A DNA stretch of 59,852 bases from Rhodospirillaceae bacterium (GTDB lineage: Bacteria; Pseudomonadota; Alphaproteobacteria; GCA-2746255), in the NCBI GenBank assembly GCA_002746255.1, contig NVWO01000001.1, forward strand, positions 340,788 to 400,639. Direction: 5' to 3'. Shown in pieces: positions 1 through 59,852 of this stretch. Numbering within the stretch: the stretch's first letter is position 1; each line of letters opens with the position of its first letter. Below the pieces are notes generated by a model, which searched no databases, was not told where the DNA came from, and was given only the letters and a program-made list of their open reading frames with translations. A program made the position numbers and the translations under genes.

Positions 1-204
1 CATGTCGGACCGTCACCGGCGGATCTGTCCTATCTTCCCGATGATAATTTTGGGCCGGACATTTGCACAGAGATGAACCCGCAGGGTGCCGCGGTTCCGA
101 TCACTGGAAAAGCAGGTGATCTTGTACTTCTTGATACGCGTACGCTGCATTTTGCCGGCAAGATCGAAACGGGGCGGCGGCGATTGTTGTGGTTTTATTT
201 TTGA
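1..204 (+). CDS. PhyH-like 2-oxoglutarate/Fe(II) oxygenase, C-terminal part
   Basis: The frame is open from base 1 and stops with TGA at 202-204, so only about 67 C-terminal residues are present. The end contains GDLVLLDTRTLHFAGK followed by GRRRLLWFYF. This matches the distal metal-binding His and the 2-oxoglutarate-binding Arg of phytanoyl-CoA dioxygenase-like enzymes (family knowledge). Such oxygenases occur in glycan and lipid modification loci, and this one lies 50 bases before an FkbM methyltransferase on the same strand. The substrate cannot be told from the fragment. Confidence 0.7.
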   Translation, partial: HVGPSPADLSYLPDDNFGPDICTEMNPQGAAVPITGKAGDLVLLDTRTLHFAGKIETGRRRLLWFYF

Positions 205-253
205 TTACGAATTATTTTGAAGTACCCATTTATATTTTTTAAGGATTAGCACC

Positions 254-1063
254 TTGGACGTAAGTCTGTATCGTGGATTCGCTGCATTACATGCTTTTGC
301 ACTTTCGCTTTTTCCAGAATCTCAACAATGGAGTCTTCGCGCCCGTTTGCGTGAGCATCTGCGACACATAGAGACAGTCAAACTGCCGTCAGGCGTCACA
401 ATGTCAGTGGTTTGCGACCATCCGCAGGTGCGTTCCCGTGTGCAGCGCCTTTACACCAAGGAACCCGAGACGATCAAATGGCTTGATCGGCTGAAAGAGA
501 CCGATGTGCTGTGGGATATCGGAGCAAATATTGGCATTTATTCACTTTATGCGGCTCTGGAAAAGGGAGCGAGGGTCATGGCATTTGAACCGATGCGCGA
601 AAATATTGAGGTGCTACAAGCAAACATTCGGAAAAATAATATTGGTGATCGTATTTCCGTAATTCCAGTGGCGGCATCTGATAAGGAAGCTTTGGGTAAA
701 TTTTTTCTCAGAAATATAAATGCAGGCTCTTCCGGTCATCAATTTGGTGAAAATTTTGACCAAGACGGAAATGAATTTAAGCCAGCTGGAATTGAAACCA
801 TACTTGCGGCCCGGCTGGACTGTCTGAGTGATGTATTCGGGCTACCCACGCCGACACACATAAAGATTGATGTAGACGGCATAGAGCAAAAAGTGATCCT
901 GGGAGCGCATGCTTTATTGCAGAAGCCCGAACTTAAGTCTGTATTGGTGGAGGTGAACAAAGGTATGGATAGGATGAACAAGGACCTTCTGGAATCAGGG
1001 TTTTCGATGACCTCCAAGGATGGCCACAATTGCATTTTTGACCGAGTCGTTCATGCAATTTGA
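254..1063 (+). CDS. FkbM-family SAM-dependent methyltransferase
   Basis: 269 residues from a TTG start; AAGGA lies 8 bases upstream at 241-245, and no ATG gives a full-length domain. The SAM-binding motif I DIGANIGIYSL is near residue 94, followed by the acidic loop AFEP. The FkbM-type IKIDVDGIE motif is near residue 206. Family members O-methylate sugars or small molecules, so a role in methylating the surface glycan made by this cluster is inferred. The gene is visibly AT-richer than those downstream of 2100, hinting at separate acquisition. Its 3' end overlaps a short neuB-like remnant in another frame. Confidence 0.85.
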   Translation: MDVSLYRGFAALHAFALSLFPESQQWSLRARLREHLRHIETVKLPSGVTMSVVCDHPQVRSRVQRLYTKEPETIKWLDRLKETDVLWDIGANIGIYSLYAALEKGARVMAFEPMRENIEVLQANIRKNNIGDRISVIPVAASDKEALGKFFLRNINAGSSGHQFGENFDQDGNEFKPAGIETILAARLDCLSDVFGLPTPTHIKIDVDGIEQKVILGAHALLQKPELKSVLVEVNKGMDRMNKDLLESGFSMTSKDGHNCIFDRVVHAI

Positions 1064-1181
1064 AGTTATCACCCAGATTGCCAACACAGATCAGGGCAAG
1101 CTAGAAACGGCAACTAAAATAGCGGCTTCGTTTTCTAAAGTCGTAGCGGATGCGGTGAAATTATTGGTCTATCCCTTATGA
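1053..1181 (+). pseudogene. truncated neuB-like remnant (N-terminal 42 codons)
   Basis: A 42-codon frame runs from ATG 1053 to TGA 1179-1181. Its product aligns without gaps to the N-terminus of the NeuB fusion starting at 2122: FEVITQIANTDQG here against FEIIAEIANAHQG there, and ADAVK shared further on. By my count 23 of 39 aligned residues are identical, and the DNA is clearly related too. The frame stops just after the position of the conserved KFQ motif, so it lacks nearly all of the TIM barrel and cannot be an enzyme. It starts inside the end of the fkbM gene and its stop overlaps the next ATG (ATGA). It may now serve only as a coupling leader. Confidence 0.75.
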
Positions 1182-2089
1182 GCATTTCCATACCCTGTAC
1201 GGACGAAACATGGAGCCGCATAAAAAAACTTTTGCTTCAACGAGGAGCCGGAGAAACGTCAGCCTATTGGCAGGATAGACGTAACGAACTCTTGTATGAG
1301 CGCAATCAAGATGGCACCGTAACGGTGAACGGTTTGTACCCTAGTCTCAAAAAAATACACTGGTTCGATCGCAATAAAAGCCCAGGGCCGATTGCAAGGA
1401 TTCGGGCGTGGTGTTCACCTGATGACCCGAGGTTTTGGTGTAAACATCCGTTGGTTGAGGCGTATCAGCAACGAATTAAAAGCCAACTCGATGATCGATT
1501 GGTCAAGCTATTTCCCATGTACGATTTGGCGAAAGCTTACGATGTCATGCAGACCATCGAACGATACGCCCCATCCGGATCAATCCTGGAGATTGGCGCA
1601 GGTGGATGCCTCGTCGCGGCGCTGGTATTAAATAGACATCCATCCGCACAATATTGCGTAATAGACCTTCCGGAAACCATGCCAATCGGATTTTTGATTT
1701 TGCGCCATCTTTTCCCTCAGTTGTCCATAGCATTGCCTGGCGAAGCCATTGATCGGCCCCGTGTTCGTTTTTGCACACCAGAGGAAAAGCCGGACGGGCT
1801 TTTTGGCGCTGTTGTGAACGTAGCTTCGTTTCAAGAGCTCGATCCTCCGATAGTTAACGATTATTTTTTGAAGATTGACGAGGCCCTGGTTGACGGTGGG
1901 GTTTTTGTCTGCATCAACAGGGAAGAAAAGATCGATCCAATGCGGAAACTTCGGTCCGTGTTTAAGGAATACCCGTGGCCCCAGAATTACGAAACGCTGC
2001 TCGACGATGAGGCGTTGATTTCGCGTTGGAGCGGGCCTGAGATAGCTGTTCTTCGGCGAGTGATTTGTAAGCAGTCTCGGGCAGAGTAG
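1178..2089 (+). CDS. NanM-like putative sugar O-methyltransferase
   Basis: 303 residues. The central part has a SAM-binding motif ILEIGAGGCLVAAL near residue 136, followed by CVIDLPETM. This arrangement is seen in the putative sugar O-methyltransferases (NanM type) that travel with neuB genes; the family name is from memory. The ATG overlaps the stop of the 42-codon neuB remnant as ATGA, suggesting translational coupling. The downstream gene is a NeuB fusion, so methylation of a nonulosonic acid or another residue of the same glycan is a reasonable inference. The gene is AT-richer than the cluster average, like the fkbM gene before it. Confidence 0.7.
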   Translation: MSISIPCTDETWSRIKKLLLQRGAGETSAYWQDRRNELLYERNQDGTVTVNGLYPSLKKIHWFDRNKSPGPIARIRAWCSPDDPRFWCKHPLVEAYQQRIKSQLDDRLVKLFPMYDLAKAYDVMQTIERYAPSGSILEIGAGGCLVAALVLNRHPSAQYCVIDLPETMPIGFLILRHLFPQLSIALPGEAIDRPRVRFCTPEEKPDGLFGAVVNVASFQELDPPIVNDYFLKIDEALVDGGVFVCINREEKIDPMRKLRSVFKEYPWPQNYETLLDDEALISRWSGPEIAVLRRVICKQSRAE

Positions 2090-2121
2090 ACGCAGTAAAT
2101 TCATAGTCAAATATTTTTCCA

Positions 2122-3906
2122 ATGTATCACTTGAAAAACTTCGAAATTATAGCCGAGATTGCCAACGCGCATCAGGGCAATCCGGAAACGGCTGCAAAAA
2201 TGGCGGCCACGTTTTCGAAAGCCGGGGCGGATGCGGTAAAATTCCAGATCTATTTTGCCGATGAGTTGTTGACCCCGGACCATTCCCGTTTTGAACATTT
2301 CAAGAAGCAGTCTTTTGCGCCGGAAGCCTGGGCCGATTTGCTGCCGCGTGCCAAGGCCTGCAACGTTCGGGTCTATTGCGATGTGTTCGGGATTGAGGCG
2401 CTTTCGATTGCGGCCCGGTACGGCGCCGATGGTTTCAAGTTGCATGCATCTGATTTGTCAAACAATCCATTGCTGGACGCCGTTGCTGAGGCGCCGGGGC
2501 GCGTGTTTCTTTCTGCCGGTGGTGCGACCATTCGGGAAATTGTGCATGCCGTTGAGCGCATGTTGAAGGCGGGCAAGCGACCCGTTCTGCTGCATGGCTT
2601 TCAAGCCTACCCAACCCGCATCGAAGATTGTTGTCTGGCACGGTTGGCATGGCTGCATGAAGTTTTTGGTGACAGCTGTGACCTTGGCTATGCCGACCAT
2701 ATTGCCGGGGACGATCCGTTCGCACGCTCTTTGCCGTTGTTTGCGATGGGGTTGGGGGCTTCGGTGATTGAAAAACATGTGACCTTTGACCGCGATGCCA
2801 GAGGCGTGGATTATTTTTCTTCATTGGAGCCAGAAGAATTCCAGAACTTTGTGAACGATGTCCGCCATTGCGAAGCAGCGCTTGGGGGGCGTCCAAGCAC
2901 GATGTCGGAAGCCGAACTTGCTTACCGCCATGCCGTTAAGAAGCATTGGGTCGCCGCTCGCGATTTAAAGGCCGGGGCCGTCATCGCGGCAGAAGACCTG
3001 GTTATGAAGCGGGTGGAGGATGCGCCGGGCAATCCCCTGCCGCGCGAGCATCTTGCCGGGCGGCGTCTTAAGGAAGATATCCCCAAGGATGTTCGCCTAT
3101 CGCGCACAATGCTTGAAACGGTGGTATGGGCCCTGCCGGTCGCACGTTCAAAATCATCCAGACTGCCAGGAAAAGCCTTGCTTGAAATTGCTGAGCGGCC
3201 GGCATTGGCACATTTGTTTGAGCGTCTTAAGCAATGCACTATTGTTGATCGCATCGTCTTTTGCACAACGACAGACAAAGAGGACGACGCGCTTTGTGCG
3301 CTGGCCAAACATGCCGGGATCGATGTTTACCGTGGTCCAAGCGACGATGTGCTGTCGCGAATGGTTGGGGCAATGGGCGTTGAGGCGGTTGATGTTGTGT
3401 TGCGGGTGACCGGGGATGACATCCTGGTGGACCCGGATTATGTGGAACGTGGCGTGCAGCACCACCTGGCTGCCAATGCCGAATACACTGACCTTAAGGG
3501 CCTGCCGTCTGGCACAGAGGTTGAAGTTTTTGATGGGGCGTTGCTGCGGGAACTTTTAGAGGCAGCCAAAGACAGTTCGGGCACGGAATATCTGACAAAT
3601 TACATCACCGATAACAAATCGCATTTTCGGTGCGCCAGCCTGCCGTTGCCAGATTGTCACATACATGACTGGCGTCTGACCCTTGATACGCCAGAAGATC
3701 TTGGCGTGATTACAGGCCTGCTTGAACATATGGCAAAGATTGGTAAGGCCGTTACCTATCGGCTGGACGACATCGTTGATTATTTTGTGCAATATCCGGA
3801 ACGCCTTGAGGGCAATGCAAGCGTCCGGCAAAAAGCAAAACCAATCACGGTTGAGACGGCTATGCGCTGGAACCGGCGCCCGGTTTCTTCAGGCGGTATG
3901 AAATAG
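2122..3906 (+). CDS. NeuB-SAF-cytidylyltransferase fusion (SpsE-SpsF type)
   Basis: 594 residues in three parts. Residues about 10-255 are a NeuB TIM barrel, condensing phosphoenolpyruvate with an amino-sugar aldehyde: ADAVKFQIY, LGYADH, SVIEKHVTFD and SLEPEEF are seen. Residues about 269-330 are a SAF domain, which in the family closes the active site. Residues about 334-575 form an SpsF/NeuA-like CMP transferase with VARSKSSRLPGKAL at its nucleotide-binding start and RVTGDD near residue 428. One protein would thus make a nonulosonic acid and activate it with CMP. The usual barrel GPDH is replaced by GVDYFSS. The sugar cannot be named, because precursor enzymes are absent from the window. 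Confidence 0.85.
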   Translation: MYHLKNFEIIAEIANAHQGNPETAAKMAATFSKAGADAVKFQIYFADELLTPDHSRFEHFKKQSFAPEAWADLLPRAKACNVRVYCDVFGIEALSIAARYGADGFKLHASDLSNNPLLDAVAEAPGRVFLSAGGATIREIVHAVERMLKAGKRPVLLHGFQAYPTRIEDCCLARLAWLHEVFGDSCDLGYADHIAGDDPFARSLPLFAMGLGASVIEKHVTFDRDARGVDYFSSLEPEEFQNFVNDVRHCEAALGGRPSTMSEAELAYRHAVKKHWVAARDLKAGAVIAAEDLVMKRVEDAPGNPLPREHLAGRRLKEDIPKDVRLSRTMLETVVWALPVARSKSSRLPGKALLEIAERPALAHLFERLKQCTIVDRIVFCTTTDKEDDALCALAKHAGIDVYRGPSDDVLSRMVGAMGVEAVDVVLRVTGDDILVDPDYVERGVQHHLAANAEYTDLKGLPSGTEVEVFDGALLRELLEAAKDSSGTEYLTNYITDNKSHFRCASLPLPDCHIHDWRLTLDTPEDLGVITGLLEHMAKIGKAVTYRLDDIVDYFVQYPERLEGNASVRQKAKPITVETAMRWNRRPVSSGGMK

Positions 3907-3961
3907 GCATCGAAATGCAGAAAATGTCTTTGCAGGTTACAACAGACGGCCCAGATTTCTG

Positions 3962-5359
3962 ATGACGGAAATCAAGCCAAAAATCACCGTTTACATCACG
4001 AATCATAATTACGAACGTTACGTTGCGAAGGCAGTGGATAGTGTGCTTTCCCAAATGACGGATGACTGGGAACTGATCATTATCGATGATGGGTCCAGCG
4101 ATGGTTCGCATGCCATCCTTGAGGCCTATAGGGATCACCCCAAGGTTCGGTTGGTGTTTCAGGACCAGAAGGGGCTGAACGTTACGAACAACATTGCGTA
4201 CCGGCTGGCGCGCGGGGATTACCTGATGCGCCTGGATGCGGACGACTTTATCGCACCCGAAGCCTTGGTAACCATGGCGGGTGTACTTGATCGGGAGCCA
4301 AATATCGGACTTGTCTTTTCCGATTACTACCATGTTGATGAAGATGGCGAGCTTATGGAGCAAGTGCGCCGCCATGATTTCGAGGAAGTAGGGCTTTTGG
4401 ACCAGCCCGCTCATGGTGCGTGCACGATGATCCGGAAATCCTGCCTCGACGTGATCGGTGGCTATGATGAGGCCTTCACATGCCAGGACGGCGTAGACAT
4501 TTGGCTGCGCTTCATTGAGCATTTCGAGGTTCGGAACATTAACCTCCCGCTCTTTTACTATCGGCAGCACGGCAATAATCTGACTCGAAATGAGGGACGT
4601 CTGTTAAAGACTCGCTCAAAAATTTTTGCCAAGCGGGCGCAGGCGCAAGCCAAAAATCGAAGGGTGCTATGTGTGATTCCGGTTCGTGGCAGGTCCGTGG
4701 ACCCGGAATCAGTGGAAATGGAGATGCTTGGCGGCAAGCCGTTGATCGAATGGACCATTGATGCCGCGCTTGCCGCCTCTAATCTGTCTCAGATTGTGGT
4801 GACGTCGCCAGATAAGGCGGTTTTGGCCCATGTCGAGACGCGTTATTTTAAGGACAAGGTCGTCGGCCTTACCCGCGACCCATCCCTGGCGGGTCTAAAT
4901 ACTCGGATTGAGGAAACGGTGCTTGATACCCTGCAGCGCGTGACCCAAACGTCTGAGCCTTTCGATTACGTTGTAACCCTGATGATCGAATCGCCGTTTC
5001 GTCAAGGAGCTGAAATTGATATGGCTGTGGATGTGCTGACGGTTTTTGACCTGGACAGCACGGTCAGCGTGCGCCCGGAGCTTGATGTTTTCTATCAGCA
5101 CCATGGCGATGGTCTGGTGCCCGTTCGCCGGACGCCGCAATTGCGTCTTGAGCGCGAAGAACTTTATCGCGAGGCAGGGCAGATATATGCCACAAAATGC
5201 ACAAAGCTGATGGATGGCAGCCGATTGGTCGATGGCCGTGTGGGGCATTTTGTGGTTCACGAGGCAACGGCCTTGCGTCTCACGTCCGAATGGATGTGGC
5301 AGATTGCAAATGCCGTGGCGCCAGGCATCGTGCAGGGCGATGGAAAGCTCGCGGTGTAG
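3962..5359 (+). CDS. GT2 glycosyltransferase fused to NeuA-like cytidylyltransferase
   Basis: 465 residues. Residues 1 to about 220 form a GT-A family 2 glycosyltransferase: TVYITNHNYERYV, IIIDDGSSDGS, the DADD metal motif, and a GACTMIRKSC acceptor region. From about residue 234 a second domain starts with VLCVIPVRGRS and continues GGKPLIEWTIDAAL, as in CMP-sialate synthetases. The usual lysine-containing ARxGSKxxxxKN loop is altered to RGRSVDPESVEME, so activity of this half is doubtful or its substrate differs. ESPFR and TVSVRPELD are kept. It sits between two NeuB genes, so coupled activation and transfer of the nonulosonate is a plausible inference. Confidence 0.8.
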   Translation: MTEIKPKITVYITNHNYERYVAKAVDSVLSQMTDDWELIIIDDGSSDGSHAILEAYRDHPKVRLVFQDQKGLNVTNNIAYRLARGDYLMRLDADDFIAPEALVTMAGVLDREPNIGLVFSDYYHVDEDGELMEQVRRHDFEEVGLLDQPAHGACTMIRKSCLDVIGGYDEAFTCQDGVDIWLRFIEHFEVRNINLPLFYYRQHGNNLTRNEGRLLKTRSKIFAKRAQAQAKNRRVLCVIPVRGRSVDPESVEMEMLGGKPLIEWTIDAALAASNLSQIVVTSPDKAVLAHVETRYFKDKVVGLTRDPSLAGLNTRIEETVLDTLQRVTQTSEPFDYVVTLMIESPFRQGAEIDMAVDVLTVFDLDSTVSVRPELDVFYQHHGDGLVPVRRTPQLRLEREELYREAGQIYATKCTKLMDGSRLVDGRVGHFVVHEATALRLTSEWMWQIANAVAPGIVQGDGKLAV

Positions 5360-5397
5360 AGTTGATTTTCTCTAACAGAGAAAGAGGATAAAACAAA

Positions 5398-6087
5398 ATG
5401 CTGTTCATCGCAGAAATAGGCATGAACCATAATGGCAATTTTGGTTTGCTGTACGAATTGATTCGCCGTGCAAAAGAGGCGGATGCCGATGTTGTCAAAT
5501 TCCAGCTTGGCTGGCGGTGGAAAGAAGGCGAAATCAACCAGATCACGCCGGAAATCATCGGACAAATTATAAAAATCTCGGAATATTATGGCATCGAACC
5601 GATGCTTTCTCTGATCACGCGAGATGCGTTTGAAATGGCGAAGCCGTTCAATTTCAATCGCTATAAAATCGCGTCGCGTACGGTTAAGGATGACATTGAC
5701 CTGGTGCGTGATGTTGTTGCCGAAGGCAAGGAGACGCTGGTCTCGCTTGGCATGTGGGAAGGGAGGGGGCTGCCGCTGGAAAAGGACACCGGCAAGGTGC
5801 GTTACCTGTTTTGCAAGTCGCTTTATCCAACAGCGCCCTGGGAACTGACGGACCTTCCAAAGGATTTTGATGCCTCGCCCTATGGAGGTTATAGCGACCA
5901 CACCGTCGGAATTGAAACGGCTTTGCTGGCCATTGCGCGTGGGGCCCGCATCATTGAGAAGCATTTTACACTGGATAAATCAGATACGACCATTCGGGAC
6001 CATGCCTTGAGTGCAACGCCGGATGAATTTGGACAATTGGTCTCGCTTGGGCGCGGCATTCGCCGGTGTCTGGACGTTGGTCAGTAA
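5398..6087 (+). CDS. short NeuB-family synthase, SAF domain absent
   Basis: 229 residues with a good ribosome site (AGAAAGAGG about 15 bases before ATG). [39 protein letters not shown] and IIEKHFTLD are NeuB-family barrel motifs. Typical NeuB proteins are about 340 residues. This one is roughly 100 shorter and has no C-terminal SAF domain; the middle of the barrel is compressed. It may act on a different aldehyde, work with the SAF of the upstream fusion, or be catalytically weak. It lies 38 bases after the GT2-NeuA fusion in the same direction, so co-transcription is likely. Confidence 0.75.
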
Positions 6088-6120
6088 TCGCATGCCCGCA
6101 ATGCAATCTAGGAGTCGGCT

Positions 6121-7962
6121 TTGAGCAGTGATATAGGCGCCATTCGGACCATTGGCGAAGCGCTTCGGGAATCGCTCATGCCATTTCGCTGGTTGATTGG
6201 AGCGACGGTTATCCTCTCGGTGTTATTTGGTTTTAGCGCCATTGTTGGGATCACCGCCTTTGTGCCAGTCATTTCCATCATTGCAGGGCACGACCTGGGC
6301 CAGCTTGAAAAGATTCCTTATATCGGCCCGTTTGTTCTGTCTTTGTCGCAGGACAGGGAAATGATTTTCTACACGATGGTAGGGGCTATCGTGGCGATCA
6401 GCTTTGCCAAAGCGGGGTTGCAACTCATAACCTCTTTGGTTGAAGCCTATTCAAAGACAAAGGTCGATTCACTTTGGCAGCAGCGGGTATTGACCCGTTG
6501 GCTCAATGCGCCCTATCGGTTGCATGGCAGCGAAAGTGCGGGGCGTATTATGCATTTGACCAGCCGGGAGGTTGTTCAGATGAGCCTGGCAGCGCGTGCG
6601 TTCGTTCAGCTTGTATCGGGGATTGTGCAAGGCGGTATTGCGATGGCATTTCTGGCATTCGTCGCGCCGGTCGCATTGTTTGGCGTATGCCTAGTCGTTC
6701 TTTGCATCCTGGTGCCGCTAACCTACATCGTGCGGTCTGCCTACCGGGTTTCTCAGGAAAATGCCATGTTGGCAGGGAATTACATCAATCGAACCCATGA
6801 AGTCGTTAAGCGGATCGAGATGATTGACGTCTTTGGAACCGCAGAGCAGGAAAAGAAAGAGCTGTTCCACTTCTATAGCGAGTATCTGAAATCCTACCTC
6901 CGCCTTTATTTCAACAACGCGTTGTCCCCTTTTGTTACGCAGATCGCTCTGGCCATCATCATGGGCGGGCTCATGATATTTTTCTTCCGCCAGGGAGTTG
7001 GCCAAGAGACGTTGGCAACGGTGGTCTTGTTTGTTGGTGGAATGGTGCTCATTCATCCGCAGATTGACCGCGTAACCCAGGCGGCCACGACGCTTGCGCG
7101 GGTTGGTGCGGCATATGAGGAAATCCGAAAAGTGACCGGATTGCCGGCGCGGGAACCGGAACCATCCACGGCGGTTTTGATTCCGAATTTTGACCAATCT
7201 GCCGTGGCCATGGACGCGGTGAGTTTTTCGTACGAGTCGTCTGGCGACAGCACAAAAATTATTGACGACGTATCTTTCGATTTGCCCCCTGGGGGGCTCT
7301 ATATGGTTTTTGGTCCAACAGGGGCGGGAAAGACGACGTTGCTGAAGCTGATGCAGCGTCTTTTAACGCCGGATAGTGGTGACATTCGCTACGGCGGCGT
7401 CAAATTTTCCGACGTGCCACAAAAGGCAATTCCGGAGACGGTTCTTATGTTGAACCAGGACCGGCCAACTTTCACTGGGACGATACGGGAAAATATCGTT
7501 TACGGCTTGAAGTCTCTTTCAGAGGAATCCTTGAATGATGCGGTAAGGCTTTCTGGTCTGGAGGAATTTCTGGACCGTCTGCCTTCCGGTCTCGATACGC
7601 ATATTGGCAATGACGGATCGTTGCTGTCCGGTGGCCAGCGCCAGCGCATTGCGCTTGCGCGATTGATTGCTTCGTCGCCAAAGGTCATGCTTTTGGATGA
7701 GCCAACGAGTGCCCTTGACCGGGAAATGGAACATAAAATTATGGGCACGCTGTTCGAATTGCGTGATCGTGGCCACACGATCATCATGTCTACACACAAG
7801 GTTGAGCTATCTCCTTTTGCTGATAAGGTTTTATGGTTTGAGAATGGCAAGATCCACGTGGGGAAATTTGAAGACTTTTACCATTCGCTTGCAAAATTGA
7901 TCCCACATGAGGGAATGCGCGATGCGCTTGCGTTCCCGTCATCGCAAAAAGACTCACGATAG
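6121..7962 (+). CDS. ABC exporter, fused permease and ATPase (MsbA-like)
   Basis: 613 residues from TTG 6121, with AGGAG at 6110-6114. About 300 N-terminal residues are hydrophobic transmembrane segments. The ATPase has Walker A GPTGAGKTT near residue 397, signature LSGGQRQRIALARL near 502, Walker B MLLDEPTSALD near 524, and a switch His in STHKVE. Such half-transporters form homodimers that flip lipid-linked molecules or export glycolipids across the inner membrane. Between NeuB and glycosyltransferase genes, export of the lipid-linked glycan is the likely role (inference). The next gene starts 22 bases later. Confidence 0.88.
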   Translation: MSSDIGAIRTIGEALRESLMPFRWLIGATVILSVLFGFSAIVGITAFVPVISIIAGHDLGQLEKIPYIGPFVLSLSQDREMIFYTMVGAIVAISFAKAGLQLITSLVEAYSKTKVDSLWQQRVLTRWLNAPYRLHGSESAGRIMHLTSREVVQMSLAARAFVQLVSGIVQGGIAMAFLAFVAPVALFGVCLVVLCILVPLTYIVRSAYRVSQENAMLAGNYINRTHEVVKRIEMIDVFGTAEQEKKELFHFYSEYLKSYLRLYFNNALSPFVTQIALAIIMGGLMIFFFRQGVGQETLATVVLFVGGMVLIHPQIDRVTQAATTLARVGAAYEEIRKVTGLPAREPEPSTAVLIPNFDQSAVAMDAVSFSYESSGDSTKIIDDVSFDLPPGGLYMVFGPTGAGKTTLLKLMQRLLTPDSGDIRYGGVKFSDVPQKAIPETVLMLNQDRPTFTGTIRENIVYGLKSLSEESLNDAVRLSGLEEFLDRLPSGLDTHIGNDGSLLSGGQRQRIALARLIASSPKVMLLDEPTSALDREMEHKIMGTLFELRDRGHTIIMSTHKVELSPFADKVLWFENGKIHVGKFEDFYHSLAKLIPHEGMRDALAFPSSQKDSR

Positions 7963-7984
7963 ACGCGTGGGTTCGGATACGGCC

Positions 7985-9286
7985 ATGAAACCTGATTTAA
8001 TTGGCACCGAGCTGCATCATGTGGCTAAGGAACTATTTCCGATTTGCCGCAGCATTACGGGGGGTGGTGTGCGCCAGACGCTGGATGTGTTGGGCCGCCG
8101 CTTTCGACCGTTTGAAGTTTCCGAAGTGTCGTCAGGAACACAGTGCTTCGATTGGACGGTTCCCGATGAGTGGAACATCCGTGGCGCGCGTCTGATCGGA
8201 CCCGATGGTTCTACCGTCGTTGATTTTCAGGAAAATAATTTGCATGTGCTTGGCTATTCAGAGCCAATCGATATTGAAATTGAACTTGATGAATTGCAGC
8301 AACACCTGCATTCAATCGAGGCGCTTCCCGATGCGATCCCGTACGTTACCAGTTACTACAACAGAAATTGGGGGTTTTGCCTTCCCCATAGGCAGCGGAA
8401 GCAACTGTCTAAAGGCAAATACCGCGCCATAATCGACAGCACATTGGCCCCCGGCGCGATGACCCTTGGCGAATACATCCTTCCAGGGGAAAGCGCCGAT
8501 GAGGTCCTGATTTCGTCTTATATATGCCACCCATCCATGGCAAATAACGAATTATCGGGGCCAATTGTGGCAAGCGCCATCGGCCGTTGGCTGGGTGAAA
8601 AAAAGCGTCGGTTTACATATCGCATCGCTCTCTTCCCGGAAACAATTGGTGCGATCGTCTATTTGCATCGCAATTTGGAGCAATTGAAGCAGCGTCTGAT
8701 CGCCGGTTTTCATCTTTCCTGTATTGGGGATGATCGCGCCTATTCGTTTGTTGCCACGCCGAATGCGGATACATTTGCGGATCGCGTGGCAAGGCATGTC
8801 TATCAATCCATTGATTCGAGAGCGATTGAGTATGATTTCCTTGATCGTGGCAGCGATGAACGACAGTTCTGTGCGCCCAATGTTGCTTTGCCGGTTGTAA
8901 CCTTAATGCGCTCGCGGTTTGGCAGCTTTCCAGAATATCATACCTCGCTTGACGATCTGAGCCTGGTGACACCAAGTGGTTTGGAGGGTGGCTTCCAGGC
9001 GGTAAAACGGTGCATCGAGTCAATTGAAGCGAACTGTGTTCCACGGGCTACTGGTATTGGCGAGCCACAGCTCAGGAATTATGGGCTGCGTTCCGATACC
9101 TCTGCTCGTGATCTTGACGATTATTTTCATCTTGTCAGCGATGTCCTTGCCTTTGCGGATGGCCGCCAAGACTTGCTTGGCCTAAGCGATCGTATTCGGC
9201 GGCCCATATGGGAGGTGATTCCGGTGATTGAACGTCTGGAATCCCATGGCCTCGTTGAACGTTTGCCGGTCGAGACGGCGGGTTGA
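7985..9286 (+). CDS. DUF4910/DUF2172 aminopeptidase-like protein with C-terminal winged helix
   Basis: 433 residues from ATG 7985. An upstream in-frame start at 7907 would overlap the ABC gene by 56 bases and add an unlikely N-terminus. LFPICRSITGGGVRQTL at the start, SSYICHPSMANNELSG in the middle and RGSDERQFCAPNVALP then EYHTSLDD towards the end match the zinc-aminopeptidase-like fold called DUF4910/DUF2172. A winged-helix-like tail follows (residues about 370-430). Members often sit in polysaccharide clusters, but their substrate is not known to me. An Asn stands where M28 peptidases often have a metal-bridging Asp. Hydrolysis of an amide on a sugar intermediate is possible, not shown. 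Confidence 0.75.
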   Translation: MKPDLIGTELHHVAKELFPICRSITGGGVRQTLDVLGRRFRPFEVSEVSSGTQCFDWTVPDEWNIRGARLIGPDGSTVVDFQENNLHVLGYSEPIDIEIELDELQQHLHSIEALPDAIPYVTSYYNRNWGFCLPHRQRKQLSKGKYRAIIDSTLAPGAMTLGEYILPGESADEVLISSYICHPSMANNELSGPIVASAIGRWLGEKKRRFTYRIALFPETIGAIVYLHRNLEQLKQRLIAGFHLSCIGDDRAYSFVATPNADTFADRVARHVYQSIDSRAIEYDFLDRGSDERQFCAPNVALPVVTLMRSRFGSFPEYHTSLDDLSLVTPSGLEGGFQAVKRCIESIEANCVPRATGIGEPQLRNYGLRSDTSARDLDDYFHLVSDVLAFADGRQDLLGLSDRIRRPIWEVIPVIERLESHGLVERLPVETAG

Positions 9287-9293
9287 AGGCGCG

Positions 9294-10292
9294 ATGACTG
9301 GAGGCAATAGGGACGGCATGGGGGACGTTATCCAGGTTTACGTTGGGACCGATCGTTCGCAGGTGCTGGCGGTTGATGTTCTGGCTTATTCAATTCGCCG
9401 TCATACAAAGCAGGCTGTCGAAATTCACTCGATGCTTGATCTCGATATTCCGGCGCCACGGGATATCCGGCAAGGGCAACGCACAGGGTTTTCATTCGCC
9501 AGGTGGGCAATTCCCGAACTTGCCAGCCATCGTGGACGGGCGATCTACGTGGATGCCGATATGCTGGTTTTTCGCGATATCGGCGATCTGTGGAACGTGC
9601 CGATGGGGGGCGCTAAAATTGCTGTGCTGGAACCGCATCGCAAAATCGGCCGTAACGTTCGCGTCAATCATAATGAAACTTCTGTGATGGTGCTTGATTG
9701 TGCCCGCTGCGATTGGACGCTTCGGGGGCTGGTCGCCGGGTTGGGTGAAGCCTATGACTATCAGCAGATGATGTCGGGCCTTTGCTTTCTCGACGACCGC
9801 GATATTGCCCGGACAATTCCCGCAGACTGGAACCGGCTGGAATATTACGCATCAACAACCGGTCTGTTGCATTACACGCTTACCCCAACCCAGCCCTGGG
9901 TGTCGGCGCGCAACCCTCTCGCGCATTTCTGGATTGATGAGGTCCGGCGCATGATTGCAGATGGGGTTCTTGGAATTTCAAAGATAAAAGAGGAAATTGA
10001 TCTTGGTTATTTTCGACCGTCCCTAGTGGTAGAAATAGAAGATGGGGCGATCAACCCCGAAGATGATCAGCAGATCGCACGGCTTGAAAAAATAGACCGG
10101 GAAGCGGGGTATATCCCACACCGCGTATTGCATGAATTTGACAAAAAGCGGGCCGCTGCCACGGCTGTATATGAACGCCAATTGGCACGTGACAAAGGCC
10201 TGCTATCCTATGCCCGCTGTGTGGGAAGTGAAATATTCTGGGCAAGTCGGAACAGGGCAGCTGCCTTGAAGCGCCGTGTATTTGACAGCTAA
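9294..10292 (+). CDS. GT8-like glycosyltransferase
   Basis: 332 residues from ATG 9294. ATG 9318 (MGDVIQVYVGTDRSQ), 14 bases after a GGAGG, is an equally good start. VYVGTD at the start of the domain, ARWAIPEL and YVDADMLVFRDI with the DxD metal motif indicate a GT-A fold related to family 8 glycosyltransferases. The C-terminal third (after about residue 230) contains no further recognised motif. The gene follows the DUF4910 gene by 7 bases and precedes asnB by 15, in the same operon. Donor and acceptor are unknown. Confidence 0.72.
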   Translation: MTGGNRDGMGDVIQVYVGTDRSQVLAVDVLAYSIRRHTKQAVEIHSMLDLDIPAPRDIRQGQRTGFSFARWAIPELASHRGRAIYVDADMLVFRDIGDLWNVPMGGAKIAVLEPHRKIGRNVRVNHNETSVMVLDCARCDWTLRGLVAGLGEAYDYQQMMSGLCFLDDRDIARTIPADWNRLEYYASTTGLLHYTLTPTQPWVSARNPLAHFWIDEVRRMIADGVLGISKIKEEIDLGYFRPSLVVEIEDGAINPEDDQQIARLEKIDREAGYIPHRVLHEFDKKRAAATAVYERQLARDKGLLSYARCVGSEIFWASRNRAAALKRRVFDS

Positions 10293-10307
10293 AGAACAAT
10301 AACGCGT

Positions 10308-12239
10308 ATGTGTGGTATTGCCGGTTTTCTCCGTAGCGACCTGGGCCCTGCCCAGGAATACTCCAGAGAGTTTGACGCGATGGTTGATTTGGTCGCAGAT
10401 CGGGGGCCAGACACGCGAGGTGTCTGGATTGAAAATAACGTCGCACTTGGCCACCGGCGGCTGTCCATTCTTGATGTCAGCGATGCAGGTCGCCAGCCAA
10501 TGCAAAGTGGCTGTGGCCGTTACCTCATTGCTTTTAATGGCGAAATTTATAATTTTCCAGAATTGCGCAAACGGTTTCTCGACCCTGCCGGGGTTGTCCT
10601 TAAATCCACCACCGATACGGAAGTATTGCTGGAAGTTCTGGCCTGCCTTGGGCCAGAGCGCGCGCTTCCACATATCAATGGCATGTTTGCTTTTGCCCTA
10701 TGGGACCGGCGTGAAAGAAAACTTCATCTGGCGCGTGACCGAATGGGAATTAAGCCGCTTTATTGGGCGCGGCGCGGAAATTTTACCCTCTTTGCCTCGC
10801 AGCTTAAAAGCTTTGCCGCGCATCCTGCTTGGACGAAAGAACTTTCGGGCGTCGGCATTTGGGATTTTCTACAGCATACAAATATCGGCGAAGGCCGAAC
10901 GGTGTTTGCCGAATGCTGGAAGGTAGAGCCGGGGCAGCATTTAATCATTGGGAACGACGGCCAGGTTGAAAAACACAATTTCTTCGACCTGGCGGCCATG
11001 GCACAAACCTGCAAGGAACGGGCAGGGGCATGGGGAAGCTACGAAGAAGCCGTGGATGCGCTGGACGCGACCCTGCAACAGGTCGTGCGCGACCAGTCGC
11101 GTGCGGATGTGCCGTTGGGGGCGTTTTTATCCGGCGGCGTCGATTCGTCTTTGGTGGTGGCGATGTTACGGCAGGACCGTCCGGTGCACAGTTTCTCAAT
11201 TGGATATGAAGAACCGGAATATGATGAAAGCGGAGACGCCCGGGCGATTGCCAGCCATCTTGGAACGGAGCATACGGAGTTTATTCTTACCCCCAAACAT
11301 GCGGCCGAGGTTATTCCGGATCTTCCCTCTATTTATGACGAGCCTTTTGCCGATCCGTCGCAAATCCCAACCCTGCTTGTTTCCAGGCTTGCGCGTGGTT
11401 CGGTTACCGTGGCGTTGTCCGGGGACGGAGGGGATGAATTGTTCGCTGGCTATGAGCGCTATGAGCAGAGCGTAAACATGTGGCGTGCAACAGAACATGT
11501 GCCGAAATGGCTTCGAGGCCCAATGGCTTGTGGGATCCGTGCGGTGCCACCGGCGCTTTGGAAGGCGCTGCTGCGGCCTTTTCTGGCGGATGCCAGCCGC
11601 AGCATGCCCTATTACGCAGATTTGTTGCGTGATCCAGGCATTGCAGCATATAGCGCGCGGGCAAATTACCTTGGGATAGGCCCGGCATGCGCGATGGCGC
11701 AGAATTATGCGGACGAAACTGAGCGGTTGTTCCGCACGGCTCCGGACATGGCAACCCCGCTTGATTCTTTGTTATATGTCGATCAGCGTCGCCGCCTGCC
11801 GGACTCGATGCTTACCAAGGTTGATCGTGCGAGCATGTCGGCAAGCTTGGAGGTCCGTGTGCCACTGCTGGACAACCGGGTGCTTGAATTTGCCTGGTCT
11901 GTTCCCCGTGATTTTTTAATCAGAGATGGTCGCCGGAAATCCTTGCTACGCGATGTTCTGGGCCGGTACGTGCCGCCACCTTTGTTTGAACATCCTAAAA
12001 AAGGATTTCATATGCCAATCAAGCTTTGGCTTGGCGGTGCGTTGCGGGAATGGGCCGAAAGCCTTTTATCGGATCGTCTAAAGACCGTTTCAGAATTTCT
12101 GGATCCGTCTGTCGTGCATGACATGTGGCGGCGTTATTTGAATGGCGAAAAGGACCTAACGCATCCAATGTGGGTTATTTTGATGTTTCTTGCCTGGCAC
12201 GAGAAGCAGAATATTTCCCCGTCAGGGCGGGCTGGATAA
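10308..12239 (+). CDS. asnB: asparagine synthetase B-type amidotransferase
   Basis: 643 residues starting MCGIAGF, so Cys2 is the glutaminase nucleophile after Met removal. The class II glutaminase domain covers about residues 1-210, with RRLSILD and FNGEIYN. The ATP-pyrophosphatase domain has SGGVDSSLVV near residue 274 and SGDGGDELFAGYERY further on. In central metabolism it makes asparagine. In glycan clusters homologues (WbpS/WbmE-like) are thought to amidate uronic or nonulosonic carboxyl groups. Its place between glycosyltransferase and methyltransferase genes favours sugar amidation, but sequence alone does not decide. Confidence 0.85.
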   Translation: MCGIAGFLRSDLGPAQEYSREFDAMVDLVADRGPDTRGVWIENNVALGHRRLSILDVSDAGRQPMQSGCGRYLIAFNGEIYNFPELRKRFLDPAGVVLKSTTDTEVLLEVLACLGPERALPHINGMFAFALWDRRERKLHLARDRMGIKPLYWARRGNFTLFASQLKSFAAHPAWTKELSGVGIWDFLQHTNIGEGRTVFAECWKVEPGQHLIIGNDGQVEKHNFFDLAAMAQTCKERAGAWGSYEEAVDALDATLQQVVRDQSRADVPLGAFLSGGVDSSLVVAMLRQDRPVHSFSIGYEEPEYDESGDARAIASHLGTEHTEFILTPKHAAEVIPDLPSIYDEPFADPSQIPTLLVSRLARGSVTVALSGDGGDELFAGYERYEQSVNMWRATEHVPKWLRGPMACGIRAVPPALWKALLRPFLADASRSMPYYADLLRDPGIAAYSARANYLGIGPACAMAQNYADETERLFRTAPDMATPLDSLLYVDQRRRLPDSMLTKVDRASMSASLEVRVPLLDNRVLEFAWSVPRDFLIRDGRRKSLLRDVLGRYVPPPLFEHPKKGFHMPIKLWLGGALREWAESLLSDRLKTVSEFLDPSVVHDMWRRYLNGEKDLTHPMWVILMFLAWHEKQNISPSGRAG

Positions 12240-13087
12240 TGTTGAAAGCAGTAAAAGGTCAGCTTGTGGAAGCGGCCATAAAATTGGCGGAATTTACCTT
12301 CTCTATTGGTGGCAAAGAGCTGCTGCACAGTGTTGGACAACGGTTTATCCGAACGAGCCGGCTTGGGCTTGGCGTTTATCCCGTTGGGTTCCGACCCGAA
12401 GAAGTCGAATATTTTCGAGACAATCCCGAAAAGCATTTCGAGGCGATCCGCGCCTATGAGCAGGCGCTTATCGTTTCAGGCTCTGAAGATACCGACAATT
12501 TTGCCAAACGGACGCGCTATTTTATGCTCTACCAGCTTGCGCAAACAGCCTTCGACCGATTCGGAAGTGAAGGGGATTTGGCGGAATGCGGGTGTTGGCG
12601 TGGGCACTCCACCCACATGCTGGGGCGTCTTGCGAAAGCGAGAGGAGCTTCGCCATTTCATGTCTTCGATTCATTCGAAGGGCTTTCCGAATATGGCGAA
12701 AAGGACCAGGGCGGTCTGGCACCTGCGAATGCGCGGCTTGCCAATGCCCGCCGTCAGCATTTTGCAGCGGATATGGGGGGTGTGAGGACGACGCTCGCGC
12801 CCTTCGATTTTGTGCGTCTGTACAAAGGCTGGATTCCGGAACGTTTTCCGGAGATTGAAGATCGACGGTTCAAATTTGTTCATATCGATGTTGATCTTTA
12901 TCAGCCTTATATCGATTCAATCGAATTCTTCTATCCCAGGCTTCTTGATGGCGGCATCATCGTCTTTGATGATTATGGTTCCGCTGGTTTTCCAGGAGCC
13001 CGCAAGGCCGTGGATGAATTGCGAGAGCGATTTAAACCAAGCCTAAGTCTTAGCTTTCCGCTTGGTGGCGGCGCATGGGTCAAGTGA
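12239..13087 (+). CDS. TylF/MycF-type macrocin O-methyltransferase family protein
   Basis: 282 residues from the ATG overlapping the asnB stop (TAATG). An earlier in-frame start would run about 115 bases into asnB and is unlikely. ECGCWRGHSTHML (SAM site), FHVFDSFEGLSE, FVHIDVDLYQPY near residue 217 and FDDYG are TylF-family hallmarks; the Asp residues bind the divalent metal in the family. Characterised members methylate sugar hydroxyls on macrolides and aminocoumarins, so sugar O-methylation in this glycan is inferred. It is the third methyltransferase of the cluster, each from a different family. It overlaps the next gene by 13 bases. Confidence 0.82.
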   Translation: MLKAVKGQLVEAAIKLAEFTFSIGGKELLHSVGQRFIRTSRLGLGVYPVGFRPEEVEYFRDNPEKHFEAIRAYEQALIVSGSEDTDNFAKRTRYFMLYQLAQTAFDRFGSEGDLAECGCWRGHSTHMLGRLAKARGASPFHVFDSFEGLSEYGEKDQGGLAPANARLANARRQHFAADMGGVRTTLAPFDFVRLYKGWIPERFPEIEDRRFKFVHIDVDLYQPYIDSIEFFYPRLLDGGIIVFDDYGSAGFPGARKAVDELRERFKPSLSLSFPLGGGAWVK

Positions 13088-14859
13088 GGCCGGATCTGGT
13101 GAGGGTGCTGAATTTATATGGCCCTGCTTATTCGGGCAGGTTGGGGAATCCCGACTTCGTTTTGCCTGCAAGCATGGAAGAGCAGGAGGCCTGGATAGGC
13201 CATGTTGCAGGTTTGCCGCCGCTTTTAGAAGGTGCTCAGCGTGATTTTATTACGGACTATCGAAATATTCTGGATGGTTTTGCAGCTGCCAATGGGAAAT
13301 CAGATGCTTGTTGGTACAGCGCGCTAGGTTCAAGAAACACGCAAAATTCCTTCTTCTATCAGGGGCTGGAGCAGCTATGGCGTCTCAATCAGCACCTGAC
13401 CAGGTGGGGCGAGGGTGGGGCTGCGCTTGGGTTGCTTGTTCCGGATCAAAATCTACTCGGACCCATTCGGGCCTTGGCACGTTCCCATGGAATAAAGACC
13501 CGGTTGCGAGACGGGTTCGCGCGCCACTGGCTTGACCCGTTGCGACGCCCATGGGGGGCGCTCCGCTACCTTCTCAAGCTGTGTGATTACGGGCGCGGCC
13601 ATGGGGATTATGGGCCGAAGGGGAACGACGCGCTGATCGTTACCGTGTCGTCGGATGAACTGCTGCAACCGGAACGGTCCATTCGTGATTTTATTTTCGG
13701 TGAATTGCCATCGGACCTTGTAAAGGCGGGCTGTACGAACGTGATGCTGGCGCAACTGACAGGACAGATACAACCGGTGGCAGGACGTGCGCATGCGTTG
13801 CCACCGCCTCCAATTCGAACCTTTGTCGATCTTGCCCGCCTGGGTGATGTCTTTTTCGCTATTTTGCGTGCGGCTTCTTGGTGCCCGAAGATTGGCTTAA
13901 TTAAAAGCAGTCTGGGCGTTCATGTCGCCATGCTGCTTCGGCACGACGCAAAAATATGCCGTTGGCGCGATCTGCCCACGGCATTTCTGTTGCGTGGGAT
14001 TCTTGGCCGAATGCTGGATCAAAATCCACAGGCGGTGCTGGTGCATCCCTTTGAGAACAACGGTTGGGAGCATGCCTGCCAGAGTGCTGCGCAGGCCAGG
14101 GGGAGCGTGACGGTTGCTTTTCAACACAATGCTCTCGTGCCGTCCTCGGAAAAAATGTATGCCTCGCGTTACCGTCCCTGTCCCAACAGGATTGTTGCTA
14201 TGGGGAAGGCTGCAAAGGCAATGTTGTGCGATACATTTGGTTACAGCGAAGCAATGGTTGATGTTGGTTATGCGATGCGGCAATCCGCCATCTACGACCA
14301 TGTGCCAAAGACCGTTGCGCCAAAGAAGGTTCGCCGAATTTTAGTGCTGTTGCAAGGTGCTGCGGATTCGGTAGCCCTGATTAATCTGCTGGCCGATGCA
14401 TTCTTAGACCAAGACGAATATTTGGTGACGCTTCGTCCCCATCCAGCCATTTCGCTTGCCGGCCAACTTCAAAAAACTAAACTGGCCAAGATTCGCTCGC
14501 CTTTTCGGGCAAGCAAGGAACGCGACCTTTATGTCGATATATTCAACCATGATGTGGCCGTGTCTGTCGGGTCGACGGCAGGCTGGGAGGCTGCTGCCCT
14601 GGGTGTGCCGGTTGTCCATGTGGATCTTGGAGGGGGGGCATCCAACAATCCGATGTTTGCTGAACCCGCCCTGTGCCGCACGGCAGGGGGTGCGAAAGAG
14701 CTAATCAAGGCATTGCGCGAAATTGAAAAGCTTAGTGCACATCAATTTAAGGCGGAAGCAGGTTGCGCGCGCCGGTATTTTGAAGAATATTTTTCCATGA
14801 AGACGGACGATGTTTTCAAGAGGGTCGTGGCTCTGCTTCAAGGCAGGAAAGAAGGCTAG
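13075..14859 (+). CDS. large cluster protein, probable GT-B-like surface carbohydrate protein
   Basis: 594 residues, not firmly recognised. The C-terminal half resembles GT-B glycosyltransferases or capsule-type transferases: VAFQHNALVPSSEKMYA, then MGKAAKAMLCDTFGY, YLVTLRPHPA and SVGSTAGWEAAALGVPVVHVD, a layout used for nucleotide-sugar binding. The N-terminal half (YSALGSRNTQNSFFYQGLEQLW) resembles no family I know well, apart from a vague likeness to large surface-carbohydrate proteins found beside neuB. The start overlaps tylF by 13 bases and the next gene follows 3 bases after the stop, so it is tightly coupled to the cluster. Confidence 0.6.
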   Translation: MGQVRPDLVRVLNLYGPAYSGRLGNPDFVLPASMEEQEAWIGHVAGLPPLLEGAQRDFITDYRNILDGFAAANGKSDACWYSALGSRNTQNSFFYQGLEQLWRLNQHLTRWGEGGAALGLLVPDQNLLGPIRALARSHGIKTRLRDGFARHWLDPLRRPWGALRYLLKLCDYGRGHGDYGPKGNDALIVTVSSDELLQPERSIRDFIFGELPSDLVKAGCTNVMLAQLTGQIQPVAGRAHALPPPPIRTFVDLARLGDVFFAILRAASWCPKIGLIKSSLGVHVAMLLRHDAKICRWRDLPTAFLLRGILGRMLDQNPQAVLVHPFENNGWEHACQSAAQARGSVTVAFQHNALVPSSEKMYASRYRPCPNRIVAMGKAAKAMLCDTFGYSEAMVDVGYAMRQSAIYDHVPKTVAPKKVRRILVLLQGAADSVALINLLADAFLDQDEYLVTLRPHPAISLAGQLQKTKLAKIRSPFRASKERDLYVDIFNHDVAVSVGSTAGWEAAALGVPVVHVDLGGGASNNPMFAEPALCRTAGGAKELIKALREIEKLSAHQFKAEAGCARRYFEEYFSMKTDDVFKRVVALLQGRKEG

Positions 14860-14862
14860 AGC

Positions 14863-15810
14863 GTGCCAGAAATTAGCGTCATTATTCCGAGTTACAATCG
14901 TGCCACGCTGCTTGGGCGTGCGGTTGCAAGCGTTCAGGCGCAGGATTTTAAAGACATAGAGATTTTAATTATTGACGATGGGTCAACGGACAATACCCTG
15001 GAGGTTGTTGCCGGGTTGCAGGGAAATGAATCTAGAATTCGGCTGGTGCAACATTCCAAAAACCGTGGTGAGGCGGCGGCGCGGAACACCGGATTGCGGG
15101 AGGCCCGTGGGAATTTTATTGCCTTTCTGGATTCCGATGATTCCTGGATGGAAGGAAAGCTTCATCGCCAATATGCTGCATTGAAAGAAGCGGGCGCGGA
15201 CACGGCGGCGGTCGTGACGGGCTATATCGCTGTTTCCCCGGACGGCACCCGGAATTATGTGGATGGCTGGCATTTTTATCACGAGATTTCGGTGCGCAAC
15301 CTGCTGGTCAGGGGCTGCGCAATTGGCCTGGGGGGGTGCATGTTGATCCGCCGCAAGGCTGCGCTGGCGGCGGGGCCATTTGATGAAAACCTTCCTCTCT
15401 ATGTCGATGTAGACTGGTTCTGCCGGTTCCTTGACAAGCACCGGGTGATTTCCATCAACGAGCCTTATACGGTTTATTACAAGGCATCCCTTCGTGACGG
15501 GACCTTTGTTGAGACGGCAGCAAAAATATTTGTGGAAAAGAACGCGGCGCTGATTGAACGCTTTCCACGCTCTGAACGTCGACTGATTTTTGCCCAGTTG
15601 CATGAAAATGTCGCGGTAAGTCACAAGGCAAACGGCAACCGGGGCGGCTTTCGACGCGCCTTAATAAGGTCGCTGATTGCAAACCCGAAACGCCGGCCCG
15701 GCGTTTATGTCGAGTTGATTGAATCTATCCTTGGCCTCAATCTACGACAGCCTATTTTGCACGCGCTCGGGCGTAAATCAGATGAAAACAGCGGGGACAG
15801 GATGCCATGA
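14863..15810 (+). CDS. GT2 family glycosyltransferase
   Basis: 315 residues from GTG 14863, the codon that directly precedes the conserved domain. PEISVIIPSYNRATLLGRAV, LIIDDGSTDNTLE, NRGEAAARNTGLREARG and FLDSDDSW are the family 2 nucleotide-binding and DxD motifs. GGCMLIRRKAALAAGPFDE marks the acceptor side. There is no membrane anchor, so it is a cytoplasmic or peripheral inverting transferase. Its stop overlaps the next ATG as ATGA, indicating coupling with the acyltransferase gene. Donor sugar not predictable. Confidence 0.87.
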   Translation: MPEISVIIPSYNRATLLGRAVASVQAQDFKDIEILIIDDGSTDNTLEVVAGLQGNESRIRLVQHSKNRGEAAARNTGLREARGNFIAFLDSDDSWMEGKLHRQYAALKEAGADTAAVVTGYIAVSPDGTRNYVDGWHFYHEISVRNLLVRGCAIGLGGCMLIRRKAALAAGPFDENLPLYVDVDWFCRFLDKHRVISINEPYTVYYKASLRDGTFVETAAKIFVEKNAALIERFPRSERRLIFAQLHENVAVSHKANGNRGGFRRALIRSLIANPKRRPGVYVELIESILGLNLRQPILHALGRKSDENSGDRMP

Positions 15811-16748
15811 TTGGTAGTCTTAGTGTGTCAAGCAAGGCGCTTTTAGCCTTTGCGGAAGAGCGGGGAATTAAACCTATCGGAACGTCGCCTGTGGAAGCGT
15901 TTGATGCCGTGGAGCCGGTTGACGCTGCGGGTTCGACACACGTTACGTTCTGCCGCTTTGACGACGACCGAGGCCGGCGCTGGCTCGAGGGAAGCGGTGC
16001 CGGCGCAATTTTTATTCTTCCGCACCTTGCCGAAGAAGCGCATAAGCGCCGCAACGCTTTGTACTTGCCTTGCGAAATACCGCGGTTCGAGCTGCTTCGT
16101 TTTATTGAACGTTTCTGGAAAGAGCCACCTTGGTGTCCGCCCAGTGGCCGCAATCCAGATATCCATGAATCTGCCCGGCTTGCCGACGATGTGCGCGTGG
16201 GGCCATTTGCCACGATTGGCCCAGACGTTGAGATTGGAAGCGGAACCGTGGTTGGCGCTGGCGCACATATTACGCATAGTTCAATTGGCCGCGATTGTCG
16301 GATTGGCAGCAACAGCATCGTTGGCGGGCCAGGCTTTGGTTATGAAGATGACGACCAGACCAAGGCGGTTGTTGAGTTTCCGCATATTGGCTGTGTCCGG
16401 ATTGGCGATCGAGTGAGAGTGGGCGCAAATAGCACCGTTGATCGCGCTGCACTTGGCGAAACAGTGATTGAAGATGATTGCAAGGTTGATGCGGGTGTCC
16501 ATGTCGGTCACAACGTCAAACTATGCAAGCGATGTAAAATTACAGCCCATGCCATGCTTGGGGGCAGCGTCGTGATCGGTTCCGACACCTGGGTCGGGCC
16601 TACGGCATCCATTCGGGACTGGCGGATTGTGGGGCAAAATGCTCTGATTGGCATTGGGGCCGTTGTCATAAAAGATGTGCCTGATGGTGCTACCGTTGTC
16701 GGCAACCCGGCGCGGCCAATCAAACGAACAACTCACCGTTACCGTTGA
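15807..16748 (+). CDS. LpxD-like left-handed beta-helix N-acyltransferase
   Basis: 313 residues. The first 110 resemble the uridine-binding N-domain of LpxD. From about residue 112 hexapeptide repeats form a beta-helix (VGPFATIGPDVEIGSGTVVGAGAHI and on). GGPGFGYE, RVGANSTVDRAAL and GVHVGHNVKL follow LpxD closely; the His near residue 235 aligns with the LpxD catalytic His. LpxD proper transfers hydroxyacyl from ACP to UDP-3-acyl-glucosamine in lipid A synthesis. Here, beside a deacetylase and glycosyltransferases and away from lpxA/fabZ, acylation of a glycan amino sugar is more likely (inference). A genuine lpxD is probably elsewhere. Confidence 0.8.
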   Translation: MIGSLSVSSKALLAFAEERGIKPIGTSPVEAFDAVEPVDAAGSTHVTFCRFDDDRGRRWLEGSGAGAIFILPHLAEEAHKRRNALYLPCEIPRFELLRFIERFWKEPPWCPPSGRNPDIHESARLADDVRVGPFATIGPDVEIGSGTVVGAGAHITHSSIGRDCRIGSNSIVGGPGFGYEDDDQTKAVVEFPHIGCVRIGDRVRVGANSTVDRAALGETVIEDDCKVDAGVHVGHNVKLCKRCKITAHAMLGGSVVIGSDTWVGPTASIRDWRIVGQNALIGIGAVVIKDVPDGATVVGNPARPIKRTTHRYR

Positions 16749-16760
16749 GGTGATGACTCT

Positions 16761-17453
16761 ATGACCACAAATGTAACCGTGATTGCTGCACATCCGGATG
16801 ATGAAGTGCTTGGGATGAGCGGGACGCTGGCCCGCCACCGTGCCATGGGCGACCGGGTCTGTATTTTATTTATGTCAGATGGTGTGACCGGGCGCGACGT
16901 TGTTTACGATCCCGTGAAGCGCGCCGACGAGATCGAGGCCCGCCGCAAGGCAGCGCAAGCAAGCGCCGATCTTATTGGCGTCGAATCCATTGAATTCGAG
17001 GGCTATCCAAACCTTCGTATGGACCGCGAGTCGCTGCTTGATGTTACGCAACGGATTGAGAAGCGCCTCGAGCGCTGGGATGCGGAGATCGTCTATACGC
17101 ATCATGCCAGCGATGTGAACATCGATCACCGCGTTACCTTTGACGCAACATTGGTCGCGTGTCGGCCTGTGCCCGGTCGAAGCATCCGGTCCATCCGATG
17201 CTTTGAACTTGGTGCGAGTACCGATTATTCGGTGCCAACCCTTGGCCATCCGTTTGAGCCAAATCTTTTCATCGATATCAGTGATTATCTGGATATTCGC
17301 CGACAGATGATCGAATGCTATGATTTTGAAATGCGTCCTGCACCGTTCCCCAGGTCTCAGAAAATTCTTGATGCCAATGTGACTGTTCGGGGGTCCCAGG
17401 TGGGCCTTGATGCCGCAGAGGCTTTTATGGAAATTCGTCGCATCATTCGCTGA
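16761..17453 (+). CDS. PIG-L/LmbE family deacetylase
   Basis: 230 residues. AAHPDDEVLGMSGTLARH (residues about 9-26) gives the zinc-binding HPDDE motif, and HHASDVNIDHR supplies the later His ligand region. Family members remove acetyl groups from N-acetylglucosamine of lipid or nucleotide-linked sugars. It begins 12 bases after the LpxD-like acyltransferase, so a deacetylate-then-reacylate pair is a natural reading. The 3' end overlaps the start region of the next glycosyltransferase gene. Confidence 0.85.
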   Translation: MTTNVTVIAAHPDDEVLGMSGTLARHRAMGDRVCILFMSDGVTGRDVVYDPVKRADEIEARRKAAQASADLIGVESIEFEGYPNLRMDRESLLDVTQRIEKRLERWDAEIVYTHHASDVNIDHRVTFDATLVACRPVPGRSIRSIRCFELGASTDYSVPTLGHPFEPNLFIDISDYLDIRRQMIECYDFEMRPAPFPRSQKILDANVTVRGSQVGLDAAEAFMEIRRIIR

Positions 17454-18705
17454 CGGCAGCGACGTATCAGGGAAGCGTTCCATTACCGTTCCGCAAACAG
17501 ATCCGCGCCGGCATTCAAATGTGGCAAATGGGCCACGGGTATTGTTTGTCGTTGGGGATCTTTTTCGAGGTGGTACAGCCACGCATTTAAAGATGCTTTC
17601 TTTGGGTTTGCGAGAACGGGGGTTCCGGCTAGAATTTTTTCTGCTTTCTGGCGGTGGCGAATTGACGGATGCTATTCGCAGCGCTGGAATCCAGGTGCAT
17701 GAGCCTGTTTACAGACTTCCACCCAAGCCCAGCCTTCCAAAGCGGGCGTTTCGTCTGTGTGTGGTGATTGTTCAGTTTTGGGTGTTTCTGTTGCGCCATC
17801 GGTTCGATGTCGTGCATTTCTATTTGCCAGAAAATTATGCCCTTGGTGCGCCAATCGCGCTTCTTAGCCGCAGCAGAAGGCTTGTCATGAGCCGCCGGAG
17901 CCTAAATGGCTATCAGCAAAAATTCTATATTCTTGGCCGGATAGAGCGCCTGCTCCATCGTTGCGGTATCCCGGCGCTGGGGAATTCATGGCGTGTGGTT
18001 TCCCAATTGCGTGAAGAGGGCGTGCTGAAAGAACGGCTTGGATTGATCTATAACGGGGTTGTTTTGAACCCATCGCGATCGCAACAGGCCTCTCGTCGCC
18101 AGCTTGGCATAGAGGAGAAAAGCCTGGTGCTGTCAATTGTGGCGAACCTTATCCCCTATAAAGGCCACGTCGATTTGCTGGAGGCCTTGAATCTAGTGAA
18201 AGGAGATTTGCCAACCGGGTGGCGGCTTCTTGTCATTGGGCGTGACGACGGGATTGGCCAACAGCTGCAGCAAATGGTGGCGAGAATGGGTCTGACGGAG
18301 AACATTTGGTTCCTGGGGGTTTGCGACGATGTGGCTTCTCTTTTTGCAGCCTCGGATATCGGCATTCTGGCCTCCCATGAGGAAGGTTTCTCGAATGCTT
18401 TGATAGAGGGCATGGCATCCGGTTTGCCGATGATTGCAACGGATGTTGGCGGCAATGCCGAGGCCGTTTTGCACGATTTAAATGGGTTGATTGTTCCGCC
18501 AAAGGATCCCGCCGCACTCGCTTCAGCAATACGACGCCTGGCGATGGATAAAGCAGAACGCATTTCGATGGGGGCGGCCGGGCGCAGCCGGGCGCAGGAA
18601 CTTTTTTCTGCCGATCGATGCATCGATCAATATGAGCGTTTCTATCGTGCCTATCTTGGTGGTGCCAAAGTTGGAGAAATTCCAGGGATTCGTGCCTACG
18701 ATTAA
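17410..18705 (+). CDS. GT4 family glycosyltransferase
   Basis: 431 residues if begun at ATG 17410, which has AGGTGG just upstream but overlaps the deacetylase gene by 44 bases. GTG 17521 (VANGPRVLFVVGDLFRGG) would start directly at the domain, so the true start is open. The N-domain has the glycine loop GDLFRGGTATHLK. The C-domain shows VANLIPYKGHVDLLEAL, then EEGFSNALIEGMASGLPMIATDVGGN, which holds the E-x7-E donor site of retaining GT-B enzymes. It is the last gene of the cluster; a hairpin follows at 18736. Confidence 0.85.
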   Translation: MPQRLLWKFVASFADGSDVSGKRSITVPQTDPRRHSNVANGPRVLFVVGDLFRGGTATHLKMLSLGLRERGFRLEFFLLSGGGELTDAIRSAGIQVHEPVYRLPPKPSLPKRAFRLCVVIVQFWVFLLRHRFDVVHFYLPENYALGAPIALLSRSRRLVMSRRSLNGYQQKFYILGRIERLLHRCGIPALGNSWRVVSQLREEGVLKERLGLIYNGVVLNPSRSQQASRRQLGIEEKSLVLSIVANLIPYKGHVDLLEALNLVKGDLPTGWRLLVIGRDDGIGQQLQQMVARMGLTENIWFLGVCDDVASLFAASDIGILASHEEGFSNALIEGMASGLPMIATDVGGNAEAVLHDLNGLIVPPKDPAALASAIRRLAMDKAERISMGAAGRSRAQELFSADRCIDQYERFYRAYLGGAKVGEIPGIRAYD

Positions 18706-18735
18706 GAATTAAGGGAAAAAGAGACTACGGACCGG

Positions 18736-18768
18736 GCCGGTGGCATCTATTTTTTGCCGCCGGCTTTC
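18736..18768 (+). terminator. possible terminator after the glycan cluster
   Basis: GCCGGTGGCA at 18736-18745 pairs with TGCCGCCGGC at 18755-18764, with one G-T wobble, around a 9-base T-rich loop. A short run of T and C follows (TTTCTC). The site lies 30 bases after the last glycosyltransferase stop and before a gene with its own start. The weak T-tract makes this tentative. Confidence 0.4.
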
Positions 18769-18843
18769 TCGTTAGAGGCAGAAGCCTTTCGCTGCTGCAG
18801 TTGGTTTCACCTATAGAGCCTGAATATCGGCTATATATTTTGC

Positions 18844-20013
18844 ATGTCAGATTTTGATGTCATCATCATTGGGGCTGGGGCTGCGGGCCTGATATGTGCG
18901 GGCGAAGCGACCCGGCGTGGACGCCGGGTGCTGGTGCTTGATCGTGCAGAAAAGGTAGGGCAGAAGATCCGTATTTCTGGCGGCGGGCGCGCCAATTTCA
19001 CTAATTTGCATGTCACGCCCGGAAATTATCTGTCTGACAATCCGCGCTTTTGTATTTCAGCTTTAAAGCGCTATCGCGCGCAGGACTTCATCGCGCTTGT
19101 CGAAAAACATAAGATTGCCTACCACGAGCGCGACCACGGACAGTTGTTCTGCGACGGGTCCGCCCAGCAGATTATTGAGATGCTGACCCAGGAGGCGCGC
19201 GGCATTCGCGTGCAGACATCCGCAAATGTGACGCGACTTTCAAAAGGTGAACGCGGCTTTATCGTGCAGACGAATTGCGGAATTTTCAGGGCCGGGTCTT
19301 TGGTTATTGCCACCGGTGGCCCATCCATTCCAAAGATGGGGTCCAGCGAATTCGGCTATGCCGTCGCCAGGCAGTTCGGGCTTAAGCTCGTTGAGCCGCG
19401 CCCCGGTCTGGTGCCGCTGACCTTTGATGCGGCGACGCTGGCAAAATTCGATGGATTGTCAGGCGTTTCCCTGAACGCGACGGTCGCACTTGGAAAAACG
19501 GCCTTCACCGATGCCCTGTTGTTCACCCATCGGGGTCTTAGCGGGCCAGCGGCTCTTCAGATATCGTCCTATTGGCGCAAAGGCGATGCGATCCGCATCG
19601 ATTTTCTGCCCGGTATGGACGCGTTCGAATATCTGAAAAAGGCCAAGGGCGACCAGCCGAGGCGCGAGGCCGGCACAGTGCTGGCGCAATTTCTGCCCAA
19701 GCGCCTGGCGCAAAGGCTGGTTGCGCTGACGGCTTGTGGCCGTCTGGCCGAGACGTCCGACAAGGCGTTGCGCCGCCTTGGGGAAGACGTAAACGCGCAT
19801 GCTATCCGGCCTTGTGGATCGGAGGGGATGCGCGTGGCGGAAGTTACCGTCGGAGGTGTTGATACCGCAGGACTGTCTTCAAAAACCATGGAGGCAAAAT
19901 CCGTCCCCGGCCTGTATTTTATCGGTGAAGTCGTGGATGTAACCGGCCATCTTGGTGGCTTTAACTTTCAATGGGCGTGGGCATCCGGACATGTTTGCGG
20001 CCAGGTGGTGTGA
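18844..20013 (+). CDS. BaiN/YhiN (HI0933) family FAD-dependent oxidoreductase
   Basis: 389 residues. The FAD-binding start is FDVIIIGAGAAGLICAGEA (GxGxxG at residues 8-13), followed by GQKIRISGGGRANFTN, the hallmark of the HI0933 flavoprotein family. VIATGGPSIPKMGSS and the C-terminal GLYFIGEVVDVTGHLGGFNFQWAWASG complete the fold. Members are cytoplasmic flavoproteins of mostly unknown substrate; BaiN was linked to bile-acid reduction in a gut organism, which should not be carried over here. It is not part of the glycan cluster. Confidence 0.88.
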   Translation: MSDFDVIIIGAGAAGLICAGEATRRGRRVLVLDRAEKVGQKIRISGGGRANFTNLHVTPGNYLSDNPRFCISALKRYRAQDFIALVEKHKIAYHERDHGQLFCDGSAQQIIEMLTQEARGIRVQTSANVTRLSKGERGFIVQTNCGIFRAGSLVIATGGPSIPKMGSSEFGYAVARQFGLKLVEPRPGLVPLTFDAATLAKFDGLSGVSLNATVALGKTAFTDALLFTHRGLSGPAALQISSYWRKGDAIRIDFLPGMDAFEYLKKAKGDQPRREAGTVLAQFLPKRLAQRLVALTACGRLAETSDKALRRLGEDVNAHAIRPCGSEGMRVAEVTVGGVDTAGLSSKTMEAKSVPGLYFIGEVVDVTGHLGGFNFQWAWASGHVCGQVV

Positions 20014-20075
20014 GGCCGTGCTTGGCAGTTATGTTCGGCATCTGGTTTTCATGTCTTAGGCGTTTGGATTAAACC

Positions 20076-20534
20076 GTGACCAATATTTTCATTGATGCCG
20101 ATTCCTGTCCGGTAAAAGACGAGGTTTTGCGGGTGGCCGATCGCCACAAGCTGCAGGTCTATGTCGTGTCGAATGGTGGGATACGCCCCAACCGGCATCC
20201 GCTGGTTGAAACCGTTATTGTTCCCGAAGGGCCGGACAATGCGGATAAATGGATTGCGGAACGGGCTGGGGGCGGCGATGTGGTTATTACCGGCGACATT
20301 CCCCTGGCGGCTAAATGCATCGCGGTAGAAGCGCGCGTGTTGCGTCACAATGGCGAGCCCCTTACCCCGGACAACATTGGCAACCAGCTTGCCATGCGCA
20401 ACCTGATGACGGATCTTCGGGCTGCAAACCCGTTTCGTCAGGACAGTGGTCGCGCCTTTTCCAAGGCGGACCGATCCCGTTTTTTAAATGGGTTGGAGCG
20501 CGAAGTGCGCCTTGCCATGAAAGCGGTAACCTAA
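20076..20534 (+). CDS. yaiI: UPF0178 (DUF188) family protein YaiI
   Basis: 152 residues from GTG 20076. FIDADSCPVKDEVLRVADRH at the start, DADKWIAERAGGGDVVITGDIPLA-type acidic motifs (here beginning DNADKW) in the middle, and RHNGEPLTPDNI are diagnostic of the YaiI/YqxD family. The fold resembles PIN-like nucleases with clustered Asp residues, but no biochemical role is established to my knowledge. The length equals the usual one. It stands alone, 62 bases after the flavoprotein gene. Confidence 0.9.
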   Translation: MTNIFIDADSCPVKDEVLRVADRHKLQVYVVSNGGIRPNRHPLVETVIVPEGPDNADKWIAERAGGGDVVITGDIPLAAKCIAVEARVLRHNGEPLTPDNIGNQLAMRNLMTDLRAANPFRQDSGRAFSKADRSRFLNGLEREVRLAMKAVT

Positions 20535-20693
20535 CCCGCCGTGCGGCCCGGGGCAGGCTTTTGCGGCTAAAAACTCTGCCGCAGGGCAAGAAACAAATTG
20601 GTGTAATGCTGAACGGCGATTGTAACCTCCGGCATTCACGGACGGGTTTTCATCGGTTGGTTTATTCCCTGGGGAGTCGCCTTGAAGCGGTGC

Positions 20694-20897
20694 CTATTGG
20701 AACGCGCAGCCGGACTTTGCACCAAGCCTTTTTAATACCTTTGCCAATGGGCAAAAACCTGTGAAGGAGGCCTGGAACATGTTGAAGCCGACGAAGGCGG
20801 CCAGAAAGAACCAGTAAGGATGTATCAAAATACCAAGTGCGAGGCTCAGCAGAACCAGAAAACCAGCAATGGCAAATACCAGTCGATCGATGCTCAT
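20694..20897 (-). CDS. DUF2892 inner-membrane protein
   Basis: 67 residues with GGAGAGAAG just before the ATG. Two hydrophobic helices (residues about 6-24 and 28-45) flank HPYWF, followed by [21 protein letters not shown], the DUF2892 signature with its conserved Cys-Pro. This domain is fused to rhodanese in E. coli YgaP, whose gene is controlled by the ArsR-type YgaV. Here it is a free-standing gene just downstream of a two-cysteine ArsR regulator, which points to a role in sulfane-sulfur or persulfide handling (inference). Confidence 0.8.
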
Positions 20898-20967
20898 GGC
20901 TTCTCTCCTTCGTTTTCCGGCGGGTGGAAGGCATTGCCGGAGCGGGTTATTTAATCATTTAATACAT

Positions 20968-20987
20968 ATATTCGAATAATCGCATAT
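20968..20987 (-). promoter_or_regulatory. possible ArsR-family operator before the DUF2892 gene
   Basis: ATATTCGA, four bases, then TCGCATAT form an inverted repeat with one mismatch, in a very AT-rich stretch between the ArsR-type regulator and the DUF2892 gene. A related half-site TGCGWATAT occurs twice upstream of the regulator. The position suits repression of the membrane-protein gene. No binding is proved by sequence. Confidence 0.4.
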
Positions 20988-21001
20988 TAATAACCTTATT
21001 T

Positions 21002-21310
21002 TTAGGCTTTCTTGCCAGTGCCACAGTAGAGATCGTGCAGAAGCGTAATCAGCTGGCGCGCAGGCGTGCTCACCAGGGCGTAGTAGATCGTTTGGGCTTC
21101 GCGCCGTGTCGTTACAATGTTGTCTTTGCGCAACAGGGCAAGCTGTTGGGAGGTGTTCGTTTGCCGAAGATCGAGAAGCTTGGCCAACTCCCCGACGCTC
21201 TTTTCGCCCTCGGCAAGCTGGCAAAGAATCATCAGGCGCTTCTCGTTGGCGAGGGAGCGCAGCAAATTGGCCACGTCATGGGCAGAATCTTCCAATTTTT
21301 TTAAATTCAT
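21002..21310 (-). CDS. ArsR/SmtB family regulator, SqrR/BigR-like persulfide sensor
   Basis: 102 residues from ATG 21310; a longer frame exists but the domain starts with this Met. The winged helix is LANEKRLMILCQLAEGEKSV, then RQTNTSQQLALLRKD as recognition helix and a beta wing. Two cysteines, C30 (in MILCQL) and C96 (in DLYCGTG), are 66 residues apart. That is the spacing of the redox pair in SqrR (C41/C107) and BigR (C42/C108), which form a tetrasulfide or disulfide bond on sulfide stress (established for those proteins). The neighbour is DUF2892, as in the ygaVP system. Repression relieved by reactive sulfur is inferred. Confidence 0.85.
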   Translation of the reverse strand: MNLKKLEDSAHDVANLLRSLANEKRLMILCQLAEGEKSVGELAKLLDLRQTNTSQQLALLRKDNIVTTRREAQTIYYALVSTPARQLITLLHDLYCGTGKKA

Positions 21311-21313
21311 ACA

Positions 21314-21338
21314 TGCGTATATAGTGCATTGCGAATAT
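21314..21338 (-). promoter_or_regulatory. repeated half-sites upstream of the ArsR-type regulator
   Basis: TGCGTATAT at 21314-21322 and TGCGAATAT at 21330-21338 repeat 16 bases apart, immediately before the regulator's start codon in an AT-rich stretch. They match one arm of the inverted repeat at 20968-20987. This could be an autoregulatory site; the start codon has no clear ribosome site, so the transcript leader may be very short. Confidence 0.35.
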
Positions 21339-21443
21339 ATAAAGCAACGACAAAACGAAGTGGCGTCAGAATGACGCAGCACTTCGTCTTATCGGATTGC
21401 TTTCATTGGCAAATCGATTTGCCGTGGTTCAACGCAGGTCGGG

Positions 21444-22883
21444 TTAATTCTGAAGGTAGACGACGTGGGTTTCGGTGTTTTCGTAAAGGCCATGTTTGCC
21501 ATCCGCGCCGCCAATGCCAGATTGACGAACGCCGGCGTGGAAGCCCTGCATCGCTTCGAAATGTTCGCGATTGATATAGGTTTCGCCAAAGTTGAGCTCG
21601 TTACAGGCGCGCATCGCGGCCCCGATGTCATTGGTATAGATCGAGGAGGTGAGGCCGTATTTGGAATCATTGGCCCGGTCGATTGCTTCGTCCAGGCTGT
21701 CGAAGCTGTTGATCGGCATCACCGGCCCGAAAACCTCTTCCTGCATGATTTCTGAGCTTTGGTCGCAATTGCGAAGCACGGTTGGCGGGTAAAAGAAGCC
21801 CTTTCCGTCAACGTCCGTGACATTCCCACCGCTGACCAGGTCGGCACCTTCTTTGATTGCGCGCTGAACCATGTCGTGCGTCGTTTTCTGCGCCGCCCTG
21901 TTAATCATCGGCCCCATGTCGAGGTCCCGGGTCACGCCCGGATCCCCATATTTGGTTTCCTCCATTGCGACGGTAAATTTGGCAATGAATTCATCCTCGA
22001 CGCGGCGATCAACGTAAACGCGCTCGGCACAATTACAGGCCTGGCCGGTGTTGATGACACGCGACGCCGTGACGGCGGCAACCGCTTTGTCGATATCGGC
22101 ATCGGCCATGACAATTGCCGGGGCCTTGCCGCCAAGTTCCAGGTTGACCTTGGTGATGTTTTTGGCACACGCCGCCATGATCTGTGAACCGACACTGACC
22201 GAGCCTGTAAAGCTCACCAGGCCCACATCGGGATTGTCGCACATGGCATTACCGGTGGTGCGGCCCCCGCCATAGACAATGTTCACGATGCCCTTTGGCA
22301 TATCGGTCTGGTCAAGCAAATCGGCAAAAATGGCCGCAGTATTTGGCGTATCCGTGCTGGGCTTCAGCACAATGGAATTTCCGGTAACCAAGGCGGGGCC
22401 AAGCTTGCGCGCGATCAGGAAGAAGGGGAAGTTCCACGGCAGAATGCCGGCGACGACGCCGATGGGTTGGCGGAAGAGAAAAATATTTTCGCCCGGGCGA
22501 TCGGAATTGATGATTTCACCCTCGATCCGTCGCGCCCATTCGGCCATGTAGTCGATATAATCCGCAGCGAAGGCAATCTCGATCTCTGAAAGGGTCTGGA
22601 CCTTGCCTTGTTCTTCGGTAAGCGTGCGCGCAAGCACCGGGATATTTTCGCGAATCTTTGCAGATATCTGACGCATGTAGTTCGCCCGTTCGATGGCAGG
22701 TAATTTTTTCCATCCCTTTTGGGCCGTTTTTGCAGCCGCAATCGCATCATTCACTGTTTCCGCCGATGAGTTGGGAACTTCGGAAATAACCACTTCAGTT
22801 GAAGGGTTAAGAACCGGAATCATGTTGCTCCCGGCCGCGTCAATGAATTTGCCGTTGATATAATTACGATGTTGCGTTGTCAC
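21444..22883 (-). CDS. aldA: lactaldehyde/glycolaldehyde dehydrogenase (NAD), AldA
   Basis: 479 residues, the same length as E. coli AldA, with similarity along the whole protein, for example YIDYMAEWARRIEGEII, SDRPGENI, GILPWNFPFFLIARK and FEAMQGFHAGVRQSGIGG. The catalytic Cys lies in NTGQACNCAERV and the general-base Glu in LELGGKAP. It oxidises lactaldehyde, glycolaldehyde and related short aldehydes to acids with NAD. The start is GTG 22883, with GGAGGAAG upstream. Fucose or rhamnose breakdown yields lactaldehyde, but no such catabolic genes are nearby. The gene is divergent from typA. Confidence 0.92.
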   Translation of the reverse strand: MTTQHRNYINGKFIDAAGSNMIPVLNPSTEVVISEVPNSSAETVNDAIAAAKTAQKGWKKLPAIERANYMRQISAKIRENIPVLARTLTEEQGKVQTLSEIEIAFAADYIDYMAEWARRIEGEIINSDRPGENIFLFRQPIGVVAGILPWNFPFFLIARKLGPALVTGNSIVLKPSTDTPNTAAIFADLLDQTDMPKGIVNIVYGGGRTTGNAMCDNPDVGLVSFTGSVSVGSQIMAACAKNITKVNLELGGKAPAIVMADADIDKAVAAVTASRVINTGQACNCAERVYVDRRVEDEFIAKFTVAMEETKYGDPGVTRDLDMGPMINRAAQKTTHDMVQRAIKEGADLVSGGNVTDVDGKGFFYPPTVLRNCDQSSEIMQEEVFGPVMPINSFDSLDEAIDRANDSKYGLTSSIYTNDIGAAMRACNELNFGETYINREHFEAMQGFHAGVRQSGIGGADGKHGLYENTETHVVYLQN

Positions 22884-23054
22884 TTTTTACTTCCTCCCGT
22901 TTATCTGCGCTTTAAGGCAGTTTGGATGCGCCGGAACGCGTCAGCTTATCCTTAATATGCTATGCAATGTGAATGTGTGGAACCCTAGCTTTTTCTGGGC
23001 TTTTCTTGACCCTGGAGCAGCTTGGCGTCTCGCTCGCATTTGCAGGTAATATCC

Positions 23055-23060
23055 TATAAT
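23055..23060 (+). promoter_or_regulatory. possible -10 box of typA
   Basis: A perfect TATAAT. No TTGACA-like element sits 16-18 bases upstream. If used, it would give a leader of about 140 bases in front of typA that includes the hairpin at 23161. Confidence 0.35.
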
Positions 23061-23160
23061 ACAGGACGCTCGCTAGGCTCCAAGCAAATGACCGGCTGGT
23101 TCGGTTTTGGACGTTCGTCAGCCCTTTCCAAAGGCATGTGCGCTTTCCAGGCGATTTTCC

Positions 23161-23190
23161 GGCCCCGAAATTGGTGTGGGGCCTGTTTTT
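23161..23190 (+). terminator. terminator-like hairpin in the typA leader
   Basis: GGCCCC (23161-23166) pairs with GGGGCC (23178-23183) across an 11-base loop and is followed by TGTTTTT. This is a short intrinsic-terminator shape lying 18 bases before the typA start and just ahead of its AAGGA ribosome site. As the upstream gene is divergent, it would end only transcripts started within the leader: an attenuator, or the 3' end of a small RNA of about 125 bases. Confidence 0.5.
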
Positions 23191-23207
23191 ATGAAGGATT
23201 TGAGAAG

Positions 23208-25028
23208 TTGGATATCCGTAATATTGCCATCATCGCCCATGTCGACCACGGCAAAACGACCCTGGTAGACGCGCTACTGCACCAAAGCGGCCTGTTCCGT
23301 AAAAACCAGCAGGTCGTCGAAAGGGTAATGGACAGCAACGATCTGGAGCGGGAACGGGGCATCACCATTCTTTCCAAATGTGCGTCGGTGGAATGGAAGG
23401 GCGTGCGCATCAACATTGTCGATACCCCCGGCCACGCCGATTTCGGCGGCGAGGTGGAACGTATTTTGGGCATGGTTGATGGCGTGCTGTTGCTGGTGGA
23501 TGCCTCCGAAGGCCCCATGCCGCAGACCAAATTCGTTACCCAGAAGGCTTTGGCCCTTGGACTTAAGCCCATCGTCATCGTCAACAAGATTGACAAGCCC
23601 GATGCCAGACCCGATGCCGTCCATGACGAGGTCTTTGACCTGTTCGCTATTCTTGATGCCAACGAAGAACAACTGGACTTTCCCATCCTGTTTGCATCGG
23701 CCAAGCAGGGCTGGGCGTCAGAGGATTCGGCCGTTCGCAGCGAAAATATGGCCTGCCTGTTCGATAAGGTCCTGAGTCATGTCCCATCCCCAACGGTTGA
23801 TGCCGATGGCCCCTTCCGCATGTTGGTGACGGCCATTGAAAGCGACCCTTACCTCGGTCGGGTGCTGACCGGGCGCATTGCATCGGGTTCGATTTCTGCC
23901 AATGTCACTGTCCAGGCCCTTGATCGGGATGGCAACAAGGTAGAGCAAGCGCGCGTTACCAAGGTGCAGGCCTTTCGCGGGCTAGCCCGTGCCGAGCTGG
24001 AAACGGCCTACGCCGGTGACATCATCTCCATCGCTGGCTTGCCGACGGCGACCGTCGCCAATACGCTGTGCGATCTTGACGTCACCGAGCCGATCCTGGC
24101 CGAACCAATTGACCCGCCAACCCTGGCGATGGTGTTTTCCATCAATGATTCGCCGATGGTCGGACGCGACGGCAAAAAAGTGACGTCGCGCGTTATCCGG
24201 GCGCGGCTGATGGCGGAAGCCGAAGGCAACGTTGCCATCCATGTGCGCGAAGCCGAGGGTGGCAATGGCTTTGAGGTGGCGGGCCGTGGCGAGTTGCAGT
24301 TGGGCGTCTTGATTGAGACGATGCGGCGCGAAGGGTTTGAACTGTCTATCAGCCGGCCTCGGGTGCTGACCCATGAGGACCCGGACACCGGGAAGACCCT
24401 GGAGCCATTTGAAGACGTGCTGGTCGATGTGGATGAGGAATTTTCCGGTGTTGTCGTTGAGGCAATCGCGAAGCGCAAGGGCCGGATGGAAGAAATGCGC
24501 CCATCTGGAGGCGGCAAGGTGCGGATAGGCTTCGTTGCGCCCTCAAGGGGGCTGATCGGTTATCACAGTGAATTTATGACCGAAACCCGGGGTACCGGTG
24601 TCATGAACCGTGTGTTCCGGGAATATGCCCCCCATGTTGGACCGATTTCCGGACGCCACAACGGCGTTTTGATTGCGAACGCCGGGGGCAACAGTGTCGC
24701 TTATGCGCTGATGAATCTGGAAGGTCGGGGCGCGATGTTCATCGATGCCGGTGTGCCTGTCTATGAGGGCATGATTATCGGTGAAAACAGCCGTGGCAAC
24801 GACCTTGAGGTCAACCCCATGAAGTCCAAACAGCTGACCAATATCCGGGCCTCTGGTACCGACGAAGCGGTGCGTCTGACACCGGCGCGCCACATGTCGC
24901 TGGAACAGAACATCGCCTATATCCAGGATGATGAATTGGTGGAGGTCACGCCCAATAACGTTCGCCTGCGCAAGCGCGCGCTGTCTGCGAATGAAAGAAA
25001 ACGCCAGTCCAGGAAGGGTGTCGCCTAG
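23208..25028 (+). CDS. typA: ribosome-associated GTPase TypA/BipA
   Basis: 606 residues from TTG 23208, with AAGGA at 23194-23198. This gives the usual N-terminus ([20 protein letters not shown]) and family length; longer in-frame starts add 62 unrelated residues. G1 [10 protein letters not shown] is at residues 10-19, G2 is in RERGITI, G3 DTPGH, and G4 NKIDK. The C-terminal TypA-specific domain has [19 protein letters not shown]. TypA is a translational GTPase that binds ribosomes and aids subunit assembly and growth at low temperature or under stress. Regulation may involve the leader hairpin. Confidence 0.95.
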
Positions 25029-25113
25029 AGAAATCGCCGCCTGTCGGGTGGGCTGACTATCTGCTTCCGCCTGTCATTGTGGCAGGTAAACCTTAAAAAG
25101 GAGGACGCCTACG

Positions 25114-25440
25114 ATGAAGCATCTTGTTTTGGTTCTAAGCGACCCCACCGAAGGGCAGGAAGAAGAATACGACCGCTGGTATGAAGACCTTCATCTGGAC
25201 GAGGTGCTGGCCACGACAAATTGGAAAAGTGCGCAGCGTTTCGTTCTTAAGGACCAGTTGTGGAATAAAAGCGCCCACAACTATCTTGCGATGTACGAGG
25301 TCGAGGCGGACGATCCCAAGGACGTGTTGCGTCAGCTAAACGCAACGCGCACCAAGCGTCAGCAGAGCACGTCCATCGATATAGACAAGACGGCCGTCTG
25401 GGTGTTTTCCGAGACCGGCCCCAAGCACGAGAAGCCGTAG
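25114..25440 (+). CDS. small EthD/Dabb-like conserved protein
   Basis: 108 residues with AAAAAGGAGG 9 bases before ATG. KHLVLVLSDPTEGQEEEYDRWYED at the start and YLAMYEVEADDPKDVLRQL later fit the ferredoxin-like dimeric alpha/beta barrel seen in EthD and Dabb domain proteins, where DxWYxxxH-like motifs occur. No catalytic function can be assigned. It lies 85 bases after typA and convergent to the old yellow enzyme gene. Alternative: an uncharacterised DUF of the same fold. Confidence 0.65.
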   Translation: MKHLVLVLSDPTEGQEEEYDRWYEDLHLDEVLATTNWKSAQRFVLKDQLWNKSAHNYLAMYEVEADDPKDVLRQLNATRTKRQQSTSIDIDKTAVWVFSETGPKHEKP

Positions 25441-25473
25441 GGCCCCACGTAACCTGGCTGCGTCACCGCTTCT

Positions 25474-26562
25474 TTAGAGGGCGGGGTAGTCCGTGTACCC
25501 CTTTGCGTCACCGCCGTAGAACGTGTTCGGGTCCGGCTCGGCAAGTGCCGCCCCCTTTGCCAGTCGGGCGACCAGGTCGGGGTTTGAGATGAAGGGCCTG
25601 GCAAAGGCGATGAGGTCGGCATTGCCTTCGGCGATTGTTTTGTTTGCGCGTACGCTGTCATAGCCGCCATTGGCCATGTAGATACCGTCAAAGGTCCGGC
25701 GTAAGGCTGGCCAATTGAAATGCGCGCCTGCCTCTGGGTCAAGCAGATCGCCTTCGAGCATATGAAGATACGCAATTTTCATTTCACCAAGGGCTCTGGC
25801 GACGTAAGCAAAGGTCTTTTCGGGGAAGCTGTCGGCAATATCGTTGAAGGAATTGGTTGCTGACAGGCGCACGCCCACCCGTTCGGGTCCCCACACGCCG
25901 GTGACGGCCTCCGTCACTTCGAGGAGAAAACGCGTCCGGTTTTCGATTTTCCCGCCATAGCAATCGTTGCGCAGATTTGTTTTGTCGCGCAGGAACTGGT
26001 CCAGCAGATAGCCGTTCGCAGCGTGGATTTCAACGCCGTCAAAGCCGGCGGCAAGCGCACGCTCGGCCGCCGCGCGGTAATCTGCAACAATGCCCGGGAT
26101 TTCGTCCGTTTCAAGGGCGCGTGGCGTTACGAAGGGCTTCATCCCCTCAAACGTAACAGCTTCGCCGGCCGGTTGAATGGCGGACGGTGCCACCGGAAGC
26201 GCGCCATCGGGTTGCAGGGAAGGATGCGAAATGCGTCCGACATGCCAGAGTTGAAGAAAGACGCGGCTGCCTTCGTCGTGAATGGCCTGGATAACCATTT
26301 TCCAGCCTTCGGCCTGCGCATCGGAATGGATCCCCGGCGTTCCCGGATAACCGACGCCCTGGGGGGAAATCTGGGACGCTTCGGTGAGGATGAGCGGCGC
26401 GGTCGCGCGCTGACGATAGTAAAGCGCGTTCAGTTCCGTCGGCACATTGCCGGGCCCAGCCCGGTTGCGCGTCATCGGTGCCATGACGATACGGTTTGCA
26501 AGCGCGTAGGGACCAAGTTGAAGTTTCGAGAAAAGGGCGCTTAAACGTTCCGTCTGTGGCAT
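25474..26562 (-). CDS. old yellow enzyme family alkene reductase (NemA-like)
   Basis: 362 residues. LGPYALANRIVMAPMTRNRA at the start, TEASQISPQGVGYPGTPGI, QLWHVGRISHP, HAANGYLLDQFLRD (His/Asn pair for substrate carbonyl binding) and CYGGKIENRTRF (catalytic Tyr region) place it in the FMN old yellow enzymes close to NemA. These reduce activated C=C bonds of enones, maleimides or nitro compounds with NAD(P)H. It sits 29 bases downstream of an Lrp-type regulator in the same direction, so the two may form an operon. The natural substrate is unknown. Confidence 0.92.
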   Translation of the reverse strand: MPQTERLSALFSKLQLGPYALANRIVMAPMTRNRAGPGNVPTELNALYYRQRATAPLILTEASQISPQGVGYPGTPGIHSDAQAEGWKMVIQAIHDEGSRVFLQLWHVGRISHPSLQPDGALPVAPSAIQPAGEAVTFEGMKPFVTPRALETDEIPGIVADYRAAAERALAAGFDGVEIHAANGYLLDQFLRDKTNLRNDCYGGKIENRTRFLLEVTEAVTGVWGPERVGVRLSATNSFNDIADSFPEKTFAYVARALGEMKIAYLHMLEGDLLDPEAGAHFNWPALRRTFDGIYMANGGYDSVRANKTIAEGNADLIAFARPFISNPDLVARLAKGAALAEPDPNTFYGGDAKGYTDYPAL

Positions 26563-26591
26563 AGGTCTGTTCCTTCGGGCTCTGATTGTTG

Positions 26592-27086
26592 CTAGGTTTT
26601 TTCTTCGCCAAGGGCGTCGGCGGTTGTCGGAATGTAGTCGAGGGGCAGGGCCGTCGTGTATTTGATCTGTTCCATCGCGAAGCTTGAACTTACCTCGGAC
26701 AAAGGCACTTTTTCAATCAGCCGCTTGTAGAAAGCATCATAGGCGGCAATGTCAGGCACGACAATGCGCAGCAGGTAATCCACCTGGCCGCTCATGCGAT
26801 AGAACTCGGTGACTTCCGGCATCTCGATGACGGCATCTGCAAATTGTTTGAGCCAGGATCGGCTGTGCTGGCCCGTCTTGATGGAAAGAAAGATGGTTAC
26901 GCCGACGTTCAGCTTCGTTGCGTCGAGAAGTGCGACGCGGGCGCGAATAACGCCACTTTCTTCCATCTTCTGAATGCGTCGCCAGCAAGGGGTCGCAGAA
27001 AGGCCGACATGGGCGGCAATGTCGGCAAGCGGCATCGTTGCATCCTTCTGTAGACAGCCGATGATCTTGCGGTCGATCGTGTCCAT
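26592..27086 (-). CDS. Lrp/AsnC family transcriptional regulator
   Basis: 164 residues. An N-terminal helix-turn-helix (DTIDRKIIGCLQKDATMPLA, then VGLSATPCWRRIQKMEESGVI) is followed by a RAM/AsnC ligand domain with VTEFYRMSGQVDYLLRIVVPD. Family members form octamers, sense amino acids or small metabolites and bind AT-rich palindromes. A perfect 15-base palindrome lies 36 bases upstream at 27122, so autoregulation and control of the divergent sulfite-reductase operon are both possible. The old yellow enzyme gene follows. Confidence 0.92.
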   Translation of the reverse strand: MDTIDRKIIGCLQKDATMPLADIAAHVGLSATPCWRRIQKMEESGVIRARVALLDATKLNVGVTIFLSIKTGQHSRSWLKQFADAVIEMPEVTEFYRMSGQVDYLLRIVVPDIAAYDAFYKRLIEKVPLSEVSSSFAMEQIKYTTALPLDYIPTTADALGEEKT

Positions 27087-27121
27087 GGAATGCCCCTTGA
27101 CAAAAACGTTAGATTGAAAAT

Positions 27122-27136
27122 TAGAAATAATTTCTA
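27122..27136. promoter_or_regulatory. perfect palindrome, candidate Lrp-family operator
   Basis: TAGAAATAATTTCTA is a perfect 7-1-7 palindrome in a very AT-rich divergent region, 36 bases from the Lrp-type start codon. Outer bases fit the E. coli Lrp consensus (YAG...CTR). The stretch also contains TTGACA at 27097-27102 on the plus strand. It is the best operator candidate in the 271-base gap between this regulator and the DUF2849-cysI operon. Confidence 0.55.
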
Positions 27137-27357
27137 CATATATAGGAATTAATAGTATTAAATACTAAAAAAGTAACATAATAGACCCTATCACGAAAAA
27201 GTTTTCTAATATTTTTCAGTTCCCTGCTTGTGCAGGGCTTTCGAATTCGCTAAATCCAAGGCAACGCGGCGATGGGCCCCCGTCCGGATAGGTGGTGCCC
27301 TTGTTGCTTTGCGGGGGGTCTCACGCGGTTGGATCCATTTTGGACAGGAAGAAGCAG

Positions 27358-27672
27358 ATGACAGGGCAGGTCGTCACGGCGAACCATTTACGCGATGGCG
27401 ATGTTGTTTATCTGGCCGAAGATGGCCAGTGGACGCCATGGCTCGATCAGGCAAGCGTTGCGGAAACGGACGCGGCCCTTGAACGGCTTTTGAAGCTTGC
27501 GGAGGAAGCGGAAGGCGCGTGCAAGGTCATTAGCGTTTACGCAATGCCGGTTGGACAAGGCCCGGCACCGTTGGATGCCTTAAGCGCCCGCGAGCGTATC
27601 CGCGCGAAAGGGCCAACCACGCGATCCGACCTTGGCAAACAGGCCGATCCCGGCTTTGCGAAGCAGGCGTAA
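27358..27672 (+). CDS. DUF2849 protein of the sulfite-reductase operon
   Basis: 104 residues from ATG 27358 with AGGAAGAAG upstream; an upstream in-frame start lacks support. TGQVVTANHLRDGDVVYLAE and WTPWLDQASVAETDAALERL are typical of DUF2849, a small family found almost only before cysI in alphaproteobacteria. The function is unknown; it may help siroheme insertion or electron delivery (guess from context). It ends 5 bases before cysI. Confidence 0.85.
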   Translation: MTGQVVTANHLRDGDVVYLAEDGQWTPWLDQASVAETDAALERLLKLAEEAEGACKVISVYAMPVGQGPAPLDALSARERIRAKGPTTRSDLGKQADPGFAKQA

Positions 27673-27677
27673 CCAGA

Positions 27678-29333
27678 ATGTACCAATATGATAAATTCGA
27701 TCACCGGATGGTTCGCGACCGCGTTGAACAGTTTCGCGGCCAGGTTGCGCGACGGCTGAAAGGCGAGTTGACGGAAGAGGAATTCCGCCCCTTGCGCCTG
27801 ATGAATGGCCTTTACCTGCAATTGCACGCCTACATGCTTCGGGTTGCGGTTCCTTACGGAACGCTTTCCTCTGGGCAGTTGCGCATGTTGGCGCATATCG
27901 CACGGAAATATGACAAGGGCTATGGGCATTTCACGACTCGCCAAAACATTCAGTACAACTGGTTAAAGCTTCAGGATGTGCCGGATATTCTGGCCGACCT
28001 TGCTTCTGTCGAGATGCACGCGATCCAGACGAGCGGCAACTGCATCCGCAACGTGACGGCAGACCAGTATGCCGGCGCATCGGCCGATGAAATCGAAGAT
28101 CCACGCGTTTATGGAGAGATCATTCGCCAATGGTCGACCCTGCATCCGGAATTTTCCTTTTTGCCGCGTAAATTCAAGATTGCTGTGACGGGGGCGCCCC
28201 ATGATCGCGCCGCTGTGCGCGTGCATGACATCGGGCTGCACATGCGCCGCAACGAAAAAGGCGAGACGGGATTCGAGGTTCTGGTCGGCGGCGGATTGGG
28301 GCGGACGCCGGTAATTGCCGTGACGATCCGGGATTTTTTGCCGAAAGGCGACCTGCTTTCCTATCTTGAAGCCATCCTGCGCGTTTACAACCAACTGGGC
28401 CGCCGGGACAATATCTATAAGGCGCGCATTAAAATCCTTGTTCAGAGCACCGGCGCCGAGCGCTTTGCCGAAATGGTCGAGACGGAATGGGCGCAGATAC
28501 GCGATGGTGCGCTGGAACTGCCGGAAGACACGATTGCGCACATTGAGACTTTTTTCGCACCGCCGCCTTATGAAACCCTGGCGGTGCCGGTGCCGGCGTT
28601 TGAGGCAAAGCGGTTTGAAGACCCTGCCTTTGCCGCCTGGTGCCGCACGAGCTTGGCGTCGCACAAAACTCCCGGTTATGGGATCGTCAACATTTCCCTG
28701 AAAGGGATCGGCGAAGTCCCCGGTGACGTAAGCGCCGACCAGATGGATGCTGTGGCCGATCTGGCCGAACGCTACAGCTTTGGCGAATTGCGTGTGACCC
28801 ACGCGCAAAATCTTGTTCTTCCCCATGTCAGGCTGGCGGATTTTGCTGCGGTCTGGCAGGCGCTGGCAGCGGTTGGTCTCGCTACGGCGAATATCGACCT
28901 GATTACGGATGTGATCTGCTGCCCGGGGCTGGATTACTGCAATCTGGCAAATGCGCGTTCTATCCCGATTGCTCAGTCCATCAGTCGGCGTTTTGAAGAC
29001 CTGGATCGCCAGCACGATATCGGCGAACTGAAAATCAAAATATCAGGCTGCATCAATGCCTGCGGCCACCATCACGTTGGTCATATCGGTCTGCTGGGCG
29101 TCGATAAGAAGGGCGAAGAATTCTACCAGATAACCCTTGGTGGCAGTGGCGAGGAGGATACCGCCATCGGCAAAATTGTCGGGGCGGCCTTTGCGCGTGA
29201 CAAGGCTGTCGACGCGGTGGCGAAGATTGTTGAAATCTACCTTGCCTGCCGCCAGGACGGCGAACGCTTCCTCGATACGTACCGTCGGGTCGGGCTTGGG
29301 CCTTTCAAGGAGCAGCTTTATGACGCTCGTTAG
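27678..29333 (+). CDS. cysI: sulfite reductase hemoprotein, CysI-like (nitrite/sulfite reductase family)
   Basis: 551 residues. Two ferredoxin-like halves carry the substrate-side residues. The siroheme-4Fe4S ligands are in CCPGLDYCNLA (C-x5-C) and SGCINACGHHHVG (C-x3-C) near the C-terminus. It reduces sulfite to sulfide with six electrons in assimilatory sulfate reduction. Flanking DUF2849 and DUF934 genes are the standard alphaproteobacterial arrangement and favour sulfite over nitrite. cysH, often next, is missing here. The last 14 bases overlap the DUF934 gene. Confidence 0.9.
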   Translation: MYQYDKFDHRMVRDRVEQFRGQVARRLKGELTEEEFRPLRLMNGLYLQLHAYMLRVAVPYGTLSSGQLRMLAHIARKYDKGYGHFTTRQNIQYNWLKLQDVPDILADLASVEMHAIQTSGNCIRNVTADQYAGASADEIEDPRVYGEIIRQWSTLHPEFSFLPRKFKIAVTGAPHDRAAVRVHDIGLHMRRNEKGETGFEVLVGGGLGRTPVIAVTIRDFLPKGDLLSYLEAILRVYNQLGRRDNIYKARIKILVQSTGAERFAEMVETEWAQIRDGALELPEDTIAHIETFFAPPPYETLAVPVPAFEAKRFEDPAFAAWCRTSLASHKTPGYGIVNISLKGIGEVPGDVSADQMDAVADLAERYSFGELRVTHAQNLVLPHVRLADFAAVWQALAAVGLATANIDLITDVICCPGLDYCNLANARSIPIAQSISRRFEDLDRQHDIGELKIKISGCINACGHHHVGHIGLLGVDKKGEEFYQITLGGSGEEDTAIGKIVGAAFARDKAVDAVAKIVEIYLACRQDGERFLDTYRRVGLGPFKEQLYDAR

Positions 29334-29805
29334 TCGAGAGGGGGTTCTGGACGATCCCTGGGTGTGCGTCGCGGACGACGCGGCGTTGCCCGATGCAGGC
29401 GCTGTGATCGTCAGCCTGGAACGCTGGCAGCAGGACCGTCAAGCGCTTCTTGCCTGGCAGGGCCGTCTTGGCATTCGCCTGGCGAGCGATCAACCGCCCG
29501 AAGTAATTGTCGAAGACCTTGCCCGTTTCGATCTCGTGGCCCTTGAATTTCCAAGATTCGGGGATGGTCGCGCCTATTCCTACGCCCGGATTTTGCGGGA
29601 GCGTTACGGTTTTACGGGAGAATTGCGCGCCGTCGGCGAGGTGCTGCGGGATCAGTTGTTCTTCATGCTTCGTTGCGGCTTTGACCGTTTTGAAGTGCCG
29701 GACCAGGCGAAGGCCGAGGCATGGATGGACGCGTTCGAGGAAATCAGTGTCGTTTATCAGCCGGGCGCGGATGGCCGGCCCTGGGTGCCCGCCCTGCGGC
29801 GCTAG
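29320..29805 (+). CDS. DUF934 protein of the sulfite-reductase operon
   Basis: 161 residues from ATG 29320, preceded by AAGGAG at 29308-29313 and overlapping cysI by 14 bases, so translation is coupled. DLVALEFPRFGDGRAYSYARILRERYGF and GEVLRDQLFFMLRCGFDRFE are the DUF934 signature (each part shorter than the full motif). The family is always tied to sulfite reductase or PAPS reductase genes. Its biochemical role is not known; structural or redox partner of CysI is a common guess. Convergent with the HpnL-like gene 3 bases away. Confidence 0.88.
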   Translation: MTLVSREGVLDDPWVCVADDAALPDAGAVIVSLERWQQDRQALLAWQGRLGIRLASDQPPEVIVEDLARFDLVALEFPRFGDGRAYSYARILRERYGFTGELRAVGEVLRDQLFFMLRCGFDRFEVPDQAKAEAWMDAFEEISVVYQPGADGRPWVPALRR

Positions 29806-29808
29806 CCG

Positions 29809-30825
29809 TTAGCGACTATCTTCGCCGCGCGGCGTTTCTTCGGTTTTCGTGCGACGTTTCCAAATGCGTTTTCCCTCAATCGCATGCCAGGCGAAAAGGG
29901 CGCCTCCGCCCAATGCCAGTTCGCGCACGCGCTTGGCAAGGGAAACCGCCAGGCCGACTTCCGGTGTTAGGCCGAGAAGCGGGGCGAGAAGCATAAAGCC
30001 ACCTTCCTGTACGCCAAGCCCCCCCGGTATGAGAAAGCCGGCGCTGCGCGCGGCTTTTCCAAGGCTTTCGAGAATAAGTGCGTCCCAGATGCTGACCGGG
30101 TAGCCCATGAAATAAAGGATAAGCCACACTTCGCCGGTGCCGGCGAGCCAGGAAAGAAAATGATAAAAAACGCTGTTGGAAAGGGCGCGTGGCGATCGGT
30201 AAATCGTCTGAATTGCCTCATGTAGGCCACGCAACTCGCCAAGCGCCAGCCATTCCAGTTGCATGTTTTTCGTCAGCTTGTTGCAAAAGTTTTCGATGAC
30301 CTGGAAAAAGCCGACCCTCTGAGCTAGGAAAAACCCAAAGAGCATGGGCAAGATCATTAAAAGAGCAAGAAACATCCAGAAAAGGGTTTCCTCCTCGCGG
30401 CCGCCAAGCGTAAGGAAAAGAAGCCCAAGCCCGAAAAATGTGAACAGAAACTGGGCCAACACCTCCATCGTGAGGCTGACGATTGAACTTCCCCCGGCAA
30501 CGCCGCCGGGAACGCCAAGAAACGTAAGAAGGCGCGCACCGACAAAGTCGCCGCCGATTTGGGCGACGGGAAGCAAGTTGTTGATCCCTTCGCGTATCCA
30601 GCGAACGCCGATCACGTGCAGAAGCCGGGTCGGGCAATCGGCAATCAAACTTTGCCAGGCCTTTGCCGAAAAGGTGAGGGGGATTGCGTGGAAAAGAGTG
30701 GTAAAGAGAAGCCCCCACCCGGCGGCGGCAAGGGCGCCAAAAACTTCTGCGACGCCACGGTAGACGACGAGAAAGACAAGCGTCGTCAAACCGGCAAGCG
30801 CCGTAAGGATCAGCCATTTCTTCAT
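29809..30825 (-). CDS. HpnL-like lysylphosphatidylglycerol synthase-type membrane protein
   Basis: 338 residues with about seven or eight hydrophobic helices. IREGINNLLPVAQIGGDFVGARLL and LIPGGLGVQEGGFMLLAPLLGL are the two conserved loops of the UPF0104/LPG-synthase membrane domain, and the version with these motifs is named HpnL in hopanoid producers. HpnL is inferred to move or position hopanoids between membranes; no other hopanoid genes are in the window, so that link is uncertain. The 30826-31102 gap upstream contains palindromes belonging more likely to the next gene. Confidence 0.8.
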   Translation of the reverse strand: MKKWLILTALAGLTTLVFLVVYRGVAEVFGALAAAGWGLLFTTLFHAIPLTFSAKAWQSLIADCPTRLLHVIGVRWIREGINNLLPVAQIGGDFVGARLLTFLGVPGGVAGGSSIVSLTMEVLAQFLFTFFGLGLLFLTLGGREEETLFWMFLALLMILPMLFGFFLAQRVGFFQVIENFCNKLTKNMQLEWLALGELRGLHEAIQTIYRSPRALSNSVFYHFLSWLAGTGEVWLILYFMGYPVSIWDALILESLGKAARSAGFLIPGGLGVQEGGFMLLAPLLGLTPEVGLAVSLAKRVRELALGGGALFAWHAIEGKRIWKRRTKTEETPRGEDSR

Positions 30826-31002
30826 GGGGGCTCCTTATGCCGGGGTCCGCCGGGGAAGACAAGCCTGGGTCACGGTTTGCATGGGAAAAAAGGGGAATGG
30901 AAAAAGAGAAAATGTGGCGAATTTCGGTCGAATCTCTTCTGTGGGCCTCTTTTTCAGGCCGTTTTGGGGCTTCTCAGTGATCCCCCCTGTTTTCGGCTAC
31001 TT

Positions 31003-31012
31003 GTAACGTTAC
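31003..31012. promoter_or_regulatory. GTAACGTTAC palindrome upstream of the repeat protein
   Basis: A perfect 10-base palindrome 91 bases before the start of the NPCAAK-repeat gene. Its core GTAACGTT recurs at 31093-31100, directly before the start codon, and another perfect 10-base palindrome, TGCAATTGCA, lies at 31037-31046. Clustering of these elements in one promoter region suggests regulated expression, though no regulator family is recognised. Confidence 0.35.
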
Positions 31013-31102
31013 TCATACTTGAGGCATCCTAGCCAGTGCAATTGCAATGATCGCATCGCTCCGGTTCTGCGGGGTGGCGACAAAGGGGGAGAGTAACGTT
31101 CG

Positions 31103-31372
31103 ATGTCATTGAAAAAGAAAATTTCCGTGAAGAGTGCTGTTGTTTTAAGCGCGACAGTTCTTCTGGCGGGTGCCATGGCAATGGCCAGTCCTGCCGCTGC
31201 GGGAAATAACCCGTGTGCGGCGAAAAACCCGTGTGCGGCGAAAAATCCGTGTGCGGCGAAAAATCCGTGTGCGGCGAAAAATCCGTGTGCGGCGAAAAAC
31301 CCATGTGCGGCGAAAAACCCATGTGCGGCGAAAAACCCATGTGCAGCGAAAAACCCATGTGCAGCGAAATAG
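31103..31372 (+). CDS. secreted protein with nine perfect NPCAAK repeats
   Basis: 89 residues with GGGGGAGAG before ATG. A basic start and hydrophobic stretch (KKKISVKSAVVLSATVLLAG) followed by SPAAA-GN predicts a Sec signal peptide. Everything after residue 35 is nine copies of Asn-Pro-Cys-Ala-Ala-Lys. Nine evenly spaced cysteines and lysines suggest metal or copper binding, thiol modification or surface interaction in the periplasm; none is shown. Synonymous codon variants occur in blocks along the array while the peptide is unchanged. A strong terminator follows. The frame is open on other strands too, but only this one has signal, start and terminator. Confidence 0.8.
   Translation: MSLKKKISVKSAVVLSATVLLAGAMAMASPAAAGNNPCAAKNPCAAKNPCAAKNPCAAKNPCAAKNPCAAKNPCAAKNPCAAKNPCAAK
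31208..31369 (+). repeat. nine tandem 18-base repeats
   Basis: Units of 18 bases encode NPCAAK. Units 1-2 read AACCCG, 3-5 AATCCG, 6-7 AACCCA with GCG, 8-9 AACCCA with GCA at the alanine codon. All differences are silent. The block pattern is what successive duplication of neighbouring units after mutation would leave. Confidence 0.95.
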
Positions 31373-31400
31373 CGGCTAAAATACGTGTCTTCGCATGAAG

Positions 31401-31436
31401 AAAAAGGGCGTCGAAACATTCGGCGCCCTTTTTTGT
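31401..31436. terminator. intrinsic terminator, probably bidirectional
   Basis: AAAAAGGGCG (31401-31410) pairs perfectly with CGCCCTTTTT (31424-31433) around a 13-base loop, followed by further T residues. It lies 29 bases after the repeat-protein stop and 18 bases from the end of the convergent DUF924 gene, and the A-tract makes it usable on both strands. Confidence 0.88.
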
Positions 31437-31453
31437 TCTTCCCTGTGCTTTCG

Positions 31454-32026
31454 TCAAAAGCCGGAATCCGGCCTTTTCAAGAACGCCAATTCTTCCTTCG
31501 TGCTTTTCCGTCCCAAGATTGAATTGCGGTGGGGAAAGCGACCGAAACGCTCAATAATTTCAGCATGCCTCTTTGCATAGTCCAATGAGGTGGCGTTTCC
31601 GTTTGCCTCGAAAAGGGCGATGCATTTCTGCTGGTCCGCTGGGTTTTCGCTATGCATGTAAGGAAGATAGAAAAAGCTGCGTTCGACGGGAGGGAGCGCT
31701 TGATCGAAGCCGTTTTCAAGCGCCTGTTCGGCCGTTGCTCGCGCCTTTCCATCCGTGGCAAAGGCGCGGGCCGTATCACGGAAGAGGTTGCGGGGGAACT
31801 GGTCGAGGAGGAGGATGAGGGCAAGCGCCCCACGGGCCGTTTTCGAGAACTCGTCACGCTTGCCGGCAGCGGCCAGTTTCGTGTCGTTCAGGAACTGCCC
31901 GCGGATTTCCTGATCGAAGCCAGGGTCCGGTCGGTACCATAACTTCCGTGCCGTCGCCTGGCCGGCGGCGTCCTTCTCGGAGAACCAGAAATCAAGGATT
32001 TCTTCGACCCGCTTGCCCACTTCCAT
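31454..32026 (-). CDS. DUF924 family protein
   Basis: 190 residues from ATG 32026, with AGAGG upstream; an extension to 32146 adds 40 unrelated residues and overlaps the divergent gene. VEEILDFWFSE, LILLLDQFPRNLFRDTARAFA, RSFFYLPYMHSENPADQQ and FGRFPHRNSILGR are the DUF924 signatures. The protein is all alpha, TPR-like, cytoplasmic and of unknown role across bacteria and eukaryotes. Divergent from the general stress-like gene. Confidence 0.92.
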   Translation of the reverse strand: MEVGKRVEEILDFWFSEKDAAGQATARKLWYRPDPGFDQEIRGQFLNDTKLAAAGKRDEFSKTARGALALILLLDQFPRNLFRDTARAFATDGKARATAEQALENGFDQALPPVERSFFYLPYMHSENPADQQKCIALFEANGNATSLDYAKRHAEIIERFGRFPHRNSILGRKSTKEELAFLKRPDSGF

Positions 32027-32133
32027 GCTGCCTCTTTTCGCGTTCCTGAATACGGAGTATAATAAGAGATTGCCAACGCAGCAGGGGCCGCTATTCATTT
32101 TAGGACGTTGGCAGCAAACAGGGGGCCATATAG

Positions 32134-32694
32134 ATGACAGGTTCAAGCGAAGTTGTAAGCGAAGCCATCGGTGTTTTTCACTCCGTTGAATGCCTGGAAT
32201 CGGCGGTTGAGGACCTGCAGGACGCCGGGTTCAACCGGTCGGAGTTAAGCCTGCTGGCCCATGACGAGGTCGTCGAGAAAAAGTTCGGTCATGTTTATAA
32301 GAAGGCCGAGGACGCGGCTGACGATCCCGAGGCTCCGCGCACCGCGTGGGTTTCGAGAGATTCGGTCGAAGTGGGGGAAGCAGCCCTGGTCGGGGCCCCC
32401 CTCTTTGTCGCAGCCCTTGTCGCGGGTGGCGCCGTCGTCGCGACGGGAGGCGCCCTTTTACCTGCGGCCGGCGCGGCGCTGGCAGCCGGTGGTTTGGCCG
32501 GGACCTTCGGAGGGCTTGTGGCGGGGGAGATTGGCCAGGAACACGCCACGCATTATGAGCAGCAGCTTGCACGTGGCGGAATTTTGCTTTGGGTCCATCT
32601 GCGATCCCCAAAGGATGAACAGAAAGCCATCACCATCCTGAAAAAGAACCAGGCGGATCACGTGCGTGTGCATGAAATCGCCGCCAGCGCGTAA
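32134..32694 (+). CDS. general stress protein-like membrane-associated protein
   Basis: 186 residues. The first 60 have VFHSVECLESAVEDLQDAGF and ELSLLAHDE, resembling the alpha/beta general stress protein 17M (YflT-like) domain. The middle (residues about 84-132) is a long glycine- and alanine-rich hydrophobic stretch that can span the membrane like a glycine-zipper. The last 50 form another alpha/beta part (GGILLWVHLRSPKDEQKAITIL). Proteins of this layout are thought to respond to envelope or osmotic stress, without a known activity. Confidence 0.7.
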   Translation: MTGSSEVVSEAIGVFHSVECLESAVEDLQDAGFNRSELSLLAHDEVVEKKFGHVYKKAEDAADDPEAPRTAWVSRDSVEVGEAALVGAPLFVAALVAGGAVVATGGALLPAAGAALAAGGLAGTFGGLVAGEIGQEHATHYEQQLARGGILLWVHLRSPKDEQKAITILKKNQADHVRVHEIAASA

Positions 32695-32814
32695 CGTTCT
32701 TCACACCGTCGTAAATCGGGAGGTTTGGAAAACGGTTGAGCAGGGCTGGGACGCTGGCTATGCTTTGTTCCGTTGGATGTCCCATCGGCAAGATAGGCGG
32801 AAAACGCAGGTGCG

Positions 32815-32853
32815 AAAATAAAAAACGAAAGAAAAATAAAAGAAAAACAAAAA
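32815..32853 (+). other. A-rich leader before the carboxylase operon
   Basis: About 40 bases made almost only of A and scattered G, T or C, in an otherwise GC-balanced region, 36 bases before the first carboxylase gene. It may be an unstructured 5' leader, a promoter UP-like element or an RNA-chaperone site. No clear -35/-10 pair was found in the 194-base gap. Confidence 0.35.
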
Positions 32854-32888
32854 GCAAGTAAGGGTCTGTCTGGGGGGAAGCCGGTTTT

Positions 32889-34832
32889 ATGGGGTTGCTC
32901 ATCAATGTCGACAATGGCGGCACGCTAACGGATGTATGCGTTGTTGATGGGCCGGATGTCTACCACGCGAAAACGCTGACGACCCCTTACAATCTAAGCA
33001 AATGCTTTTTTGAAGTCCTGAAGGAAGCATCAAAACAAATCTACGGCGAAGCACGGCTTGATAAGCTTTTAAACAATGCTGAAAGCATTCGTTACTCAAC
33101 GACCCAGGGTACGAACGCCGTTGTCCAAAAAATTGGCCCACGCCTTGGTCTGATCCTGCGCAAGGGAAAGACGGCCGCTTTTCTCCGCAAAACCGAATCC
33201 GAAGTTCAGATGTTCGACGTGCTTGTTGGCGACCGTCTGGCGACCCTTGATTGCAAGCTGAAAGGCGAGGATCTGGAGGAGATGGTTGTGGGCGAGGTCA
33301 ATCGCCTTATCTCGAAGGGCGCGAACCGGGTGGTGGTCAGCTTTGGCGGGGCGAACATGGTCAGGGACGAGACGCGCATCAAGCGCATCCTCCTGCAACG
33401 CTATCCGCGTCACCTTCTTGGTGCCGTGCCCGTCCTTTTCTCCCACGAACTTATCGACGATGGGGACGACCGACGCCGGACCTGGACCGGGCTTCTGAAC
33501 TCCTTTCTTCATCCGGCGATGGAACGCTTTCTCTACAACGCAGAGAACCGGCTTCGCGACCATCGAACGAAGAATCCGATGTTAATTTTCCGCAACGACG
33601 GAAACTCGACTCGAATTGCAAAAACCATTGCGCTGAAAAGTTATGGTTCCGGGCCCCGTGGCGGTATGGAGGGTGCATGCGCCCTTATGCATCATTACGG
33701 AATTAAAATGGGCGTCACGATGGACATCGGTGGCACAACGACGGACATCGGCCTTGTTGAAAAGGGGGCTATTCGAGAAAAGCGTCGTGGCAAAGTCGAA
33801 GAAATCCCTGTTTCCTTTCCGTTGAGCGATCTCGTCAGCATTGGCGTTGGCGGCGGTTCGATTTTCCGCGCCAAGGGAAAAACCATCGCCGTCGGCCCGG
33901 AAAGCGTCGGCGCGGCACCCGGCCCGGCCTGCTTTGGCCGCGGCGGTCAGGAGGCAACCAGCACGGATGCCTATCTTCTGATGGGCATTCTGGACCCGGC
34001 CTCCTATTTTGGCGGCGGTTTTTGCCTGGACGTGGATCGTGCGCGCGCCGTTATCGATGGAAAAATAGCAGACCCCCTGGGCAAAAATCTGGATGCGGCC
34101 CTGCTAGCCATGGACCGCGTCTATGAGGAAAAGATCGCAAAGGCGATCGCGCGTTATGTGAAGAAGCCAGCCGCGACGACGTTGCTGGCATTTGGCGGTG
34201 CGGGCCCCATGAATGCCTGCGGCATTGCTGAGCGTGTCGGCATACGGGAAGTCCTGATCCCCCGGATGGCGTCGGTCTTCAGCGCCTTTGGCATTGGTTT
34301 TAGCGACATCGCGCATTCTTACGAAGTGGCTCTATCAAAAGTGACGAATGCCGATTTGAAGGCAGTTTCTTCGAACCTTATGGAACGTGCCAAGCGCGAC
34401 ATGTTTTCCGAGGGCATCGACATCGCGCGATGCAAACGCGCATTTGCGCTGGAATATTCCCTAAAGGGTGCGGAAATCCGAAAGCCGCTTGCCAATTCAC
34501 CGCGTCTGCCAAAAAACATGAAGGGAGCGAAAGACGTACGTTTGCATCTACGCCTTTCAAAGGCGGTCCCCCATTGTGATTTGAAGAAGGCGAAAGGCAA
34601 GAAGACGTTTGCGGCAAAACGGGACGGTACCCGTCGAATTCTGTCCGCTTCGGGCATAAGAGAGGACGTCCCCGTCTATCGTCTGGAAAAATTACGTCCC
34701 ATGATGACAGCGGAAGGACCCGCAATTTTAGAGGAAGCCTTTTTCACCTGTCGGGTGAAAGAGGGTTGGACCATGGATGTGAATGAAAACCACGACGTTT
34801 TTCTACGCCGCACAGGAGGTCGCTCAACATGA
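32889..34832 (+). CDS. ketone carboxylase HyuA-like subunit (first)
   Basis: 647 residues (about 71 kDa) of the hydantoinase A/oxoprolinase family, with an ASKHA-type ATP fold. N-terminal nucleotide motif VDNGGTLTDVCVVDG (the usual Ile is Asn), YSTTQGTNAVVQ, DIGGTTTDIGLVEKG, GVGGGSI and LAFGGAGPMNACGIAE are seen. In acetone and acetophenone carboxylases such subunits phosphorylate bicarbonate and/or the enol of the ketone. The closest match in operon layout is the 70-kDa subunit of acetophenone carboxylase (from memory). The stop overlaps the next ATG. Confidence 0.85.
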   Translation: MGLLINVDNGGTLTDVCVVDGPDVYHAKTLTTPYNLSKCFFEVLKEASKQIYGEARLDKLLNNAESIRYSTTQGTNAVVQKIGPRLGLILRKGKTAAFLRKTESEVQMFDVLVGDRLATLDCKLKGEDLEEMVVGEVNRLISKGANRVVVSFGGANMVRDETRIKRILLQRYPRHLLGAVPVLFSHELIDDGDDRRRTWTGLLNSFLHPAMERFLYNAENRLRDHRTKNPMLIFRNDGNSTRIAKTIALKSYGSGPRGGMEGACALMHHYGIKMGVTMDIGGTTTDIGLVEKGAIREKRRGKVEEIPVSFPLSDLVSIGVGGGSIFRAKGKTIAVGPESVGAAPGPACFGRGGQEATSTDAYLLMGILDPASYFGGGFCLDVDRARAVIDGKIADPLGKNLDAALLAMDRVYEEKIAKAIARYVKKPAATTLLAFGGAGPMNACGIAERVGIREVLIPRMASVFSAFGIGFSDIAHSYEVALSKVTNADLKAVSSNLMERAKRDMFSEGIDIARCKRAFALEYSLKGAEIRKPLANSPRLPKNMKGAKDVRLHLRLSKAVPHCDLKKAKGKKTFAAKRDGTRRILSASGIREDVPVYRLEKLRPMMTAEGPAILEEAFFTCRVKEGWTMDVNENHDVFLRRTGGRST

Positions 34833-35245
34833 TAATTCCAATGACGGAATATTTGGCGATTGATCTGGAAACCGAAAAATGGCTTTGCCGACGCTGCGAT
34901 CACGTCATCGGGTCGGCGCGCAAGAATTACAAGGAAGGGTTGCTGGTTTACGATCGTAATCCTAGGGAAATTCACCGGCCGATCCTTGATGAGAAGCATT
35001 ACGAATTTACCTACGCGCCGGATCCGAAATGGGTCCGGATTCTTGAATATTATTGCCCGAGTTGCGGTGTGATGATGGAGGCGGAATACACGCCTCCGGG
35101 GCACCCGCCAATCCACGATATGGAATTCGACATTGACGCCTTGAAAGCGCAATGGAAGGCGCGTCCCAAGGGGGCGGCGCCGAATTTGGGTCCGGATACC
35201 TCGCCAAGGGATGAAGGGCATCACGGCCACGGCGCGGAGAAATAA
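34829..35245 (+). CDS. small zinc-binding carboxylase subunit (Apc2/acetone carboxylase gamma-like)
   Basis: 138 residues (about 15 kDa), ATG overlapping the preceding stop (ATGA). CRRCDHVIGSA (residues about 20-30) and YYCPSCGVMMEAEY (about 72-85) give two C-x2-C pairs able to hold one zinc. The NYKEGLLVYDR and PRE segments resemble the acetone carboxylase gamma family. In the acetophenone carboxylase core the small subunit carries zinc. A His-rich tail (HHGHGAEK) closes the protein. Its presence, with its partners, marks the operon as a carboxylase rather than a hydantoinase. Confidence 0.82.
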   Translation: MIIPMTEYLAIDLETEKWLCRRCDHVIGSARKNYKEGLLVYDRNPREIHRPILDEKHYEFTYAPDPKWVRILEYYCPSCGVMMEAEYTPPGHPPIHDMEFDIDALKAQWKARPKGAAPNLGPDTSPRDEGHHGHGAEK

Positions 35246-35250
35246 GGACG

Positions 35251-37392
35251 ATGCGTAGGGTTTCTGTCGACATCGGGGGAACGTTTACGGACTGCTTTCT
35301 TGTCTGGGACGGCGAATACATTGAAGCAAAGGCGCTGACGACCCATGAAAATCTGGCGCTTGGCTTCATGGAGGCGCTGGAGAAGGCCTATACGCGCCTT
35401 GGGCTTGATCTGGACACGGTGCTGTCCAAGGTTGATTCCGTTCGTTACGCGACGACCCTTGGCACGAACGCCCTGATCCAGCGCAAGGGGCCGAAAGTGG
35501 GCCTGCTGGTGACCGCCGGTTTTGAAAGCACGGTGCCGTTGAGCCGCGGTCGCGGCTATGGGGAAGGGCTTGATTTTCTACACCAGGCCGATTTGGCGAA
35601 CGCCCAACGGCCGGAGCCCCTGGTGCCGGTGCCGATGATCGCCGGTGTGCGTGAGCGCATCGACTACAAGGGAAAAATTGTCTTTCCCCTGGACGAGACG
35701 GACCTTCGCCATCAGATACGCCGGCTTGTGGACCGTGGCGCACAGGCCTTCGTCGTTGCCTTCATCAATTCCGTCGTCAATTCGGAGCACGAGCGTCGGG
35801 CGCAGGAAATCCTGCTTGAGGAATATCCCTCGCACATGCTGGGGTCGATGCCGGTTATCCTCTCCCACCTGGTTGCGGGACGGAAAGGCGAATATGTGCG
35901 TACGTCTTCCTGCATTATGGATGCTTTCCTTCACGAGGAAATGTATTTCGGGCTGAGTTCGCTTGAGATGAGCCTGCGCGAGCACGGCTATATGAAGCCG
36001 ATGCTTGTGATCCATAATTCCGGCGGCATGGCGCAGTTGAATTCGACCGATGCGCTTCAGACAATTCATTCCGGCCCGGTTGCCGGCATCGCCGCTTCCG
36101 AGCATCTGGCCGAGGAAATGGACCTGGGCGACATTGTCTGCACGGACATGGGCGGGACCAGTTTCGATATCGGGATCGTCGTTCGTGGTGGCATCAAGCA
36201 TTATGACTTCAATCCGGTGATCGACCGCTGGCTGGTCAGTGTGCCGATGGTGCATCTTGTAACCTTGGGGGCAGGGGGTGGTTCCGTTGCTCGTTATGAG
36301 CGGATGTACAACACCGTGCAGGTGGGGCCGAAAAGCGCGGGTTCGGACCCGGGGCCTGCCTGCTACGACCGTGGTGGCATGGACCCGACCGTGACGGACG
36401 CCGATCTGGTGCTCGGCTATCTGGATGCGGACAATTATGCCGGTGGCAGCATCAAGTTGAACCGCAAGCGTTCGGAATTTGCTATTCGCGAAGCCTTGTG
36501 CGAGCCGCTGGGCATTTCCGTCATTGAGGCCGCAAAACTTATCAAGCAGCGCGTCGATAACAACATGGTCAACGGCATGGCCCAGGAGCTTCGCGCGCGC
36601 GGGTACGACCCGCGTCGGTTCACGATGCTGGCCTATGGCGGCAATGGACCGCTTCACAGCTGTGGCATTGCCAGCATGCTGGGGATCGACAAGATTCTAG
36701 CACCACCCTTTACGGCTGTTTTTTCGGCTGTCGGGGCCGGCAACATGCACCAGATGCATATTCACGAACGTTCCCTTTTCATGAATATCTACAACTCGAA
36801 CACGCGCCACCTGTTCGACGATTACGATGCCTTTAACCGCACCGTCGAAGAGCTGGAAGTGCTTGGTAGGCAGGATCTTCTACGTCAGGAAATGAAGCGC
36901 GAGGACATTCATCACCGGCTTGAGCTGGACATGCGTTATGGCAATCAGCTTGTTACGACGACCGTGGTGGCGAACGTCTCGCGTTTGAATAACATTGAAG
37001 ACGTGATGTCGATCATCAATCAGTTTTCGGCCGATTACGGAAAACGGTTTGGCGAGGGCAGTCAGGCGCCGGAGGCGGGCATTCGTATCAACACCGTGCG
37101 CGTGTCTTCCTTTGTCGAACTGGATACCGTGCATTTCAAACATGTTCGTTTCGAAGAAGCGGACAGGAAAAAAATAGCGGCGCCGAAACCGGTTGCGCGG
37201 CGGGAATGCCATTTCCCGGGCCATGCGAGTGGGCTGGAAACGGCGATTTATAAGGCAGAGCAGTTTGAACCGGGGATGGTGATCGAGGCCCCGGCCGTCG
37301 TGATCGCGCCGACGACGACATATCTTGTCGAACCCGGCTGGCGTCTGACGGCAAGCGAGCAGGGTGCCATCTGGCTTACCCGGGTGAAATAG
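35251..37392 (+). CDS. ketone carboxylase HyuA-like subunit (second)
   Basis: 713 residues (about 78 kDa). Canonical VDIGGTFTDCFLVWDG at residues 5-20, YATTLGTNALIQRKGPKVGLL, DMGGTSFDIGIVVRGG, LGAGGGSVARYE, and YGGNGPLHSCGIASMLG. Its motifs are closer to the hydantoinase A consensus than those of the first subunit, so the pair has probably split roles, as in the alpha/alpha-prime pair of acetophenone carboxylase. Starts 5 bases after the zinc-subunit stop. A C-terminal beta-rich part follows residue 520. Confidence 0.87.
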   Translation: MRRVSVDIGGTFTDCFLVWDGEYIEAKALTTHENLALGFMEALEKAYTRLGLDLDTVLSKVDSVRYATTLGTNALIQRKGPKVGLLVTAGFESTVPLSRGRGYGEGLDFLHQADLANAQRPEPLVPVPMIAGVRERIDYKGKIVFPLDETDLRHQIRRLVDRGAQAFVVAFINSVVNSEHERRAQEILLEEYPSHMLGSMPVILSHLVAGRKGEYVRTSSCIMDAFLHEEMYFGLSSLEMSLREHGYMKPMLVIHNSGGMAQLNSTDALQTIHSGPVAGIAASEHLAEEMDLGDIVCTDMGGTSFDIGIVVRGGIKHYDFNPVIDRWLVSVPMVHLVTLGAGGGSVARYERMYNTVQVGPKSAGSDPGPACYDRGGMDPTVTDADLVLGYLDADNYAGGSIKLNRKRSEFAIREALCEPLGISVIEAAKLIKQRVDNNMVNGMAQELRARGYDPRRFTMLAYGGNGPLHSCGIASMLGIDKILAPPFTAVFSAVGAGNMHQMHIHERSLFMNIYNSNTRHLFDDYDAFNRTVEELEVLGRQDLLRQEMKREDIHHRLELDMRYGNQLVTTTVVANVSRLNNIEDVMSIINQFSADYGKRFGEGSQAPEAGIRINTVRVSSFVELDTVHFKHVRFEEADRKKIAAPKPVARRECHFPGHASGLETAIYKAEQFEPGMVIEAPAVVIAPTTTYLVEPGWRLTASEQGAIWLTRVK

Positions 37393-37422
37393 AGGTCGCT
37401 CTCTGAGAGCAGGGATAGAACA

Positions 37423-39786
37423 ATGAACAAGCAAGTGAAACCGGATACGCCGTCACGCGAAGAGGAATTGATCTCGGAATTCCTTGAGAAGACGACGCTG
37501 TTTCTGGGTCCGGATCCGGAAATTATGGCGGATCACGATATTTCACCACGCACGGCCCATGAGGAACGCGCCGTGAACGCGGTTACGGACGACGCACTGC
37601 TGGCGGTTGTGCGCGACCGCATGCAGGTCGCGGCGAACGAATGCTATGAAATGCTTGAACAGATGGGGGCGGCCCCGGGCGCAAAATGGGGCGACCTCAT
37701 TAGCGGTATTTATACGGCAAGTGGCGATCTGGCCATTACCAGCACCGGCGGTGTCCTGGTTTTTTCCGCCCTGGTGCATCATCCGATCAAGTTCATCTGC
37801 AAATATTGGACAAAGGACCCGACGGTCGGCGTGCGTGAAGGGGATGGCTTCATCCACAACGATGCCCGCTATGGGAACATTCACAACACCGATCAAAGCA
37901 TGCTTCTGCCCATCTTTCACGAGGGCGAATTGATCGCATGGGCCGGTGCGACTGTCCACGAAGGTGAGAATGGCGCGATTGAGCCTGGCGGCATGCCGTC
38001 GCTTGCCGAATCGCCCTATGACGAAGGGCTGAAGATGTCGCCTTTCAAGGTGGTCGAGAATTTTCAGCTAAAGAAAGACCTCGTCACCTTTCTGCAGAAT
38101 TCCGTGCGCGAGCCGAAGCTGCAATACGAAGATATGAAAGTAAAACTTTTTTGCTGCCGCCGTATCGAACAGCGGATCAAGGAAGCGATTGCGGAATATG
38201 GGATCGAGCCGGTCATCGCGGCCTTGCGGCGCAACATGGAAGACCCAAAAGAAGAGGTCAAAAAACGAATTCGGGAATGGCCGGATGGAACGGTGCGGGC
38301 AATCTCTTATGCTGACAGCACGCTTCGCGAAAATCTGATCGTGAAGATCAACCTCGAAGTGCGGAAGGAAGGGGAAAAGTTGATTCTCGATTTCCGGGGG
38401 TCGAGCCCGGAATTCCTGAACCGCGCTAACAATACCGTGGTGTCTTCCTTGAAGGGCATGCTGGCGCAGCTGTTTCTGACATTTGTCTGGCCGGACCTGC
38501 CGCGAAACCAGGCGGTGTTTGCACCCATCGATATCATCGTCGATCCGCGATCGACATTGAACTCGTCTTACGAAGTGCCAAATGCCGAAAGCATGATGAC
38601 CTTCTTTCCGGCGTTCTCCGCTGCGCAGCTGGCGGTGGCGAAATTTCTTTATAGTTCGCCCTTCAAGGCAACGCGGGTGATCGCGCCCTGGTACAACATG
38701 ATCAACACCTTCATCTATGGCGGCACCACCCAGCATGGCGAGATGGTTGGCAATTTATGCGCGGATCTAAACGGCATGGGCGGTGGCGCACGCATTGACC
38801 GTGATGGCGAAAACGCCATTGCGCCCATCTTTGCGACGATGTCGGACATCGGCGAACAGGAACTGAATGAAGAAGAGGTGCCGTTTATTCAGTTGGTTTC
38901 GAAGAAGCTGATGCGCGACAATCAGGGTTTTGGAAAATTCCGGGGCGGCATGGGTTACGAGATGATGGCGGCGACGCGGGGCAGTCCCTTCTGGGGATTT
39001 ATGGTCTGCTGCATCGGTTCAAAAATGCCGAATGTGCAAGGGCTGTTCGGAGGCTATGGCTGCGCGACCTATCCGCTTTGCAAGGTGAAAGGAACGAACA
39101 CTTACGAGATCATGGCAAGCGATCCGGAAAAGTTCGACTTTTCCATCGAAAGCGTCATGAACAAGCGTCGCTTTAAGGGGGCCAGCTACAGCACTCATCA
39201 CATGGGCTTGCAGTTCGAACTGGCGCAGGAAGGCGAACTTTACATGATTACCCAGGGGTCCGGGGGCGGTTACGGCGATGTGCTGGAGCGCGACCCCGAC
39301 CTGGTCATCAAGGATGTCGAGGCGGATTATATTTCCGACCACACGGCGAGAAAAATCTACCACGTCGTTTATGACTCCGAGACGCTGGCGATCGACGTTG
39401 CGGCGACGGAGAAGGCGCGCGAAAAGGAACGCGCGGCGCGCAAGAAACGCGGTGTGCCCTTCAAAAAATTCATCAAAAAATGGTCGAAAAAAGAACCGCC
39501 TGCGCACCTGCCTTATTATGGCTGCTGGGGTCCGGACCGGAGCGTGATTTACGGCGGCTCGGCGGATGTGAAGATGTCTGCAGATGCAATACAGCCAATC
39601 ATGATGCCGAACCCAAAGGACGTGCGTATTTCCGAGCTGGAAACGCAACTCGCCAAACTTGAGCGCAAGGTGCAGCGCGCGGAAGCGCCGAAAAAGGCCA
39701 AACGGGCCAAGCCAAAAGCCAAGGCGAAAGCCAAGGCAAAGGCAAAGGCAAAGGGGAAGAAGCCGAAAGGAAGATGGGCAAAGTGA
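37423..39786 (+). CDS. ketone carboxylase HyuB-like subunit with Lys/Ala-rich tail
   Basis: 787 residues (about 87 kDa) of the hydantoinase B family: GDLAITSTGGVLVFSALVHHP, FIHNDARYGNIHNTDQS, GATVHEGENGAIEPGG, and GSGGGYGDVLERDPDLV. This subunit carries the carboxylation site in acetone carboxylase. After the domain, residues about 725-760 look like a short coiled coil (ISELETQLAKLERKVQ), and the last 30 residues are almost only Lys, Ala, Pro and Gly. I do not know this tail from acetone or acetophenone carboxylases. It overlaps the next gene by 13 bases. Confidence 0.87.
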   Translation: MNKQVKPDTPSREEELISEFLEKTTLFLGPDPEIMADHDISPRTAHEERAVNAVTDDALLAVVRDRMQVAANECYEMLEQMGAAPGAKWGDLISGIYTASGDLAITSTGGVLVFSALVHHPIKFICKYWTKDPTVGVREGDGFIHNDARYGNIHNTDQSMLLPIFHEGELIAWAGATVHEGENGAIEPGGMPSLAESPYDEGLKMSPFKVVENFQLKKDLVTFLQNSVREPKLQYEDMKVKLFCCRRIEQRIKEAIAEYGIEPVIAALRRNMEDPKEEVKKRIREWPDGTVRAISYADSTLRENLIVKINLEVRKEGEKLILDFRGSSPEFLNRANNTVVSSLKGMLAQLFLTFVWPDLPRNQAVFAPIDIIVDPRSTLNSSYEVPNAESMMTFFPAFSAAQLAVAKFLYSSPFKATRVIAPWYNMINTFIYGGTTQHGEMVGNLCADLNGMGGGARIDRDGENAIAPIFATMSDIGEQELNEEEVPFIQLVSKKLMRDNQGFGKFRGGMGYEMMAATRGSPFWGFMVCCIGSKMPNVQGLFGGYGCATYPLCKVKGTNTYEIMASDPEKFDFSIESVMNKRRFKGASYSTHHMGLQFELAQEGELYMITQGSGGGYGDVLERDPDLVIKDVEADYISDHTARKIYHVVYDSETLAIDVAATEKAREKERAARKKRGVPFKKFIKKWSKKEPPAHLPYYGCWGPDRSVIYGGSADVKMSADAIQPIMMPNPKDVRISELETQLAKLERKVQRAEAPKKAKRAKPKAKAKAKAKAKAKGKKPKGRWAK

Positions 39787-40640
39787 GTGCTGCGCTCGCC
39801 GAAGCTTTGAGCGGAAAGCTCTGGATTGATTCGCTTGCTTATGGAAAACGGCTTTTCCTGAACCCGGACGAAGACCCCTGGGCCGACCCTACCCGTTTTG
39901 TGTGGTTGGTGGGGCAGGGGCAGGCGCTTCTTGGTTCGGATGTCCTCGGCCTGAGGCTGGAGGATGCCTATGGCGCGTTGCTTGCCCGGCAACCGGACGT
40001 CCTTGGCGAGGCGGCGGGCCGCAGTGCCGGTGCCATCCTTCGGGCCCTTTTTCGCGAGGAGACGGAAAGGGCGCGGATCGGTGAAATTCTTACCGCCCTT
40101 CGCGGCACCTATCGGGAATTGCCCCTTGTCCTTCAGATGCCATCGCCATCGGCCTGGGTGGAATGGGTCTGGGGCCTTGGCCTTGGCAAACCCCCAGGAA
40201 AATCCGCAAAGACACCGGACACGGACGAAATCGAGGCCGTCGCCATGTACCTTGCGGACATGCTGCGCGCCTTTGCCGATTGCGGCGTTGACGGCATTTT
40301 GTTGCGGGAAAATTCAGGGGAGGGGCTTGGCGAACGCTTTTCCCTCTACCAGCCGGTCGTAAACGTCGCCCATCACTATCGCTGGTCTTTGGGATTGGAC
40401 GTTCCGGGAAAGGGGGGTGGCGGCGATCTGCCACAGGCGGATTCCGGGCTGGATTTATGCATCCTTGACGCCAAGGCTACGTCGAAGGCGGACATGCCAC
40501 TTGGGCTTCGGGTTCCGTTGGGTTATTGGAAGGCCGGCAAGACGCCGCCACCCATGGGCGCCTGCGGCTTTCGCTTTGCGGAGATTCCGGCGGATGGTGT
40601 GCCTGAAACCGTGCTTACCCAGGTAAAGGCGCTACGTTAA
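39774..40640 (+). CDS. fifth protein of the carboxylase operon, unknown fold
   Basis: 288 residues (about 31 kDa), ATG overlapping the HyuB stop by 13 bases. LPLVLQMPSPSAWVEWVWG and YLADMLRAFADCGVDGILLREN suggest a TIM-barrel-like protein, with a distant look of the uroporphyrinogen decarboxylase/methionine synthase group, but no catalytic motif is certain. Its position and size match Apc5, the separate fifth component required by acetophenone carboxylase (size from memory, about 34 kDa). Homology to Apc5 is not tested here. Confidence 0.6.
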   Translation: MGKVSAALAEALSGKLWIDSLAYGKRLFLNPDEDPWADPTRFVWLVGQGQALLGSDVLGLRLEDAYGALLARQPDVLGEAAGRSAGAILRALFREETERARIGEILTALRGTYRELPLVLQMPSPSAWVEWVWGLGLGKPPGKSAKTPDTDEIEAVAMYLADMLRAFADCGVDGILLRENSGEGLGERFSLYQPVVNVAHHYRWSLGLDVPGKGGGGDLPQADSGLDLCILDAKATSKADMPLGLRVPLGYWKAGKTPPPMGACGFRFAEIPADGVPETVLTQVKALR

Positions 40641-40687
40641 GGGAGAAATCGCCAGCTTTTTCTTTCGCCGTTGAAGCGGCCTTTGCG

Positions 40688-41842
40688 TTAGGCGTGGGCT
40701 GCTTTTTTTACCGCCGCCGTGATGCGGTCCTGGGTTTTGGTCTCTAGATAAGGGTGCATGGGAAGGCTCAGCACTTCCTTGGCGAGACGCTCGGCAACCG
40801 GCAGATTTTTTACCCGCGGGAAGGCGTCATAGGCCGCCTGCAGGTGAAGTGGTTTTGGATAATAAATCGCGGTCGGGATGCCTTGCGCGCGCAGTTCCGA
40901 AGACATGGCTTCCCGATTTAATCCTTTAAGCCGGATTGTGTATTGCGCCCAGGCGGAGGTGCGGTCGCCTTGTACCATGGGCGTAATAACGGTCTCGGAA
41001 AGGGCTTCGGAATAGCGCTGTGCAACTTGGTTGCGCGTTTCAATCTCATCCTGAAAAATCGCAAGTTTTGGAAGCAGGATTGCCGCCTGAAGCGTATCAA
41101 GGCGGCTGTTCATACCAATTCGTGTGTAGTCATATTGTGCTGTGCCAATGCCATGGACATGGATCGCGCGCAGAATGTCGGCCGTCGCGTCGTCATCGGT
41201 AAACAGCATCCCGCCATCGCCATAACAGCCCAAAGGCTTTGCTGGGAAAAAGCTGGTCGTTGTGATTGGCGCCAGAGTGCCGACGCGTTTGCCGTGCAGG
41301 GTTGCGCCGAAGGATTGGGCGGCGTCTGCGATGACAACCATGCCATGTTCGGCGGCAACGGCGTGGATGGCTTCGTAATCCGCCGGCTGGCCGAAAAGAT
41401 CGACGGCGATGATGGCGGCAGGGCGGAGCCCATTTTTTTTTGCGGTTTCGATGGCCTCTGCGAGCTGGGCTACGTCAAGATTGAAATTGTCCTCGGCGAT
41501 ATCGACAAAAACGGGGGTTGCGCCCAGAAGGGCTGGCGCCTCCGCCGTTGCAGCAAAGGTGAATGTCGGAACGAAAACGGCATCCTTCTGTCCAATGCCA
41601 GATGCCATCAGGGCAAGGGACAGGGCGTCCGTTCCATTCGCACAGGCGATTGCATGTCTGGCACCTGCGAATTCTGCGGCTTTTGTTTCAAACTCGGCGA
41701 CCTCCGGGCCCAGGACAAATTTTCCATGGTGCAGGACCTTTGCGATGGCGGCGTCAAGTTTATCGCGCAACCGGTCGCGTTGCGCCTTCAGGTCGATAAA
41801 AGGAATTGGTTCGGAATTTGATTGGGCAGATAAGGCAGTCAT
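40688..41842 (-). CDS. DegT/DnrJ/EryC1 family sugar aminotransferase (WbpE-like)
   Basis: 384 residues from ATG 41842; an extension to 41926 would overlap the preceding gene and includes an 8-base tandem repeat. IPFIDLKAQRDRL, HHGKFVLGPEVAEFE, CANGTDALSLAL, VDLFGQPADYE, ADAAQSFGA and SFFPAKPLGCYGDGG are seen; the Lys of the last motif holds PLP. Similarity is to WbpE-type enzymes that aminate UDP-3-keto-GlcNAc uronic acids or 4-keto sugars. A TviB-like dehydrogenase in the facing operon could supply a uronic acid substrate (inference). Confidence 0.88.
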   Translation of the reverse strand: MTALSAQSNSEPIPFIDLKAQRDRLRDKLDAAIAKVLHHGKFVLGPEVAEFETKAAEFAGARHAIACANGTDALSLALMASGIGQKDAVFVPTFTFAATAEAPALLGATPVFVDIAEDNFNLDVAQLAEAIETAKKNGLRPAAIIAVDLFGQPADYEAIHAVAAEHGMVVIADAAQSFGATLHGKRVGTLAPITTTSFFPAKPLGCYGDGGMLFTDDDATADILRAIHVHGIGTAQYDYTRIGMNSRLDTLQAAILLPKLAIFQDEIETRNQVAQRYSEALSETVITPMVQGDRTSAWAQYTIRLKGLNREAMSSELRAQGIPTAIYYPKPLHLQAAYDAFPRVKNLPVAERLAKEVLSLPMHPYLETKTQDRITAAVKKAAHA

Positions 41843-41879
41843 TTTTTTCCTTATGTCGAAACGTCGAAACGTCGAAGCG

Positions 41880-42380
41880 TCAGGCGGCGTCGACGGCCTC
41901 AATCGGGACGGTGATACGTATTTCACGTCCCAATAGATTCAACAACAGCACAACCCGCTGGTCGGCGGTCATTCGTTCATAAATTCCAACCCGTTCGGTG
42001 AAGGCGCCTTCGACGAGGCGCAGTTTCGTGCCGCGCTCAAGGTGGACCAGACTGGCCGGTGTCAGCAGGCCGCCTGGACGTTCCTGGCTTTGCAGGTCTT
42101 TGACCGTGCCTTCCGGTACCGGGGTGGGGCGATCGCCGTTTGCAAGCAGCCGTTCAATCCCGACCGTGCTGTTGATGGCGCGCCAGCGCGTATGGCTCAG
42201 GTCCATTTGTACGAAGAGGTAACGCGGGAAGAGGGGGACGATGACCCGTTCTTCCCGCCGGGCGTGCCGACGCGTTTTGGCAAAACGGGGCAGATAGACG
42301 TCAAAGCCCTGGCGGCGGAGATGTGCCGTGGCCTTTGCCTCGGCATGGGCGTGGGTGCGTGCGACAAACCAGTGTTTCAT
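41880..42380 (-). CDS. NusG-like antiterminator (RfaH/UpxY type)
   Basis: 166 residues. HWFVARTHAHAEAKATAHLRRQG and VIVPLFPRYLFVQMDLSH form the NGN domain, and GTKLRLVEGAFTERVGIYE the KOW domain. It differs from housekeeping NusG and fits the specialised paralogues that let polymerase read through long polysaccharide operons. Its ATG overlaps the stop of the MarR-type regulator (ATGA), and the DegT gene follows, so it likely acts on this or another glycan operon recruited through an ops-like element, which I could not locate. Confidence 0.88.
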   Translation of the reverse strand: MKHWFVARTHAHAEAKATAHLRRQGFDVYLPRFAKTRRHARREERVIVPLFPRYLFVQMDLSHTRWRAINSTVGIERLLANGDRPTPVPEGTVKDLQSQERPGGLLTPASLVHLERGTKLRLVEGAFTERVGIYERMTADQRVVLLLNLLGREIRITVPIEAVDAA

Positions 42381-43054
42381 TCCATGGTCTCCGCTTTTTG
42401 CACATCGCTTTCGCGGGTGCCGTTTTCGCGGGTGATGTGCAACAGCGTCGGTGTCAGCAGGCGCACCGGGTCGAATTTGGCCCGCAAGGCGTCGAAGGTC
42501 GTCTGGGGATTTTGGATGTCGGTAATGAGAACAGCATCCAGGGCCGGGATGTCGTCAAGGCGGGCGACCACTGGAAGCCCTGCAATTTCCTTTTCGTTGC
42601 GGCCAGGCGCTAGGATAGCGACCAGTTCAATATCGATTTCGCGGGCCGCAAGGGTTGCAATTTCTGCAAGTTCTCCTGTGCCAGACAGCGCGATGCGTCG
42701 CCAGCCACGGGCCTCTGCGGCGCGCAGCGTACGTCGGCATTCCGACTGGGCATTGCGGAAAAACTCGAAGGAATGTGAAAGATATTCGGCGGTTAAGCGG
42801 GACTTTTCGCTAAAACCTTTCGGCGTCAGGTAATAGGCATAACGCCGTGCTGGGGCCTTGGTCATCTTGACCAGGCCCTTGCGAACGCAGCGTTTGAGGT
42901 AACTGTTTGCCAGCCCGACTGCAACGCCGAGGCGCAGGGCCAGTCGACGTTGGGACATATGTTCGACCGTCTCGACGCTGCTGAGCAGTTCAAGGGTCGT
43001 CAAGGTCGTTGCCGGGTTCTGGCCGGGCTTTCCAGCCTTCGTCAGCCCCTCCAT
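42377..43054 (-). CDS. EPS-associated MarR-type regulator with Rossmann-like C-terminal domain
   Basis: 225 residues from ATG 43054, preceded by GAGGAGG; a TTG six codons upstream is less likely. TLELLSSVETVEHMSQRRLALRLGVAVGLANSYLKRCV (a winged helix) resembles the EPS-associated MarR family. From residue about 115 a Rossmann-like domain appears: IALSGTGELAEIATLAAR and VDLVAILAPGR-like (here ELVAILAPGRNEKEI), similar to PglD/CoA-binding folds. A regulator that senses a nucleotide sugar or redox ligand is a reasonable guess. It starts the minus-strand operon facing the TviB-like gene. Confidence 0.78.
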   Translation of the reverse strand: MEGLTKAGKPGQNPATTLTTLELLSSVETVEHMSQRRLALRLGVAVGLANSYLKRCVRKGLVKMTKAPARRYAYYLTPKGFSEKSRLTAEYLSHSFEFFRNAQSECRRTLRAAEARGWRRIALSGTGELAEIATLAAREIDIELVAILAPGRNEKEIAGLPVVARLDDIPALDAVLITDIQNPQTTFDALRAKFDPVRLLTPTLLHITRENGTRESDVQKAETME

Positions 43055-43234
43055 CCGTTGCCTCCTCGGCAATGTTCACATCATGAACAACTATTTGTTC
43101 AGAGCATGAATGTCAACCGATAGCTGGAATAGAAATCAAACAGCTAGCAAGGATTCAAGCCGGTGATTTGACCCATGGATGGGGACAGGATAGAAGCTGC
43201 GAAGGTGGAATTCTGGAATTTACAAGGAAAATTT

Positions 43235-44521
43235 GTGAAATCGGTTTCTAAAATTTCCGTTCTCGGACTTGGTTATGTGGGCTTGCCGCTGGCCGTTGTC
43301 CTTGCCAGACATTTCCGAGTTACAGGCTATGACCTTGATTCTTCACGTGTTTCTGAAATCCGTGCCGGCCAGGACCGGACCCGCGAGGTGTCGGCGGCGG
43401 CGCTGGCGGATTCTGCCCTGGTGCTTACGGACAAGATCGAGGATCTAAAAGGGACGGAATTTTTCATCGTTGCCGTGCCGACGCCGGTGGATGGAACAAA
43501 CCGGCCGGACCTTGCGGCGCTTCGCTCCGCATCCCGTCAGGTGGGCTCGGTGCTTACGAAAGGGGCCGTTGTCGTCTATGAAAGCACGGTCTATCCGGGC
43601 GTGACCGAGGATGTTTGCGGGCCGATTCTGGAGGAGGCTTCCGGGCTTCGTTGCGGGGTTGATTTTCATCTTGGCTATTCGCCGGAGCGGATCAACCCGG
43701 GAGACAAGGAACACAGCCTTGAACGTATCACGAAGGTTGTCGCCGGCCAGACACCTGACGTTTCGGCGCTCTTAAAAGAAGTCTATGGGACGTTGAACAA
43801 TGGCAACATCTTTGTCGCTCACGATATCCGTACGGCGGAGGCGGCCAAGGTTATCGAAAACGCGCAACGCGACATCAACATCGCTTTTATTAACGAAGTA
43901 ACGGAAATTTTCGGGAAACTTGGGATTTCCGTTCATGACGTTCTGGATGCGGCGCGGACGAAATGGAATTTCCTCGATTTTCAGCCGGGGCTTGTTGGTG
44001 GCCACTGCATCGGGGTCGATCCTTTCTACCTTGCCTATTGTTCAAAAGAGATGGGCCACGACCCTGAAATTATCCTTGCCGGGCGGCGGATCAACGATGC
44101 GATGGGCACCAGTCTTGCCGGGCGCATTGGCACCGTCATTGACGAGGCCTTTCCAGGAGAGACATCGACGCGCCTTCTCGTTCTTGGCATGACCTTCAAG
44201 GAAAATGTGCCAGATCTTCGCAATACGAAGGTCATCGACCTTATTCGCGCCCTAGAAGCCCGCGGCCATCAGGTGGATGTGCATGATGTCTGCGCGGACC
44301 CGGCGGAAGCCAGGCGCAGTTACGAAATTGACCTTCTTCCCTCTCTGGAAGGGGGCGGGCCTTATCACGCGCTGGTCGGTGCGGTGCCTCATGGCCTTTA
44401 CCGTGACTTTACGGACGTGTCTTTTCGGTCCCTGCTGCATCCGGGCGGGGTGGTGGCAGATATTAAAGGCATGTGGCGCGCGCTCACGCTTCCGGAAAAT
44501 TTACGGCGCTGGCAGTTGTAA
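43235..44521 (+). CDS. tviB: nucleotide-sugar 6-dehydrogenase, TviB/WbpO-like
   Basis: 428 residues from GTG 43235, which has AAGGA 6 bases upstream. ATG 43175 would add 20 residues without a ribosome site. ISVLGLGYVGLPLAVVLA binds NAD, VAVPTPVD and YESTVYPG follow, and the catalytic Cys is in GGHCIGVDPFYL. SPERINPGDKEH and MTFKENVPDLRNTK complete the UDP-GlcNAc/UDP-GalNAc dehydrogenase pattern. It oxidises UDP-HexNAc to the uronate in polysaccharide synthesis. Divergent from the MarR-type regulator; about 180 bases between them hold the shared control region. Confidence 0.88.
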   Translation: MKSVSKISVLGLGYVGLPLAVVLARHFRVTGYDLDSSRVSEIRAGQDRTREVSAAALADSALVLTDKIEDLKGTEFFIVAVPTPVDGTNRPDLAALRSASRQVGSVLTKGAVVVYESTVYPGVTEDVCGPILEEASGLRCGVDFHLGYSPERINPGDKEHSLERITKVVAGQTPDVSALLKEVYGTLNNGNIFVAHDIRTAEAAKVIENAQRDINIAFINEVTEIFGKLGISVHDVLDAARTKWNFLDFQPGLVGGHCIGVDPFYLAYCSKEMGHDPEIILAGRRINDAMGTSLAGRIGTVIDEAFPGETSTRLLVLGMTFKENVPDLRNTKVIDLIRALEARGHQVDVHDVCADPAEARRSYEIDLLPSLEGGGPYHALVGAVPHGLYRDFTDVSFRSLLHPGGVVADIKGMWRALTLPENLRRWQL

Positions 44522-44686
44522 TCGGCCCCGGCGGGCGGGATCACGTTCCGGTCCCGCAAAAATCAAGCATTTGTTACTTGAACGTATCCGCAGTTTGCCC
44601 TAGGTGTTTTGCCCTAGGTATCAGGAAAATTACCGTTCTTCGCCAAAAGGTTGTTTGGGGTCATCGTGCGCCCCTGGTGGGCTGCG

Positions 44687-44714
44687 GCCGATTGGGGACA
44701 GCCGATTGGGGACA
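44687..44714 (+). repeat. two tandem 14-base repeats before the ABC ATPase gene
   Basis: GCCGATTGGGGACA occurs twice head to tail, ending 17 bases before the ATPase start. It may alter the leader of the operon or may be a chance duplication. Confidence 0.85.
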
Positions 44715-44731
44715 GGGGAAATGTGCAATCA

Positions 44732-45721
44732 ATGGCACCGATGATTGAAATTCTGGGTCTGACGCGGCGCTTCGGCATGTTTACCGCCGTTGACGATATT
44801 TCTTTCGAGGTGCCACGTGGGGAGGTCCTGGGTTTTCTGGGTCCAAACGGTGCCGGCAAATCCACAACCATGCGCATGATTGTTGGTTTTCTTCGCCCCA
44901 CGGCGGGGACCGTGCGGATTGGTGGTTTTGATATTCTCAAGCAGCCGATCAAGGCGAAGGAACTGATCGGCTATATGCCGGAAGGCGTGCCGGGTTACCC
45001 GGACATGATGCCTCGCGGCTTTCTGAATTTCGCGGCCAGCATCCGGGGTCTGCGGGGCAAAGAGAAACGCCGTGCGGTGGATGGGGCAATCGCGAAATTG
45101 GGGCTTGAGCCGGTGCTGAACCAGCCAATCGAGACCCTGTCGAAAGGGTTTCGCCGCCGTGTCGGTGTTGCCCAGGCGATTTTGCACAATCCGCCCGTTC
45201 TTATTCTGGACGAGCCGACGGATGGGCTGGATCCCAACCAAAAATATCAGGTGCGAACGTTGATCCGCGAAATGGCGGCGGATAAGGCGATCATTATCTC
45301 CACCCATATCCTTGAGGAAGTGAACGCCGTTTGCGATCGCGCAATTATTATTGACCACGGCAAGGTTGTTGCCGATGGCACGCCAAGCGAACTGGAATCG
45401 CGGTCAAAATATCACAACGCCGTGACCATTTCGGTCGGCATGGATGCGGCCAAAGAGATAGAAAAGGTGTTGAAGGCGTTGCCGCGGGTGGCGCGCGTCG
45501 AGGCCGGTGCCAAAGAAAATGGCGTGCAGGATTATATGGTTTTCCCGAAGGGTGGCGCTGCGATTGTCAGGGAAGTGAGCGACCTTGCGCGGGATCGTGG
45601 CTGGCGGGTGGAAGAGCTTTACGCCGAGCGGGGGCATCTTGATGAAGTTTTCCGCAGTTTAACGATTGGCGACGCCGTTGCCACGGAACAGCGAGAGAAA
45701 GGCGGCCGCGCGCGCGCATGA
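44732..45721 (+). CDS. GldA-like ABC transporter ATP-binding protein
   Basis: 329 residues from ATG 44732 (ATG 44741 also possible). IEILGLTRRFGMFTAVDDIS, Walker A GPNGAGKST, EGVPGYPDMM (Q-loop region), signature-like LSKGFRRRVGVAQAI, Walker B LILDEPTDGLDP, and switch HILEEV. The extended C-terminal domain (from residue about 225) is typical of ABC-2 ATPases of the GldA/NatA group. It stands at the head of a three-gene operon with an ABC-2 permease and a GldG-like protein and overlaps the permease start by 4 bases. Confidence 0.88.
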   Translation: MAPMIEILGLTRRFGMFTAVDDISFEVPRGEVLGFLGPNGAGKSTTMRMIVGFLRPTAGTVRIGGFDILKQPIKAKELIGYMPEGVPGYPDMMPRGFLNFAASIRGLRGKEKRRAVDGAIAKLGLEPVLNQPIETLSKGFRRRVGVAQAILHNPPVLILDEPTDGLDPNQKYQVRTLIREMAADKAIIISTHILEEVNAVCDRAIIIDHGKVVADGTPSELESRSKYHNAVTISVGMDAAKEIEKVLKALPRVARVEAGAKENGVQDYMVFPKGGAAIVREVSDLARDRGWRVEELYAERGHLDEVFRSLTIGDAVATEQREKGGRARA

Positions 45722-46452
45722 GAAAAACATTCATCATTATGAATCGAGAACTGGCGAGCTATTTTGCGACGCCGCTTGCCTATGTTTTCATCGTTATTTT
45801 CCTGTTTCTTGCTGGGGTCTTCACCTTTTACTTTGGGCTCTTCATCGAACGGGATCATGCGGACCTTCGTTCCTTTTTTGAATTTCACCCCTGGCTCTAC
45901 CTTTTTTTGATGCCGGCCATTTCGATGCGGCTTTGGGCGGAGGAGCGGAAATCAGGGACGATCGAGTTTCTGATGTCGCTGCCAGTTCCCTTTGGTGCCA
46001 CTGTTTTGGGAAAGTTTCTGGCGGCCTGGGCGTTCACCGCCATTGCCCTATCGCTGACGTTTCCCATGTGGCTGACCGTCAATTATCTTGGCAATCCGGA
46101 TAATGGGGTAATTCTTGCCGGCTATGTTGGTTCTCTCGTGATGGCGGGAGGCTATCTGGCGATCAGTTCCTGCATTTCAGCGATTACGAAAAATCAGATC
46201 ATCGCTTTTGTTACCGGGGTCGTCGTGTGTTTCATCTTCACGATCGCCGGCCAAGGCCTTGTGACAGACTTCTTTGGGGCGTTTGCACCGCAATGGGTGG
46301 TCAATCTGATTGCGTCCTTCAGCTTTTCTACCCATTTCGACGCCATCATCGAGGGCGTGATCGATGTTCGCGACATCATCTATTTTTTGACCCTGATCGC
46401 ATTTTTTCTTTATGCGAACGCGGTCGTCATTGAATTCAAGAAAGCGAGTTAG
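45718..46452 (+). CDS. GldF-like ABC-2 permease
   Basis: 244 residues with six hydrophobic segments: KTFIIMNRELASYFATPLAYVF at the start, LFLMPAISMRLWAEERKSGTIEFLMSLP (the conserved ABC-2 loop) and four later helices. ATGA overlap with the ATPase gene shows coupling. In Bacteroidota GldF works with GldA and GldG in gliding. In proteobacteria such systems are of unknown substrate and are not evidence of gliding by themselves. Confidence 0.85.
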   Translation: MRKTFIIMNRELASYFATPLAYVFIVIFLFLAGVFTFYFGLFIERDHADLRSFFEFHPWLYLFLMPAISMRLWAEERKSGTIEFLMSLPVPFGATVLGKFLAAWAFTAIALSLTFPMWLTVNYLGNPDNGVILAGYVGSLVMAGGYLAISSCISAITKNQIIAFVTGVVVCFIFTIAGQGLVTDFFGAFAPQWVVNLIASFSFSTHFDAIIEGVIDVRDIIYFLTLIAFFLYANAVVIEFKKAS

Positions 46453-46460
46453 GGCTTAAA

Positions 46461-48476
46461 ATGAAACATGGGCTTCTAACCATTGGCGGTGTGATCATTG
46501 CAGCCGTTCTTTTCTTCGCCATCAATGCCATTACGAATGTTGCGTGGAAGACGGCCCGTTTCGATTTTACGGAAGACAAGCTTTACACGCTTTCTCCGAC
46601 CACCCGCACCGTGATGGACAACCTTGATCGGAAGGTTGTGCTGCGTCTCTATTATTCAAAGACAATGGCCGATGCGGTGCCGGAAATCCGCACCTATGCG
46701 AAACGCGTTGAAGAACTTCTTGAAGAATATGTCGCGCGTTCGAATGGCCTTCTTAGCCTGGAAATCATTGATCCCGAGCCGTTTACCGAAAAAGAGGATC
46801 TGGCCCTGAAAGACGGGGTTCAGGGCGTGCCGCTGGACGAAACCGGTGCACAGTTCTTTTTCGGGCTTTATGGCGTGGCCGGCAGGGACGCGAAGGGAGA
46901 AGGTGGAACGGCGGATGTCATTCCTTTCTTCCAGCTGGGAAAAGAGCAGTTTCTTGAATATGACATTACCCAGATGATTCATAGCCTGGGTCGGGAAAAG
47001 AAGCCGATCGTCGGTGTGATCGGGAAGCTTCCCTTAAAGCATGGCGCCGTTACCTTTGCGGCCGTGAAGCGTGGCCAGTCGAAGCCTTATGCCATCCTTG
47101 GGGAGATGCAAAAATTCTTCGATGTGAAATTCATTGAGGATATGCGTGAGATCAGTGGTGCCGATTTGCTGATGATTGTTCATCCTCGTGGGTTGAGCGA
47201 TCGCGCCCTTTATTTTATCGATCAATATGTCCTTCGCGGTGGTCGTACCCTGGTTTTCGTTGACCCGTTTGCAGAGTTTGGAACGCCGCCGACAAAGTTC
47301 GGGGAACTTCCATCCATGACGGACCGGGGATCAAACCTGGAAAAGCTGTTTGATAAATGGGGGATTCAATACGACGTTAATCGGTTTGTTGGGGATCGCC
47401 GCAACGCCGAAACGGGTACGACCGGTTTTGAGATCAATCAAAAAGCAAATGAGGAAGTTGTCCGTTATCTGCCATGGTTCAAGCTTGGCATGGACAATCT
47501 GAACCAGAAAGACCCGGTCACGAGTGGGCTTGAAACCATCGATTTTGCCACGGCTGGTGCCCTGCGACTGAAGGCTGGTGCTACGACGACCTTTACGCCT
47601 TTAATCGTCAGCTCGCAGGATTCCATGCTGATCGAGACGAAGGATCTGGTTGGCAATCTCGATCCAGAAAAATTTCTCCGCGATTTCAAAGCCAGTGGTG
47701 AGAATTTTGTTCTGGCGGCTCGTATTACGGGCCCCGTGAAGACGGCTTTCCCGAACGGTCCGCCGGTGGTTGTCCTTCCAAAAGCAAAGGAAGGGGCGGC
47801 AAAGGCTGGTGAGAAAGACAAAAAGCAGCCGAAGATGCCGACCGAGGAAGAACTTGAAAAATGGACCTATCCGCCGATTGAAAAATCGACGCAGCCGATC
47901 AATGTGATCGTCGTTGCGGATACGGACATGCTGCACAACAACCGGTGGACGCTGGTCGGTGATTTCTATGGGCATCAGACCCACACGCCGATTGCTTCGA
48001 ATGGCGAATTCACCATCAATGCGCTTGAAAATCTCAGCGGCACCGAGGATATGATTTCACTTCGCAGCCGGGGAACGTCTTACCGTCCTTTCATTCGGTT
48101 GCAGCGCCTTGCTCAGGATGCCGAAGAGCGTTATCGCAGCCACGCAAAAGAGCTCGATGATTTGATTGTGGCGGCGGATATGGAGGTGAAGAACCTTCAG
48201 AGCCAGAACGTGTATGAAAAAGAAAGTGCGAAAGTGGTTGAGCGGCTGGAAATGATTAAGGCCATCAATCAGCAGAAATTCCAGGCTCGTAAAGAGCAGC
48301 GCAAAGTTCAGAGAAAGCTGCGCGAGGACATTGATTCCCTGGTTGGGACGCTTCGATTCGTCAACATCGCCTTTATGGCGATTCTGATCGGATTGCTGGC
48401 GTTCGGTGTTGGCATTTATCGTTATTTCAGGCACGGCACACGCTGGACGGCAAAAAAAATCACCGCTTCATCCTGA
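46461..48476 (+). CDS. GldG-like periplasmic/membrane protein
   Basis: 671 residues. An N-terminal helix (GLLTIGGVIIAAVLFFAINAI) is followed by FDFTEDKLYTLSPTTR, the family signature, then a long periplasmic region. A coiled coil lies near residues 555-630 (KELDDLIVAADMEV and on) and a last helix spans LRFVNIAFMAILIGLLAFGVGIY. YDITQMIHSLGREKKPIVGVIG belongs to the ABC-type uncharacterised (GldG) domain. It starts 8 bases after the permease gene and forms with it and the ATPase a complete GldAFG-like transporter. The transported substrate is unknown. Confidence 0.82.
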   Translation: MKHGLLTIGGVIIAAVLFFAINAITNVAWKTARFDFTEDKLYTLSPTTRTVMDNLDRKVVLRLYYSKTMADAVPEIRTYAKRVEELLEEYVARSNGLLSLEIIDPEPFTEKEDLALKDGVQGVPLDETGAQFFFGLYGVAGRDAKGEGGTADVIPFFQLGKEQFLEYDITQMIHSLGREKKPIVGVIGKLPLKHGAVTFAAVKRGQSKPYAILGEMQKFFDVKFIEDMREISGADLLMIVHPRGLSDRALYFIDQYVLRGGRTLVFVDPFAEFGTPPTKFGELPSMTDRGSNLEKLFDKWGIQYDVNRFVGDRRNAETGTTGFEINQKANEEVVRYLPWFKLGMDNLNQKDPVTSGLETIDFATAGALRLKAGATTTFTPLIVSSQDSMLIETKDLVGNLDPEKFLRDFKASGENFVLAARITGPVKTAFPNGPPVVVLPKAKEGAAKAGEKDKKQPKMPTEEELEKWTYPPIEKSTQPINVIVVADTDMLHNNRWTLVGDFYGHQTHTPIASNGEFTINALENLSGTEDMISLRSRGTSYRPFIRLQRLAQDAEERYRSHAKELDDLIVAADMEVKNLQSQNVYEKESAKVVERLEMIKAINQQKFQARKEQRKVQRKLREDIDSLVGTLRFVNIAFMAILIGLLAFGVGIYRYFRHGTRWTAKKITASS

Positions 48477-48568
48477 CCCCGGCCTTCATTCATTTTGCGT
48501 GCGGGGTGCCCCCTGCTACACTTTTTCCCTCGCTTTGCTAGGCGAGGCTTGGGGTATCAGAGGGCGTG

Positions 48569-50032
48569 ATGGCGAAAAAATGCACGGCAGCAGCACGTAT
48601 AACGCCAGTTCTTCTGTCTGGGGGGATTGGCACACGTTTGTGGCCGCTCTCGCGGGCATCCTATCCAAAACAACTTTACCCACTGCTTGGCGATCGGAGC
48701 TTGCTGCAGGAAACGGCGTTGCGGGTGCAAGATGCGGCGCTTTTTGTGCCACCATTGATCATTGGGGCCGATGCGCACCGGTTTGCCATTGCCGAACAAT
48801 TGCGCGTCCTCGACCTTGTGCCACGGCGCATTGTGTTGGAGCCGGAAGGCCGCAACACAGCGCCTGCCATCGCGGTTGCGGCTTTTCTTGCCCTGCAGGA
48901 CGATGCGGACGCCCTTCTTCTGGTGTTGCCTTCCGACCACCTTGTTCGCGATCAAAAACATTTTCTTGAGGCGGTGGCGATTGCCAGGAAAGCCGCCGAA
49001 GGCGGCAGCCTTGTTACATTTGGCATCGTTCCAACCGCGCCGGAAACCGGTTATGGCTATATTCAGCGAGGCCAATTGCTGAAAGAGGGCGCGGCCTGTT
49101 TCGAAATTGCCCTTTTTGTCGAGAAGCCGGATCGGCAGACTGCGGAAAAGTTCCTCGCCAAAGGCGATATGTACTGGAACAGTGGCATGTTCCTTTTTCG
49201 CGCGGACCGCTTCCTTGAAGAACTTGACCTGTGGCAGCCAGATATCATCACAGCGGCGCGCAAGGCGGTGGATGGGGCCCGCATGGACTTTGATTTTCTG
49301 CGCCTGGACCGGGAAGCGTTCATCGCCTCGCCCTCTGTTTCCATCGATTATGCGGTGATGGAACGGACGTCTGCGGCGGTGGTTGTTCCAACCGACATGG
49401 GCTGGAGCGACGTTGGTTCGTGGACGGCGCTGCAGGCAGTTGAAACGCCGGACGCCAAGGGAACGGTGCAAATCGGTGACGTGTTCGCAGAGGACGTCCG
49501 TAACGCGTATCTTCGCAGTGAAGGGCCGCTTCTTGCCGTGCTTGGGGTGGAAAACGTGGTCGTCGTTGCAACGAAAGACGCGGTTCTCGTCATTGACCGT
49601 GACCGCGCCCAGGAGGTCAAGGCGATCGTCGAGAAATTAAAGGCAGCGGGGCGCGAAGAAATTGAACAGCATCTGGTCGTTCATCGGCCATGGGGAAGCT
49701 ATCAGCGCATTGATTCCGGTGAACGCTTTCAAGTGAAGCGCATCACGGTCGGTGCTGGCAAAAAGCTTTCCCTTCAGAAACACCGGCATCGGGCGGAACA
49801 TTGGGTGGTTGTGAACGGTACGGCTCTGGTGACACGGGGGGGGGAATCTTTTTTGCTTAGAGAGAACGAGTCGACGTACATTCCGGCTGGGACCGTCCAC
49901 CGCCTTGAGAACGCCACCGACGAGCCGCTTCACCTGATTGAGGTTCAGTCCGGAAGCTACCTTGGGGAAGACGATATCGTTCGCATCGACGACATCTATG
50001 GACGTGTGGATGGTGGCGAAGACGAGACGTGA
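48569..50032 (+). CDS. manC: mannose-1-phosphate guanylyltransferase / mannose-6-phosphate isomerase
   Basis: 487 residues from ATG 48569. PVLLSGGIGTRLWPLSRASY with the following PKQ is the pyrophosphorylase signature. EPEGRNTAPAIAVA, FVEKPD, NSGMF and DMGWSDVGSW follow. From about residue 370 the isomerase domain has HRPWGSYQRID and LQKHRHRAEHW, whose His and Glu bind the metal. It makes GDP-mannose, the substrate for the two following genes. A perfect 6-base stem (CCTCGC/GCGAGG) lies at 48530-48549 in its leader. Confidence 0.94.
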   Translation: MAKKCTAAARITPVLLSGGIGTRLWPLSRASYPKQLYPLLGDRSLLQETALRVQDAALFVPPLIIGADAHRFAIAEQLRVLDLVPRRIVLEPEGRNTAPAIAVAAFLALQDDADALLLVLPSDHLVRDQKHFLEAVAIARKAAEGGSLVTFGIVPTAPETGYGYIQRGQLLKEGAACFEIALFVEKPDRQTAEKFLAKGDMYWNSGMFLFRADRFLEELDLWQPDIITAARKAVDGARMDFDFLRLDREAFIASPSVSIDYAVMERTSAAVVVPTDMGWSDVGSWTALQAVETPDAKGTVQIGDVFAEDVRNAYLRSEGPLLAVLGVENVVVVATKDAVLVIDRDRAQEVKAIVEKLKAAGREEIEQHLVVHRPWGSYQRIDSGERFQVKRITVGAGKKLSLQKHRHRAEHWVVVNGTALVTRGGESFLLRENESTYIPAGTVHRLENATDEPLHLIEVQSGSYLGEDDIVRIDDIYGRVDGGEDET

Positions 50033-50098
50033 GCCGTCGATTGTAGGAAATCCGGCTCGCAGGAGAGGAAAATTTTATGTGCAGGGAATGTGGGGATC

Positions 50099-51151
50099 AT
50101 GGCGGATAAGATTGCACTGATTACCGGGGTTACCGGTCAGGATGGCGCCTATTTGGCGGAGCTTCTTCTCGGGAAAGGCTATGTCGTTCACGGTGTGAAG
50201 CGACGCTCTTCCTCTTTTAACACCGGGCGCATCGATCATCTCTATCGGGATCCGCATGAAAGGGACGTACGGTTTTCACTTCATTATGGGGATATGGGGG
50301 ATGCAACGAGCTTAATCCGTCTTGTCCAGGAAACGCAGCCGACGGAAATCTACAACCTCGCTGCCCAGAGCCACGTGCAGGTGAGTTTTGAGACGCCGGA
50401 ATATACGGCAAACACCGATGCGCTTGGCGCACTTCGCCTGCTGGAGGCAATCCGGATTCTGGGCATGGAAAATCGCACCCGGTATTACCAGGCTTCAACC
50501 TCCGAGCTTTACGGCAAGGTTCAGGAGACGCCCCAGACGGAAACGACGCCGTTTTACCCGCGCAGCCCCTATGCCGCAGCAAAGCTCTACGCCTATTGGG
50601 TCACGGTGAACTATCGCGAGGCTTATGGGTTTCACGCTTCAAATGGGATTCTTTTCAACCATGAAGGACCGACGCGCGGCGAAACCTTCGTCACGCGAAA
50701 GATTACGCGTGCCGTCGCCGCCATCCATCATGGGCATCAGGATCAGCTGTTTCTTGGCAATCTGGATGCCAGGCGTGATTGGGGCCATGCCAGGGATTAC
50801 GTCGAGGGCATGTGGCGCATTCTGCAACAGCCAGAGCCGGATGATTATGTCCTTGCAACCGGCGAGCAGCACAGCGTACGTGAATTTGTCGAGCTTTCCT
50901 TTCGTCATATTGGTCGTGAGATTGTCTGGAAGGGGGAAGGTCTGGAAGAGAAAGGAATCGATTCGAAAAGTGGCGAGACCCTAATCGAAATCGATTCACG
51001 TTATTTCCGCCCCACGGAAGTGGAAAGCCTGCTAGGCGACCCTTCGAAAGCGTATAAGAAACTTGGCTGGAAGCATCAGACACCTTTTACGGAATTGGTT
51101 CGTGAAATGATGGAAGCCGACATTAAAAATGTTTCCGAGGGACGGCGGTGA
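50099..51151 (+). CDS. gmd: GDP-mannose 4,6-dehydratase
   Basis: 350 residues from ATG 50099. [19 protein letters not shown] (NAD site), [15 protein letters not shown], catalytic ASTSELYG and [12 protein letters not shown] (YxxxK), [16 protein letters not shown] and [14 protein letters not shown] are diagnostic. It converts GDP-mannose to GDP-4-keto-6-deoxymannose, feeding fcl. Asn-His-Glu-Gly replaces the more usual NHESPRRG by one residue. Stop overlaps the fcl start. Confidence 0.96.
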
Positions 51152-52119
51152 TGTCACCTGCCGCGTGTTTTCCCCTCAAGGGTCGAAAGCTTTGGGTGGC
51201 CGGTCACCATGGGATGGTGGGCTCGGCGATCCTCCGCCGGCTGGTTGGTGAGGAATGCGAGATTCTTACGGCCTCTCATGCGGATCTGGACCTTACGCGT
51301 CAGGTCGATGTTGAAAATTGGCTGGGGCGGACAAAGCCGGACGCGATTTTTCTGGCTGCGGCACGTGTCGGCGGCATTCTGGCAAACGACACGCGGCCGG
51401 CGGATTTTATATACGACAATCTTGCCATTGAAACGAACGTCCTGAACGCGGCCTTCAAGACAGGCGTGAAGAAGCTTCTTTTTCTTGGGTCTTCCTGCAT
51501 CTATCCAAAACTTGCGCCACAACCGATGCCAGAAGAGGCGTTGCTGGAAGGCCAGTTGGAGCCGACCAATCAATGGTATGCCATCGCAAAGATTGCCGGG
51601 CTTAAGATGGGGCAGGCTTACCGCCGTCAATATGGCGCGGATTTCATTTCAGCAATGCCGACAAATCTTTATGGTCCGGGCGACAATTTTGATCTTCTTT
51701 CCAGCCATGTCATTCCGGCATTGATTGCCAAGATGCACCGCGCCAAGGTCGAAGCTGCGGCTTCGGTGGAGATTTGGGGAACTGGAAAGCCGCGGCGTGA
51801 ATTTCTTTTTGTCGATGATCTGGCGGATGCCCTGGTTTACCTTATGAAGGTTTATTCCGATGAGCTTCATATCAATGTGGGCACGGGCGTGGAGATTGCA
51901 ATTTCTGACCTGGCGGCGCTGGTTGCAAAAACCGTCGGGTTTTCAGGAAATATTTTTTACGATACCGGAAAACCGGATGGCGCGCCCCGGAAGCTTCTCG
52001 ACGTTCGACGCCTCAACGCACTTGGGTGGCAGGCAAAAATGTCTCTGGAAGAGGGATTGCGAAAAACCTATCAGTCCTATTTGAAGGAGACAGAAAGCTC
52101 TTCCGCGGCGGCTGGTTAA
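51151..52119 (+). CDS. fcl: GDP-L-fucose synthase
   Basis: 322 residues from ATG 51151, overlapping the gmd stop (TGATG). WVAGHHGMVGSAILRRL, AAARVGGILAND, LGSSCIYPK, YAIAKIAGLKMGQAYR and NLYGPGDNFD are the GMER family marks; the Tyr/Lys pair is catalytic. It epimerises and reduces the 4-keto intermediate to GDP-L-fucose with NADPH. With manC and gmd it completes the pathway from mannose-1-phosphate. A fucosyltransferase is not obvious nearby, so the product may feed glycan loci elsewhere. Confidence 0.95.
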   Translation: MSPAACFPLKGRKLWVAGHHGMVGSAILRRLVGEECEILTASHADLDLTRQVDVENWLGRTKPDAIFLAAARVGGILANDTRPADFIYDNLAIETNVLNAAFKTGVKKLLFLGSSCIYPKLAPQPMPEEALLEGQLEPTNQWYAIAKIAGLKMGQAYRRQYGADFISAMPTNLYGPGDNFDLLSSHVIPALIAKMHRAKVEAAASVEIWGTGKPRREFLFVDDLADALVYLMKVYSDELHINVGTGVEIAISDLAALVAKTVGFSGNIFYDTGKPDGAPRKLLDVRRLNALGWQAKMSLEEGLRKTYQSYLKETESSSAAAG

Positions 52120-52610
52120 GCGACTTTTCTATAAAGCTTGGGCAGCAAATTGTCGAGATGAGGGGTTGCGTCGTATAATGAAGCCGTGATTGCGGCCAGA
52201 ATGTGGACGGGGGTATGCGGCGAGGCAAGCGTTGACTCCGCCTGCAGAAAAAGTTGCTGAGTGCTCGTAATTTCGAAACGTATATGGGTGCGTGGCGGAA
52301 GTCCCTCAACGATCCCAAGAATTTCATCGCGGGCATTCGCACACTGCGCCGAATATGGAACAATCCCAAGATAGGCGCATAAGGTGATGTGGAGCATGCT
52401 TTTTTCGCGATGGGCCGTTACGCCGAAGGCGTGCTCCCGGTAGTGGAAGCCGAATTCAAAACTGGTCCAGATATCGCCATGGGTAATGCTGCCGTCTTGC
52501 GACAGTCGGATGGTGCCGACTTCGAGAGGAATCGTCTGGGTGTCCAGAACGTCGATGGACGGGGTTGCATCCTCGTTAGGCGAAAGTGGTATGAGCGAAT
52601 TTTGTGGCAA
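52116..52610 (-). CDS. conserved hypothetical protein
   Basis: About 164 residues, overlapping the fcl stop by 4 bases on the other strand. The start is uncertain: TTG 52610 has GGGAG 9 bases upstream, while TTG 52637 has none. No domain is recognised. Segments such as TIRLSQDGSITHGDIWTSFE and LHITLCAYLGIVPYSA suggest alternating beta strands, followed by helices (VHILAAITASLYDATPHLDNLLPKLY). There is no signal peptide or membrane helix. The neighbours (fcl, psd) give no functional clue. Confidence 0.6.
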   Translation of the reverse strand: MPQNSLIPLSPNEDATPSIDVLDTQTIPLEVGTIRLSQDGSITHGDIWTSFEFGFHYREHAFGVTAHREKSMLHITLCAYLGIVPYSAQCANARDEILGIVEGLPPRTHIRFEITSTQQLFLQAESTLASPHTPVHILAAITASLYDATPHLDNLLPKLYRKVA

Positions 52611-52767
52611 GGCCCTGTTCTCCCTATTTGTATTCAACGTTTACATTTTGTTCTTAAAAAGGAGTAAAGTCCTCTGCCTTTCGGGTCCTGATGTGGGCGG
52701 GTAGATGCCATGGGGGAGGAGATTTCTTTCTTCCGGCGGAAGGATAGGTAGAGTTCTGGCATAAATC

Positions 52768-53469
52768 ATGTGGCACGAAGATTTAAGAAAAGCATATAGC
52801 CTGCGCATCCACCGTGAGGGATGGCCATTTTTGGCCGTGTTCGCTCTTGCGGCTCTTTTGCTTGGCTCCTTTTACACGCCGCTTGGCTGGGTTGGGCTGG
52901 TGGCGACGGTCTGGTGTGGCTGGTTCTTTCGTAATCCCGACCGTGTTGTTCCAACACGCGAAGGCCTGGTGGTCAGTCCGGCAGATGGCGTTGTTCGCGC
53001 GATTCAATCCATTGTGCCGCCTCCGGAGTTTGGCTTGCCGGCAGAGACGCACACGCGGATCAGCATTTTTCTGGATATTTTTAATGTGCATGTAAACCGG
53101 GTTCCGATCGCTGGAACGGTCGCCGAGCTTGTCTACCGGCCGGGGAAATTCCTCAATGCCAGCCTGGATAAGGCGAGTGAGCTTAACGAACGCCAGGTCA
53201 TTCGCATTACGACAGATACGGGAACGAATATTGGACTGTCCCAGATTGCAGGCCTCGTTGCCCGAAGAATAAAATGTGATCTGCAGCTGAATCAACAGGT
53301 CGTGACTGGCGAACGCTTTGGCATCATCCGCTTTGGAAGCCGGGCCGATATTTACCTTCCGCAACGGATTGCGCCGCTTGTTATTGTCGGGCAAAAGGTG
53401 CTTGGAGGCGAGACGGTGCTTGCCGACCTTCACTCTCAGGAGCCGGCACGGGCAGGAGAGCTCCGCTAG
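52768..53469 (+). CDS. psd: phosphatidylserine decarboxylase, short type
   Basis: 233 residues. One N-terminal hydrophobic region (WPFLAVFALAALLLGSFYTPLG onwards, residues about 15-55) anchors it. VVSPADGVVRAI, THTRISIFLDIFNVHVNRVP and the self-cleaving site FGSRADIYLP near residue 191 are the family motifs; cleavage before Ser makes the pyruvoyl cofactor. It converts phosphatidylserine to phosphatidylethanolamine and is followed directly by pssA. Confidence 0.95.
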   Translation: MWHEDLRKAYSLRIHREGWPFLAVFALAALLLGSFYTPLGWVGLVATVWCGWFFRNPDRVVPTREGLVVSPADGVVRAIQSIVPPPEFGLPAETHTRISIFLDIFNVHVNRVPIAGTVAELVYRPGKFLNASLDKASELNERQVIRITTDTGTNIGLSQIAGLVARRIKCDLQLNQQVVTGERFGIIRFGSRADIYLPQRIAPLVIVGQKVLGGETVLADLHSQEPARAGELR

Positions 53470-54282
53470 ATGTTTCGTGAAAAGCGCGAACGCCTGAAAG
53501 GGCTCTCCTTTAATCGGATGGTGCCGAACATTCTCACGGTCCTGGCACTTTGCGCCGGTCTTACCGCCATCCGCTTTGGCTTTCAGGAACGGTGGGAAGC
53601 CGCTATCTTCGCCCTTTTTGTTGCTGCAATTTTTGACGGGCTGGATGGACGTATCGCCCGGCTTATGGGCGCGACGAGCGAATTCGGCGCGATGCTGGAT
53701 TCCCTTTCCGACTTTTTAAGTTTCGGCGTTGCGCCAACCATTCTGCTTTATTTCTGGACGATGCAGCAATGGGGCGTGGTCGGTTGGGCGTTTGTGTTGC
53801 TCTATGGGGTTTGTTGTGCGCTAAGGCTGGCGCGGTTTAATACCCAGGACGGCGACGAGGGGGCGCCCTCCTGGTCCTATAATTTCTTTGTCGGCGTTCC
53901 TTCACCGGCCGCGGCGGCGCTTGTTCTGCTTCCAATGATGCTCAGTTTTGTCTTTGGGGATGACCTCTTGGGGCACCCGATTGCAAGCGCCGCGGTCCTG
54001 TTTTCCGTTTCAATCCTGATGATTAGCCGGGTGCCGACCTATTCCTTCAAGAACTTCAGGGTGCCCAACCGCTACGTGCTGCCGACCTTTCTTTTCGTCG
54101 GTCTGGTCGCCGCCTTTGTGGCAAGCGAGTATTGGGCAACGCTTTCGGCGCTCACCGTTCTTTACCTGGCCAGCATTCCGCTGAGCATGCGTTCGCATGC
54201 CGTCCTGAAACGCGAGACGGCGCGTCTCCAGGCGCAGGACGAGGATAATGGGGACAATGCCGGGGAAGAAAAGCCGCGTTAA
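53470..54282 (+). CDS. pssA: CDP-diacylglycerol-serine O-phosphatidyltransferase
   Basis: 270 residues with about eight membrane segments. The CDP-alcohol phosphotransferase signature D-G-x2-A-R-x8-G-x3-D-x3-D is exact in DGRIARLMGATSEFGAMLDS and the following LSD. It makes phosphatidylserine from CDP-diacylglycerol and serine. It abuts psd with no gap, so the two enzymes of phosphatidylethanolamine synthesis are made together. Confidence 0.95.
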   Translation: MFREKRERLKGLSFNRMVPNILTVLALCAGLTAIRFGFQERWEAAIFALFVAAIFDGLDGRIARLMGATSEFGAMLDSLSDFLSFGVAPTILLYFWTMQQWGVVGWAFVLLYGVCCALRLARFNTQDGDEGAPSWSYNFFVGVPSPAAAALVLLPMMLSFVFGDDLLGHPIASAAVLFSVSILMISRVPTYSFKNFRVPNRYVLPTFLFVGLVAAFVASEYWATLSALTVLYLASIPLSMRSHAVLKRETARLQAQDEDNGDNAGEEKPR

Positions 54283-54448
54283 CCATGATAAAAGATGACT
54301 TTCCATCGTTAAAACCTTCCCATTTTGTGTTGCCTGTCTAAGGCTTCCTTAAGTTTTCCCTCTTAGCTTGTAGGTCTAAGGCACGCTGCCCGGCGAATAT
54401 CCGCTGGGGGGCGGATTGGGCAGGCTTGGGAATGAGGTTGAGTCGGAC

Positions 54449-55486
54449 ATGCAGGTAAGGTTCCCTGCCATAATCGGAAAGCTGCCGGGTGGCGTTCTTG
54501 GTTGCGCCATCTTCGCCTTGACGGTTTCCGTGATAACGATAGTGGCTGTGTGGCTGCTCAACGGTCATCGTCATATAGGTGCCGAGGGACAGGTGCTTGT
54601 CGATACGATCAGCAAGATACAGCTTGAGATCTTCGTCGTTCTCGCCTGTCTGGTGGTTATCGGGGGGATGCTGTGGTTTCACCGCAGGGAAATAAGACGG
54701 CGGGACAAGGTTGAGAAAAGCATGGCGCTTGCGACGGACCGCGCGGAAGATACCGCCGAATCGAAGGCCCTTTTCCTTGCCAATATGAGCCATGAACTTC
54801 GCAGCCCGCTCAACGCGATCATAGGCTTTTCGGAGCTCATCAAGGGTGAGATCTTTGGAGAGACTAGGGCGGAATATAAAGAATATGCCGAGAATATCCA
54901 CGAAAGTGGAACGCATCTTCTCGAGCTCATCAACGATATCCTCGACATGTCAAAGCTTGAGGCAGGCAAGGCACCCCTGGACGCGCGCGTGACGGACATC
55001 GCCAGCCTCGTCGAGGCCTGCCAACGGCTGGTGGGCATCCGTGCTGAAACAAAGGGGCTTGCCATGGTGGTGAAAGTGGATAAATCGCTTCCGCCCCTTT
55101 TTGCGGATGAGCGGAAGATTCGCCAGATCCTGATTAACCTGTTGACGAATGCCATCAAGTTCACGCCGACAGGTGGGCGTATTACGACCTCGGCACGACT
55201 GGACGTGAATGGCGATTTTCTTCTGGAAGTAAAGGACACCGGTATCGGTATTGCGCCGGAAAACCTCGAAAAGGTGCTGGAACCCTTTGGGCAAGTGGCC
55301 AGCGAATTGGGGCGCAAGCAGCAGGGAACGGGTCTTGGCTTGCCACTTACCAACGCCTTTGTGAAGTTGCATGGGGGGACGCTGACGGTCGAGAGCGCAA
55401 TTGGCGAGGGGACAACGGTCACTGCCCGTTTTCCAGCCTCTCAGGTTATCGCATTAGAACAAAAGGTTCTTTCCTTCGCCAGGTAA
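54449..55486 (+). CDS. membrane sensor histidine kinase
   Basis: 345 residues from ATG 54449 (GAGG 10 bases upstream; a TTG at 54416 is less likely). Two membrane helices (residues about 14-38 and 57-77) with a very short outer loop precede the kinase core: H-box FLANMSHELRSPLNAIIGFS, N-box ILINLLTNAIKFTP, G1 DTGIGIAPE, G2 GTGLGLPLTNAFV. It resembles the PleC/DivJ-like group. No response regulator is adjacent, so the partner is unknown. Confidence 0.9.
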   Translation: MQVRFPAIIGKLPGGVLGCAIFALTVSVITIVAVWLLNGHRHIGAEGQVLVDTISKIQLEIFVVLACLVVIGGMLWFHRREIRRRDKVEKSMALATDRAEDTAESKALFLANMSHELRSPLNAIIGFSELIKGEIFGETRAEYKEYAENIHESGTHLLELINDILDMSKLEAGKAPLDARVTDIASLVEACQRLVGIRAETKGLAMVVKVDKSLPPLFADERKIRQILINLLTNAIKFTPTGGRITTSARLDVNGDFLLEVKDTGIGIAPENLEKVLEPFGQVASELGRKQQGTGLGLPLTNAFVKLHGGTLTVESAIGEGTTVTARFPASQVIALEQKVLSFAR

Positions 55487-55490
55487 GCTA

Positions 55491-55526
55491 GAGTGGGTCC
55501 AAGGCGATTGCTAAAATCGTCCACTC
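55491..55526. other. 36-base hairpin between kinase and methyltransferase genes
   Basis: GAGTGG (55491-55496) pairs with CCACTC (55521-55526), and inside it CGATT pairs with AATCG around a four-base loop. No T-run follows on either strand, so this is a folded element rather than a normal terminator. It starts 5 bases after the kinase stop and 23 bases before the next start. Confidence 0.4.
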
Positions 55527-55548
55527 ATCCAGCATATATCGAAGTGAA

Positions 55549-56289
55549 GTGACCTTGCCAAACGGTTCTTGCCCCGTCTGCGAGAGCGCAGACCGCACCG
55601 CCTACCATGCCTATAACGGCATGCAGTTTGTCCGTTGTGTGCGGTGCGATCTCGTTTATCTGGATCCGATGCCGACGCCGAAAGAAATTGCCGCCACGTA
55701 TGACGGCTTTGTGGGCACGACGGATTACTTCAGGAAAGCAGACAAGAAAATTAAACGCTCACGCCGCCGTGCACGCCGACTCAAACGGTATGCGCAAGGC
55801 AATCGCTATCTCGATATAGGCTGCAACGGTGGATTTATGGTGGAGGCGGCGCGCCAAGTTGGGTTTGAAGCGGCTGGCATGGATCTCGACCCGGTTTCGA
55901 TCGCTTATGCGCGTGAGCATTACGGAAAAAATACATATTTCCAGGGAACAATCGAAGCGCTCGCCGCTGTGGAAGCGGAAGCAGGGCGTGCCTTCGATGT
56001 GATTTATTGCAGTGAAGTCATTGAACATGTGCCCGAAATTCATTGTTTCGTGGCGGCCCTTGCCAGGCTTTTGAAGGTGGGCGGGATCGCGCAGATCACG
56101 ACGCCGGATATCACCCATTGGCGCCGCCCGCGGAATCTTGAAAAATGGGACGCTTTCTGCCCTCCTGACCACTGCCTCTTTTTCAATCCAGCCAATATAA
56201 AGCAGCTTCTCGATGCGCATGGGCTTCGAATTTTTCGCAGGTTTCACTCTTGGAAACCTGGGATCAAGGTCATCGCGCGGAAGGTTTGA
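55549..56289 (+). CDS. class I SAM methyltransferase with N-terminal zinc ribbon
   Basis: 246 residues from GTG 55549. CPVCESA and RCVRCDLVYLDPMP form a C-x2-C pair twice, as in the zinc-ribbon methyltransferases found in glycan and lipid loci. The SAM site is YLDIGCNGGFMVEAA near residue 87; YCSEVIEHVPE and GGIAQITTPD follow. The substrate is unknown; a sugar or lipid-linked sugar is typical for the family. The gene seems monocistronic and ends 32 bases before the tRNA on the other strand. Confidence 0.82.
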   Translation: MTLPNGSCPVCESADRTAYHAYNGMQFVRCVRCDLVYLDPMPTPKEIAATYDGFVGTTDYFRKADKKIKRSRRRARRLKRYAQGNRYLDIGCNGGFMVEAARQVGFEAAGMDLDPVSIAYAREHYGKNTYFQGTIEALAAVEAEAGRAFDVIYCSEVIEHVPEIHCFVAALARLLKVGGIAQITTPDITHWRRPRNLEKWDAFCPPDHCLFFNPANIKQLLDAHGLRIFRRFHSWKPGIKVIARKV

Positions 56290-56321
56290 TGACAGCCAGA
56301 TGGCTGGTTAGGAAGACGGCG

Positions 56322-56395
56322 TGGCTGGGGGACCTGGATTCGAACCAGGGTCACTCGGGTCAGAGCCGAGAATTCTACCGCTAAACTATCCCCCA
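56322..56395 (-). tRNA. tRNA-Gln (anticodon CUG)
   Basis: 74 bases on the minus strand, including an encoded CCA. Acceptor stem UGGGGGA pairs with UCCCCCA, giving the U1-A72 pair and G73 discriminator normal for tRNA-Gln. Anticodon stem CUCGG/CCGAG carries the loop CUCUGAC with anticodon CUG. The T arm is CCUGG-UUCGAAU-CCAGG. It reads CAG codons; a UUG-anticodon Gln tRNA must be elsewhere. Confidence 0.95.
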
Positions 56396-56423
56396 AACGC
56401 TCCGACCGATTCTCTAGCACGGC

Positions 56424-56620
56424 GTGCGCCGTTTGAATAGCCTGGCCGACAGGGCCGGACGTTTTGATCCGAAAGACGGTTTTGCGTCTGTTTTCGATAT
56501 TGGCGGCGGCAGGACCGGGATAGTATGGGGCGTCTCAATGGGGGTGGTGGCCACCGGAGCGAGGGTTTTGCTTCGTTTTCCTTTGGCGTTGGGATGCTGG
56601 CTGAAAAATATGGAGCTAAA
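56424..56620 (+). pseudogene. decayed gppA/ppx (exopolyphosphatase) fragment
   Basis: About 65 codons in two frames resemble the middle of Ppx/GppA phosphatases. In one frame GRFDPKDGFASVFDIGGGRTGI then VW (to 56528) matches the VFDIGGGSTEI phosphate-binding motif. In the next frame FASFSFGVGMLAEKYGA (from 56567) matches the ASLPFGVVTLAE-type motif of the family. The 13-residue distance between motifs is right, but a frameshift separates them, and both ends of the gene are missing. An intact gppA commonly precedes rlmE in alphaproteobacteria (from memory), so this looks like its remnant. Confidence 0.55.
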
Positions 56621-56624
56621 ATAG

Positions 56625-57401
56625 ATGGCGGCAAAGGGGAAAGGCGGCTCGGGTGGGCGGCGGCAGTTGACGACGCGGGTACGGACGGCCCGGGGACGGC
56701 GCGCCAGTTCGACCCGCTGGCTTCAGCGCCAGCTGAACGATCCCTACGTTGCCGAGGCGCAACATCGAGGCCTGCGTTCGAGGGCGGCCTTCAAATTGAT
56801 GGAACTTGACGACCGGTTCCATTTTCTGGAGCCGGGAAAGCGGGTGGTTGACCTTGGTGCCGCCCCTGGAGGCTGGACCAAAGTCGCCGTGGCGCGCGTG
56901 CAGGGAAAGACGAAGAAGGGATGCGTTGTGGCGATCGATTACCTTGCCATGGACGCCGTTTCGGGGGCCAGTATCCTGGAACTAGATTTTCTGGATGCCT
57001 CCGCACCTGCCTGCATTTGTGAGGGTCTGGACGGGCCGGCCGATGTTGTGCTTTCGGACATGGCGGCCCCGGCAAGCGGGCATGCGTCGACCGATCATTT
57101 GCGCATCATCACCCTTTGCGAGGCGGCTCTCGATTTTGCCGAGGAAATCCTTGCCCCTGGCGGCACCTTTCTTGCCAAAGTGTTGAAAGGCGGTGCGGAA
57201 AAGGAGCTTTTGCTGCGGATGAAGAAATCGTTTCGCGTCGTGAAGCATGCGAAGCCTCCTGCCAGCCGCCCCGGTTCGGCGGAGAGTTACGTCATCGCCA
57301 TGGGTTTTAAAGGCAGCGGTTTTAAAGGCAGCGGTCTTAAAGGGGCTGCTTCAAAGCCGCCTCAAGATGGGCCGGAAGCTCATGGATGGGAACCCGGGTA
57401 A
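56625..57401 (+). CDS. rlmE: 23S rRNA 2'-O-methyltransferase RlmE (FtsJ)
   Basis: 258 residues. RSRAAFKLMELDDRF (catalytic Lys), VVDLGAAPGGWTKVA (SAM site), VVLSDMAAPASGH (Asp), TFLAKVLKGG (Lys) and SAESYVIA (Glu) give the K-D-K-E tetrad for methylating U2552 in the ribosomal A loop. The C-terminal 25 residues are unusual: FKGSGFKGSGLKG comes from three 15-base direct repeats (57303-57347), and the tail overlaps the convergent host-attachment gene by 65 bases. Confidence 0.94.
   Translation: MAAKGKGGSGGRRQLTTRVRTARGRRASSTRWLQRQLNDPYVAEAQHRGLRSRAAFKLMELDDRFHFLEPGKRVVDLGAAPGGWTKVAVARVQGKTKKGCVVAIDYLAMDAVSGASILELDFLDASAPACICEGLDGPADVVLSDMAAPASGHASTDHLRIITLCEAALDFAEEILAPGGTFLAKVLKGGAEKELLLRMKKSFRVVKHAKPPASRPGSAESYVIAMGFKGSGFKGSGLKGAASKPPQDGPEAHGWEPG
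57303..57347 (+). repeat. three 15-base direct repeats in the rlmE 3' end
   Basis: GGTTTTAAAGGCAGC occurs twice exactly, then as GGTCTTAAAGGGGCT. In the rlmE frame each unit gives Gly-Phe/Leu-Lys-Gly-Ser/Ala. The repeats lengthen the RlmE tail into the convergent gene. Confidence 0.9.
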
Positions 57402-57802
57402 GGTCCTTGTTGATCTCGGCGGTTGTTTTCTCGCGCGCGGTTTTTCCCAATGCCTTTCGCGATGCATCGAGGGTTTTTGACGGAGCGACCAGCACCAGGC
57501 GGTCGAAGGTCTCTTTTTGCGCAGCCTGATTAAGAATTTCCGCCATCTTTTTGGCGAACAGCTCTTTCTCGAATTCGTGCCAATCGACACGCGGCGCCAT
57601 CGCATGGCGGCTGCCGTCAGCGATGTGCATCCTGGATGCGACTGGGTTTGTCCGTGCCGATATCGCGGGTGGGCTGGCGGCTTTGGTCGTCCTTTTCCGC
57701 CAGGACCGGCATGAGACCCATTCCCACGCTTCCCTGAAAAAAGATCCGGGCGCGGGCACCATTGGCTACCAATACCCATGTTTTCTCTGGTTTTTTTGGC
57801 AT
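57337..57802 (-). pseudogene. host-attachment family gene broken by a frameshift
   Basis: The N-terminal part reads from ATG 57802: KTWVLVANGARARIFFQGS, and later PTRDIGTDKPSRIQDAH, then stops at 57617-57619. The rest continues in another frame: ADGSRHAMAPRVDWHEFEKE, then FDRLVLVAPSKTLDASRKAL and LTRVPIHELPAHL. Joined, they give a complete host_attach protein (about 150 residues) with the shift between roughly 57620 and 57632. The two halves follow the family consensus right up to the break, so the lesion is recent, programmed, or a sequencing error. Function of the family is loosely defined. Confidence 0.75.
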
Positions 57803-57937
57803 TTTGGGCCTTCTTTTGCAGGCACAAACCAAGCAGGTTTCTCTCGATTTTGCACAAGGCTTACCTGAGGGTGCTGAATAGCCTTGGCAAGACGCAAGGG
57901 ATGATTATATTACCCGCCAACCAGCTTGGGAGAAGAT

Positions 57938-59401
57938 ATGCAGCTTAAGCTTGCACTTTCCTTTGACGACGTGTTGTTAAAACCTGCCGCATCAGAAGTT
58001 TTGCCGGCTGAAGTTGATACGAGCACGCAGCTTACTTCCACCATTCGCCTGAATATTCCCCTTCTTTCAGCCGCCATGGACACGGTGACGGAAAGTGCGA
58101 TGGCCATCGCGATGGGGCAATTGGGTGGGCTTGGCATCGTTCACAAGAACATGGAAATCGAGCGCCAGGCCGAAGAAATCCGCAGAGTCAAAAAATTCGA
58201 ATCCGGGATTGTCTTCGACCCCATCACAATTTCACCGGAACGCTCGCTTGCCGATGCTCTGAACCTGATGGCGGATCATCATATTTCTGGCATTCCCGTC
58301 GTTGAGGGTGAGACGCGCCGCCTTGTCGGTATTCTGACAAACCGGGATGTGCGTTTTGCCACAGATCCAGGCCAGCCGGTTTCCGAACTGATGACGAAAG
58401 AAGGCCTGATTACCATCCGCGAAAAAGTTGGTATGGGCGAGGCAAAACGCCTGCTTCACAAGCACCGGATCGAGAAATTGATCGTCGTCGATGACGACTA
58501 TCGCTGCATCGGTTTGATTACCGTGAAGGACATCGAAAAAAGCCAGGCTTACCCAAATGCCAACAAGGATGCACAGGGACGACTTCGGGTTGGGGGCGCA
58601 ACGGGCGTCGGCGATGCCGGCATCGCCCGGGCAGAGGCGTTGGCCGATGCGGGCGCCGATGCCGTCATTGTGGATACGGCCCATGGCCATTCCAGTGGCG
58701 TGTTGGAAACCGTCCGCCGCCTTCGTCAGTTTCCCAATGGGCCGGCGGTGATTGCCGGAAACGTTGCAACGGCGGATGGCGCGAAGGCGCTGATCGATGC
58801 CGGTGCGGATGCGGTGAAAATAGGCATCGGTCCCGGGTCGATTTGCACGACCCGCATCGTTGCCGGCGTTGGTGTGCCACAATTCACGGCCATCTGCGAC
58901 GCTGCCGAGGTGTGTTTGGAACAGGGCATCGGGGTGATTGCCGATGGCGGCGTCCGTTTTTCCGGTGATTTGGCGAAGGCGTTGGCGGCGGGGGCTTCCG
59001 TTGCGATGATCGGCTCCATGCTTGCCGGAACGGATGAAAGCCCCGGCGAGGTGTTTCTCTATCAGGGGCGTTCCTACAAATCCTATCGTGGCATGGGTTC
59101 CGTTGCCGCCATGGCGCAAGGCTCGGCGGACCGCTATTTCCAGCAGGAAGTGGCCGATATGCTGAAACTGGTTCCAGAGGGAGTCGAAGGCCGGGTGCCC
59201 TATAAGGGGCCGGTCGCCGGAGTCGTCCATCAGCTTGTTGGTGGCCTTCGCGCGGCGATGGGCTACACCGGCAATGGAACGGTCGACGACATGCGCCGCA
59301 ACTGCGAATTCTTGCGGGTTACATCAGGCGGTCAACGCGAAGGCCATGTGCACGATGTCACTATCACCCGCGAGGCGCCGAACTATCGGCAGAATGGCTA
59401 A
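57938..59401 (+). CDS. guaB: IMP dehydrogenase
   Basis: 487 residues from ATG 57938, with GGGAGAAG upstream; a TTG 4 codons earlier is less likely. [18 protein letters not shown] at the start, two CBS domains (residues about 90-205), [15 protein letters not shown], the catalytic Cys in [18 protein letters not shown], and [10 protein letters not shown]. It oxidises IMP to XMP with NAD, the first step of GMP synthesis. It is followed 53 bases later by guaA, the next enzyme. Confidence 0.97.
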
Positions 59402-59454
59402 TCTCCGATCCTGCTTGCGTTCGGAAAAGAAAAGGGATGACGGGGCTTAACGCC

Positions 59455-59852
59455 ATGACAGATCGTGTTCTTATTCTCGATTTCGGTTCCCAGGTAACCC
59501 AGTTGATTGCGCGTCGCGTTCGCGAAAGCGGGGTGTACAGCGAAATTCACCCCTTTCACATAGGCCGTGAGGCGATTTTGGCCTTCGCGCCGAAGGCGAT
59601 CATCCTTTCCGGGGGGCCGGCTTCCGTTACCGGATTTGAAGCGCCCCAGGCGGATCCAGTTGTTTTTGAGCTTGGCGTGCCGGTGCTTGGGATCTGTTAT
59701 GGCGAACAGGTGATGTGCGCCCAGTTGGGTGGCGAGGTGGCGACGTCAGAGCATCGGGAATTCGGCCGCGCCTTTCTGGAAATCACCGAGGGCTGCGCGC
59801 TTTTCGAAGGCCTCTGGGAAAATGGGGCCACCGAACAGGTGTGGATGAGCCA
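59455..59852 (+). CDS. guaA: GMP synthase, N-terminal part
   Basis: 132 codons to the window edge. [20 protein letters not shown] at the start, ILSGGPASV and the glutaminase nucleophile Cys in [10 protein letters not shown] (Glu in place of the more common Met) identify the class I glutamine amidotransferase domain of GMP synthase. The ATP-pyrophosphatase and dimerisation domains lie outside. It aminates XMP to GMP and is co-directional with guaB. Confidence 0.95.

Follow-up and report, generated by a model that had tools for sequence, protein, structure and literature searches.

Based on gene order, family placement, conserved motifs and a predicted protein fold, we propose that a five-gene operon of an alphaproteobacterium (Rhodospirillaceae bacterium, contig NVWO01000001.1) specifies a biotin-independent, ATP-dependent ketone carboxylase of the acetophenone carboxylase (Apc) type, an identification that we hold with considerable confidence. 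The operon is a member of a known enzyme kind, and belongs to a clade for which we found neither a characterised member nor biochemistry for any member in the open literature searched. The evidence supports the placement in this family well, and the likely chemistry too. The substrate is probably not acetophenone but another ketone.

Organization of the operon

The five open reading frames occupy positions 32889-40640 on the forward strand of the analysed stretch of 59,852 nucleotides (hereafter the window), and all are intact. Together with a tract in the leader they comprise the following features:

32813-32857 (+), A-rich tract in the leader, partly conserved, 34 A of 45
32889-34832 (+), alpha' subunit, ApcA-like, HyuA/ASKHA fold, proposed bicarbonate kinase; 647 aa, 70.7 kDa (PF05378 and PF01968, 5L9W alpha', tree, ATP motifs)
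34829-35245 (+), gamma subunit, ApcB-like, four-Cys zinc protein; 138 aa, 16.0 kDa (PF08882, 5L9W gamma, Cys20/23/76/79)
35251-37392 (+), alpha subunit, ApcC-like, proposed ketone kinase; 713 aa, 78.8 kDa (5L9W alpha, RERIDYKG motif, pocket)
37423-39786 (+), beta subunit, ApcD-like, HyuB, metal site, Lys/Ala-rich C-terminal tail; 787 aa, 87.7 kDa (PF02538, 5L9W beta, ligands)
39774-40640 (+), epsilon subunit, ApcE-like, UroD-type fold; 288 aa, 30.8 kDa (AlphaFold2 model, 9FOU match)

The computed masses lie close to the approximately 71, 15, 78, 87 and 31 kDa estimated in the initial annotation, which had taken the locus for a five-gene enzyme of the acetophenone carboxylase type rather than a three-subunit acetone carboxylase (Acx); gene order, best PDB matches, trees and motifs all bear this out. 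The spacing is operon-like, with a 4 bp overlap between the first and second genes, gaps of 5 bp and 30 bp at the next two junctions, and a 13 bp overlap between the fourth and fifth. The order alpha'-gamma-alpha-beta-epsilon is that of apcABCDE, as laid out among the diagnostic characters of these enzymes in PMC5214803. We take the five frames to be real genes, as the main domains of the first four match Pfam with E-values of 1e-40 or better and the gene order recurs at most of 80 named loci in other genomes.

Family assignment and phylogeny of the core subunits

The first four genes code for HyuA, acetone-carboxylase-gamma, HyuA and HyuB domains in Pfam, with E-values of 7.4e-41 for gamma against PF08882 and 2.1e-81 for beta against PF02538. 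In a search of all PDB chains the closest solved structure for all four was 5L9W, the Apc core of Aromatoleum (alpha' 5.5e-92, gamma 7.3e-34, alpha 3.3e-165, beta 6.3e-89), at identities of 34% for alpha', 52% over 108 residues for gamma, 38% for alpha and 31% for beta; the HyuA/HyuB subunits are 25-28% identical to acetone carboxylase and 25-31% to hydantoinase-type enzymes. The Apc models are likewise the top matches in NCBIfam. However, scores against the ApcA, ApcB, ApcC and ApcD equivalog models amount to 373.8, 139.7, 580.6 and 341.5 bits against cut-offs of 1250, 250, 1500 and 1500, which, at only 23-56% of the cut-offs, does not justify the name acetophenone carboxylase in its strict sense.

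We built trees for alpha/alpha' and for beta, the former from clade members, Apc proteins of two Aromatoleum genomes, and Acx, hydantoinase and caprolactamase references. The window alpha' falls in a group sister to ApcA (support 100/99) and alpha joins ApcC (94/86); the beta tree agrees, with the window protein joining Apc (92/81), the support of the latter two placements being moderate and their branches long. Some rows are misassigned or long-branched, and one locus is represented by the same protein in both its alpha' and alpha rows (L079_A and L079_C), its alpha' gene being cut off by a contig end; the position of the window subunits is not affected. In both trees Acx and the hydantoinases lie on separate branches. 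Thus, the phylogeny of the HyuA-like subunits places the window proteins with Apc, apart from hydantoinases, oxoprolinases and acetone carboxylase. The operon is neither an alpha-beta-gamma-only system branching with Acx nor a two-subunit, gamma-less system branching with the hydantoinases.

The Pfam names HyuA and HyuB, the common kinase chemistry and the matches to caprolactamase profiles, which also appear in NCBIfam, could alternatively be read as pointing to an ATP-dependent cyclic amidase, namely a hydantoinase, oxoprolinase or lactamase. We consider this highly improbable: hydantoinase-type enzymes consist of two subunits and lack gamma (PMC5214803), the trees set them apart, and gamma, alpha' and usually epsilon are retained together throughout the clade.

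Metal sites, nucleotide-binding motifs and the ketone pocket

The residues expected of an Apc-type enzyme are present across the core subunits. All 72 homologues share the four cysteines of gamma that the initial annotation had pointed out (Cys20, 23, 76 and 79), and the window protein shows the four conserved cysteines and short N-terminus given for Apc gamma subunits (PMC5214803). That annotation had named grouping with hydantoinases or oxoprolinases, or a small protein lacking zinc, as grounds for abandoning its assignment; neither applies, as the trees join the subunits to Apc and gamma retains its zinc cysteines. Both alpha and alpha' possess the phosphate and adenosine motifs of ATP binding, with the RERIDYKG motif found in alpha and the RERIDxxG motif absent from alpha', the distribution described for R/KERiDsxG, which marks alpha and not alpha' (PMC5214803). 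In beta, 74 of 75 rows retain the ligands equivalent to Apc Asp65, His123, Asp126 and His148; the metal ligands of acetone carboxylase are His150, Asp153, His175 and Glu89 (PMC5543143), and in our alignment Acx has E, H, D and H in the four columns. The one departure is in length: at 787 residues the window beta is about 100 residues longer than that of Apc and exceeds the approximately 670-680 residues, shorter than Acx beta, given as typical of the family, a distinction that is approximate according to its authors (PMC5214803). Its tail contains a Lys/Ala-rich repeat (window 39670-39783), which was also observed in the beta subunit of one relative (L034) and not in the other relatives examined.

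Seven residues have been proposed for the ketone site of Apc alpha (L81, F281, N282, P285, I333, Q344 and T345). At these positions the window alpha reads T, I, H, P, I, H and L, such that five of the seven differ from Apc; the acetone carboxylase residues are L, I, V, P, M, A and M. Each of the window residues is common to 67 or 68 of the 68 clade rows. We considered this invariance as proof of one common substrate; it is weakened by the fact that 48% of alpha columns are invariant within the clade, so the uniformity of the pocket says little, and more weight falls on the five of seven positions at which it departs from Apc. Together with the missed equivalog cut-offs, this departure led us to reject acetophenone carboxylase in the strict sense.

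A divergent epsilon subunit

The fifth protein has no match in Pfam, NCBIfam or the PDB sequences, a profile search included, and comparison with Aromatoleum ApcE by BLAST, hmmsearch and hhalign gave nothing significant. We therefore turned to a structural model, built with AlphaFold2 from 43 orthologues, which is confident (pLDDT 92.2, pTM 0.91). In a Foldseek search its top PDB match was 9FOU (E 1.4e-8, TM 0.67, 14% identity), the structure of ApcE released on 2025-12-24, followed by uroporphyrinogen decarboxylases and methyltransferases. A URO-D match of one Aromatoleum ApcE, at an E-value of 0.002 and hence below threshold, fits a UroD-type fold. Judged by its predicted fold, then, the protein is an ApcE-related epsilon subunit, the component listed for such systems in PMC5214803. 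An NVA-x-[HF]-[HY]-R-like motif was seen by eye, without statistics, in both epsilon forms.

Relatives and their gene neighborhoods

One scan of GTDB species genomes gave the 80 named loci, whose beta subunits are 59-90% identical. Their hosts belong to the Alpha-, Beta- and Gammaproteobacteria, apart from one record each under the labels Verrucomicrobia, Nitrospinaceae, Geobacteraceae and Stygiobacter; cultured hosts of the clade include Azotobacter vinelandii, Xanthobacter, Aromatoleum diolicum, Novosphingobium naphthalenivorans and Zoogloea. The A-B-C-D order is kept wherever the contig permits, and epsilon is found at 76 of the 87 loci compared. Three clade members (L032, L033 and L035) have no epsilon gene after beta; epsilon is also missing from some Apc-like operons described earlier (PMC5214803). 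At one locus of another alphaproteobacterium (L034; G030 contig C50) an Acx-like beta, a gamma and a possible end of an alpha gene lie directly upstream of the Apc-like operon.

We then examined the gene neighborhoods of the relatives, calling their genes with a codon-usage score and naming each neighboring family from one representative. Across the 80 loci the most frequent neighbors code for sigma-54 activators (40), CobW (29), SCP2-type thiolases (27) and FadD-type AMP-forming CoA ligases (24), followed by enone-reductase-like MDR proteins (21), DUF1302 (20), DUF1329 (16), the A (15) and B (14) subunits of 3-oxoacid CoA-transferase, MMPL (13) and YCF48 (12). A gene for a CoA-transferase, CoA ligase or thiolase is near the operon at 40 of the 80 loci, and the figure rises to 66 when sigma-54 activator and CobW genes are counted as well. 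These neighbors are the setting of a catabolic ketone route, running from a beta-keto acid to a CoA ester and its thiolysis. A copy of rpoN was also observed beside the operon, mostly with a sigma-54 activator, at eight loci (L037, L039, L053, L060, L072, L075, L078 and L100).

The suggestion of the initial annotation that the ketone may be new is favoured by the five differing pocket positions taken together with these neighbors, that is, a FadD-type CoA ligase with a thiolase, or a 3-oxoacid CoA-transferase. It has to be weighed against a true acetophenone or other aryl-alkyl ketone carboxylase yielding products of the benzoylacetate type. The subunit set and order are indeed those of Apc, a YCF48-MMPL-DUF1302-DUF1329 group accompanies several relatives, with MMPL-like and YCF48-like genes (judged by sequence) at the Aromatoleum apc locus, and the names of several hosts suggest degraders of aromatics. 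However, the five pocket residues are unlike Apc in nearly every clade member scored, every Apc equivalog cut-off is missed, the CoA ligase of the relatives is FadD-like while others have 3-oxoacid CoA-transferase, and we recognised no gene of an aromatic pathway next to the window operon; hence, we regard an aryl-alkyl ketone as an unlikely substrate. We lean slightly towards an aliphatic or alicyclic ketone over an aryl one.

Genomic context in the host and its genus

The operon is flanked by a YflT-like gene upstream and a DegT aminotransferase gene downstream, and the window contains no gene for a sigma-54 activator, CobW, CoA ligase, thiolase or CoA-transferase beside it, nor for any other of the families counted near the relatives. 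The earlier remark that aromatic and acetone pathway genes are not adjacent accordingly stands locally, but does not extend to the rest of the genome, which encodes thiolases, two CoA-transferase subunits (C22), one of them confirmed as 3-oxoacid CoA-transferase B, and an Acx-like enzyme. This second system (C2:154786-159583; L028 ~6789-11577) has the order beta-gamma-alpha, branches with acetone carboxylase (100/100) and is 39% (alpha) and 32% (beta) identical to Acx. Related genes are present in the congeners G001 and G003, and acetone as the substrate of the five-gene operon would thus be redundant. This bears on one choice of substrate within our preferred explanation, in which the enzyme would carboxylate acetone, butanone or a similarly small aliphatic ketone and overlap with acetone carboxylase. 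The 3-oxoacid CoA-transferase genes beside some 15 relatives, as expected for acetoacetate-like products, and the one in the host genome are in keeping with it, but other relatives have long-chain-type CoA ligases and enone-reductase-like genes, and we view it as a possible if rather doubtful choice.

Within the genus the operon is optional. Congener G003 has it, whereas congener G001 (L161) displays an empty site: in aligned DNA spanning window 32694-40746, about 185 bases separate the YflT-like gene from the DegT gene, and the 7.8 kb operon of the window is missing. We found no papers on the MAG series of the sister species in the literature searched. Two further observations concern the wider window: a frame at 31029-31457 (-) codes for short tandem peptide repeats (HMGFSP-like), near which a piece matches genome G002 in both orientations, and a 108-aa protein at 25114-25440 (+), lacking a Pfam match, is 71% identical in G002.

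The A-rich tract of the leader, described as striking in the initial annotation, is real, being the most biased stretch of the window and the sole one with at least 27 A or T in 45, yet it is poorly conserved, with only its 3' part kept in G003. A search of the leader for a riboswitch or other RNA gave no Rfam match, and neither a sigma-70 promoter-like site nor a sigma-54 box was found in it; sigma-54 box-like sites occur in 19 of 71 relatives versus 3.5% of random 400-mers.

Proposed reaction and comparison with known systems

From the above we infer the catalysis, ATP stoichiometry and substrate as follows. By homology with Apc, alpha would convert the ketone to its phosphoenol using one ATP, and alpha' would convert bicarbonate to carboxyphosphate using a second. 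The beta/gamma core would provide a structural zinc and a divalent metal site, and epsilon, a loosely bound UroD-fold protein, may aid the meeting of the two activated intermediates. The predicted products are a beta-keto acid, two ADP and two phosphate, with the keto acid then presumably activated by a CoA-transferase or CoA ligase and cleaved by a thiolase.

The Apc system of Aromatoleum aromaticum (5L9W core; 9FOU epsilon) shares with the window operon the five genes in the same order, the alpha/alpha' kinase pair, the four-Cys gamma, the HyuB beta with equal metal ligands and the UroD-fold epsilon. The window operon differs from it in its core identities of 31-52%, an epsilon of about 14% identity by structure, its pocket, its longer beta and the lack of an adjacent benzoylacetate-CoA ligase gene. 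Acetone carboxylase (AcxABC; 5SVB, 5M45) has related alpha, beta and gamma subunits and metal ligands at equivalent positions, but lacks alpha' and epsilon, makes AMP and occupies a separate branch. The hydantoinases, 5-oxoprolinases and caprolactamases share the HyuA and HyuB folds and ATP-driven carbonyl activation; unlike the window system they are hydrolases of only two subunits, on a separate branch. The 4-hydroxyacetophenone carboxylase of strain EbN1 is a biotin-type enzyme. By its description in PMC8461187, apkCBA of Rhodococcus GD01/GD02, a putative carboxylase of alkyl-phenyl ketones, is comparable in its proposed ketone carboxylation, but has three genes, which are related to that EbN1 enzyme.

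Implications

As of 2017 only one Apc-type enzyme had been characterised (PMC5214803). We see roughly even chances that the operon, as part of a five-subunit carboxylase subfamily found mainly in Alpha-, Beta- and Gammaproteobacteria, acts on one particular ketone, neither acetone nor acetophenone, and thereby defines an undescribed carboxylation route for it. The presence of the clade in cultured species makes the substrate directly testable. Such an enzyme would add a second ATP-driven, biotin-free C-C carboxylation of the Apc type, and, as the UroD-type fold of epsilon is retained despite very low sequence identity, the clade would help reveal the role of this subunit.
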